This document shows positions 1 through 41,152 of a stretch of 41,152 nt of DNA, piece after piece. A program made the translations under genes and the position numbers. Positions within the stretch are counted from its first letter, which is position 1; each line of letters opens with the position of its first letter. This stretch comes from Rubripirellula obstinata. GTDB taxonomy: Bacteria > Planctomycetota > Planctomycetia > Pirellulales > Pirellulaceae. The stretch is taken from contig NZ_LWSK01000049.1 of assembly GCF_001642955.1 (NCBI RefSeq), positions 1 through 41,152 on the forward strand. The letters run 5' to 3'. The notes under the pieces were generated by a model that saw only the letters and a list, made by a program, of their open reading frames with translations, made no database searches and had not been told where the DNA came from.

Positions 1-99
1 CGAGGCGGAGCGTTCCATCGAAGGTCACCAGTACGAAGCGATTCGCCCGACAACTGCAAATCAGCCGTCCAAACACGAACCTTCGCTCAGTCTCCCAGA

Positions 100-1032
100 T
101 TACCTATCGTGGCGCAATCGCCCTGGCTTGAGCCCCTGTTCGTCCACCACCTCGTAGCCGGGCAGATTCTCTCGAAGGAATCGTGAGATCAAGTGTTGGA
201 AGAACGCGTTCATGTCAAACAGGAAACCCGGAAGCCGATCCGCCTGAGACCGATCTTCCAACGTGACACCTTGCGAATTGAACAGCAACCGAATGATGGA
301 CAAGGCCGGCGCGTAGCTTTCGGTCAGACGGCTGAGCGACCGCTCGGCTTCCGCAAGCCTGGCGGCGTTCAATTGAACCGACGACACGGACTCCTCCGTC
401 AACAACGCGAGTCGTCGAGATTCCCGGCGAAGCATCAAGCCGCTGGCCATCGAACCGGCAAGTTCAAGCCCGGCTCGAAGAACTTGATTCAGTTTCGTGT
501 TCTCGATTCGCGGATAGTGTCGGCACGGCAATGTCGCGGTGAGCAATCCGCCATCACGTGCCAAACGTCCAACGTCGATTCGTCCGCGCGGCGATGAGAG
601 ACGTTCGTCACGCGGAACGTACGATCGCCGCAGGCCTCGTGAGATCAACTCCTGGGCTTCGACATTGAGTTGCGCAACCAACAAGTCTTCAAAGCCGCAC
701 GGTTCCATGAATTGTGGCGAGTTTGACAATAGACGAAGGTTGCGGAACCCGTAGGCGTAACGTAACAAGTTCAACATCGAAGTCCCCGGAAGCTTGGGCA
801 GGACAGTGATGCTAAGGTTGCCGACTTTCAAACGACCGACGTGGGAAAACGCCTGAACACGCAAGCCATGCCGAAGTTCCGTCAAACGAATCAAACGCGA
901 ATCGTGAAGTGTTTGAATCGTCGTTGACGTCGCCTGAGATTCGCCGAGAAAGAACCCCTGCAATGCATCGCAGTTCGTTGGATCAAGCGTTTCCCACTCC
1001 GATAGCACGATCCCGCGCTCGTGCCCGCTCAT
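100..1032 (-). CDS. mcrC: McrC-like subunit of McrBC restriction system, C-terminally truncated
   Basis: This 310-residue protein has the N-terminal and middle parts of the McrC family, including the segment FDMNAFFQHLISRFLRENLP that normally comes just before the nuclease core. McrC is the cutting partner that associates with the McrB GTPase rings. The reading frame ends at LRHDR, about where family members run into a PD...D/E-x-K nuclease motif (PD..., then DAKY). No such motif is present, and none of the three frames over the next 99 bases restores it. The protein is therefore probably missing its catalytic domain. Its ATG overlaps the mcrB stop as ATGA on the minus strand, so the two are translationally coupled. 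The family call is good. Whether the truncation is a real lesion or a fusion junction cannot be decided at the window edge. Confidence 0.8.
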   Translation of the reverse strand: MSGHERGIVLSEWETLDPTNCDALQGFFLGESQATSTTIQTLHDSRLIRLTELRHGLRVQAFSHVGRLKVGNLSITVLPKLPGTSMLNLLRYAYGFRNLRLLSNSPQFMEPCGFEDLLVAQLNVEAQELISRGLRRSYVPRDERLSSPRGRIDVGRLARDGGLLTATLPCRHYPRIENTKLNQVLRAGLELAGSMASGLMLRRESRRLALLTEESVSSVQLNAARLAEAERSLSRLTESYAPALSIIRLLFNSQGVTLEDRSQADRLPGFLFDMNAFFQHLISRFLRENLPGYEVVDEQGLKPGRLRHDR

Positions 1033-3701
1033 GACAGTTCGTCTTCCGAGTTGTTGTCTTCCTCGTCAACCTCATCGTCACTTTCGGCTTCGGACTCCGA
1101 TTCATCCGATGAGATCGCCTCGGTGGTCGTCACGATTTCGGGGCACGGCGCGAGCAACGCCTGCACCAAAGCCTCCTCTTGGCCCGCGTCCAACAACGAT
1201 TGGCGAATTGTCAAATTGACCGTGTCAACCAAATCGGTCCCAAGGATTCTCGCCAGCGTCGCGTAGTCTTCATAGCAATACTCCTCCAGCAACGGAATGA
1301 TGTCGTCACGAAGCGCACGCCTCAACGACGCGATCTCCTTGATGGGGCTCCCCGATTGCATCAAGTACGAGTGACCGATCTGCAAATTGCGAGCGTCCCG
1401 ACCGACATGTTCGCGAATACGTGCGTTGAGCGATTCAAACCATGCTCGCAGCGGAATGCCGCTGACCTTGGTGTCTCGCAGCACTTTGCCATCGGGCATC
1501 AGTTCAACAAAACCGAACCGTCGACGCAGTGCCGAGTCGAGCAGCGTGATCGAGCGGTCGGCCGTGTTCATCGTGCCGATCAGATACACGTTCTTCGGCA
1601 CGACAAACGACTCTTGGCTGACCGGCAGCGTGATCGGCTTGCCCCGTTTATCTTTCTCAAGCGTCGTCAACAACTCGCCGAAGATGCGTGGAATGTCACC
1701 ACGATTAATCTCGTCAACGATCAAGAAGTAGTGTCGATCGGCGTTCGATGCCGCATCATGGCAGAGCTTCTTAAAGATCCCGCTGCGGAGTTCAAACGAA
1801 ACGTTGCCGCCCGTCGTCGTTGGGCGATAGCCTTCCAGGAAGTCTTCGTAACCGTAGGACGGATGAAAACAGCACATTCGTACCAGCCCTGACGACTCGT
1901 TGTCGCCAGTGATCTGCATTTGCTGCTCATCCGATAGCCTGTTGTGTCGTTTTCCGAAGTTCGCAATCGCTGCCAACTCACGCGCGGTTTCAACGGACCA
2001 ATACGTCTTTCCCGTGCCGGGCGGCCCGTAAACGATGACCTGCGACTTGCGATCCAAGACGGATTGAATCCGGGCCTCGGTCCCGGATAGTCGAATACTG
2101 GTCAGCCCGACCGTGGACGGTTCTTCTTCCGATGGCTGCACGACTGGCGTCGTTTTGAGAATTCGCCGCTCAGTCTCGACGATATTTTCGTCGTGCAAAC
2201 GGATTCGACGGACCGTTGATTGCAGCCCTTCATGCACCGGCATTGACCAGCTTTCAAGGCTAAGCCACTCAACGGAACGCTGGTGACAGCAATCGAATTC
2301 GGGTTCGTACTGGTACGTCCCATCAATGCGACCAATGCCAAGAATTTTCGCACCTTCAGCCGCCCAAACGATATCGCCTTCGTTCATGGTTGCGATGAAG
2401 TGAACAAGTTCGGATGCGGCTCGTCCTTCGGCTTGCGGTGTCGATGGATACTGCTTCGCCAGCAACGTCTTCAGCTTTTCTTTTGATTCGCGTTTGGCTT
2501 CGACCCAAGACAAGTCACCCAAATCATGCCATCCGACTGCGATGCAATTTCGGCTTCGCATCATTTCCCAATGGCTCTCGCTGGGACTCCCCGCGGTGGT
2601 TCCGACTCGCCAATAGTTGTGCAGTCGGCCTTGCACATCATTTAGTACGGTCGTGAATTGATTCAGCGGCAGGCCAACTTCAGCCGCCGCCGACACAAAT
2701 CGCCCCGCGCAAACGTATCGCCCGTCGCCTTCGGGTGGCAATTGCAGCAGTTTCATCAAATGAAAACGCTGCCACTCCGGGCTGTGGTAATCATCCAGCT
2801 TTTCTGGGAACAGCAAACTGAAATACTTGTGTCCCCAAGCCAGGCGGCCGACATCCGGCGCGAGTTCGTCCAGTTGATCTTGCAGCTCCGCGTAGTCGTC
2901 ATCCGTCGCATCGTCAGGTAACTCACTCAGCAACGCCGCGCCCGCCAGCAATTGATCGCGATGCAACCTCGCGATCGCAATCCCTTCCTCCACCGAAATG
3001 TCGACTGGCTTGTTTTTCTTGTCACCAGCTTGCCAATGCCCTGTTTCGCTACGCCGAAAGATCCGAAACTTCATCGCGCTCCCACCAGCGATGCTTCCAA
3101 AACGCTTCGTGTCGAAATCTTCGTCGCTTTTGAATTCCAACCAATACACAAGGCTGTCCTGATCGCTGTGGTCATGCATGCGATTCAAAAGCTCTTCGCC
3201 TTCCAGATCCGACAACACATCCGGCCCAAACCGATCAGCGAAGGTCGCGTACTGCTGACGAAGTATCGCCTCGGTGAACATCTCCCCTTCGTCGATCATC
3301 TCGCGGGCACGATCCATGATCTGTTGCCGTTTGGCATCATCCAGCATCGTCACGCCGACCGGTCGCGACACACGGCGAACTTCGCTCATCGTCCGCCCAT
3401 CCGGGTGTTTCCAATCCTTCCAGCCGTTGGACGTTCGGCCCTGCACCATTGCGGACGCTGCACTCGGCGAATCGAATTCATAGTCACGCATGAATCGGTA
3501 GTGACCATCGAACTCTTGCAGCACTCCCTCAGCGAGCAGTCTCTCCCGTTCACGGGGCAAACTGCTAGTCCTCGCCGAGGGCACAATCGCCTTCCGTGCA
3601 ATCGCCCCCTCGCAGACGACAAAGCCACCCTCGGTTGGATAGCCCGTCGCTTCGGCCTCAGTGGCACGAATTTGGAAACGATTCGTAGGTTCGCTGGTCA
3701 T
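1029..3701 (-). CDS. mcrB: McrB-like AAA+ GTPase with DUF4357 and EVE-like modules
   Basis: This is the motor subunit of a McrBC modification-dependent restriction system. From the ATG at 3701 the protein is 890 residues long. A GTG at 3743 in the same frame would add 14 residues; neither start has a clear ribosome binding site. Residues ~10-105 resemble DUF4357, ending in the typical FDSPSAASAMVQGRTSNGW. Residues ~365-480 contain SHWEMM...IAVGWHDLGDLSW and look like an EVE-type domain, a fold often used to read modified bases. The motor follows, with Walker A GPPGTGKT (~557), Walker B FLIVDEINRGDIPR (~663) and the McrB signature GTMNTADRSI (~713). The last ~28 residues are almost all acidic or serine (SDESESEAESDDEVDEEDN). 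McrB proteins usually carry one DNA-reading N-terminal domain, so the double module is notable. It is divergent from the DISARM operon. Confidence 0.88.
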   Translation of the reverse strand: MTSEPTNRFQIRATEAEATGYPTEGGFVVCEGAIARKAIVPSARTSSLPRERERLLAEGVLQEFDGHYRFMRDYEFDSPSAASAMVQGRTSNGWKDWKHPDGRTMSEVRRVSRPVGVTMLDDAKRQQIMDRAREMIDEGEMFTEAILRQQYATFADRFGPDVLSDLEGEELLNRMHDHSDQDSLVYWLEFKSDEDFDTKRFGSIAGGSAMKFRIFRRSETGHWQAGDKKNKPVDISVEEGIAIARLHRDQLLAGAALLSELPDDATDDDYAELQDQLDELAPDVGRLAWGHKYFSLLFPEKLDDYHSPEWQRFHLMKLLQLPPEGDGRYVCAGRFVSAAAEVGLPLNQFTTVLNDVQGRLHNYWRVGTTAGSPSESHWEMMRSRNCIAVGWHDLGDLSWVEAKRESKEKLKTLLAKQYPSTPQAEGRAASELVHFIATMNEGDIVWAAEGAKILGIGRIDGTYQYEPEFDCCHQRSVEWLSLESWSMPVHEGLQSTVRRIRLHDENIVETERRILKTTPVVQPSEEEPSTVGLTSIRLSGTEARIQSVLDRKSQVIVYGPPGTGKTYWSVETARELAAIANFGKRHNRLSDEQQMQITGDNESSGLVRMCCFHPSYGYEDFLEGYRPTTTGGNVSFELRSGIFKKLCHDAASNADRHYFLIVDEINRGDIPRIFGELLTTLEKDKRGKPITLPVSQESFVVPKNVYLIGTMNTADRSITLLDSALRRRFGFVELMPDGKVLRDTKVSGIPLRAWFESLNARIREHVGRDARNLQIGHSYLMQSGSPIKEIASLRRALRDDIIPLLEEYCYEDYATLARILGTDLVDTVNLTIRQSLLDAGQEEALVQALLAPCPEIVTTTEAISSDESESEAESDDEVDEEDNNSEDELS

Positions 3702-3805
3702 AGCCTGGGGCAGCAATTTAAGTAGATGAATGACCGAACGCACCGAGTCTCGATCTATGCCGACGATTCTAGTCGTTGGGCTGTTGGCCGAGTATCAGGG
3801 CGCTG

Positions 3806-3822
3806 CAGGGTTTGGTACCCTG
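3806..3822. promoter_or_regulatory. Palindrome in divergent mcrB / DISARM promoter region
   Basis: CAGGGT-TTGGT-ACCCTG is a perfect 6-bp inverted repeat with a 5-bp spacer. It lies in the ~185 bp between the mcrB start and the start of the small HTH gene. The site and its position suit an operator bound by that HTH protein and acting on both divergent transcripts. This is inference; no promoter boxes were clear. Confidence 0.3.
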
Positions 3823-3884
3823 TCGGGGCGACGATTCATGGGGCAGTTTTGAACATGTGGGCCTCTGCAAACAGGGATTCAGTC

Positions 3885-4124
3885 ATGACCAAGCTTTCCG
3901 ATTACGCGTTGACCGCCGAGGCAGCCGATATCCTCGGGGTTTCGCAGAACACGGTTCGGACCTGGGCGAAGGACGGCAAGATTCCGGTGCATCGCAACCC
4001 GGCGAACGGTTACCGGTTGTTCAAACGACGCGACCTGGAACAGTTCCTCAAACGCATCGAACGATCCGCCATCACTACAAGCCCGAAGCGCAAGCGAGTG
4101 AACCGCTCTGGCAAACCGAAGTAA
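3885..4124 (+). CDS. Small MerR/excisionase-type helix-turn-helix protein
   Basis: This 79-residue DNA-binding protein fits the short BldC/excisionase-like MerR class. Residues 8-60 read YALTAEAADILGVSQNTVRTWAKDGKIPVHRNPANGYRLFKRRDLEQFL, with the wing pattern NGYRxF that is diagnostic for the family. It lacks the long effector-binding part of classical MerR. The ATG at 3885 was chosen because the family begins a few residues before the first helix; an in-frame start at 3726 would add an unrelated tail. Its last ~15 residues (TSPKRKRVNRSG...) are encoded by a palindromic repeat, so an insertion appears to have replaced or extended the natural C-terminus. It is the first gene ahead of drmD and is the likely regulator of the DISARM operon (inference). 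Confidence 0.75.
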   Translation: MTKLSDYALTAEAADILGVSQNTVRTWAKDGKIPVHRNPANGYRLFKRRDLEQFLKRIERSAITTSPKRKRVNRSGKPK

Positions 4125-4160
4125 CACAAACCTGTTCCTTGCTTGCGCTGCGGGCTTTTA
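4076..4160. repeat. Palindromic dispersed repeat, copy 1 (HTH gene / drmD junction)
   Basis: The left arm TACAAGCCCGAAGCGCAAGC at 4076 and the right arm around 4137-4160 (CTTGCTTGCGCTGCGGGCTT) are inverted copies that form a stem of about 20 bp with two mismatches and a loop of ~35 bases. The right arm is followed by TTTATTT, so on the plus strand the element resembles a rho-independent terminator. The left arm supplies the C-terminus and the region of the stop of the HTH gene, and the right arm ends 19 bases before the drmD ATG. Confidence 0.85.
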
Positions 4161-4178
4161 TTTGAAGACCGAATTAAA

Positions 4179-7100
4179 ATGACGACCACCATCGAAACAC
4201 TTCAGCCCGGACAGATCGCTCGGATTCGGCAACGAACCTACTTGGTCGAGCAGATCGTCAAACCCAAACGCGTCGCTGACAGCACGCTGGTGAAGTTGTC
4301 GTGCGTCGATGACGACAACCAAGGTGCGCCGCTGGAAGTGCTCTGGGAAAAGGAACTCGATCCGCAAGTCTTGACCAGCGAAGCGTGGGAAACGATCGCG
4401 GCGAAAGGCTTTGACGAATCGAAGTTGTTCGCTGCGTACTTGAACACGCTGAAATGGAATTGCGTCACATCGACTGACCCGAAACTATTTCAATCGCCGT
4501 TCCGTGCCGGCATCCGCTTGGATGCGTACCAGTTAGAGCCGCTGCGGAAGGCCCTCCTGCTTCCACGCGTCAATCTGTTCATCGCCGATGATGTTGGTTT
4601 AGGGAAAACGATCGAAGCAGGTCTGATTGCTCGCGAGTTGCTGTTGCGGAAGAAGGTCCGCGAAATCTTCGTTTCGTGCCCGCCGTCGATGTTGTTGCAA
4701 TGGAAAGAAGAACTCGAATCACGGTTCGGCCTGACCTTTGAGATTCTCGACAAGGAATACATGAAGCGTGTTCGCCGCGAGCGTGGTTTCAGCGTCAATC
4801 CGTGGAGCACCCACACCCGATTCCTAATCTCGCATCGGTTGCTGATTGACGAAGCCTACGCCGGCCCACTTCGCGATCACCTTGGCACCTTCCGCAGTGG
4901 CTCGTTGTTCATCCTGGACGAAGCCCACCATGCGGCACCATCGAGCGGCCAGAAATACGCGATCGACTCACAGATCACTCGGTCGGTCCGCGACTTGGCT
5001 CCGAGGTTCGAGCATCGGCTGTTCTTGTCGGCGACGCCGCATAACGGGCACTCCAACAGTTTCTCGGCACTACTTGAAATCCTTGATCCCCAACGCTTCT
5101 GTCGCGGCGTTCCCGTATCGGCCAAGCATCGCGACGAGACGATCGTTCGCCGAATCAAAGAGGACATCCGCGAGATTCAGGGCGGCTTTCCCAAACGTCG
5201 TGTCGTCCAAGTCACGATCGACGGGCTGTCCGAAGACGCACCGGAACTGAAGCTCTCGCGCTTGCTCAATGAGTACCGACAAACGCGAGAAGAGCGTTTG
5301 AGCAGTGAAACCAAACGGAAGCAGGCCGCCTCCGGCTTGCTCATCACCGGACTGCAGCAACGGTTGCTTTCATCAATCGAGGCGTTCGCCAAGACGCTGA
5401 AGGTGCACCGCAAGACCGTCAAGCGGCAATGGGAAAAGCAATACAAGCCCGACGCGCAAGCGAGTGACACGGGGCAATTGGAACTTGCCGCCGAACCACC
5501 GCAGTCTTATCGCGTGAAGTCACTCGCTGGCGCTTCGGGATTGTATAGGGCCGACCTCTTATCCGGCAGCGTCGACAGCGATGACGAGCGTGCATCGCTA
5601 ACCGAAGAAGAGATGGCCAGCGAAGTCGCTTCCCAAGTGGAAGCCGTTTCGGCCAGCACGATGGGACCGACCGACGACGCAAGTTCCAAAGGTCTCTTCG
5701 CGCGCGAGCAACAACTGCTCGAAGAGATGACCGACGTCGCCGAACAAGCACGTGGCAAGACCGATGCCCGAACCGAAAAGCTGATCGAGTGGATTCGCGA
5801 CAACATGTGTCCAGATCTGGGCAAGAAAGATGCCCAGTGGAACGACACCCGTGTTTTGATCTTCACCGAGTACGACGACACCAAGCGATATCTGGTCAGC
5901 CGTTTGGAAGCCGCCATCGCCGGCAGCGACCGAGCCGACGCACGAATCAATATCTTTCACGGCCCCACGCCGCCTCCGAAACGGGAGGAGATCAAGCAGG
6001 CTTTCAACACGGACCCCAAGAAGCATCCAGTGCGAATTCTGATCGCCACCGATGCCGCACGCGAGGGCCTGAACCTGCAAGCACACTGCAGCAACCTGTT
6101 TCACTTTGACGTGCCTTGGAACCCGAGCCGCATGGAGCAACGCAACGGGCGAATCGACCGCAAGCTGCAAGCCAAAGACGAAGTCTTCTGCCATTACTTC
6201 GTTTACAAGCAACGTCCGGAAGACCGCATTTTGCAAGTGCTGGTGCGCAAGACCGAAACGATCCGAAAAGAACTCGGCAGTCTGTCGCAAGTCATCGACG
6301 CAAAACTCACCAAGTCGATGAGCCTGGGTATTCGTCACGGTTCGATCGACGACATGGAAGCCGAGATTGACTCGACCGACATCGAAGACAACCGCAGGGC
6401 CGCGATCGAAGACGAACTCGAAGCGTCTCGGATGCGGCAAACCGAGCTTCGCGAACAGATCGACCGGTTGCGAACGCTACTCGAAAAGTCCCGCAAGAGC
6501 ATCGGGCTGAGCGACGAACACTTTCAGTCCGCCATTTCGTGCTCGCTCGCGTTGCTTGGCACCGAGACGCTCACGCAATACCAGCCCGAAGCGCAAGCGA
6601 GTGAGTCTAAAACCGAAGCGCAAGCGAGAGGACAAGGCGCGGAGTCACTCGCTGGCGCTTCGGGCTTGTATGTGCCCGGAAACGTCACCGCTTACCAATT
6701 TCCAGCCATCGACGAACGTTCTGGTGCCGACCCAACCTGGGCCGAAACGATGGACACGTTGCGGGTTCCTCGAAAGCGAGATCAGAAATTGTGGGAGTGG
6801 CGACGATCCTCGCCCATCCGGCCGGTCATCTTTGAAGACCCTGGCGTCGTCGGCGACGATCTCGTCCATTTGCATCTTGAACAACGCGTCGTCCAACGGC
6901 TGCTCGGCCGGTTCACCGCGCAAGGGTTCGTCCATCACGATCTGTCGCGAGCTTGCTTCGCACAGGCCACCGACTCAATTCCCCGCGTCGTCTTACTCGG
7001 TCGGTTGGCCCTTTACGGCGAAGGGGCCGCGAGGTTGCACGAAGAGTTGATTCCCGTCACCGCACGCTGGTCCGACCCCGCCATTCGCAGAGGACCGCTT

Positions 7101-7598
7101 TCGCCCTACGCCAAAGACGCGGAGGCAAAAACGATGGGCCTGCTGGACGATTCGCTGCTCGGTGCCGGCGGAATCAAGCTGACACCCGAAGTCGTCGAAC
7201 AACTTCAACAGTCCGCAGCCGGCGATATTCACGAATTACTACCGCATCTAGAAACACGCGGCGAAGAATACGCCGCCGATGCCGAAAGAAAGCTTGCCGC
7301 CCGAGGAACCGCGGAAGCCAAAGCAATGCGAGAGATTTTGGAAACGCAACGCAAACACATCTCGGACACGATCAAGCGAATCTCCAAGCTCGATCCGAAT
7401 CAAATGCGATTCGACTTTGGTGAAATCGACGATGAACTACTGCAGCTCGATGCCAACAAACGCTACTGGGCCAAACGCCTGGAAGAATTGCGTGACGAAC
7501 TCAAGACCGAGCCTGACCGCATCGCGAGCATCTACGACGTTCAAGCCAAACGCATCGAACCGGTTGGTCTCGTCTACCTCTGGCCGGTGACGGGGTAA
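4179..7598 (+). CDS. drmD: DISARM SNF2-family helicase DrmD
   Basis: This SNF2/SF2 helicase of 1139 residues matches DrmD, the component that marks class 1 DISARM phage-defence loci. Lobe 1 has DDVGLGKTIEAG (~135), LDEAHH (~245) and SATPHNG (~283). Lobe 2 has IFTEYDD (~560), ATDAAREGLNL (~623) and QRNGRIDR (~653). The ATG at 4179 follows a palindromic repeat; an in-frame start at 4143 lies inside that repeat and is unlikely. Two copies of the same repeat are inserted in frame. One is at residues ~421-456 in the linker between the helicase lobes (YKPDAQASD...SLAGASGLY), and the other at ~800-831 in the C-terminal region (YQPEAQASE...SLAGASGLY). They add roughly 30-35 residues each without a stop. 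drmMI starts 6 bases after the stop. Helicase identity is firm; the DrmD label rests on the neighbourhood. Confidence 0.92.
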   Translation: MTTTIETLQPGQIARIRQRTYLVEQIVKPKRVADSTLVKLSCVDDDNQGAPLEVLWEKELDPQVLTSEAWETIAAKGFDESKLFAAYLNTLKWNCVTSTDPKLFQSPFRAGIRLDAYQLEPLRKALLLPRVNLFIADDVGLGKTIEAGLIARELLLRKKVREIFVSCPPSMLLQWKEELESRFGLTFEILDKEYMKRVRRERGFSVNPWSTHTRFLISHRLLIDEAYAGPLRDHLGTFRSGSLFILDEAHHAAPSSGQKYAIDSQITRSVRDLAPRFEHRLFLSATPHNGHSNSFSALLEILDPQRFCRGVPVSAKHRDETIVRRIKEDIREIQGGFPKRRVVQVTIDGLSEDAPELKLSRLLNEYRQTREERLSSETKRKQAASGLLITGLQQRLLSSIEAFAKTLKVHRKTVKRQWEKQYKPDAQASDTGQLELAAEPPQSYRVKSLAGASGLYRADLLSGSVDSDDERASLTEEEMASEVASQVEAVSASTMGPTDDASSKGLFAREQQLLEEMTDVAEQARGKTDARTEKLIEWIRDNMCPDLGKKDAQWNDTRVLIFTEYDDTKRYLVSRLEAAIAGSDRADARINIFHGPTPPPKREEIKQAFNTDPKKHPVRILIATDAAREGLNLQAHCSNLFHFDVPWNPSRMEQRNGRIDRKLQAKDEVFCHYFVYKQRPEDRILQVLVRKTETIRKELGSLSQVIDAKLTKSMSLGIRHGSIDDMEAEIDSTDIEDNRRAAIEDELEASRMRQTELREQIDRLRTLLEKSRKSIGLSDEHFQSAISCSLALLGTETLTQYQPEAQASESKTEAQARGQGAESLAGASGLYVPGNVTAYQFPAIDERSGADPTWAETMDTLRVPRKRDQKLWEWRRSSPIRPVIFEDPGVVGDDLVHLHLEQRVVQRLLGRFTAQGFVHHDLSRACFAQATDSIPRVVLLGRLALYGEGAARLHEELIPVTARWSDPAIRRGPLSPYAKDAEAKTMGLLDDSLLGAGGIKLTPEVVEQLQQSAAGDIHELLPHLETRGEEYAADAERKLAARGTAEAKAMREILETQRKHISDTIKRISKLDPNQMRFDFGEIDDELLQLDANKRYWAKRLEELRDELKTEPDRIASIYDVQAKRIEPVGLVYLWPVTG
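5442..5545. repeat. Palindromic repeat, copy 2, in frame inside drmD
   Basis: The arms TACAAGCCCGACGCGCAAGC (5442) and TCACTCGCTGGCGCTTCGGG (5520) are inverted copies about 52 bases apart. Translated in the drmD frame they give YKPDAQASD and SLAGASGLY. The copy lies in the linker between the two helicase lobes. Confidence 0.88.
6579..6670. repeat. Palindromic repeat, copy 3, in frame inside drmD
   Basis: The left arm TACCAGCCCGAAGCGCAAGC (6579) is followed by a partial second copy of itself (CCGAAGCGCAAGCGAG, ~6612-6627), then by the right arm TCACTCGCTGGCGCTTCGGG ending at 6670. In the drmD frame it reads YQPEAQASE, TEAQARG and SLAGASGLY. Confidence 0.87.
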
Positions 7599-7604
7599 CG
7601 AACC

Positions 7605-10600
7605 ATGGCAAAAACACCTGAAGAACTCGCGCACATTGAATGGCTCGGATACGTCCAGCCCATCGGTCTTGTCGTTTCCATTCCGGCGATGCTGGAGGCC
7701 CAGTGTTACGTCAACAAGAACATCATGGGCGAACATGCCCGGTTCTTGGAATGTTTGGCGCAAGACGATGCCGGGGTCACGCGGCCCGAACTTCGCGATC
7801 TGCGTGAGTTCGTCCAAGCCGTACTGGGTTGGGAAGCCGAAGACCTCGTGGATGTGCCCCCCCGCCAAGTGCTCGGTGGCGACATGGGCCGGTTGGAAGT
7901 CGTCCTGCCGCAGTACAATGAAACGCTGCGACCGACGCATGCCGTTCCCGTCTTCCGTCCGGAGGAAGATCAAAACCCGTGGCAGTTGTTGATCCAAGAA
8001 CTGTCGACCGGAACCGACCTCGATGATGCCGGTGAAGCCGATAGCAGTCGCCATTGGAACGCGTCGCCGCAGGCCAAATTCGAGCGACTGCTGCGCGAGA
8101 CCGAAGTGCCGATCGGCTTGCTGTCCAACGGTCGCTCCCTGCGACTGGTTTATTCGCCTCGTGGAGAAACCAGCGGCTACGCGACGTTCAACGTCGACGA
8201 AATGTCGCAAGTCGCCGGCCGGCCGATGTTCGCTGCCCTGCACATGCTGCTGTCCGCCGAACGCATGTTCTCGATGGGCGACAACCAGCGATTGCCCGCG
8301 ATCCTGGCCAACAGTCGCAAGTACCAAAACACCGTCTCGACGGAATTGGCCGAGCAAGTATTGGCGGCGCTCTACGAATTGATGCGAGGCTTCCAAGCTG
8401 CCAACGACGTTCGCGGTGGCGAATTGCTCTCCGGCGTGCTCGCCCGCGATCCCAACCAAGTCTATTCCGGTCTGCTGACCGTGCTGATGCGGTTGGTGTT
8501 CATCCTGTACGCCGAAGACCGTGACTTGCTGTCCAGCGATCCGGTCTACAGCAACCACTACAGCGTCACCGGTCTATTCGATCGACTGCGAGAAGACGAT
8601 GGGCGGTTTCCGGACACGATGGATCAGCGATTCGGGGCCTGGAGTCAACTCGTCACGCTGTTTCGTCTGGTTTATGAAGGCGGCCAGCACAGCGAATTCA
8701 AATTGCCGGCCCGCAAAGGCTACCTGTTCGACCCCGACCGCTATCCATTCCTGGAGGGGCGAAGTGGGATAGGCTTCCAGCCTGTCGATACGAATGACAG
8801 GCAAGATGCCCATCCTACCGTTCCGCGTGTCTCCGACGGCGTCGTTTTCCGGGTATTGAAGAATCTACTCATCCTCGACGGCGAACGGCTCAGCTACCGA
8901 ACTCTCGACGTTGAACAAATCGGCAGCGTTTATGAAACCGTGATGGGATTCAACTTGCAGGTCGCCGCCGGCAAGTCGATCGCGATCAAGCCTGTCAAAT
9001 CGCACGGTGCCCCGGCGACCATCAACCTGGACGAGCTGCTCGAAACGCCCGGCAAGGACCGAGCTAAGTGGCTCAAGGAGAACGCGGACCAGAAAGTCGG
9101 CACCGCCGATGCGAAGCTTCTGAAGGCCGCAACCAACCTCGAAGAGCTGCTGACCGCGCTCGACAAAAAGATCGCCAAGAAAGTTACACCGCGAGTCGTC
9201 CCGGCCGGCGCGATCGTGTTGCAACCGTCCGACGAACGACGTCGCAGCGGATCGCACTACACGCCGCGATCCCTGACCGAACCGATCGTCCGCACGACGC
9301 TCGAACCGATCTTGAAACAGTTGTGCGATCCCGAGGCACCCGAACCGGCGGTCTACTCGCCCAGCAAAGAAGACAAGAAACGCTACACCCAGGGCGAACT
9401 CGATGCCCGCGTACGGTTGTCGCAGAAAGCCGTCGAGCACGCGCGTTGGGCACGCGAAATTGGCACACCGCATCCGTCACAGATTCTGGATTTGAAAGTC
9501 TGCGATCCCGCGATGGGCAGCGGTGCGTTCTTGGTGGAAACCTGTCGCCAGTTGGGCGATGAGTTGATCAAAGCGTGGTACGCGCACGACGCGGTGCCCA
9601 GTGACATTCCGCCCGACGAAGACGAAGTGCTGTACGCGCGGCGGTTGGTGGCCCAGCGGTGTTTGTACGGCGTCGACAAAAACTTCATGGCCGTCGACTT
9701 GGCCAAGCTCGCGTTGTGGCTGGTCACGCTGGCGCGGGATCATGCGTTTACGTTCTTGGATCATGCGCTGCGTCACGGCGATTCGCTGGTCGGATTGTCG
9801 CGAGAACAGATCATCGGCTTCCACTGGGAACCGAAGAAGCAGAAGAAGTTTGGCGAAGACTTGATTCAGCGTCGGCTGGACCGAGCGACCGAAGCCCGCG
9901 CCAAGATCCTCAACGCCCGCGAAGACGTCGCCTACCGCGACCAAGAGCAAAAGATGGCATTGGCCGAAGAAGCCCTCAGCGGCATCCGCTTGCTCGGAGA
10001 CGCCTGCGTCAGTGCCTTCTTCGCCGGCAAGAAAAAGAAGGAGCGAGAAGACCGAGTCATGCAGCTCTTTGGCATCGCCAGTGCTTACCTGGAAAAGCTC
10101 AAAGACAAGCAAATGGACTTCGAGCTTCACATGGGCCTGCAAGCTGCCGCCGATTCCATGCTCGAAGGCGACCACCCGATCCCCGCGTTTCATTGGGAGA
10201 TTGAATTTCCTGAAGTGTTTGCGAGAGAGTATGGCGGATTCGATGCGTTTGTCGGCAACCCGCCATTTGCGGGTAAAAACACCATGATAAACTCGAGTCG
10301 CGCGGGGTACTTGGAATGGTTGCAGGCCATTCACAAAGATTCTCATGGCAACGCCGACCTAGTTGCACACTTTTTCAGAAAGACCTTCGGGTTGCTTCGG
10401 CTACAGGGCAATCTCGGGCTTGTCGCAACGAATACCATTGGTCAAGGCGATACACGTGCGACGGGTTTACAGTCGATTTGCGAAGCAGATGGCGAAGTAT
10501 ACTCGGCAACTCGACGATACAAATGGCCCGGTGTTGCGGAAGTTATCGTAAGTATTGTCCATATCCACAGAGGACGATGGCTCGGTGGAAGGGCATTGGA

Positions 10601-11795
10601 TGGGCGAGCCGTAAATGAGATAAGTGCTTTCCTGTTCCATCAAGGCGGACATTCGGCGCCTTCAATCCTTTCGCGTAATGCGGGCAAAAGCTTTGTCGGA
10701 GTCTTCGTTTTGGGAATGGGATTTACGTTTGATGACTCAGATCGCAAAGGTGTTGCGAGTTCGATTGAAGAAATGGACGCGGTTCTGGCGGCAAATCCAT
10801 CAAGTTCCGAGCGTATCTTCCCATACATAGGCGGCGAAGAGGTAAACACAAGCCCAACTCACTCGCACCATCGCTACATAATACATTTTGGAGAGATGGC
10901 GGAAGAGGAGGCTCGCCTGTGGCCTGAACTGTTTGCGATAGTAGAGGAACGAGTCAAGCCTGATCGGATTCGTCAAAAAGACGCCGGTGCAAAGAAGAAA
11001 TGGTGGCAGTTCATTCGGCCAAGGCCTGAAATGCACGGAGCCATTCGTGAATTGCCAAGAGTATTAGTTCGCTCGTTAACGAGTAAAAACTTTGGCTTCA
11101 CGTATCTCCGCAATGAGTACGTTTTCGACCAAACGCTTATCGTCTTCTCTTTAGACGACTACGCATCGTTTTCTTGCCTTTCGTGCCATGTTCACGAGGT
11201 ATGGGCTTTGTTCTTCGGCGCAACAATGCCCGGAGCGGCAAGGGAGTCACCACGCTACAACATCCGTGATTGCTTTGAGACCTTTCCATTTCCGTTAGAG
11301 TGGCAAGCAAGTCAGGAGCTTCGCACCGTTGGCGAAACGTACTTTGAGTTCCGGGCCGCACTGATGCTTGAGAATTCGGAGGGCTTAACCGAAACATATA
11401 ATCGTTATCACGATCCGATGGAGAGGTCAGCAAAGATACTCACACTTCGTTCAAGGCACGACGAGATGGATCGGGCGGTGTTGCGGGCTTACGGGTGGGA
11501 CGACTTGGCCGAGACGGCTCGCTGTGAGTTCCTGCTGGACTACGAAGAGGAAGAGGACGACGCTCCGGGGGCGAGTGCGAAAAAGTCCAAAAAGAAAAAG
11601 CCCTGGCGTCTCCGCTGGCCCGACGAATTCCGCGACGAAGTCCTCGCCCGACTCCTCGAACTCAACGAACAACGACACAAAGAAGAGTTGCTAGTTGCTA
11701 GTTCTCAGTTGTTAGAGAAGAAGGAAGAGAAGGCAAAAAGCAAGAAACGGGCGAAGATCGCGGAAAACGATACGCCTTTGCTGGATGACGAGTGA
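7605..11795 (+). CDS. drmMI: DISARM N6-adenine-type DNA methyltransferase DrmMI
   Basis: This large (1396-residue) gamma-class amino-methyltransferase is of the PglX / type IIL kind. It is expected to methylate host DNA so that DISARM spares it. Motif I, CDPAMGSGAFLVETCRQLGDEL, is at ~632-655, and the catalytic NPPF motif (FVGNPPFAGK) is at ~883. The gap of about 250 residues between them fits this class. The first ~600 residues form the long N-terminal region usual for the family. The segment after NPPF, up to ~1285, should hold the target recognition domain. Its codon use is more AT-leaning than the flanks, which suggests exchange. Residues ~387-405 (GFQPVDTNDRQDAHPT) come from a second palindromic repeat family inserted in frame. 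The C-terminus is lysine-rich, with a short tandem GTTGCTA stretch near 11690. The ATG follows drmD by 6 bases. Confidence 0.92.
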   Translation: MAKTPEELAHIEWLGYVQPIGLVVSIPAMLEAQCYVNKNIMGEHARFLECLAQDDAGVTRPELRDLREFVQAVLGWEAEDLVDVPPRQVLGGDMGRLEVVLPQYNETLRPTHAVPVFRPEEDQNPWQLLIQELSTGTDLDDAGEADSSRHWNASPQAKFERLLRETEVPIGLLSNGRSLRLVYSPRGETSGYATFNVDEMSQVAGRPMFAALHMLLSAERMFSMGDNQRLPAILANSRKYQNTVSTELAEQVLAALYELMRGFQAANDVRGGELLSGVLARDPNQVYSGLLTVLMRLVFILYAEDRDLLSSDPVYSNHYSVTGLFDRLREDDGRFPDTMDQRFGAWSQLVTLFRLVYEGGQHSEFKLPARKGYLFDPDRYPFLEGRSGIGFQPVDTNDRQDAHPTVPRVSDGVVFRVLKNLLILDGERLSYRTLDVEQIGSVYETVMGFNLQVAAGKSIAIKPVKSHGAPATINLDELLETPGKDRAKWLKENADQKVGTADAKLLKAATNLEELLTALDKKIAKKVTPRVVPAGAIVLQPSDERRRSGSHYTPRSLTEPIVRTTLEPILKQLCDPEAPEPAVYSPSKEDKKRYTQGELDARVRLSQKAVEHARWAREIGTPHPSQILDLKVCDPAMGSGAFLVETCRQLGDELIKAWYAHDAVPSDIPPDEDEVLYARRLVAQRCLYGVDKNFMAVDLAKLALWLVTLARDHAFTFLDHALRHGDSLVGLSREQIIGFHWEPKKQKKFGEDLIQRRLDRATEARAKILNAREDVAYRDQEQKMALAEEALSGIRLLGDACVSAFFAGKKKKEREDRVMQLFGIASAYLEKLKDKQMDFELHMGLQAAADSMLEGDHPIPAFHWEIEFPEVFAREYGGFDAFVGNPPFAGKNTMINSSRAGYLEWLQAIHKDSHGNADLVAHFFRKTFGLLRLQGNLGLVATNTIGQGDTRATGLQSICEADGEVYSATRRYKWPGVAEVIVSIVHIHRGRWLGGRALDGRAVNEISAFLFHQGGHSAPSILSRNAGKSFVGVFVLGMGFTFDDSDRKGVASSIEEMDAVLAANPSSSERIFPYIGGEEVNTSPTHSHHRYIIHFGEMAEEEARLWPELFAIVEERVKPDRIRQKDAGAKKKWWQFIRPRPEMHGAIRELPRVLVRSLTSKNFGFTYLRNEYVFDQTLIVFSLDDYASFSCLSCHVHEVWALFFGATMPGAARESPRYNIRDCFETFPFPLEWQASQELRTVGETYFEFRAALMLENSEGLTETYNRYHDPMERSAKILTLRSRHDEMDRAVLRAYGWDDLAETARCEFLLDYEEEEDDAPGASAKKSKKKKPWRLRWPDEFRDEVLARLLELNEQRHKEELLVASSQLLEKKEEKAKSKKRAKIAENDTPLLDDE
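8764..8819. repeat. Second-family palindromic repeat, in frame inside drmMI
   Basis: GTGGGATAGGCTTCCAGCC...CAAGATGCCCATCCTAC forms an imperfect inverted repeat with GACAGGC/GCCTGTC at its core. It translates in frame to GFQPVDTNDRQDAHPT. I recall this peptide-encoding repeat from planctomycete genomes. It is unrelated to the TACAAGCCCGAAGCG family found elsewhere in the window. Confidence 0.75.
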
Positions 11796-11853
11796 CCTAA
11801 CGTGTCCAAGCCCAGGGCAACAATGATTACCAGTAGTTCGATTGAGAAAAGGC

Positions 11854-12969
11854 ATGGCAAAACAGTTTTTTAACGAAGCGAAAGACCAATCAGTCGTCAA
11901 AACGGCGATCGTGACAAAGTATTTTGATGCTTGGTCGCAAGTGATTCTGCCTTGGGCGGAACGTCGCGATGGTCTGCTTGGATACCTCGACCTCTTCGCC
12001 GGCCCCGGTCGTTTTGAGGATGGAACCACATCAACGCCGCTACTGATATTGAGCAAAGCGATCGCCAATCCGCGACTGGCGGATGCGTTGGTGACACGGT
12101 TCAATGACGCCAGCGATGAACATAGCAGCAATTTGAAGTCGGAAATTGACAAGCTACCCGGCATTGAATCGTTGAAGTTTCAGCCAGTGGTCTCATGCGA
12201 TGAAGTCGGCGATCAATTCGTCAAGCAGTTTTCGGAGATGCGTCTGATCCCGACACTCTTCTTTGTTGATCCATTCGGGTACAAGGGGTTGTCGCTTGGA
12301 CTCATCAATTCAGTCTTGAAAGACTGGGGATGCGACTGCATCTTTTTCTTCAACTACAACCGCATCAACATGGGGTTGTCGAACGACGCCGTCAGCGACC
12401 ACATGGCCGGATTATTTGGCAATGGAAGAGCGGCTTCGTTGCGTGGTGAATTGGACGGGTTGTCGCCGGAAGATCGGGAGCTAGCTGTTGTCGAAGCACT
12501 GGCTGAAGAACTCAATCTCGATGGAAAGCGGTTTGTGTTGCCGTTTCGGTTTCGGCACTCGTCTGGAACTCGAACGAGTCATCATCTGATTTTCGTTTCC
12601 AAGAATATTCGCGGTTACGAAATCATGAAATCGGTGATGGCCAAAGAGAGTAGCAATCACGATCAAGGCGTTGCGAGCTTTGAATACAACCGGTCGTTTC
12701 GGGATCAGGGACTTCTTTTTGAACTTTCACGCCCCTTGGATGATCTTCAAATTCTGCTTTGCGATCGTTTCGCCGGTCAATCCTTGACTCGTCGTCAAAT
12801 GTTCGATCAGTCGCACGTTGGGACCCCTTTCGTGCCCGCCAACTACCTGTCGGCTCTATTGCAGCTTGAATTGCTAGGCCGCATTTCGGTTGAGCCACCA
12901 GTCGACAAAAGACGTAAAAATACAATGAGCGAGAACAAAGCAATAATCACTTTTCCAAAGAAGGGTTGA
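11854..12969 (+). CDS. tcmP: Three-Cys-motif partner protein (TcmP family)
   Basis: This 371-residue protein matches the TcmP family, named for its regular pairing with a 'three-Cys-motif' protein, and that partner lies immediately downstream. It has a methyltransferase-like core: [11 protein letters not shown] (~42-52) resembles the SAM-binding motif I, and [11 protein letters not shown] (~134) resembles motif IV. The biochemical activity of the family is not established to my knowledge. The ATG at 11854 was preferred over an in-frame TTG at 11842 because GAGAAAAGG precedes it and the family begins near [12 protein letters not shown]. It lies 58 bases after drmMI and 4 bases before the DUF5131 gene. 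Codon use is more AT-leaning than in drmD or drmA, which fits insertion as a cargo pair. Confidence 0.85.
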
Positions 12970-12973
12970 GGCT

Positions 12974-13726
12974 ATGGCACAATCATCAATCGAATGGACT
13001 GACTCAACTTGGAATCCAGTAACAGGCTGTACAAAGATTAGCGAAGGATGTCGGTTCTGTTACGCAGAGCGTATGTCGCGACGTCTGCTGGCGATGGGGC
13101 AGGCGAACTATGCCAACGGTTTCAAATTGACGTTGCAGGAGGGAATGCTTGACCGTCCGCTTTCCTGGAAAAAGCCGCGATTGATTTTCGTCAATTCAAT
13201 GAGCGACTTGTTCCACAAGGATGTCCCGCTCGAATTTATTCAACGGGTGTTTGAGGTGATGCGACGATCCCATTGGCATGAGTTTCAAGTTTTGACAAAG
13301 CGTAGTGAACGCATCGCCGAATTGTCGAAGGATCTGGATTGGCCTGACAACGTTTGGATGGGTGTGAGTGTCGAGGATCATCGCGTCGTCCATCGAATCG
13401 ACGACCTCCGAAACACAGCGGCAAAAACAAAGTTCCTGTCTGTTGAACCACTGATCGGCTGCCTTGGCAAATTTGACCTTCGCGGCATTGATTGGGTGAT
13501 CGCCGGTGGTGAGTCCGGTCCAGGGTCACGGCCGATGGAACCGGACTGGGTGGTGAAAGTTCGCGACCGATGCCTTGAACAAAGGGTCCCTTTCTTCTTC
13601 AAGCAGTGGGGCGGAGTCAATAAAAAGAAGACAGGGCGAGTGCTTAAAGGCAGAACATGGGACGAGATGCCCCATCGGTTTGCGAAAACAGCGGTAGGGA
13701 AAGCAGCAACGTCTTCTGGAAGCTAG
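12974..13726 (+). CDS. Phage Gp37/Gp68-family (DUF5131) three-Cys-motif protein
   Basis: This 250-residue protein is of the DUF5131 / phage Gp37-Gp68 family. It begins [16 protein letters not shown] and has three cysteines, C19-X6-C26-X2-C29, followed by YAE. These are the 'three Cys' that give the TcmP partner its name and may bind a metal or Fe-S cluster. Other family landmarks are [15 protein letters not shown] (~71), [11 protein letters not shown] (~99), VWMGVSVED (~118), SVEPLIG (~157), [15 protein letters not shown] (~175) and FFFKQWGG (~210). The three-Cys cluster recalls radical-SAM-type proteins, though the spacing is not the canonical CX3CX2C, so radical chemistry is only a guess. 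It is coupled to tcmP by a 4-base gap. Related proteins occur in phages and in bacterial defence regions. Confidence 0.88.
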
Positions 13727-13798
13727 AATCCACAAACAGTCACAATTGTCGGAAACCAGCCGATTTGTCGAATCCACGACAGCCCACGGGAAGGCGAA

Positions 13799-13999
13799 AT
13801 GGAGATGCCGTTGTTTAAACGCCTATTCGACGTCGCCGTTTATCTCGAAAGCGTCTTCGGAAAATCTACACCCGCGTTCCAATACATCGTCACCACGACC
13901 AAAGCCCCACCCAGTTTCTGCACCGAAAACGAACCCCACACCCGCCTCATCCTGCACGGCCGTGAGGATGCCGGGCGGTTGCTGAAGCTGACCTTTTAG
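13799..13999 (+). pseudogene. Fragment resembling the C-terminus of an SMC-like ATP-binding protein
   Basis: A 66-residue frame (LFDVAVYLESVFGKSTPAFQ...TRLILHGREDAGRLLKLTF) ends in TAG. Patterns such as QYIVTTT.APP followed by a short strand and a terminal LL..F remind me of the tails of large coiled-coil ATPases. Nothing upstream in this frame provides the ATPase core. It therefore looks like a leftover 3' end stranded between the DUF5131 and DUF262 genes. The rest of 13727-14119 shows no convincing gene. The assignment is weak and rests on pattern memory only. Confidence 0.3.
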
Positions 14000-14119
14000 T
14001 TTTTTTCCAACTCGGGAGCAAACTCGATCTTCTGCCGGGTGGGCAGAAACGACGCAAACGCCGACAATGCCACGTACCTTGCAAGGTCTTCTTTGCAGCC
14101 AACAACGAATGAAAATACT

Positions 14120-15214
14120 ATGACTGTCAAAACTAAGAACGAAGACGATGTCGAAGGACTCGATGAGAACGTTGATAGCGGACTGGGAGACTATCCGATC
14201 GACACGATGATGATTCGGAAAGAGACCCGAACTATCTTTGATGTCGTACGCCGAATCCAAAACGGCGGATTTGTCTTGGATCCTGATTTCCAGCGGGAAT
14301 TTGTCTGGAATGCAGAGCGTCAGAGTCGCCTCATTGAGTCTGTCATCATGCGAATCCCGCTACCTGTATTCTATCTCGCCGAAGACCTCGAGGGCCGAAC
14401 AATCGTCGTCGATGGATTGCAGCGTTTGACCACTTTCCAGCGCTTCTTTGACAACAGCTTTGCGTTGGAGCTCGGACATCAGGCGTCACTCAACGGGAAG
14501 ACTTTTCAGGAGCTACCACCGAAGTTGCAGAATCGCGTTGAGGATTGCAATCTCGAGCTGTACATCATCGACGCGCAGGTTCCCGAACGAGCGAAGCTAG
14601 ATATTTTTGAGCGTGTGAACAGCGGAGAGCCCCTGACGCGTCAGCAAATGCGAAACTGCATTTACACCGGTCCGGCCAGTCGTTGGCTGAGAGATGAAGT
14701 CGAAAAGCCACTTTTCATCGAGGCAACAGGCAAAAGCCTCCGCCAGAAAACAATGCGAGACCGGGAGTTCGCAAACCGTTTCTGTGCTTTTTATCTACTC
14801 GGACCTGACGAGTACCGGAAAAGTGACATGGACGACTTCCTTGCCCGGTCTCTGACAAAAATGAACAAGATGTCGGAATCGGAGCTTGAAGCTCTTTCAG
14901 AGGCGTTCCGGACTGGCCTCCAGAACAACCTTAATCTTTTTGGTAACCACGCGTTCCGCAAGCACATTCCGGACCAGGACCGACGCAGCGTCGTGAACGC
15001 GTCACTCTGGGATGTCATGTCGACAGGTCTCGCCCGATTCAGTGAAGCCGATGTCTCTAAGAGAGAAGCAATATTCAAGAACGCTTTTTACGCTCTGCTC
15101 GAAAATCATGAATTCATTGATTCGATAACCTATAGCGTGAATAGCACGAACAAGGTTCAGCGACGTTTTGAACTGGCCGGTGAGATGTTCTCGGAGGTGT
15201 TTGATGTTGCGTGA
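14120..15214 (+). CDS. DUF262 (ParB/sulfiredoxin-like NTPase) domain protein
   Basis: This 364-residue protein has the DUF262 signature. FVLDPDFQREFVWN (~50) and IVVDGLQRLTT (~95; the usual form is DGQQRLTT) mark the ParB-like nucleotide-binding and hydrolysing fold, and VNSGEPLTRQQMRNCIY (~174) fits the same family. DUF262 is the N-terminal half of the GmrSD type IV restriction enzyme. The HNH DUF1524 half is absent, so this protein would have to work with partners. The ATG at 14120 was chosen over an upstream GTG at 14039 because the preceding 27 residues look non-coding. The following ATPase gene starts 11 bases before this one ends, which indicates translational coupling. It is the first gene of a three-gene unit inserted in the DISARM locus. 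Confidence 0.85.
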   Translation: MTVKTKNEDDVEGLDENVDSGLGDYPIDTMMIRKETRTIFDVVRRIQNGGFVLDPDFQREFVWNAERQSRLIESVIMRIPLPVFYLAEDLEGRTIVVDGLQRLTTFQRFFDNSFALELGHQASLNGKTFQELPPKLQNRVEDCNLELYIIDAQVPERAKLDIFERVNSGEPLTRQQMRNCIYTGPASRWLRDEVEKPLFIEATGKSLRQKTMRDREFANRFCAFYLLGPDEYRKSDMDDFLARSLTKMNKMSESELEALSEAFRTGLQNNLNLFGNHAFRKHIPDQDRRSVVNASLWDVMSTGLARFSEADVSKREAIFKNAFYALLENHEFIDSITYSVNSTNKVQRRFELAGEMFSEVFDVA

Positions 15215-16355
15215 AATTGAACTGGGTTTCTTTAAGTGCTTTGAAAGGATTGCGCTTCCGTTGGCTCCGTTGACGGTGCTCACTGGAACCAATGCATCTG
15301 GCAAATCCTCCGTCTTTCAAGCATTGGTATTGCTTCGCCAAACCATGGTGATTGACGAGTGGTCCAAGCGACTCTACCTGAATGGCCCTGACCTTGAACT
15401 TGGAACGGTTGCCGATGTCATTGACAAAGTGAACGGAAGATACGAATTTGAACTCGGTGTCAACACCACTGACGAAATGTTGCATTGGCATTTTGCGGCA
15501 GGAAAAAGCAGAGATGACTTCTCGATCGATGTCGGCACCGTCAGGGTGAATAAGGACATCTTTGGCGGTGAGGCAATCGCCAAGAAGCGTCTTCAAAATT
15601 TGGTTCCGGAGGAATCTGAGGCGACGCTTCTAACGAAAGTTCTGCGGGGATTGACCTATCTAACTGCGGAACGAACAGGGCCGAGGCCAACCTACGAATT
15701 GCGAGATAATGAAGTCGCAAAGGTTGTTGGGCCAAGAGGCGACAACGCGATTGGCATTTTGCATCAGAATCGGACGTCGAAGGTTGAGGAGTCACTGGTC
15801 ATATCACCAAAACCGAACAATTTGCTAACGCAGGTTGGGAATCGAATGAATCGCCTGTTTCCTGGTGCATCGATCGACGTCCAGAAAGTCCCACGAACGA
15901 ACTTTGTAACCCTCGGCGTTCGGACATCAGATTCCACTGATTTTCACAGGCCAACCCATGTCGGATTTGGGCTCACGCAGACGCTGCCAGTGATCGTTGC
16001 ATGCTTGAATGCTTCGCCAGGCGATCTTCTGTTAATCGAGAACCCAGAAGTTCATCTTCATCCATCTGGACAGGCGATGATGGGTGAATTCCTCGCGTCG
16101 GTAAGCGCTGCAGGGGTGCAGGTGCTTGTCGAGACGCACAGTGATCACGTTTTGAACGGAGTCAGACGGGCGGTGAAAGGCGAAAAAACAAAATCTTCAG
16201 ATGTCGCGATTCACTTTTTCCAGTCACGAGATATTGAAGGCAATCAAGTCACGAGCCCAACGCTCAATCAATCAGGAGAGATCAGCGATTGGCCCGATGG
16301 TTTTTTTGACCAGTTCGATAAGGACATGAACTTTTTTGCTGGGTGGGGCGAATGA
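15204..16355 (+). CDS. AAA15 / ABC-type ATPase with DUF3696-like C-terminus
   Basis: This 383-residue ABC/OLD-like ATPase has Walker A TGTNASGKSSVFQALVLLRQ (~25-44), a Q-loop region, the signature-like stretch HVGFGLTQTLPVIVACL (~252), Walker B LLIENPEVHLHPSGQ (~275) and the H-loop VETHSDHVLNGVRRAV (~308). The C-terminal SGEISDWPDGFFDQFDKDMNFF matches the DUF3696 extension seen in defence-type AAA15 ATPases. No TOPRIM nuclease domain follows, unlike OLD proteins. The ATG at 15204 overlaps the DUF262 gene by 11 bases and the next gene starts 1 base after the stop, so the three are clearly one translational unit. In many abortive-infection systems such an ATPase acts as sensor or gate for a toxic partner; that role is inferred here. 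Confidence 0.88.
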   Translation: MLREIELGFFKCFERIALPLAPLTVLTGTNASGKSSVFQALVLLRQTMVIDEWSKRLYLNGPDLELGTVADVIDKVNGRYEFELGVNTTDEMLHWHFAAGKSRDDFSIDVGTVRVNKDIFGGEAIAKKRLQNLVPEESEATLLTKVLRGLTYLTAERTGPRPTYELRDNEVAKVVGPRGDNAIGILHQNRTSKVEESLVISPKPNNLLTQVGNRMNRLFPGASIDVQKVPRTNFVTLGVRTSDSTDFHRPTHVGFGLTQTLPVIVACLNASPGDLLLIENPEVHLHPSGQAMMGEFLASVSAAGVQVLVETHSDHVLNGVRRAVKGEKTKSSDVAIHFFQSRDIEGNQVTSPTLNQSGEISDWPDGFFDQFDKDMNFFAGWGE

Positions 16356-16356
16356 A

Positions 16357-17322
16357 ATGGACTTTCTTCTCAACGATCGCTCAATACATGGACAATTTTC
16401 AACAACTTCGGACTTCGTGGCGTCTGCGGAAGCCACGCTCCAGATTCGGTCCGCGATAAAGAAGTCCGGCGGCGATCTCTATTGCCATCGAAACCTTGCC
16501 AATGCCCAAGTGACAAATGATCAGTTCATGTCGAAGGCTGTTCAGGGAATGCGACGTGACGTCAAGCAGATCTGGATGGCTTGGCTCACAAAGGGAGGAC
16601 CTTTTTGGGATGAAGCTCGCCAGCACAGCGAGGACGAGTGGCTGGAGATAGACACGAAAGAGCTGGTGACCGACACCGCAATCGGTGAAGCGGGCTTTTG
16701 TTGTTTGCATGAGTTACCGCGCGAACTGGTAAGCGTTGACCCGTCAGATTGGCTTCGCGATCCGATCGAAGTCATCTGGAAGACATCTGAAACAACCGAA
16801 CGAAGAGTCAGCGTTCCGAATTACTGGTCCGTTGAGGCAATCGAGCAGCGTTTGGGGGCGATTCAACCAACCTTCAAATCCTGGGAATCTCTTGAAGAGC
16901 ATCTAAGAACTTCCTGCGCGTCGGTCGCGTTCGCGGATGATTTCATGCGGATGAAAAAGTTTCCGTATGTGAAGAGCGTCGGCGAGTGGATCAGCATTCT
17001 CGTTCGAGTATTGGACACGCTTAGCGTGAGTATTGACGACAGCGGAAATCGCACGGATAGGGGGCAAGAAGCCTACGACACCTACTTCACTGGCCACGCT
17101 CCCTACTTCACGGACGAGTCAACTTCCAACAAGTCCGCTTATCGTGATGCAATGACGTTTCCGCATCCTACCGAAGCAGGATTGGATCTTTTCTGTACCT
17201 GGCACGGAAAAGTTAATTCGCCATCAAGCTTTCCACCGGTACGAATCCATTTTTCCTGGCCCATTAAGAAACGCGGAGACTTATTCATTCCGTACGTGGG
17301 CAAGAAGATAACGATGAGCTGA
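16357..17322 (+). CDS. Unknown protein coupled to the DUF3696 ATPase, possible effector
   Basis: This 321-residue protein is one I do not recognise as a named family. Visible landmarks are IRSAIKKSGGDLYCHRNLAN (~30), WLTKGGPFWDEARQHSEDEWLE (~75), VTDTAIGEAGFCCL (~105) and a C-terminal block FCTWHGKVN...PPVRIHFSWPI...GDLFIPYVGKKIT (~278-319). I have a general memory of a 'C..HGK...RIHF...Y.GK' ending in uncharacterised proteins beside AAA15 ATPases, but cannot name it. There is no signal peptide or membrane segment. It starts 1 base after the ATPase stop and ends 37 bases before drmA. By position it would be the effector or target-recognition part of a DUF262-ATPase module. Function is unproven. 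Confidence 0.65.
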   Translation: MDFLLNDRSIHGQFSTTSDFVASAEATLQIRSAIKKSGGDLYCHRNLANAQVTNDQFMSKAVQGMRRDVKQIWMAWLTKGGPFWDEARQHSEDEWLEIDTKELVTDTAIGEAGFCCLHELPRELVSVDPSDWLRDPIEVIWKTSETTERRVSVPNYWSVEAIEQRLGAIQPTFKSWESLEEHLRTSCASVAFADDFMRMKKFPYVKSVGEWISILVRVLDTLSVSIDDSGNRTDRGQEAYDTYFTGHAPYFTDESTSNKSAYRDAMTFPHPTEAGLDLFCTWHGKVNSPSSFPPVRIHFSWPIKKRGDLFIPYVGKKITMS

Positions 17323-17358
17323 GACTGTCGCACCGTAAACATCTGTAGGAACAGCAAA

Positions 17359-20300
17359 TTGAGTAAAAGCGAACCAATCGAAGTCCGCCAATCATTGCTG
17401 GATGCGTTGCAGATTGATTTGATTGGCCCGTCGGGGGCACTCGGTGATCATCGCGAGGTTTTGCCGCAGGCTCCGTCGCGTTGGTACCTGACCGGGTTTC
17501 TGGTTCCAACCGATGCCGATGAAGAACAGCGGTTTGATCCCAATAGCGATGACGACATGGATCAGACTCCGGCGGTCGCCGGAGTGGATGAGAATGAGGA
17601 ACCGGAGAAGTCGGCGGCGCGGCGGTCGTATTTGCCCAGCAGCCTGGGATTGAGTGTTCTGGTGCCGGCCGAGACGCAGGAACTGCAAGCGATCGTTCGC
17701 TTCGGCGAATACCTGCGTGTCGAACAGGAAGAGGGCAGCAAGCAGGGTGCTCCAGTTCAGTGGCGACGTAACCCGCACGAAGAGATCGTCTCGGTGGCAC
17801 TCGGCAAGAAGGTGCCCGCTCAGGGCGTGGTGGAAGTGCCAGGTAGCCGCGGTGTTGAAATCGTCTGGTCGTTGCGTGGCGTGCCCGATGGTGAAGTCGA
17901 TGGTGGTTTGCCGAAAGGTACGCGAAGCTTGTCGATGTTCGTGGTCAATCGACGCAAGTCGTCGCCGGACGAAGTGCGCGACGAAGGGTTTATCTTCCAA
18001 GTCGAGCTGGAGGTGCAAAGCGATCTGTCGTTCATTGCGAGGCCGAACCTGCGGAGCCTCGAAAGTGACGACTGGGATGAACGGGTTTCGGATTTGCAGT
18101 ATCGCGATTCATTCGAGTTTTCAGTGGGGCATAGTGTGGCGACCGAATCGGTGGTCGAGGATGGACACTGCAAAACTGTCCGCACCTGTCATCTACCGAC
18201 CGCAGAAGTTGAAAAGGTGGCTCCGTCAAAGATTGACGGTGTGACACTGAACATGGAAACGCTGGCGTTCGTTCGCGATGGCGATGACGCGATGGAACAG
18301 TTGGGGGGATTCGCCAGCAGCTATCGCGACTGGATCGCGAAGCAAACGTCCGGGCTCGGCGGACTCTCGCAGCGACGCACGGACACCGCAAAGGAGTTGC
18401 TGCACCGTGCCGATTTGGCCGCCGGCCGCATTCAAGCGGGGATCGAATTGTTGGCCGACCCGGATTGCCTGGAGGCGTTTCGCATCGCCAACAAGACGAT
18501 GGCGGCTCAAGGGCGACGCCGGCTGGCGTTGCAGTTGGGAAAGGCTCCCGAAGAGATCACGCCGGCGTGGCGACCGTTCCAGTTGGCATTCATTTTGATG
18601 AACTTGAAGGGCATCGCAGAGCCGACCAGTCACGACCGCGACTTGGTCGACTTGCTGTTCTTTCCGACCGGTGGTGGTAAGACGGAAGCCTATCTCGGGC
18701 TGGCCGCGTTCACGTTGGTGCTGCGCCGACTCCGTAATCCTGGGCTGACATCGTCGGGGCTGAGCGTGTTGATGCGATACACACTTCGGTTGTTGACTTT
18801 GGATCAACTTGGCCGAGCCGCGGCGTTGGTTTGTGCGTTGGAATTGGAGCGGCAGAAGGATGTTGAACAGTTGGGCGAGTGGCCGTTTGAGATCGGTTTG
18901 TGGGTGGGCCGCGCGGCGACGCCTAACCGGATGGGCCGCAAGGGCGAGAGCGACCGCGAGTCTGCACGAGCGAAAACGATCGCGTTCAAGAACGATGATC
19001 GCAAGCCTTCGCCGATTCCGTTGGAAGAGTGTCCTTGGTGCGGGACCAAGTTCCGATCCAATTCTTTTCAGTTGGTTCCGAACACGGACAATCCGACCGA
19101 TTTGCGTGTGACGTGCGCGAATCGCCGGTGCGAGTTTTCTCGCGGCAACCCGCTGCCGGTTCTTTCGGTCGACGAACCGATCTATCGTCGCCTGCCGTGC
19201 TTCCTGATCGCGACGGTCGACAAATTCGCCGCGATGCCGTGGACGGGCGAGGTCGGTGGCTTCTTTGGCAAGGTGAACCGTGTCGACAGCGAAGGTTTCT
19301 ACGGACCCTGCGATACCGGTTCGGGACGTCCTTTGCCGGTTGATCGTTTGCCGCCACCCGACCTTGTGATTCAGGACGAATTGCACCTGATATCCGGACC
19401 GTTGGGCACGATGGTTGGGTTGTATGAAACGGCATTGGATGAGTTGTCGACAATTCAAGTCGATGGCCAGGACGTCCGGCCGAAGATCATCGCTTCGACG
19501 GCGACGGTGCGCCGGGCACTCAGTCAGATCCGTTCGTTGTTCAATCGACCCGACGTGGATGTGTTCCCGCCGCCGGGACCGGACATACGCGATTCGTTTT
19601 TTGCTCGAACTCACTCGACGGCGGAAAGTAACGCACGAGAGTACGTCGGCATCGCGGCCCAAGGGCGCAGTCCGAAAGTGATCATGTTGCGGCTGTACCT
19701 CGCACTGCTCGCTGCCTCACAGAAGGCGTATCACGAACATGGCGGCGCTAAAGCCGATCCCAATCCCGCTGATCCCTACATGACTCTGCTCGGGTACTTC
19801 AACAGTCTGCGAGAACTCGGTGGTGCTCGTCGGTTGATTGAAGACGAAGTGCGAACACAGTTGACTGGTCGAGGTAGCCGAAAACGTATCGGTGAAATGG
19901 AGGGATTGTTCAAGGATCGCACGATCGCGTACGAGCCGGTGGAACTGACCAGCCGAGTGAGCACGGACAAGGTTTCCGAAGCGAAGCGACGATTGGAGCA
20001 AGCGTTCAAAGAGAAAGACCGCGTCGACGTGGCGATCGCGACGAACATGATATCGGTCGGTTTGGACATCACGCGTCTGGGCTTGATGGTTTGCTTTGGG
20101 CAACCAAAGACGAGCAGCGAGTACATCCAAGCGACCAGCCGCGTTGGTCGTGATGACAAGCGTCCCGGTCTGGTGATCACTATTCTGAATATTCACCGAC
20201 CGCGTGACCGATCACATTACGAACGCTTTGCTGCGTTCCATGAATCGTTTTATCGAAGTGTGGAAGCGACCAGCGTAACACCGTTCTCGCCGCGAACACT

Positions 20301-20757
20301 CGACCGCGGCTTGGCTGGTACGTTCATCGCGCTGGCACGTCACGGACACTTGCCGATGACGCCACCGCGTGGTGCGACGGAAATCTTGCGTGAGATGCCG
20401 AGCCTGCAGTTTGCGGTCGAGCAACTCGCTGACCGGGCGTTGGAGACGCACCACGATTCCTCTTCGCCGGACGCGGTTGAGCTTCGACAAAAGGTTCTCG
20501 ATCGCTGCAAGGATCTGCTGGATACATGGAGCACGATTGCAAAAGAACTGCACGACACAGGCGGTGCCTTGCAGTACCAAACCGAAACCGGCAGTGCCCA
20601 ACGTTTGCTCTACGAATTTCTGAACCCGGAACTGAAGATGCTGCCGAAACGTCACGACAAGTTTCGAGCCAATCGTTCGATGCGAGATGTTGAGCCGAGT
20701 GTCAATCTGTGGCTGAAAACCATCGACGGGATCGAAATCGACGTGGAGGACGCATGA
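17359..20757 (+). CDS. drmA: DISARM helicase DrmA
   Basis: This superfamily 2 helicase of 1132 residues is the DrmA core subunit, which together with DrmB acts on incoming phage DNA in DISARM. Motif I is LLFFPTGGGKTEAYLGLAAF (~432), and motif II, in the DrmA form IQDELHLISGPLG, is at ~671. Further landmarks are IIASTATVRRAL (~711), ATNMISVGLDITRL (~892) and IQATSRVGRD (~920). A probable zinc site lies between motifs I and II (CPWCG ~557 and CANRRC ~584). The best start is TTG at 17359, with GTAGGAAC just upstream and MSKSEPIEVRQSLLDALQIDLIGP reading like the family start; no nearby ATG fits. The stop is 15 bases before a palindromic repeat that separates it from drmB. Confidence 0.93.
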   Translation: MSKSEPIEVRQSLLDALQIDLIGPSGALGDHREVLPQAPSRWYLTGFLVPTDADEEQRFDPNSDDDMDQTPAVAGVDENEEPEKSAARRSYLPSSLGLSVLVPAETQELQAIVRFGEYLRVEQEEGSKQGAPVQWRRNPHEEIVSVALGKKVPAQGVVEVPGSRGVEIVWSLRGVPDGEVDGGLPKGTRSLSMFVVNRRKSSPDEVRDEGFIFQVELEVQSDLSFIARPNLRSLESDDWDERVSDLQYRDSFEFSVGHSVATESVVEDGHCKTVRTCHLPTAEVEKVAPSKIDGVTLNMETLAFVRDGDDAMEQLGGFASSYRDWIAKQTSGLGGLSQRRTDTAKELLHRADLAAGRIQAGIELLADPDCLEAFRIANKTMAAQGRRRLALQLGKAPEEITPAWRPFQLAFILMNLKGIAEPTSHDRDLVDLLFFPTGGGKTEAYLGLAAFTLVLRRLRNPGLTSSGLSVLMRYTLRLLTLDQLGRAAALVCALELERQKDVEQLGEWPFEIGLWVGRAATPNRMGRKGESDRESARAKTIAFKNDDRKPSPIPLEECPWCGTKFRSNSFQLVPNTDNPTDLRVTCANRRCEFSRGNPLPVLSVDEPIYRRLPCFLIATVDKFAAMPWTGEVGGFFGKVNRVDSEGFYGPCDTGSGRPLPVDRLPPPDLVIQDELHLISGPLGTMVGLYETALDELSTIQVDGQDVRPKIIASTATVRRALSQIRSLFNRPDVDVFPPPGPDIRDSFFARTHSTAESNAREYVGIAAQGRSPKVIMLRLYLALLAASQKAYHEHGGAKADPNPADPYMTLLGYFNSLRELGGARRLIEDEVRTQLTGRGSRKRIGEMEGLFKDRTIAYEPVELTSRVSTDKVSEAKRRLEQAFKEKDRVDVAIATNMISVGLDITRLGLMVCFGQPKTSSEYIQATSRVGRDDKRPGLVITILNIHRPRDRSHYERFAAFHESFYRSVEATSVTPFSPRTLDRGLAGTFIALARHGHLPMTPPRGATEILREMPSLQFAVEQLADRALETHHDSSSPDAVELRQKVLDRCKDLLDTWSTIAKELHDTGGALQYQTETGSAQRLLYEFLNPELKMLPKRHDKFRANRSMRDVEPSVNLWLKTIDGIEIDVEDA

Positions 20758-20771
20758 TGCAAGTCAGACAA

Positions 20772-20915
20772 TACAAGCCCGAAGCGCAAGCGAGTGACAA
20801 TGTATCGAATCCGATCGCGTGCAGGTTAGGCAGGCCGATGAGACTCCTCGCTTGCGCGTCGGGCTTGTATGGGGATGCCCTCGTTCGGTCCCTCGCTTGC
20901 GCGTCGGGCTTGTAT
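20772..20915. repeat. Palindromic repeat, copy 4 (drmA / drmB junction)
   Basis: One left arm (TACAAGCCCGAAGCGCAAGC at 20772) is followed by two right arms in tandem (CTCGCTTGCGCGTCGGGCTT, ending at ~20869 and ~20915). The unit fills almost the whole space between drmA and drmB and leaves only GGAGTAAGCA before the drmB ATG. Confidence 0.85.
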
Positions 20916-20926
20916 GGGAGTAAGCA

Positions 20927-22750
20927 ATGAGCAAGAAACCTGGAGCACGTCCCCACGGACAAATTCGACAAAGCCAATTGATCACCTCGTTTGGTCCCGG
21001 CTCGATGATGGACCTTCCAAATCACTCGGTTCTCGTCGGCGGCCTGGATTTCTGGTCGGCGAGTGGCGATGAAGTGGTCGAACCGCGATTGGTGGAGAAA
21101 TTGAAGCAGCTTTTTGATCCGCCACTCCAGGTGCTGAAGCTTTTCAGTCCGCCACCGGACAACGATGACCCGACTGCTCCGCAAACTGGAATCACGGCAT
21201 GGCAGTTTCCTGAATGGTTCATCACACAGGATGTTGATCGCGACGCGAGCTTCGGCGTCGTGCGAGCTCGCATGTTGGTGCATCGCAAAAGACTGACCAA
21301 GGGCAAGTTCATCGACGACAACAAGAAGAAACGCAGCGTCGTGCCGGTCCGCTTCGTTCGAGCGTGTCGCAGTGGCCATATCGGAGACATCGACTGGTAC
21401 AACTTCGTACATGGTGGAAAAACTGAGTGTCGGCGACAACTTTGGATCGAAGAACGCGGCACGAGTGGCGACTTGGCGGAGGTTTACGTTCGGTGTGAAT
21501 GCGGCAATGCCGAACGCAGCATGGCACTTGCGATCGAACAACCCGAAACGATGCTTCGTTGCGATGGAAGCCGTCCTTGGCTTGGAGCGTACGCCAACGA
21601 GAAATGCGGTGAGCCGAACAGGCTGTTGATCCGAACGGCAAGCAATGCTTACTTCACTCAATTGATGAGCGTGATTTCACTGCCCGATCGGAATGTCGAG
21701 CTTCGTGAAGCAGTCGAGTTGGTTTGGGATTTCATCGGTGAGGCGGAAGACGTCGGCGAACTGAAATACGAACGCAAGAAAGCCAAGGTCAATGCGGCTC
21801 TCGACGGCTACGACAACGAAGAAGTGTTTGCCGAAGTGAAGATGCGTCGCGGTCAGTCGGCTGGGCCGCCGAAGACGATCAAGCAAGCGGAGATGGAAAC
21901 GCTGATCGCCAGCAAAGATGAGCTTGGCGATGACAAGCCGGACGGAAACTTCTTTGCCAGGACTCTGCCGAAGGAGGTTTGGGACAAACCCTGGATGCGG
22001 TCGATCGAACGAATCGTGCTGGTGCATCGACTCCGCGAAGTCATGGCTCAGGTTGGCTTCACACGTTTTGAGGCGGTCTCACCGGACATCGACGGTGAGC
22101 TCGAGATGGGCGTTCGGCGGGCTTCGCTCGCTCGCGAAATCACGTGGTTACCGGCCGTCGAAAACCGTGGCGAAGGAATCTTCATTCAATTCAAAAAAGA
22201 AGAGGTGGAGAACTGGGCTACCCGGCCTGAGGTTCAGGCCCGTGGGATACGTTTGCTCGGTGGCTATGAAGCTTGGAAAGCCGAGCGAAGTGGTGCAACC
22301 AAGAAGTTTGTGGAGGAGGGCGGATTGCTTCCCTACGTCTTGTTTCATTCCTTCGCCCACATGCTGATCACATCGGTCTCGCTCGAATGCGGTTATCCCG
22401 CCAGTTCGATTCGCGAACGGATCTACACGATCCCCGACATCGGTTACGGCGTGCTGCTTTACACCGGAACCTCGGACGCTGAAGGTACGCTTGGCGGATT
22501 GATTCAGGTGGGCCGTCGAATCCACGAGCACATTCGGGGCGCTCTTGAGATGGGTGAGTTGTGTTCAAACGATCCGGTTTGTGCACAGCATGAACCCGCC
22601 AATCAGCACGAACGGCGATTCCTTCATGGGGCAGCTTGCCATGGATGCTTGCTGATTTCCGAGACATCGTGCGAGCAGCACAATGAGTTTCTCGATCGGG
22701 CACTGGTCGTTCCGACGGTTGACAACTTGGGCATCGAGTTCTTTTCATGA
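20927..22750 (+). CDS. drmB: DISARM DUF1998 protein DrmB
   Basis: This 607-residue protein matches DrmB, the partner that forms a complex with the DrmA helicase. It opens with RPHGQIRQSQLITSFGPGSMMDLP, the usual DrmB start. The C-terminal half is DUF1998-like: YVLFHSFAHMLITSVSLECG (~467), ERIYTIPDIGYGVLLYTGTSDAEGTLGGL (~500), then a cysteine cluster CSNDPVC (~545), CHGC (~570) and C-X3-H (~583) that probably binds zinc. A GGAG box lies 10 bases before the ATG and directly follows the repeat, so the element may have left just enough room for translation to start. The stop codon is immediately followed by another repeat copy. Confidence 0.93.
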   Translation: MSKKPGARPHGQIRQSQLITSFGPGSMMDLPNHSVLVGGLDFWSASGDEVVEPRLVEKLKQLFDPPLQVLKLFSPPPDNDDPTAPQTGITAWQFPEWFITQDVDRDASFGVVRARMLVHRKRLTKGKFIDDNKKKRSVVPVRFVRACRSGHIGDIDWYNFVHGGKTECRRQLWIEERGTSGDLAEVYVRCECGNAERSMALAIEQPETMLRCDGSRPWLGAYANEKCGEPNRLLIRTASNAYFTQLMSVISLPDRNVELREAVELVWDFIGEAEDVGELKYERKKAKVNAALDGYDNEEVFAEVKMRRGQSAGPPKTIKQAEMETLIASKDELGDDKPDGNFFARTLPKEVWDKPWMRSIERIVLVHRLREVMAQVGFTRFEAVSPDIDGELEMGVRRASLAREITWLPAVENRGEGIFIQFKKEEVENWATRPEVQARGIRLLGGYEAWKAERSGATKKFVEEGGLLPYVLFHSFAHMLITSVSLECGYPASSIRERIYTIPDIGYGVLLYTGTSDAEGTLGGLIQVGRRIHEHIRGALEMGELCSNDPVCAQHEPANQHERRFLHGAACHGCLLISETSCEQHNEFLDRALVVPTVDNLGIEFFS

Positions 22751-22751
22751 A

Positions 22752-22885
22752 TACAAGCCCGAAGCGCAAGCGAGTGTCACTTTTCAGGAACACAAGCCCG
22801 AGGCGCAAGCGAGTGTTACGCTGCGTCTGTTCGTTTCACTCGCTTGCAATCATGCTGATTCACTCGCTTGCGCTTCGGGCTTGTA
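22752..22885. repeat. Palindromic repeat, copy 5 (drmB / drmC junction)
   Basis: Two left arms (TACAAGCCCGAAGCGCAAGC at 22752 and a close copy at ~22792) are followed by a partial right arm (TTTCACTCGCTTGCAA) and a full right arm ending in CGCTTCGGGCTTGTA at 22885. The element begins right after the drmB stop and ends four bases before the drmC ATG. Confidence 0.87.
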
Positions 22886-22889
22886 GATA

Positions 22890-23684
22890 ATGCACAACGT
22901 CTTTTCTCAGCTCAGTGATAACTCTCTCAAAGCGATTGCGAGTGGACTTCAATCGGGCCGTGTTACGTTGCCAGGATCTGCGCTGCAAATAGGCCGACTT
23001 GTTTCTCGTGACCTGTGTGATGCTGTCGTCCAAGAGTTGGCTGCACTTTCAAGTCTGAACTTCACTTCCGATCAGGTGGCCGTACTGCTGGAAAGGCTTT
23101 TGTCAGACCGACAATCGCACCGCGACAAGCGATCAAGTGAAATCGACTTGGTGACTTCAGGCCCAGCAGCACCCGGAATCACCAACCGCGACACTTCCGT
23201 GGTAGTTCGAGAAATGTTCGCACACGCCGAGCGGTCAGTCACCGTTGTCGGATACGCGGTCTATCAAGGCCAAATGGTTTTTGAAGCCCTCGCAAAACGC
23301 ATGGACAAAGTCCCAGAACTCGAAGTGGAGTTCTTCCTCAACATTTCACGTCCAGATCGCGACACCACCAAGTCCGACATCTTGGTCTCGCGCTTTATCG
23401 AGCGTTTCAAGACAACTCAATGGCCCAGCGGAAGTCGTTTGCCATCCGTCTACTACGATCCTCGATCCGTTGCCGATGAAGGGCGAGTTCGCTCTTCGCT
23501 ACACGCCAAATGCGTCATCGTTGACAAGCGTCACGTCTTCATCTCCTCCGCCAACTTCACCGAAGCCGGACAACAGAGAAACATCGAAGTTGGGTTGCAT
23601 CTCAACTCGGAACATCTCGCAAACAAGACGTCGCTGCATTTCAAAAAAATGCTTGAAGCCGATCTTTTCCGCCGTGCGTTGTGA
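22890..23684 (+). CDS. drmC: DISARM phospholipase D-like protein DrmC
   Basis: This 264-residue protein with one clear PLD/nuclease HKD motif, LHAKCVIVDKRHVFISSANFTEAG (~202-225), matches DrmC, the accessory subunit of DISARM. Upstream of it, MFAHAERSVTVVGYAVY (~109) is the usual strand pair of the PLD fold. With one HKD per chain, a dimer would be needed for a complete active site. The ATG at 22890 comes four bases after a palindromic repeat, and no ribosome binding site is visible, because the repeat occupies the place where one should be. Expression may therefore be low or depend on read-through from drmB. The gene closes the DISARM operon. Confidence 0.9.
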   Translation: MHNVFSQLSDNSLKAIASGLQSGRVTLPGSALQIGRLVSRDLCDAVVQELAALSSLNFTSDQVAVLLERLLSDRQSHRDKRSSEIDLVTSGPAAPGITNRDTSVVVREMFAHAERSVTVVGYAVYQGQMVFEALAKRMDKVPELEVEFFLNISRPDRDTTKSDILVSRFIERFKTTQWPSGSRLPSVYYDPRSVADEGRVRSSLHAKCVIVDKRHVFISSANFTEAGQQRNIEVGLHLNSEHLANKTSLHFKKMLEADLFRRAL

Positions 23685-23847
23685 GTTCTCGGAATTAAAC
23701 GGCCTGCGTTTTTAGTTGGAATCGCCGGTTCAAAAACCAGAACATATCGAAATTGGAATGACGCTTCGTTCGATCACCGAATGCGATCGACGTAACGGAA
23801 CGGCAGCGGTCTGTGATGTCTTGAATCTCGGTGGCGAACGGAGCATC

Positions 23848-23880
23848 GCCGCTTGATGACTGCTGGGGTGCTCTCGTAAG
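23848..23880 (+). repeat. Short sequence shared upstream of two recombinase fragments (copy A)
   Basis: GCCGCTTGA...TG..GGGGTGCTCTCGTAA.TGT occurs here and again at 24466-24500. Each copy lies within ~100 bases upstream of a resolvase-type N-terminal frame. It may be a duplicated 5' region or a recombination site. The rest of 23685-23946 shows no gene. Confidence 0.5.
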
Positions 23881-23946
23881 TGTTGGGTTGGGTTCGTTGG
23901 CGTTGGGTCGGCGGCTTGATCTTGGCTTTGCGAGGGAGTTTGTCTC

Positions 23947-24330
23947 GTGGTTGATGAATATGGTTTGAATTTGGATTCTTTGCCGTCGGTGGAGTCGGTG
24001 GAGTCGGTGGGGACTCGGGCGGTGGCTTACTTTCGGTCTTCGTTGGATGACGAGGGAAGGTCCGTTGAAGTGCAACGTGATTTTGTTCGGCGGTGGGCGG
24101 CGGCGAATGGGGTGCGGATTGTTCGGGAGTTTTGTGACTCGGGGCCGGCGACGGCGGAGGATCGGCCGGGGTTGGGTGAGTTGATGAAGGAGTGGATTGC
24201 TCGGCGGGATGATTTTGAGGCGGTGATTTGTTTTGATCGGACTCGGTTGGGGCGTTTGGTCGACGATGGGGGTGCGGAGCTTGCTGCGGTTTGCGAAGAG
24301 AATGGGAAGACGATGTTGTTGATTGATTAG
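23947..24330 (+). pseudogene. Serine recombinase N-terminal fragment
   Basis: A 127-residue frame from GTG contains a resolvase-type catalytic domain: VAYFRSS (catalytic serine region), DDEGRSVEVQRDFVRRWAAANG, FCDSG and DFEAVICFDRTRLGRLVDDG. It stops at MLLID, about where the catalytic domain ends. The long C-terminal DNA-binding part of large serine recombinases is absent, and a strong terminator follows. The frame opens with three near-identical 9-base units (GTCGGTGGA), which give VESVESVG. Codon choice, with many TTG and GGG, differs from the DISARM genes. It could be a relic or a short resolvase-like protein; a relic is more likely given the neighbour. Confidence 0.6.
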
Positions 24331-24357
24331 GCGTGATTGTTGGTTTTGTGAACTTTG

Positions 24358-24395
24358 ATTCTCGTCGATGGGGTGGCCGTCGGCGAGAATTTTTT
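24358..24395 (+). terminator. Rho-independent terminator after recombinase fragment
   Basis: The arms ATTCTCGTCGATGG and CCGTCGGCGAGAAT pair over 14 positions with two G-T-type mismatches around a GGTGG loop. A run of six T follows directly. Confidence 0.7.
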
Positions 24396-24465
24396 GTTGG
24401 GGTTTGTTGGTTGGTTTCGCATCGTGTGACAAAGTCTCGGGAATCTTGGCGACAGGTGTGACTTA

Positions 24466-24500
24466 GCCGCTTGAGGCATGTGGGGGTGCTCTCGTAACTG
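24466..24500 (+). repeat. Short sequence shared upstream of two recombinase fragments (copy B)
   Basis: This second copy of GCCGCTTGA...GGGGTGCTCTCGTAA.TGT starts ~82 bases before the ATG of the next recombinase frame. The stretch 24331-24547 otherwise holds only the terminator and no gene. Confidence 0.5.
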
Positions 24501-24547
24501 TCTTGTCGGTGTCGCGAACGTTGGGTTCGCGGCCACGACTTGGATAG

Positions 24548-26069
24548 ATGCGAAAGGACTTTGACGTGAATCATTGGTGGGAAATTGAAATCCCGGATGC
24601 GGACGCTCCGCCTCTGGTGCGGGCGGTGGCGTACTACCGGCACTCGGCCCAGGACCGGCAAGAAAACTCCATCCCGATTCAGCAGGATCAGGTGCGGGCT
24701 TGGGCTCGCGAACATGGGGTCGAGATCATTCGCGAGTTTTGTGATGCGGGGCGGTCGGGGTTGAACTCCGAAGGCCGGCCTGCGTTCACGGAGATGCCAG
24801 CCGTCGCAGACAAAACAACCGAGTGGATCGCCGCGGAACGATTTTGAGTACGTGTTGTGCCTGGACGTTTCGCGGTGGGGCCGATTTCAAGACATCGACT
24901 TGTCGGCCCAGTTCTCGGCGATTTGCAAGAAGAACAAGAAGCAGGTCATCTACACGACGATCGGCAAGCCGAAAGAGAACGATCCGCTGTATCCGGTCTA
25001 CGTTCAGTTCGAGCGTTTTCGGGCGGCTCAGTACAGTCGCGAATTGAGCGATAAGGTTTGGCGTGGGTGCGTGAAGATCGCCGAGCAGGGGTATCTCGCC
25101 GGCGGCAAGCCGCCGTATGGGTTGTCACGGTTGTTGCTCGATGAGAAACGGGAACCGTTGCATGTTTTGGAAGCCGGCCAACACAAGGGCATCCAAAACC
25201 AACGGGTGACGTTGACCGAAGGGCCCCCGGAACAGGTCGCGGTGGTGCGGCGAATCTTTGAAGAGTTCGTTGAGAAGGGGCACTCGGAGTTCAAGATCGC
25301 AGAGGGGCTCAACGACGACGGGATACCGTCGCCGAGCAACGGACGTTGGGGCGCTGGCGGCGTAGTCGCCCGGCTTCGCAACGAGAAATACGCCGGGACG
25401 ATGGTCTACAACCGGACGTCGGGGAAGCTGAAGACGCCGAGTCTGCCGAACCCGGTTGAGAAATGGGTGCGGACGACGGACGCGTTCTCGGGGATCATTG
25501 AGTTTGATCTCTTTCTTCGGGCGCAGGAAATCTTCGAGAAACGCAAACAGCGGTACGACCCGGATTACATGTTGCGGGTGCTCGACGAGCTTTATCGGTC
25601 GCGTGGCATGGTGCGGCCGGGGCTGTTGCGATTGGATGACGAGCTGCCTTCGTCAGGGGCGTATTCGCGGCAGTTCGGATCGCTCGACCAAGCCTTCCAG
25701 AATCTGTTCGATGGCGAACGCGGGAAGGCTCGCGAGAACGTTCACGAACAGATCCGCGGGCACATTCCCGAGGTGACCGCTTACTCGGACTTCTTGGTGC
25801 TCGACCAGAAGCTGACCGTTTCGATCCAACCGGCGGTTCCGATTCCGCACGGCTACGAATCTTACTGGCCGATCCGCCGCGACCCTCGGCCGGTCATCGA
25901 CATGACGCTCGGCGTGCTGCTGTCCGAGCCCGCCGACTTCAACATCCTCGGCTTCATCGCTCTGCCTCGGTTCGGATCGGATTCCAAACCGATTCGCTTC
26001 ACCAGTTCATCGGTCCGCACCGAACTTTTCGGCCGGACCGATTTGCAGTTTCTTCAACAACTTCTTTAA
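24548..26069 (+). pseudogene. Large serine recombinase, frameshifted
   Basis: Two adjoining frames together make one recombinase of about 500 residues. The first (24548-24847) has the catalytic N-terminus: VAYYRHSAQDRQENSIPIQQDQVRAWAREHG and REFCDAGRSGLNSEGRPAF. The second (from ~24838) continues with NDFEYVLCLDVSRWGRFQDID, the helix EFERFRAAQYSRELSDKVWRG, and a recombinase domain with GYLAGGKPPYG and RLRNEKYAGTMVYNR. The switch falls at 24820-24838, where WIA(A)RNDFE would be restored by removing one G. A clean single-base shift could also be a sequencing error. The last ~150 residues (DDELPSSGAYSRQFGSLDQAFQ...) match the C-terminal part of planctomycete recombinases that lie before ParB-like genes. 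The ParB-like gene starts 15 bases after the stop. Confidence 0.8.
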
Positions 26070-26084
26070 CGGAGACACACAACC

Positions 26085-26486
26085 ATGGAACCACTCAACA
26101 ACATTTGCCCGATCGCCAATCGACGGTACGAGGACGGGCCGATCGACAAGGTGAAGGTGATCAATTCGCGGAACCGCGACCAAGAACAATTCGACATGAA
26201 CGTCGAAAGCATCGAGGGCGTCGGATTGATGAAACCGATCCGCGTCAACGACAAGTTTCTCGAATCGACCGGCAAGTACGAATTGATCTGCGGCGAGGGC
26301 CGGTTGCTGGCCCACAAACAACTCGGCAAGACGCATGTGTCGGCCGAGGTGGTGACCTGCACTCGGAAGGAGGCACTGCTGCAATCGCTGATCGAGAACA
26401 TCGCTCGGACCAAACCCGGAAGCATGGATTTTGCGAGGGAAACTACTCTTCTTCCGACATCGACCTTCGCAATTCAGCCAAAATAG
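26085..26486 (+). pseudogene. ParB-like nuclease-domain protein, 3' truncated
   Basis: From the ATG the first ~118 residues are a ParB/Spo0J N-terminal domain: DKVKVINSRNRDQEQFDMNVESIEGVGLMKPIRV, LICGEGRLLAHKQLG and LLQSLIENIARTKPG. Homology ends at MDFARE (~26440). The remaining residues (TTLLPTSTFAIQPK) are simply the other strand of the protease gene that ends at 26443. The HTH half of ParB, which normally follows, is missing. An ACGGAGAC box precedes the ATG. It was probably part of a recombinase-ParB operon before the protease segment arrived. Confidence 0.75.
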
Positions 26487-27918
26487 TCGGACCGAACATT
26501 TTGATTCGCTTAGCTTCGCGTCTTGCCCACGAACGATCTCCCGTTCGTAGTTTTGATAGCTCGACTGCAACTGCCCTATTTTCACCAACTTTGAGTAGCT
26601 GTATGTGTGTTTCGTTAATGTTCACGGCGATCGCTTCTGTCTCGAATTTCCCGGTTGTATCGGTGAATACTCGACGAAGCCGTAGCATGACAGAAATCAG
26701 GGCATATTCATTGTGGATTTCCAACAACTCGTTTGTGCTGAATAGCTCAAACAAAGGGACAAGCGATATTTCAAAAAGGGTCTTTCCACCCTTCGATTGA
26801 TAGGGGAGCGATTTGCCAACAAAAAAGACTCCTTCTAAATTGACATTGGAGATCGGATCAACGCCAAGTTTTGCCTTCAGTTCATTTGCATCAAGGTCAG
26901 ATCGCACCATCTTGCACATTGCTCCGTCAACTTGGTAGAGCAAACCGCCCTGTTGAATTTGAACGAGCGTCGAATTCGCCCGAAGTCGAACAACATCACC
27001 AAAGGTCGCTTTGCTGATCTGACCAATTGGCAAGATTGCTTGAAGCGCCTTGTATGGATCTTCGGTTGAAGTAATCGGGTCTGCTACCACCTTGCTTTCG
27101 TTCAAAATCACGAAGAGCTTATCGGATAGCTTTTGTTTCAGCTCAATTAACTGTGATTGAAACACTTCAGGCGATGGTTCAACCGATACCTGCTGTCCGG
27201 GTGATGGCTGGCCCCTATTGGGCGAACTTAGAAGCGGAAATTTCGTTAGTTCATTTGTCGATGCGAGCTTGACTGCTTTTAGAATTTCAATACTCGAAAT
27301 TGCGAAGTTCAGATTTTGGCTTCCGTCGCCACCGAGATAGAAACTGTTCATGCCGACGACCGTTCCGTCAGCTGTGACGAGCGGTCCGCCACTATTTCCT
27401 GGAGAGATGGCCGCATCGGTCTGAATCCAGTTTGCGTCTAACTCGCGGTCGATACCTTTAAAGTGATCGCCCATGAAGGAAGTATCACGCAGAGCGCTAA
27501 CAATTCCTTTTGAAATCGAGAATTCTAATCCTTTTGGATTGCCAAACGCGATCGCAGTTTGGCCCTGCCTCGGCAAAGCCTCCGCCAAATCAATCGAGAG
27601 CATCAGTTCTTCGCGTGTCTTTACCCGCAGAATTGCTATATCTCGGTTGACGTCCTTGTAGAGCAATCCCTCGGCCGGAGCAAATACATCACCATTGAAT
27701 TTGATCAGTACGGTCGCCGCCCCATCAACGACATGCCAATTTGTGACGATCATTTCATCGTTTACGATGAATCCGGTTCCCGAGCCTGAATCTGTCTGTA
27801 GAAATACAACTGACTTCCCGACTCTCTCTGCCATTTCGACAAGTGGCTCGCCTCCGCTGATTGGAGGTAACGCAGAGAGGATTAAAAAAACGATTAGGAC
27901 AGAGGCTTTCAGGTTCAT
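26443..27918 (-). CDS. Secreted trypsin-like (DegP-type) serine protease with SHD1-like C-terminus
   Basis: This 491-residue exported protease starts with a signal peptide (MNLKASVLIVFLILSALPP...). The catalytic triad is visible: His in IVTNWHVVDG (~62), Asp in NRDIAILRV (~91) and Ser in DAAISPGNSGGPL (~173). No PDZ domain follows. Instead there is a linker and a region of unknown function (~250-430). The final ~60 residues (RVFTDTTGKFETEAIAV...HIQLLKVGENRAVAVELSKLRTGDRSWARRE) match the SHD1-like domain often attached to planctomycete secreted proteins. The gene lies on the opposite strand to its neighbours and is more AT-leaning than they are. Its 3' end touches the truncated ParB-like gene, and its 5' side abuts a repeat-protein gene that lacks an intact start. 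Confidence 0.88.
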   Translation of the reverse strand: MNLKASVLIVFLILSALPPISGGEPLVEMAERVGKSVVFLQTDSGSGTGFIVNDEMIVTNWHVVDGAATVLIKFNGDVFAPAEGLLYKDVNRDIAILRVKTREELMLSIDLAEALPRQGQTAIAFGNPKGLEFSISKGIVSALRDTSFMGDHFKGIDRELDANWIQTDAAISPGNSGGPLVTADGTVVGMNSFYLGGDGSQNLNFAISSIEILKAVKLASTNELTKFPLLSSPNRGQPSPGQQVSVEPSPEVFQSQLIELKQKLSDKLFVILNESKVVADPITSTEDPYKALQAILPIGQISKATFGDVVRLRANSTLVQIQQGGLLYQVDGAMCKMVRSDLDANELKAKLGVDPISNVNLEGVFFVGKSLPYQSKGGKTLFEISLVPLFELFSTNELLEIHNEYALISVMLRLRRVFTDTTGKFETEAIAVNINETHIQLLKVGENRAVAVELSKLRTGDRSWARREAKRIKMFGPTILAELRRSMSEEE

Positions 27919-27961
27919 TTTGCCCTCGGCAGTTAGCGCAGCCTGGTCCAGAACTAGTTTA

Positions 27962-28105
27962 AATCAGGAAAGGCTTGGCGGCAACGCTCCGGCGGCGGGC
28001 CATCCGCGTCCGCCGATGGGCAAGCTGTCGGCAGAAGAGGTTGTCGCGACGATTCGAGGCCACTTTGCCGGCGGCGGCGACGCCGTAGAACTTCGGTGAG
28101 ACGAG
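27962..28105 (+). pseudogene. 5' remnant of the repeat-protein gene, ends at in-frame TGA
   Basis: In the same frame as the following gene, LSAEEVVATIRGHFAGGGDAVELR is followed by TGA at 28097, then DEMFYRSARRRFESWLNACEAAG. Read through the stop, this makes one complete ~54-residue repeat like the eight downstream. The TGA therefore appears to be a nonsense mutation near the 5' end, and sequence before ~27990 no longer looks like the family. Confidence 0.55.
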
Positions 28106-29065
28106 ATGTTTTATCGGTCGGCGAGGCGTCGCTTTGAATCGTGGCTGAACGCTTGCGAGGCGGCAGGCGTTTCGGTGAAACGTGTGAGACGATGGATGCC
28201 AGAGAAGGTGATCCAACCCATTCTCGAACGTCAGGTGGATGGTTTGGATCTGCACAAAACGTGGCGTGAAGACAAGTCGCTGTTTCGCGGAGCTTGTCTG
28301 CACTTCGGAGGTTGGCGAAACGCGATGCGAGTTGCCGGCTTTGAGCCGATCAAGGCAGAGCGGTGGAGCAAGCAACGGATCATTGGCCGACTGAGGGCAT
28401 GGGGCGAACGATCCGGCGAAACGGATCTGGGCACTAGCGACCAGGCTTTGTCTTCCGCCGCCTGCCGGTTCTTCGGAAGCCACGACGCCGCGTTTGAAGC
28501 TGCCGGGATTGAGTCACCGGCACGACGCTGGACGAAGGAACGTGTTGTCGCCACCATCCAAGACCGTTTCATCGCCGGCGAAGCGTCCGATCGAATCGGA
28601 TTTGGCGACGAGAAACTTGCAAGTGCGGCGTACCGGCACTTCGGTTCTTGGCCAGCGGCCGTCGAGGCGGCCGGGTTGATCGACAAGGTGACGTTCAAAC
28701 CACAGCTTCGGCGATGGAATCAACAACGAGTGATCGCGGAGATTCGAGCTTGGCATGACTCCGGACATCGGCTCGCCGAGGTCAGCCGTAAGTACCAAGC
28801 GTTATTTCATGCGGCGCGAACGCACTTTGGCACTTGGAACAAAGCCATCATCGCCGCGGACCTCGAACCGGAACGACGCTTTTACACGAAAGCAGAGATC
28901 CTCGACATGATTCGGCAAAGACATGAGGCCGGCGAATCGCTCAGCAGCGGACATCCCGACGTTCGCAACCTCGCGATGCTCACCGTTCGGCATTTCGGAA
29001 CGTGGCGAAAGGGATTGGCCGCCGCCGGCGTGGTTCAATTCGGACGAAAGAAGGTGGCGTCATGA
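28106..29065 (+). CDS. Protein of tandem 'homing endonuclease associated' repeats
   Basis: This 319-residue protein is made of one half repeat and five full repeats of ~54 residues with the pattern W..E.V...IR.....G..L......D..L..AA.RHFGSW..A..AAG. Examples are RRWTKERVVATIQDRF...AYRHFGSWPAAVEAAGL and RRWNQQRVIAEIRAWH...ARTHFGTWNKAIIAADL. These repeats are known as DNA-binding additions to HNH homing endonucleases. No HNH nuclease is present here, so the protein is probably a stand-alone DNA-binding array. The ATG at 28106 is the first after an in-frame stop. The next gene, of the same type, overlaps by ATGA. The role is unknown; location beside recombinases suggests a mobile-element function. 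Confidence 0.7.
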   Translation: MFYRSARRRFESWLNACEAAGVSVKRVRRWMPEKVIQPILERQVDGLDLHKTWREDKSLFRGACLHFGGWRNAMRVAGFEPIKAERWSKQRIIGRLRAWGERSGETDLGTSDQALSSAACRFFGSHDAAFEAAGIESPARRWTKERVVATIQDRFIAGEASDRIGFGDEKLASAAYRHFGSWPAAVEAAGLIDKVTFKPQLRRWNQQRVIAEIRAWHDSGHRLAEVSRKYQALFHAARTHFGTWNKAIIAADLEPERRFYTKAEILDMIRQRHEAGESLSSGHPDVRNLAMLTVRHFGTWRKGLAAAGVVQFGRKKVAS

Positions 29066-29604
29066 TTCGCGAAGCCATCATCCGCAAGATTGTTGAACGA
29101 GACCTCGCCGGCGAGAGTTTGCTCGAAGACGAAGTCCGCTCTGACGACGAACTCTTGCACGCTGCCGCGATCGAAGACTTCGGTTCGTGGGAGACCGCAC
29201 TGGAATACTCCGGCGTCCGTGCCCGCGACGTTGGCCGCAGTCGCGAGCTAACGCCCGAGCGGACCGCACAACAACTCCGCCGTCTGTGTACGACAGGCTA
29301 CGACCTGGCGGCCAAGGTGAACCGATCCCGCAACCGACCGCTCTACGAAGCCGCGCTGCGTCACCACGGCACCTGGCGAGCCGCCCTGACCGCTGCCGGC
29401 ATCAACCTCGCCAACGTCTCCCGCCGCCGGCCGGAAAACTTCGACCGAGAAACAATGATTCTCTGGATCCGGCAACGCGAAGCCGCCGGCCAGTCATTGG
29501 TCTACAGCGAAGTGTGCCTCGAAAACCGAGACAAAGCGATGGCGATCCGACGAACGTTTGGAAGTTGGTCCAAAGCGATGGAGGCGGCAAACATTGCCGA
29601 TTGA
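29062..29604 (+). CDS. Second protein of tandem 'homing endonuclease associated' repeats
   Basis: This 180-residue protein carries three further repeats of the same family: REAIIRKIVERDLAGESLLED...DFGSWETALEYSGV, TPERTAQQLRRLCTTG...HHGTWRAALTAAGI and DRETMILWIRQREAAG...TFGSWSKAMEAANI. It starts at an ATG overlapping the previous stop (ATGA), so both are made together. Splitting of one longer array into two genes is plausible. No catalytic motif is visible. Confidence 0.7.
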   Translation: MIREAIIRKIVERDLAGESLLEDEVRSDDELLHAAAIEDFGSWETALEYSGVRARDVGRSRELTPERTAQQLRRLCTTGYDLAAKVNRSRNRPLYEAALRHHGTWRAALTAAGINLANVSRRRPENFDRETMILWIRQREAAGQSLVYSEVCLENRDKAMAIRRTFGSWSKAMEAANIAD

Positions 29605-29769
29605 ATGAGTCTGTGTTGCTCAAGCCAGACGGATTCCTGATCCTCAAACGAAAAATTCTTTTCGGAAAGTTCCCTTTGGTTTCCCAATCGGGATCGGGTC
29701 GCGGCATAGGGGTGATGTGGTTGCCGAGGTGGCAATCTTGCGATTCACCGACCTGAGAAGGAAATTCCG

Positions 29770-30027
29770 ATGGCTTTCAAATATCGGCCTGGATTCAGTT
29801 GCCCGTCGCTTGCTCCTGATGTGGAGCTCGAAATGATTCGACGTTTGGTTTGGCAGGAGCTAGATCGAAGGGACCAACTGTTGGTTCACTTGCTGATCGC
29901 TAGTTTCCATAGCTGGCATGACGTTTACAAACAGATCGTGATCGAAGAACTCAACGCGAGCTACTGCTCGAATCAAGCAACAAAACGAGCCTCAACCGAT
30001 CCGCCCAACGTCGCCGGGACCGATTGA
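29770..30027 (+). CDS. Small hypothetical protein
   Basis: This 85-residue frame has an ATG preceded by GAGAAGGAAATTCCG, a good ribosome binding site. The middle (DVELEMIRRLVWQELDRRDQLLVHLLIASFHSWHDVYKQIVIEEL) looks like two amphipathic helices. I do not recognise it. It lies alone between the repeat-protein genes and a convergent phosphoesterase gene. A real but unknown gene seems more likely than chance. Confidence 0.45.
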   Translation: MAFKYRPGFSCPSLAPDVELEMIRRLVWQELDRRDQLLVHLLIASFHSWHDVYKQIVIEELNASYCSNQATKRASTDPPNVAGTD

Positions 30028-30057
30028 TAGCTTGGCACCTGCGAGGGGGCCGTTGCC

Positions 30058-30750
30058 CTACAACTCGGACAACATCATCCGTCGCGTCTCACCGGACTGG
30101 TTGGCTTGCCAGATTTCGCCGGTGGCGGGGTCGAGGCACGTGAGCCAGCCGTCGGGTTTGTAGGCTCCGGTGTCGATGCAGATCGCGTTGCCGTTGGTGG
30201 CGGGTCGGCCGGTGGATTGGATCTTGTGGCCGCAGACCATGGTCTTGCCGGAGACGTGCCGCGGGAAGTTGTCCGAGTAGCCGCCCCAGTGAAGGAGGTA
30301 ATCGGATTGCTCGGCGATCGGCAGCGACGGATCGAGGCTGGCGTGGACGAAGATGTGGGTTTCGGTCTCGTAGGTCGAGACGAGTTTGTCGAACAGAAAC
30401 TCCCAGTGCGTCAGCGGGATGTCTTCCAAGCCGGCGACGTCGTCTTCGTCCTCGGCGTATGACTCGAGTGTTTCCCGGCCGCCGAATTTGAACCAACGAT
30501 GGCGTTCACTCTCGATCCTGCGGCCTTCCATCAGCATGACTTCGTGGTTGCCCTTGAGCGAGACGAGCCGGCCGGCTTTGTTGAACTCGAGTAACCAATC
30601 GAGCACGCCACGCGAATCCGGGCCGCGGTCGATGTAGTCGCCCAGCGTCACCAGCACGTCGTCGTCGTCCCGCAGGCCGACAAATTCAACGAGCGTTTGC
30701 AGGGCGTCCAGGCAGCCGTGGATGTCGCCGATGGCGAGGTGTCGTGGCAT
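30058..30750 (-). CDS. Calcineurin-like Ser/Thr or Ap4A-type phosphoesterase
   Basis: This 230-residue metallophosphoesterase has all the metal-binding blocks of the PPP family: IGDIHGC (~7), LGDYIDRGPDSRG (~36), LKGNHEVML (~65), the His of HIFVHASL (~133) and VCGHK (~168). Length and layout fit the bacterial PrpA/ApaH-like group, which hydrolyses phosphoproteins or diadenosine tetraphosphate; the substrate cannot be told from sequence. It is cytoplasmic. The ATG at 30750 reads MPRHLAIGDIHG, the usual family start. Confidence 0.9.
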   Translation of the reverse strand: MPRHLAIGDIHGCLDALQTLVEFVGLRDDDDVLVTLGDYIDRGPDSRGVLDWLLEFNKAGRLVSLKGNHEVMLMEGRRIESERHRWFKFGGRETLESYAEDEDDVAGLEDIPLTHWEFLFDKLVSTYETETHIFVHASLDPSLPIAEQSDYLLHWGGYSDNFPRHVSGKTMVCGHKIQSTGRPATNGNAICIDTGAYKPDGWLTCLDPATGEIWQANQSGETRRMMLSEL

Positions 30751-31055
30751 GGGAACTCCCTAAATGAGTGGCAAACGTCGACCGAAATTTTACGCGAGAA
30801 TCGACATAACCCGAATTGGCGTTGTTTTGTTCGCGTCACTCACCGAGCGGAACCTTGGGGGGTCGTCTCGGGAGAGCGATGCAGACGGGTGTTTACCCGA
30901 AACGGCCGAGGGACTGAGAGGTCTGAGAGAACGGGCGAAAACACTCGAAAACGGGGCCGGTCCATTACCCGGCGTGGCGACGGCCGGCGAGAGAATCGCG
31001 GTTCTGAGAAACTGGCCGATGGGCAGAAATGCCGTGAAATACTGGGCAAAAAACG

Positions 31056-31088
31056 AAAAAAGCCGCCGTGGGAGCCACGACGGCTTTT
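31056..31088 (-). terminator. Rho-independent terminator downstream of the reductase gene
   Basis: On the minus strand GCCGTCGTGG-CTC-CCACGGCGGC forms a 10-bp stem with one mismatch, followed by six T. Read on the plus strand it is followed by four T, so it may work in both directions. It lies ~245 bases past the reductase stop. The rest of 30751-31333 shows no gene. Confidence 0.7.
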
Positions 31089-31333
31089 CGTTTACTGGAG
31101 GGTCGGAAATTGTTCCAACCAAACAGAGAAGTTGATTGCCGGTCACACTTTTCAAATGCTGGGATTTGAGAGGGGTGGAGAGAGACTTGGGGCGATCATT
31201 GGCCGAATTTCTTTGCGGGTGAGAGAGTGGTTTCTTTGAGTTTTGGGCGAAAAGTTTTGTTGGTATGGGAACTGCCGTGGGGCGGATTTGTGATCTTTGA
31301 GAGCGGTTGGATTTCGATTGGGACGGTCGTTGC

Positions 31334-32434
31334 TTATGCGTTTTCGGAGTACGTGGGGAAGCTTGTGTAGCCTTCGGCTCCGGCGGGGGTGTACCAGTCG
31401 CTGACTTCGGCGTCGGGGGCGAGGGGGTAGTTGTTTCGGTATCGCTCGACGAGGTCGGGGTTGCTGATGTACGGGCGCCCGATGGCGATCATGTCGGCGT
31501 GGCCTTCGTCGACGGCGGTCTCGGCGGTGGACTTGTCGTAGCCGCAGTTGCCAATCAGTGGACCCGAGAAGACTTTGCGGAATTCGGGCAACGTCATTGG
31601 TTCGCCGAGTTCGTGGAAGCCGAACGCGAGTCCGTCCATGATGTGTAGGTAGGCGAGGTCGTGTTGGTTGAGTTGGCTCGCGGCATAGGTGAACTGTTCG
31701 CGGTAGTCGGGGCTGCCCATGTCGTTGAACGCGCCGTTGGGTGAGAAGCGGACGCCGATGCGGTTGGAATTCCAAACTGTTTTGACTGCCGAGACGACTT
31801 CATCGAGTAATCGGTAGCGGTTCTCGATGCTGCCTCCGTAGGCGTCTTCGCGGTGGTTCGTTTTGCTTTGCATGAACGTGTCGAGTAGGTATCCGTTGGC
31901 GCTGTGGATCTCGATGCCGTCGAAGCCTGCGTCTTTGCCGCGTTGGGCGGCGAGTCGGTATTGCTCGACGACGCCCGGTAGTTCGCTGGTTTCGAGGGCA
32001 CGCGGTGTCTCGTGGTCTTCTTTGCCCTTGGGCGTGTGAATGTATTCGGCGTTGATCTTGATGGCGGATGGGGCGACGTGTTTTTCGCCGTTGTGAAAGC
32101 TGGGGTGCGATGCTCGACCGCAATGCCACAGTTGCAAGAACACTTTGCTGCCGGCTTGGTGGATCGCTTCGGTGACAAGCTTCCAGCCCTTGACCATCGC
32201 GTCGGTGTAGATACCGGGCGATTCGTTCCAGCCATTGGCCTGTGGCGAAATCGTGGTCGCTTCGGTGATGACGAGTCCCGCGCCCGATCGTTGGGCGTAG
32301 TACTCCGCCATCATTCCGTTGGGCACACGCTCGACGCCGGCACGCGCTCGCGTCATCGGAGCCAGTGCCACTCGATTGGCCAGCTTCATGCCTTGCATTT
32401 CAAACGGTTGATACAGCTTCGATGTGTCACTCAT
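31334..32434 (-). CDS. Old Yellow Enzyme family alkene reductase (NemA/XenB-like)
   Basis: This 366-residue FMN-dependent enoate or alkene reductase uses NAD(P)H to reduce activated C=C bonds or nitro groups. It has LYQPFEMQGMKLANRVALAPMTRARA (~7), GAGLVITEATTISPQ (~51), FLQLWHCGRASH (~99), the substrate-binding His-Asn pair in GIEIHSANGYLLDTFMQ (~178), YGGSIENRYRLLDEV (~202) and the phosphate-binding end DMIAIGRPYISNPDLVERYR (~317). Length and motifs are complete, so the enzyme should be active. The gene stands alone, flanked by recombinase-type regions. Confidence 0.93.
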   Translation of the reverse strand: MSDTSKLYQPFEMQGMKLANRVALAPMTRARAGVERVPNGMMAEYYAQRSGAGLVITEATTISPQANGWNESPGIYTDAMVKGWKLVTEAIHQAGSKVFLQLWHCGRASHPSFHNGEKHVAPSAIKINAEYIHTPKGKEDHETPRALETSELPGVVEQYRLAAQRGKDAGFDGIEIHSANGYLLDTFMQSKTNHREDAYGGSIENRYRLLDEVVSAVKTVWNSNRIGVRFSPNGAFNDMGSPDYREQFTYAASQLNQHDLAYLHIMDGLAFGFHELGEPMTLPEFRKVFSGPLIGNCGYDKSTAETAVDEGHADMIAIGRPYISNPDLVERYRNNYPLAPDAEVSDWYTPAGAEGYTSFPTYSENA

Positions 32435-32616
32435 GGTTAGTTCGTTCTCGTGGTGTGGTTTGGTTGGCGGCGTTCGTCGGCCGAAAGTCTATCAAAAGAA
32501 TTTCTTTCCTCCGATTGGGCTGGGAAACGCGGGGCTTGACGTTTGGAAACGGTGTTGGTCGGAGAGAGAGGTGCGCAGGGAATCGGGCTAACGGGTTATG
32601 TGACTAGGGGCGGGTG

Positions 32617-32904
32617 ATGGGTCGCTCGCGTTTGGTTGGCTCGTGGGAGGTGCTTGGTTTGTTGAATCGGATGAAGGGGGAGGCGGTTGCGTTGTCGCCG
32701 GATGATCGGCGGCGGGCGGTCGCGGAAGTTTTGTCGCGCGGTGTGGTGCGTTGGCGGAAGTGTTGTTTGATGAACCGGGCGGATGGTGGGGAAGACGCCC
32801 CGATAGACGGACCTGTTTCGGAAATCTCTCGCGACTCTTTGGCGGAGCGGCTTGATCCGCGTGCCGCTGGACCGCTCTCTGTGGACGAACGTCGGTGCGT
32901 TTGA
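32617..32904 (+). CDS. Possible small protein ahead of recombinase cassette
   Basis: This 95-residue frame from ATG begins MGRSRLVGSWEVLGLLNRMKGEAV. A helix-like stretch LSPDDRRRAVAEVLSRGVVRWRKC is the most protein-like part. No ribosome binding site or known family is seen, and a longer frame exists on the other strand. It is listed because it lies in line with the recombinase cassette; it may be spurious. Confidence 0.25.
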   Translation: MGRSRLVGSWEVLGLLNRMKGEAVALSPDDRRRAVAEVLSRGVVRWRKCCLMNRADGGEDAPIDGPVSEISRDSLAERLDPRAAGPLSVDERRCV

Positions 32905-32948
32905 GAACGCCGACGGTGGATTCCATTCTTCTACAGAGAGATTTGCAA

Positions 32949-33140
32949 ATGAACATGAACAACGCTCGATCAGAGCGGCTCGCGACGCTGTTGGCTCGCG
33001 GGCTTTCACGGATTCGTAAGCGAGAGGGTGAAAATTGGGCTGTGGCGAATCGGGTTCTCGATTTGCCAACCGATGCACCGGAGACACGCGAAACGGATGT
33101 CTCGGTTCCGTGCCAACAGGAGGATCGCGATGAGTCCTGA
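32949..33140 (+). CDS. Small protein of recombinase cassette
   Basis: This 63-residue protein begins MNMNNARSERLATLLARGLSRIRKREG. It overlaps the start of the DUF2924 gene by 11 bases and is therefore probably co-translated with it. I recall short proteins with RSERLA.LLA.GL near DUF2924 genes in planctomycetes, but its role is unknown. The charged N-terminus could bind DNA. Confidence 0.55.
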   Translation: MNMNNARSERLATLLARGLSRIRKREGENWAVANRVLDLPTDAPETRETDVSVPCQQEDRDES

Positions 33141-33636
33141 ATTGGCGGTTGAGATTGGTCGTCTGGAGAAGATGACAGTTGATCAGTTGGTGGCCAAGTA
33201 TGAGGTGACGTTTGGCGAAGTGTGCCGCAGTCGCCACAAGCGTTACTTGATTCGACGGATTGCTTGGCGGATGCAGGCGAAGGTCGAAGGCGGTTTGTCG
33301 GACCGAGCACGGAAGACCGCGAATCGACTGGCGGCAACCTCGGACGCTCGGCAAACACCGCCGCGTGACATGTCGGTGTTTGAGAAACGCCCGAAGCCGA
33401 AGTCAACCAAGACGAAAGAACCTGTCGTTGATCCACGGTTGCCGCCGCCGGGGAACTGGATCGAGCGGCAATACAAGGGGCGCATGATCAGCGTCTTGGT
33501 GCTCGAACGCGGCTTTGAATTCAGCGGCAAATGGTATCGGTCGCTGTCGGCGATCGCGAACGAAGTCTGTGGCACGAACTACAACGGCTTCGAGTTTTTC
33601 AAACTTGGCAAGAAACCACCGAAGGGGAAATCATGA
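33130..33636 (+). CDS. DUF2924 protein of recombinase cassette
   Basis: This 168-residue protein has the DUF2924 pattern. The N-terminal half contains RLEKMTVDQLVAKYEVTFGE and the helix YLIRRIAWRMQ. The C-terminal half is DPRLPPPGNWIERQYKGRMISVLVLERGFEFSGKWYRSLSAIANEVCGTNYNGFEFFKLG. DUF2924 genes commonly sit before serine recombinases in phage-like elements and may help target DNA. Its function is not established. The recombinase ATG overlaps the stop (ATGA). Confidence 0.85.
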   Translation: MSPELAVEIGRLEKMTVDQLVAKYEVTFGEVCRSRHKRYLIRRIAWRMQAKVEGGLSDRARKTANRLAATSDARQTPPRDMSVFEKRPKPKSTKTKEPVVDPRLPPPGNWIERQYKGRMISVLVLERGFEFSGKWYRSLSAIANEVCGTNYNGFEFFKLGKKPPKGKS

Positions 33637-35222
33637 ATGAACTATTGACGGAGAAACCAGTGCAAGCACCGGTGATTCGATGTGCCATCTACACTCGCAA
33701 GTCGACCGAAGAAGGCCTCGACATGGACTTCAATTCGCTCGACGCTCAACGTGAGTCGGCCGAAGCGTTCATCGCCAGCCAACGTGAACAAGGCTGGACC
33801 GTGATTCCAGAACACTTTGATGACGGCGGGTTCTCGGGCGGCAACACCGAACGGCCGGCGCTGAAACGGTTGGTCGATGCGATCGAAGCCGGCCGAGTGG
33901 ACTGCGTCGTAGTATACAAGGTCGACCGGTTGAGCCGATCGTTGTTGGACTTTTCAAAGATCATGGACACGTTCGATAGCTACGGCGTGTCGTTCGTTTC
34001 GGTGACACAGCAATTCAACACGACTCATTCGATGGGCCGGTTGACGCTGAACATCCTGCTGTCGTTCGCGCAGTTTGAACGTGAGATCATAGGCGAACGG
34101 ATCCGGGACAAGATCGCGGCGCAGCGACGACGCGGAAAATGGTCGGGCGGAACACCGGTGCTTGGGTACGACGTGGACCGCAGCGGGCCGAGTCCGAAGT
34201 TGGTGGTCAACGGGGACGAACGCGGGATCGTGCGGCACATCTTTGAGCTCTATCTTGAGAAGCAAGCGTTGATGCCGGTCGCGGAGGAATTGAATCGGCG
34301 TGGCTGGCATGGCAAAATTTGGACGACTCGGCGAGGCATTGAAAAAGGTGGCCGGCCGTTTGACAAGTGTTCGGTTCACAAACTGTTGACGAACGTTTTG
34401 TATGTCGGCAAGTTGCGGCACAAGGAGAACGTTTACGAAGGCGAACACGACGCGATCGTTGACGAGGAGATGTTTCGCGAGGTCGGTGAGTTGCTTCGCA
34501 AGAACGGTCGCGGGCACGGGAACGCGATGCGTGACAAGTACGGTGCGTGCTTGAAGGGACTGATCTATTGTTCGGATTGCCAGAAGGTAATGGTCCATAA
34601 CAACACGCGACGGGGGTCGAAGGTGTATCGCTACTACACGTGTTTGACGGTGATCAAACGCGGACGGAAACACTGCGAGACGCCGGCGCTTCCTGCGGCG
34701 GACATCGAGTCGGAGGTGGTGGACCAGATTCGCTGCATCGCTTCGGACGATGGACTCCGTCGAGAGATCTTGAGCGAATCGTTGACGCGGCAGAAGGCTG
34801 AAGTCGAGGAACTGGAGCTGACGAAGGTGCAGCATGGCCGCCAACTGAAACGGGCCGCCGAGGAGATACGGACGATCTCGCTCGACAACGTTGGTTCCAT
34901 CAGTAGTGACGCGACGGCCCGGCTGGCGGACTTGCACGAGAAGGTTTCGACTTTTGAATATTCGATCGCGGAAACCGAGCGTGCGTTGGTTGCTCATCAC
35001 GCGAGTGCGGTTAGCGAGGCGGAAGTGATTCGAGCGATGTCGAACTTTGACAACGTTTGGCATTCGTTGAGCAGTCACGAGCAACGAGAGGTGATGGCGT
35101 TGTTGATCGAACGGATCGACTTTGACCGGAGCGACGGAACGATCGAGATCAAACTGCACGCGACGGCGATCAAGTCGTTGGCGGAAACTGCGACCGACGA
35201 CGAAGGCGGTGAATCGCAGTGA
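33633..35222 (+). CDS. Large serine recombinase
   Basis: This 529-residue site-specific recombinase appears intact. The catalytic domain has CAIYTRKSTEEG with nucleophile Ser24, then FNSLDAQRESAEAFI, HFDDGGFSGGNTERPAL, VVYKVDRLSRSLLDF and LNILLSFAQFEREIIGERIRDK. The recombinase domain (~170-300) includes PVLGYDV and LTNVLYVGKLRHKENVYEGEH. A zinc ribbon follows, with CSDCQKVM (~343) and CLTV...HC. A coiled coil of ~60-90 residues follows, then a C-terminal segment. This is the layout of phage-type integrases such as phiC31. It may move the cassette itself; no att site was identified. Confidence 0.92.
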   Translation: MNELLTEKPVQAPVIRCAIYTRKSTEEGLDMDFNSLDAQRESAEAFIASQREQGWTVIPEHFDDGGFSGGNTERPALKRLVDAIEAGRVDCVVVYKVDRLSRSLLDFSKIMDTFDSYGVSFVSVTQQFNTTHSMGRLTLNILLSFAQFEREIIGERIRDKIAAQRRRGKWSGGTPVLGYDVDRSGPSPKLVVNGDERGIVRHIFELYLEKQALMPVAEELNRRGWHGKIWTTRRGIEKGGRPFDKCSVHKLLTNVLYVGKLRHKENVYEGEHDAIVDEEMFREVGELLRKNGRGHGNAMRDKYGACLKGLIYCSDCQKVMVHNNTRRGSKVYRYYTCLTVIKRGRKHCETPALPAADIESEVVDQIRCIASDDGLRREILSESLTRQKAEVEELELTKVQHGRQLKRAAEEIRTISLDNVGSISSDATARLADLHEKVSTFEYSIAETERALVAHHASAVSEAEVIRAMSNFDNVWHSLSSHEQREVMALLIERIDFDRSDGTIEIKLHATAIKSLAETATDDEGGESQ

Positions 35223-35671
35223 AGATCAAAACGAAGCTGAAGATGCGGGTGCCATCGGTTCGCTGCAAAGAAGGTTACACGGACCGTTCGTCGAAGCCGG
35301 CGAAGGTGGAACGACCTGGCCGCAAGCCAAAGATCTCTCGCATGGTCGCGTTGGGGATCAAGTTTGATGAGATGCTGCGGCGCGGCGAGGTCGACAATGC
35401 GACGGAGCTCGCGCGGCTGAACCACGTCAGCCAGCCACGGATGACTCAAATTTTGTCGATGGCTTTGCTGGCCCCGGACATCCAGGAGACGTTGCTCTGT
35501 TTACCGCGCAACGAGCGCGGGAGGGCAAAGATTCACGAGAAGCTGATGCGTCCGATCGCGGCCGAAATTGACTGGGACCGGCAGCGTGAGTTGTGGCGGG
35601 CGTTGGTCGATCGGCTGCAGATCGACCTGCCGGCGGCGGGCCAGCCGGCGGACGATTCCGAGGATGCGTAG
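35219..35671 (+). CDS. HTH protein of recombinase cassette
   Basis: This 150-residue protein starts at GTG overlapping the recombinase stop (GTGA). A basic N-terminus (KIKTKLKMRV...KVERPGRKPKISR) is followed by a helix-turn-helix of KorB/ParB style: NATELARLNHVSQPRMTQILSMALLAPDIQETLL. It probably acts as a directionality or regulatory DNA-binding partner of the recombinase (inference). The stop lies 9 bases before the left end of the insertion sequence, so the IS has landed right behind the cassette. Confidence 0.7.
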   Translation: MKIKTKLKMRVPSVRCKEGYTDRSSKPAKVERPGRKPKISRMVALGIKFDEMLRRGEVDNATELARLNHVSQPRMTQILSMALLAPDIQETLLCLPRNERGRAKIHEKLMRPIAAEIDWDRQRELWRALVDRLQIDLPAAGQPADDSEDA

Positions 35672-35706
35672 TGGCCGATTGGGAGTGCACCTGACGGTTT
35701 GTAGGT

Positions 35707-36969
35707 TTACGCTGCGAGGTAGGCACGGCAGCCGATGGCGGTTTTTTGGGTTTGTTGCCAATAGTTCTCCATGGGCTTGCTGTCGCTGATGTAGGCAGCT
35801 CGCAGGCCCAAGACAGCTTCTCCTCCAGCGGTCGACCAGAACTTTTCGCTTCCTTTGACTCGGCGATTGACCTGTTTGACCGTCGATTCCATGATCGAGC
35901 TCGTCAGCGGGTAGCCACGCTGGCGGTATTCGGGATAGTTCATCCGGCCACGATGGTTGCGATAGTAAATTCGCGATCGACGAACGATCTCACGAGCATC
36001 TGTGTCGCTCGCGTCGCCAGGAGGATCGCCAAGTTCCTTCTGGTGCTGAGCCAATTCCGCGATCACTTCGTCGACCTTTCCCTGCCAAATCAACGTGGCG
36101 AAACGACGATAACATTCCCACGATTGTGACTGTTCGCTGTAAATCGCTCGGGCTGCTGCCAAGCTGTACGACAACGCATGCATGATGTCCAACACGCTGG
36201 TGAAGTTGCCGAACCACTGCTGCTGCATATCTTCGATCGCCGAAGAACCATCCGAGACAAAGACTCTTTCGGTCGCCTTGAAGAAGCCGGCATACCAAGC
36301 CGAACTTGCTACCATTGGCCCAAACTCTTTCCAGGTTTTACCGCTGGCAACAACGTCTTTACTGAGCAGTTCGGGCCGCTGCCAAGGAGGATCCTTCGGG
36401 ACATCGCCGCGTTGACTTTTGGGGTTTTCGCCAGCGACGCTGCCCATATCGGCAAGCTTTTTAGCGATGCAAACGTCTTGCAAGAAGTCAGGTAAGTCGG
36501 CGTCGGGATCTTCTTGGTGAGACTTGGTTTTCATCGACAGCAGGATCGCCATTCGACTTTCTTTCCAGAAGCTGCCCGACTCGGGTTTCTCGCCACCGCG
36601 GTCGAATCGTTGGTACCGGCCGCCATCGCTCATCACCACCGCCAGTTCAGGTGCTTCTTTGTCAGCAGGTCCAGAGTCATTCTGATCGGGAATAGATTTC
36701 TCGAGGAAGGCATCCTGCAAGATCTTCTCGAGTTCACGACGAGCCTTGCCGTTTCGCAGCGTTGCCAGTCGGATCCGCTCGGTCTTGATGTCCAGTTCTG
36801 CCAGTTCTTTTAGATCGTCACTGGCGACCTGGTAACTGGCCTTGTTGGCGCCCGCGTAAACCATCTTGCGTTCGACCTTGGGGCTGACGGTGGCTTCGAC
36901 GCGAAGGGCCAATTCAGCCAGCCGAGGGAAAAAAAGACCGGCGACATCGCCGGCAATAGTAGCCTTCAT
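35707..36969 (-). CDS. ISKra4-like transposase, catalytic part (second frame)
   Basis: This frame carries the DDE-type core. Landmarks are VVMSDGGRYQRFDRGG (~111), RVFVSDGSSAIEDMQQQW (~230), VLDIMHALSYSLAAARAIY (~255) and GYPLTSSIMESTVKQVNRRVKGSEKFW (~362, containing the catalytic Glu), typical of ISKra4. Real homology begins at FFPRLAELALRVEATVSPKVER (~12). The first dozen residues (MKATIAGDVAGL) are an out-of-frame reading of the upstream CRRCRRS region, so the natural protein is a fusion with the preceding frame across the run of seven T near 36933. Confidence 0.85.
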   Translation of the reverse strand: MKATIAGDVAGLFFPRLAELALRVEATVSPKVERKMVYAGANKASYQVASDDLKELAELDIKTERIRLATLRNGKARRELEKILQDAFLEKSIPDQNDSGPADKEAPELAVVMSDGGRYQRFDRGGEKPESGSFWKESRMAILLSMKTKSHQEDPDADLPDFLQDVCIAKKLADMGSVAGENPKSQRGDVPKDPPWQRPELLSKDVVASGKTWKEFGPMVASSAWYAGFFKATERVFVSDGSSAIEDMQQQWFGNFTSVLDIMHALSYSLAAARAIYSEQSQSWECYRRFATLIWQGKVDEVIAELAQHQKELGDPPGDASDTDAREIVRRSRIYYRNHRGRMNYPEYRQRGYPLTSSIMESTVKQVNRRVKGSEKFWSTAGGEAVLGLRAAYISDSKPMENYWQQTQKTAIGCRAYLAA

Positions 36970-37270
36970 TGATCCACTCGACTTCGCCGCGAGCGGATTG
37001 AACGATCATCGGTTCGTCGTCCTCAGGGTCGTGCGGCTTGGGCACGGCTTTGCACTTTGGACAGCGAACGGGTTTTTCTTCTGCTGGTAGATCCTTCGCT
37101 GACACGTTCAATGCCATCGAGCTGAGCAGATCGGTCAAGGCATTGGTTTCGATCTCCAGCTCGTCGAAGGTCTTGGGCGTGCCATCGTCGTGGTAGCGCC
37201 CGCCGTTGATTTCATTTAATTCTTTGGCGAGCTCCAAAGCTCGAGCACGATTCTGGGGTGAAATGGCCAT
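36914..37270 (-). CDS. ISKra4-like transposase, N-terminal part (first frame)
   Basis: This 118-residue frame begins MAISPQNRARALELAKELNEING and has a strong AGGAGG box just before the ATG. It contains two CxxC pairs, CPKCK (~71) and CRRCRRSF (~109), a zinc-ribbon arrangement known in ISKra4 transposases. It then leaves the frame at TCTTTTTTTCCC and ends in PSAG. Dropping one T from the run gives CRRCRRSFFPRLAELALRVEA and joins both frames into one transposase of ~520 residues. Confidence 0.8.
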   Translation of the reverse strand: MAISPQNRARALELAKELNEINGGRYHDDGTPKTFDELEIETNALTDLLSSMALNVSAKDLPAEEKPVRCPKCKAVPKPHDPEDDEPMIVQSARGEVEWINEGYYCRRCRRSFFPSAG

Positions 37271-37506
37271 CCTAGCCCTCCTGGTTTACCGACATTCAAA
37301 GACAAAACCAAGATTCTGACCGGTTTCCAAATCAAAGGCCATGCCAATTGCAAACCGTCAGGTGCACTCCCTGTCCAGATGAATCCCGCGAACCGGTTGC
37401 ATGATTTTGGTCTGATCTGCATAATGCCTGATTCCCATGGCGAGCCGTCGGTAATTGACCCGTCGGCCGTACAGTCCGTTCGCCTTATGAACCCACGAGT
37501 TTTTTG

Positions 37507-37785
37507 ATGGCACCCCGTCCAATGAGCACGCGTAGTCGTGCCCGCAAACGTAGCCGAGTCCGTAGCCGCACCAAGAAGAAAGATCCGATCTTCGTCGATG
37601 GTCATCGCCCCAGGCCGATGTATGTGGATTACAAAGACATCGAGCTGCTAAAGAAAATGATCAATCGCCAGGGACGCATTGTTGGACGTCGCAAAAGCGG
37701 TTGCACCGCTGCGAGTCAGCACGCGGTCAGTGCCGCTGTCAAACGAGCCCGCTTCATGGCTCTGCTTCCTTACGTTGGCGAATAG
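37507..37785 (+). CDS. rpsR: 30S ribosomal protein bS18
   Basis: This 92-residue protein has a basic N-terminal tail (APRPMSTRSRARKRSRVRSRTKKKDP) and the S18 core: YVDYKDIELLKKMINRQGRIVGRRKSGCTAASQHAVSAAVKRARFMALLPYV. It binds 16S rRNA on the small-subunit platform next to bS6. The ATG at 37507 was chosen over the TTG immediately before it. The thioesterase gene follows 6 bases after the stop, so both are probably in one operon. No rpsF or rplI lies next to it, unlike in many bacteria, because the insertion sequence and recombinase cassette lie upstream. Confidence 0.95.
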   Translation: MAPRPMSTRSRARKRSRVRSRTKKKDPIFVDGHRPRPMYVDYKDIELLKKMINRQGRIVGRRKSGCTAASQHAVSAAVKRARFMALLPYVGE

Positions 37786-37791
37786 TCAGCC

Positions 37792-38286
37792 TTGTTTTCG
37801 ACCACCCGCCGTGTTGAGTTCCGCGATACCGATGCGGCGGGGATCGTGCATTTTTCAGCGTTCTTTCCAATGATGGAATCCGCTGAGCACGAAATGCTTC
37901 GTTCGCTCGGCATCGCTGTGATGCCGCCCCGTCATGCTGAACCGCGACATTCACAGTCGCAAGATGATCCGAACACCGAAAACAATTCGGTCGTCACGTG
38001 GCCGCGAGTATCGGCGAAGTGCGATTATCTTAGCGCCGCTCGCTTTGAAGATGTGTTGACGATCGATGTTTCGATTTCAAAGCTTGGTACGTCCAGCGTC
38101 ACCTATTCCTTTCGCTTTCATCGGTCCGACCAAAACCGGGACAACCAAAGCAAAGAACAAGTGATCGCGGTCGGCACAATCGTGGCGGTCTGTTGCCAGC
38201 TCGATGATTCCGGGCTGACAAAAATTCCGCTATCGGACGCTCATCGAGAAAAGTTGAAAGCTCACGCTGTCCCCGCAAACGCATGA
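37792..38286 (+). CDS. Acyl-CoA thioesterase, hotdog fold (YbgC/4HBT-like)
   Basis: This 164-residue hotdog protein has VEFRDTDAAGIVHFSAFFPMMESAEHEMLRSLGI at the N-terminus. The Asp of DTDAAGIVHF is the usual catalytic residue of the 4-hydroxybenzoyl-CoA thioesterase / YbgC group. Other family features are FEDVLTIDVSISKLGTSSVTYSFRF (~83). Between them is an unusual hydrophilic insert (PPRHAEPRHSQSQDDPNTENN). It starts at TTG, as no ATG fits before the conserved motif, and its stop overlaps the next start as ATGA. The substrate is unknown. Confidence 0.85.
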   Translation: MFSTTRRVEFRDTDAAGIVHFSAFFPMMESAEHEMLRSLGIAVMPPRHAEPRHSQSQDDPNTENNSVVTWPRVSAKCDYLSAARFEDVLTIDVSISKLGTSSVTYSFRFHRSDQNRDNQSKEQVIAVGTIVAVCCQLDDSGLTKIPLSDAHREKLKAHAVPANA

Positions 38287-38771
38287 ATCCCAACCGCTTT
38301 TTCGTTTACGGAACGCTGTGCCGTGGAAATTGCCGCTCGAAAATGTGGCCGCATTCACCCGTATCGATTCAGTCAGCTTGGGTGGCGGGTTCGCTGTACG
38401 ACGGACCGGGGTATCCGGCGATGCGTCAGGGTGACGAAAAGGTCCAAGGCGAAGTTTGGACGTTTCGCGACGAACATGTGCCGGAAGTCACGCGGGTGCT
38501 CGACGGCATCGAAGGCACCAACCAACCCGGCGTACCGAATCTGTACGACCGAATTGTGATTGAAACGTTCAAAGTCGCCTTTCGCTCCGCGAAAGATGCG
38601 TCAGCCGCTACTTTCCCAAAGCGAGAGGCGACGATCGTTGACTTATCCAATCAGTCTCTCGGAACCGCTTGGACCTATCACTACGCCACCGATCCGACGT
38701 TGCACGGGTTCACTCGAATCAAGCCGACTGACGACGCGGGAATGGTTTACTGGTTAGAACGCTCGGCTTGA
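38283..38771 (+). CDS. Gamma-glutamylcyclotransferase-like (AIG2/GGCT) protein
   Basis: This 162-residue protein begins NRFFVYGTLCRGN; VYGTL is the substrate-loop signature of the GGCT/AIG2 fold. GSLYDGPGYPAM (~37), VQGEVWTFRDE (~54), VLDGIEG (~72) with the position of the catalytic glutamate, and a C-terminal AWTYHY fit the family. It should form 5-oxoproline from a gamma-glutamyl or related amine, though AIG2-like proteins are poorly characterised. It is translationally coupled to the thioesterase. Its 3' end overlaps the convergent cyclophilin gene by 25 bases. Confidence 0.88.
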   Translation: MNPNRFFVYGTLCRGNCRSKMWPHSPVSIQSAWVAGSLYDGPGYPAMRQGDEKVQGEVWTFRDEHVPEVTRVLDGIEGTNQPGVPNLYDRIVIETFKVAFRSAKDASAATFPKREATIVDLSNQSLGTAWTYHYATDPTLHGFTRIKPTDDAGMVYWLERSA

Positions 38772-40156
38772 GCCCGTTGTCTTTCGACAAACTCACGAGC
38801 CTCTTTTTCCAGATCAACATAGACAGGTTCGGGCAGCTCTTTCGGACGGCGAACCACGGTCGCTTCGATAATGTAATCGGATGGCAACATGACTTCGCCC
38901 TTCTTTTTCTCCTTCGACGGATCCACGCGTCTAAGCGCGGCGATCGTATTCATTCCTTCGATGACTCGGCCGAACACGGTTTGCTCTTTCTCAATGCCGA
39001 CGATCGGTACCATCAAAATCGCAAATTGACTGCTCGCCGAATTCGGAACAAAATCCATGGATTCAGGTGACTTGGGGATCTTGGCCATCACGATCGAACC
39101 ACGGAATCCATGACGAGCACCGGGACGATCATGCTCATCGACCAAGAACTTGCCGCTGTGTCCGTCGCCCAAACCGGACGGATCGCCACTGAGTGCCAGC
39201 AGATCATCGATCACTTGATGAAAGTCCAGGCCGTCGTAGAAGCCCTCTTCGACAAGATTGATGAAGTTGGCGACCGCTGACGGTGCTTGGTCTAAGAACA
39301 ACTCCAGCACGATATCGCCTTCGCTGGTGTGGAGCTTAACCCTTGGCAGGTCATCCGCTTCAGCGTCTTTCCTAAGCCTTTCTTGCTCTTCCAGAAAGTT
39401 TTCTTCGAGCTGCTCGAAGCCATACATAAACCGTTTATCAACATCCTCCAGATCCTCTTCAGACATTGCCTCATACAGACGCTTAGCAATTTCAAACTGC
39501 CCGCTGACAATTGCCGATCTAGCTGCTGCACGAAACAAGTACAGCAGATTTGCGCCGCTGTCGATCAAACGGGCTGCACCTTCGGCCGTTTCGTAATTGT
39601 AGATCCCGCGCTTTAGGCGGTATTTGATCATCGTCACCAAATACTGCGCGGCGTCTTGCGATGGCGAGATTCGGCTCAGCTCCATTGCGGAATCGTATAG
39701 CTCATCCATCGCTTCACGAACTCTCTGCCTAGCCTCACGGTATTTCTCCTGGTCCGCTTTGGAGTTTGCGTCGCCGTTTCGATAGCGAACAAGGCATGAA
39801 TGCTGATCAGACAAAGCGTCAGCCAACTTCTTGCGACCTGCCTCGAACGCTTCGGTACGGAGTTTTAACTCAGCCCGGTATTCCGGATCCTTTTTCAATT
39901 CTTCAAACGATGGGCGTTCTTTCGGCGGCGGCGTCTCGGTGTCGCCATCGCTCGCTGTTGGATCGTCAGGCTCTATTTTTTCCTCAGCTTTTTTCTCTTC
40001 AATCGGCAGCTCTTCTTTTGCCGGCGGTGCATCCTGGGCCGCGCAGACGATCGGGACCGCAGCCCAAGGAATCGCAGCCCAAGGAATCGCAATCGCAGCG
40101 ATGACGATCAAGGATGGCCGTAGGCCAGATGGGACGATCGAGACTGTGGGAACCAT
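38747..40156 (-). CDS. Exported cyclophilin-like peptidyl-prolyl isomerase
   Basis: This 469-residue protein has a signal-peptide-like N-terminus (SLIVIAAIAIPWAAIPWAAVPIVCAAQ), a proline/glutamate-rich stretch, a long helical region (~80-280) and a C-terminal cyclophilin domain. In the domain VKLHTSEGDIVLELFLDQAPSAVANFINL (~288), GFYDGLDFHQVIDD (~321), GFRGSIVMAK (~362), SASSQFAIL (~386) and QTVFGRVIEGM (~403) are clear. The catalytic arginine of FHRVI is glutamine here, and SQFFI is SQFAI, so isomerase activity may be weak. IPWAAIPWAA reflects a 15-base tandem duplication at ~40058-40090. It is probably periplasmic. Confidence 0.9.
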   Translation of the reverse strand: MVPTVSIVPSGLRPSLIVIAAIAIPWAAIPWAAVPIVCAAQDAPPAKEELPIEEKKAEEKIEPDDPTASDGDTETPPPKERPSFEELKKDPEYRAELKLRTEAFEAGRKKLADALSDQHSCLVRYRNGDANSKADQEKYREARQRVREAMDELYDSAMELSRISPSQDAAQYLVTMIKYRLKRGIYNYETAEGAARLIDSGANLLYLFRAAARSAIVSGQFEIAKRLYEAMSEEDLEDVDKRFMYGFEQLEENFLEEQERLRKDAEADDLPRVKLHTSEGDIVLELFLDQAPSAVANFINLVEEGFYDGLDFHQVIDDLLALSGDPSGLGDGHSGKFLVDEHDRPGARHGFRGSIVMAKIPKSPESMDFVPNSASSQFAILMVPIVGIEKEQTVFGRVIEGMNTIAALRRVDPSKEKKKGEVMLPSDYIIEATVVRRPKELPEPVYVDLEKEAREFVERQRAQAERSNQ

Positions 40157-40232
40157 AAAAGTACTTTAAAGAGGGCTTCGATCGGAAGTTAAGCGTCGCT
40201 GTTCGGTTTATCCTGCTACGTTTGCAACCGAA

Positions 40233-40258
40233 GATTGGTTTGGTGTCGCCAACCAATC
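40233..40258. promoter_or_regulatory. Inverted repeat upstream of rsmD-like gene
   Basis: GATTGGTT and AACCAATC are perfect 8-base arms around a 10-base loop. They lie between the divergent cyclophilin and methylase genes, just before a TATATT box at 40268. The position suits an operator; no regulator is known. Confidence 0.3.
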
Positions 40259-40279
40259 AATGCTGGCTATATTGGTCGC

Positions 40280-40897
40280 ATGAAATCTACCAAGCATATC
40301 AAACCAGCGAAATTGCGTATCATCGGCGGCACCATGCGTGGCCGCACCGTGACCTATCACGGCGAAGAGTTTACGCGGCCGATGAAAGACAACATCCGCG
40401 AAAACCTTTTCAATATTCTCGGGCGAGCGATCAAGGGAGCGATCGCGTTTGATCTGTTCTCCGGAACCGGCGCGCTCGGGTTCGAATCCATCAGTCGTGG
40501 CGCATCATCGGCGGTGCTGGTCGAACAGAATCGAATGGCCGGCCGACAAATTACCAAGACAGCCGAATCGCTAGAAATTCAATCCAAGATTAAGCTGATC
40601 CATTCTGACACCTTTCGGGTCGCCGAAACCCTGCTTGGTCCGCCCGCGCAAGACACACCTTGGGTGGTGTTTCTGTGCCCACCATACGTTTTGTGGGAAG
40701 AGGAATTGGACAGGCTAAACCAGATCATTCGTGCCGGTCTTTCCAACGCGCCACCGGGCAGCGTGATCATGGCCGAAACCGAAAAGTCATTCGACACGGA
40801 CCGATTGCCCGCCGGACCTTGGGATTTCCGAAGCTACGGAAAAACGACCCTAGGATTTATCGAACCGGCCAATCGCTGCGGTCTGGTGTTGGACTGA
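40280..40897 (+). CDS. rsmD: RsmD-like 16S rRNA guanine-N2 methyltransferase
   Basis: This 205-residue protein follows the RsmD pattern. It has LRIIGGTMRGRTVTYHG (~11), RPMKDNIRENLFNILG (~33), the SAM-binding motif I FDLFSGTGALGFESISRGASSAVLVEQ (~56) and the motif IV region VVFLCPPYVLW (~129). RsmD methylates G966 (E. coli numbering) of 16S rRNA. The catalytic tetrapeptide is normally DPPY/NPPY; Cys133 replaces the acidic or amide residue here, which may alter activity. The ATG at 40280 was preferred over a GTG at 40235 because the latter lies in an inverted repeat and adds an unrelated leader. A TATATT box seven bases before the ATG's expected transcription start leaves little room for a 5' leader. 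Confidence 0.85.
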   Translation: MKSTKHIKPAKLRIIGGTMRGRTVTYHGEEFTRPMKDNIRENLFNILGRAIKGAIAFDLFSGTGALGFESISRGASSAVLVEQNRMAGRQITKTAESLEIQSKIKLIHSDTFRVAETLLGPPAQDTPWVVFLCPPYVLWEEELDRLNQIIRAGLSNAPPGSVIMAETEKSFDTDRLPAGPWDFRSYGKTTLGFIEPANRCGLVLD

Positions 40898-40986
40898 TTG
40901 ACGCGACCAATCCCGTAGCTGATCCCGCCAGGGTTCAGTGAGAGACAGATAGTCACAGGCACAAAAATCGCCAGAGATTTTTGTAG

Positions 40987-41013
40987 GCCGTAGCGAGTGG
41001 AGCGAGTTACGGC
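40987..41013. repeat. Small hairpin repeat downstream of rsmD
   Basis: GCCGTA and TACGGC flank GCGAGTGGAGCGAGT, which itself holds two GCGAGT copies. I recall similar 'GTAGCGAGTGGAGCGAGTTACGG' units between planctomycete genes. The rest of 40898-41152 shows no gene that I can support. Confidence 0.35.
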
Positions 41014-41152
41014 ATTTGAGCCCCTGCCTGGGCTGCGCAACTGGGATCTGATGGGGCTTTTGTTATTTAGGCCGGATCGCTTCCTATCGAACGTGGCAGG
41101 ACTTGGCGGCGGAAAGCGGTCAGGGTCGTTCCAAGTTGCTTGTCGACCCAAG

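What the first reader, a model, noticed from the sequence alone, without database searches (positions are those of the whole stretch)
14120..17322. DUF262 - DUF3696 ATPase - unknown protein trio: candidate undescribed defence module
Three genes are coupled (11-base overlap, then a 1-base gap). A DUF262 protein without its HNH half, an AAA15 ATPase without a TOPRIM nuclease, and a protein of unknown family with a conserved-looking WHGK...RIHF...GKK tail do not match GmrSD, Septu or OLD systems as I know them. ATPase plus unknown coupled partner inside a defence island is a common sign of an abortive-infection system.
Basis: partly seen in the sequence, partly recalled or inferred. Interest (0 to 1): 0.75.

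Follow-up and report, generated by a model that had tools for sequence, protein, structure and literature searches.

The report
Menshen defence trio inside DISARM operon
The three linked genes are a copy of the already named anti-phage system Menshen, sitting inside the operon of a second known defence system (DISARM) at a junction where related operons often carry other extra genes.

Summary
In detail: three + strand genes at 14120-15214, 15204-16355 and 16357-17322 (11-base overlap, then one base between). "Undescribed" is not. PADLOC models name all three: NsnA 1.1e-120, NsnB 6.9e-107, NsnC 4.1e-114, i.e. Menshen. Of 18 NsnC relatives found in genome contigs, 16 have NsnA and NsnB directly upstream, one has a fused deletion, one contig is cut.

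Most likely NsnA is a nucleotide-binding sensor, NsnB an ABC-type ATPase switch and NsnC the effector, its C-domain (H-x-K...R-x-H...G-x-K) being the candidate catalytic part. A published BECR/RelE reading of the third protein of a look-alike operon (ptuXYZ) was not reproduced here.

In related loci that junction holds 1 kb or more in 14 of 23, against 2 of 18 at drmD|drmMI. The window also carries a fossil of an earlier occupant. A second genome has Menshen at the same spot, probably by separate capture (AU p=0.030).

The parts
14120..15214 (+). nsnA: DUF262/GmrSD_N protein, 364 aa, no HNH half detected
   Evidence: Pfam PF03235 7.2e-24; PADLOC NsnA 1.1e-120; D98, G99, Q101, R102 of the DGxQR motif invariant in 21 of 21 rows
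15204..16355 (+). nsnB: ABC/AAA_21-type ATPase with C-terminal DUF3696, 383 aa, no TOPRIM detected
   Evidence: Pfam AAA_21 2.4e-22, DUF3696 1e-13; PADLOC NsnB 6.9e-107; G33-K34-S35, P281-E282-x-HLHP and H312 invariant in 21 of 21 rows, residues 279-280 EN in 18 and DS in 3
16357..17322 (+). nsnC: 321 aa, proposed effector; C-domain modelled as residues 186-321 with WHGK...RIHF...GxK
   Evidence: PADLOC NsnC PDLC03896 4.1e-114; alignment A1 of 18 rows; models pLDDT 89.3 whole, 90.3 C-domain
4143..7598 (+). drmD, class 1 DISARM SNF2-like helicase (surrounding operon)
   Evidence: PADLOC DrmD PDLC02621, 1053.9 bits
7605..11795 (+). drmMI, class 1 DISARM methyltransferase
   Evidence: PADLOC DrmMI PDLC02643, 1280.6 bits
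11842..12969 (+). TcmP-like protein (name recalled) with GMT-wHTH domain, PDC-M30A candidate defence gene, cargo in the same slot
   Evidence: PADLOC PDC-M30A 1e-20; Pfam PF22560 2.3e-11
12974..13726 (+). DUF5131 protein, PDC-M30B/M41B candidate defence gene, cargo in the same slot
   Evidence: Pfam PF07505 4.4e-102; PADLOC PDC-M41B 3.3e-123, PDC-M30B 1e-118
13775..13999 (+). fossil: C-terminal end of the 648-668 aa LmuB-like protein that fills this slot in related operons
   Evidence: 66 residues from 13799: 48.5% identity to the G431 protein (L084), E 6.6e-15; 43% to G064 and G110; frame open back through HDSPREGE, close to HDSPREGD of the relatives
17359..20757 (+). drmA, DISARM helicase, 36 bases after nsnC
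   Evidence: PADLOC DrmA 2.5e-303
20927..22750 (+). drmB
   Evidence: PADLOC DrmB 6e-80
22890..23684 (+). drmC, phospholipase-D-like protein
   Evidence: PADLOC DrmC 6.9e-80; Pfam PLDc_2 1e-10

Best explanation
The trio is a Menshen anti-phage system (nsnA-nsnB-nsnC) nested between drmMI and drmA of a class 1 DISARM operon. Shown here: family identity, gene order, intact motifs, nesting. Inferred mechanism (about 45% likely in this form): NsnA binds a nucleotide through its DGxQR pocket and reads an infection sign, most plausibly foreign or modified DNA. NsnB, an ABC-type ATPase without a detectable nuclease domain, assembles with NsnA and NsnC and couples that signal to ATP hydrolysis. NsnC is then released or activated as the effector through its C-terminal H-x-K...R-x-H...G-x-K domain, probably cutting nucleic acid (RNA or DNA) and stopping phage growth or killing the cell. 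Because the genes share the operon strand and end 36 bases before drmA, they are probably co-transcribed with DISARM as an independent second layer (inferred).
For: PADLOC NsnA 1.1e-120, NsnB 6.9e-107, NsnC 4.1e-114. NsnA and NsnB directly before NsnC in 16 of 18 genome-contig loci, in all 3 plasmid records found with NsnC, and in 5 of 7 further plasmid records opened out of 29 remaining NsnA hits; the third genes of those 5 all match NsnC models. DGxQR, Walker A, PE-x-HLHP and the switch histidine conserved in 21 rows. NsnC is the most variable partner (35-45% identity to the window where NsnA is 55-67%), as expected of an effector or a sensor arm. Its polar tail is kept across NsnC subfamilies, though hardly alignable in one (L107). 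A review says that mutation or deletion of the DUF262 gene abolishes Menshen protection (PMC10952713, passages), and a survey table files Menshen under nucleic acid degradation (PMC10855318, passage). Nesting.
Against: No activity of any protein was tested. NsnC has no fold relative at E<=0.001 in PDB or BFVD, so 'nuclease' rests on residue types only. PMC10952713 says a Menshen component carries an OLD/TOPRIM nuclease; none is seen in this NsnB. Co-transcription is not shown: 393 bases separate DUF5131 from nsnA, room for an own promoter. The 196 other relatives searched lack this NsnC, so its role in this lineage may be recent.
Confidence: 0.8

Rival explanations
1. NsnC is a two-domain RNase toxin: an inactive PIN-like N-domain plus a RelE/YoeB-type (BECR) C-domain, as proposed for PtuZ of the ptuXYZ operon, so the trio is a toxin-antitoxin-like abortive system.
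For: The ptuXYZ operon (DUF262, PtuA-like ATPase, two-domain third protein) has the same make-up (PMC11980606, section 26 read). Order of elements in the NsnC C-domain model (helix, helix, then strands) is compatible with a BECR fold (recalled topology). One chain of an MqsR-MqsA toxin-antitoxin structure appears among the C-domain hits, but at E 4.9, probability 0.01 (rank 37).
Against: Foldseek of the whole and C-domain models against PDB gives no match at E<=0.001, and no RelE, YoeB or HigB entry among the 50 rows shown of each (329 and 152 matches at E<=10). hhalign of NsnC C-domains against YoeB and HigB alignments gives at most 1.7% probability, while the YoeB-HigB control gives 85% (one of 8 YoeB rows was in a wrong frame). 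Pfam finds no toxin family in 8 NsnC proteins.
Confidence: 0.25
2. NsnA is the nuclease (ParB/Srx-type nicking) and NsnC a target-recognition or regulatory subunit.
For: PMC11980606 calls the DUF262 partner a putative nuclease. NsnC is the most diverged partner, which also fits a sensor under phage pressure.
Against: In GmrSD, BrxU and SspE the DNA-cutting part is DUF1524 (passages), which is not detected in NsnA. The best conserved residues of the NsnC tail are polar types that can be catalytic.
Confidence: 0.2
3. The trio has become a working part of this DISARM (a DISARM accessory), not an independent system.
For: Nested between drmMI and drmA on the same strand, 36 bases from drmA; same nesting in G431. 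ShdA homologues inside DISARM operons were suggested possibly to cooperate with it (PMC10270631, passages).
Against: The trio stands without drm genes on the contigs of the other 2 of 4 class genomes that have it (contigs of 10.9 and 6.3 kb). None of the 16 intact genome contigs trios shows a DrmA match in the DNA held (up to 9 kb each side, less in L008 and L011); L009 and L015 show only weak DrmD or DrmMI matches (25-33% identity). The two nested copies are not sisters (AU p=0.030).
Confidence: 0.15

Closest known systems
Menshen (NsnABC)
   Same: All three proteins match the family models nearly end to end, in the order A-B-C.
   Different: NsnC belongs to one of many subfamilies (model PDLC03896); this copy lies inside a DISARM operon; no TOPRIM detected in NsnB.
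ptuXYZ (Gerdes 2025, PMC11980606)
   Same: DUF262 protein, PtuA-like ATPase, two-part third protein.
   Different: The BECR and PIN folds claimed for PtuZ are not detected in this NsnC.
PD-T4-2
   Same: Its component A model scores on NsnA at 7.9e-38.
   Different: Far weaker than NsnA's own model (1.1e-120).
GmrSD / BrxU / SspE
   Same: DUF262 with a DGxQR-type motif.
   Different: No DUF1524 HNH domain detected.
Septu, Gabija, OLD
   Same: ATPase of the same broad class (weak PADLOC scores).
   Different: No HNH partner and no TOPRIM detected.
Class 1 DISARM
   Same: drmD, drmMI, drmA, drmB, drmC all present around the trio.
   Different: Five genes and one gene remnant sit between drmMI and drmA.

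Membership tests
Menshen | NsnA: DUF262 protein without HNH | tested here: met
   PADLOC NsnA 1.1e-120; Pfam GmrSD_N only
Menshen | NsnB: ATPase with DUF3696 | tested here: met
   PADLOC NsnB 6.9e-107; DUF3696 1e-13
Menshen | NsnC as third gene | tested here: met
   PADLOC NsnC PDLC03896 4.1e-114, residues 1-320 of 321
Menshen | Order A-B-C, tightly coupled, one strand | tested here: met
   same in 16 of 18 loci
Menshen | OLD/TOPRIM nuclease in one component (as stated in PMC10952713; not taken as defining here) | tested here: not met
   No TOPRIM family in NsnA, NsnB or NsnC at E<=0.001. PADLOC's NsnB model matches residues 1-377 of this 383-aa protein, leaving no room for one; the statement may refer to the OLD-like ATPase part
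Menshen | Protection against phage | not testable with these tools
   Needs plaque assays
ptuXYZ (BECR RNase third gene) | C-terminal RelE/YoeB-like BECR fold | tested here: inconclusive
   No Foldseek match at E<=0.001; hhalign at most 1.7% with 85% control; absence of a match does not prove a different fold
GmrSD | DUF1524 HNH domain | tested here: not met
   (E<=0.001)
Septu | HNH partner PtuB | tested here: not met
   No family in the third protein even at E<=10
OLD/Gabija | TOPRIM after the ATPase | tested here: not met
   (E<=0.001)
PD-T4-2 | Second component beside the DUF262 protein | not tested
   Only the score of component A on NsnA was seen
Class 1 DISARM (surrounding operon) | drmD, drmMI, drmA, drmB, drmC | tested here: met

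The most novel reading that the evidence does not exclude
The drmMI|drmA junction of class 1 DISARM is a cargo slot inside a defence operon: interchangeable whole modules (Menshen, PDC-M30, a DarTG-like set, GmrSD, a LmuB-like pair and others) are captured, co-expressed with DISARM, and swapped. Menshen has entered it at least twice, and the window preserves the fossil of a displaced occupant. DISARM would thus be a chassis that carries and exchanges its own back-up effectors.
Probability: 0.35. Interest if true: 0.55.

Novelty: new member of a known kind. Interest (0 to 1): 0.3.

Why it matters
It removes a false lead (not an undescribed system) and ties it to a named system that a 2026 review lists under unknown mechanism (PMC12926258, passage). 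The conserved NsnC tail residues give direct mutational targets. The operon-interior slot, if general, offers a simple way to find accessory defence modules: read what lies between drmMI and drmA.

Tried and rejected
Undescribed module: rejected on the PADLOC match. GmrSD, Septu, OLD/Gabija: rejected for lack of a detectable HNH or TOPRIM. RelE/YoeB-type domain in NsnC: looked for by Pfam, PDB sequences, Foldseek of two models against PDB and of the whole model against BFVD and hhalign; none supported it. The viral-contig scan found no relative. The NsnB family search over the phylum was too unspecific to count (355 of 392 genomes match at E<=0.001); only top rows were used, and of those fetched, L099-L102 show only distant NsnA/NsnB matches and were not followed.

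Limits of the junction count: 35 stretches were read; 12 without both DrmMI and DrmA on one strand were left out; the 23 counted come from 22 genomes, and the window itself is not among them. The drmA|drmB control (0 of 18) is biased, because most fetched stretches end soon after drmA, so I rely on drmD|drmMI. Gaps are between tblastn match ends, so a diverged end of DrmMI can lengthen them (probably in L136). Only 16 proteins of the cargo were scanned; several inserts (L088, L089, L093, L135, most of L134) were not.

Papers: the two main Menshen papers (Millman 2022; Li et al. 2025, gkaf357, on Menshen domain polymorphism) are not held. The second was seen only as a reference entry, so it may already describe this NsnC type and its fold. 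That Nsn genes are the Menshen genes is recalled; PADLOC prints only the Nsn names. Of the 5 held papers with both Menshen and DISARM I saw passages of all 5. None of those passages, and nothing in the other listings and passages seen (searches), describes Menshen inside DISARM; the library lacks most subscription papers.
Full report
Observation. Domain content is as stated: a DUF262 protein without a detectable HNH half, an AAA_21/AAA_15 ATPase with DUF3696 and no detectable TOPRIM, and a 321-aa protein without any Pfam family or any NCBIfam family above cut-off.

Identity. PADLOC-DB names all three: NsnA 1.1e-120, NsnB 6.9e-107, NsnC 4.1e-114. These are the Menshen genes (the link from Nsn to Menshen is recalled; PMC10952713 describes Menshen as holding a DUF262 gene whose loss abolishes protection, passages). 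The next best model for NsnA is PD-T4-2_A at 7.9e-38.

Conservation of the trio. A scan of genome contigs with NsnC gave 18 relatives (35-43% identity) from Chloroflexota, Proteobacteria, Actinobacteria, Acidimicrobiia, Binatia and others. tblastn of the window proteins found NsnA and NsnB directly upstream in 16 of 18; in L018 the start of NsnB runs into the end of NsnC in one frame; L017 starts inside NsnC. Three plasmid records with NsnC all carry DUF262-DUF3696 before it, one of them between two recombinase-family genes (L022). Of 32 plasmid records with NsnA relatives I opened 7 beyond those 3. Five are trios whose third genes match NsnC models of other subfamilies; L108 has DUF262 next to a HEPN gene; L109 shows no annotated DUF3696 gene (that gene table is incomplete). 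Among 197 genomes (the window's own and 196 relatives) only the window's has this NsnC; in 397 genomes of the class, 4 do, the window's included.

Motifs. In 21 NsnA and 21 NsnB rows the DGxQR residues of NsnA, and the Walker A residues G33, K34 and S35, P281-E282-x-HLHP and H312 of NsnB, are invariant; residues 279-280 of NsnB are EN in 18 and DS in 3. In NsnC the tail W282-H-G-K, R296, H298, Y313, G315 and K317 is invariant in the 18 rows. Across 13 diverse NsnC proteins R296 is invariant and H283 and G315 nearly so; in L107 most of the tail cannot be aligned.

Fold of NsnC. The whole model has pLDDT 89.3 and pTM 0.67; the C-domain 90.3 and 0.84. Foldseek found no match at E<=0.001 in PDB for either or in BFVD for the whole. 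The only entry of a BECR-type toxin complex that I see among the rows shown is an MqsR-MqsA chain at E 4.9, probability 0.01. Profile comparison with YoeB and HigB gave at most 1.7% probability against 85% for the YoeB-HigB control. The BECR/PIN reading published for the third protein of the similar ptuXYZ operon (PMC11980606) is therefore not supported for this subfamily, though not excluded.

Mechanism. NsnA as nucleotide-bound sensor, NsnB as ABC ATPase switch, NsnC as effector is an inference from domain classes, motif conservation and the variability of NsnC. PMC10952713 proposes a regulatory NTPase role for the DUF262 part. Whether the cell dies is unknown.

Context. The trio lies between drmMI (7605-11795) and drmA (17359-20757) of a complete class 1 DISARM, together with a TcmP-like/DUF5131 pair that matches candidate system PDC-M30. 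A search for the window's DrmA in 392 phylum genomes found 35 with E<=1e-60, the window's included. In G431 the order is DrmD, DrmMI, a 180-aa and a 668-aa protein, NsnA, NsnB, NsnC, DrmA, DrmB, DrmC. Of 35 stretches read, 23 (22 genomes) show DrmMI and DrmA on one strand: 14 of 23 have 1 kb or more between them, against 2 of 18 at drmD|drmMI (Fisher p=0.0015; the loci are related, so the p value is only a guide). The other 9 have 79-328 bases. The cargo differs: DarT, DarG and a Peptidase_M78 protein (L096), GmrSD (L092), DarG with PDC-M11A (L129), an NsnA-like DUF262 gene (L131), a LmuB-like pair (L084; similar proteins in L086 and L087), and an HEC-01A ATPase upstream of drmA in L098, where DrmMI was not seen and which is not counted. 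Some scanned cargo has no PADLOC match at E<=1e-8: the L127 beta-CASP protein, the two L136 proteins, one L134 protein, the L131 CBS protein, the L087 277-aa and the L084 180-aa proteins.

Turnover. Window 13775-13999 holds the last residues of that LmuB-like protein (48.5% identity, E 6.6e-15, to G431), directly behind the DUF5131 gene; the inference is that the PDC-M30 pair displaced it. The window's DrmA is closest to G064 and G110 (81%), which have the LmuB-like gene but no Menshen. In a 23-row NsnABC tree the G431 trio groups with the stand-alone G809 trio (support 98), not with the window; grouping the two nested copies is rejected at AU p=0.030. Two captures at one site are the simplest reading; later transfer out of one nested copy is not excluded.

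Precedent. About 70 ShdA homologues embedded in DISARM-like operons are in print (PMC10270631, passages), and auxiliary effectors embedded in BREX core loci are described (PMC12839542, passages). I found no held paper on Menshen within DISARM or on the drmMI|drmA junction as a slot (searches).

Verdict. An ordinary copy of a named system in a noteworthy place.

Noticed in passing
window 11796-17358 and L084, L086-L089, L092, L093, L096, L127, L129, L131, L134-L136: The drmMI|drmA junction of class 1 DISARM carries at least 1 kb of varied, often defence-type cargo in 14 of 23 related loci.
   Followed up: partly
window 13775-13999: Fossil of the C-terminus of a LmuB-like protein that occupies the slot in G431, G064 and G110.
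   Followed up: yes
window 11842-13726: TcmP-like plus DUF5131 pair matching PADLOC candidate PDC-M30, in the same slot.
   Followed up: no
window 100-3743 (-), 24852-26069 (+), 33531-35222 (+): McrBC-type pair left of DISARM; two recombinase-type genes to the right, suggesting a mobile island.
   Followed up: no
L018:8620-9651: NsnB residues 1-138 run in frame into NsnC residues 103-319: a decayed Menshen or an assembly error.
   Followed up: no
L148:3399-4433 (-): NsnB in G859 matches only from residue 34, without Walker A in that frame.
   Followed up: no
L022:2351-7387: Menshen trio of a Gluconobacter plasmid lies between two recombinase-family genes.
   Followed up: no
L108:3357-5193: NsnA-like DUF262 gene next to a HEPN gene behind an N-6 methylase gene, a different pairing.
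   Followed up: no
PMC11980606 (literature): The 'novel' ptuXYZ operon looks like Menshen under another name; 'Menshen' does not occur in its main text.
   Followed up: partly
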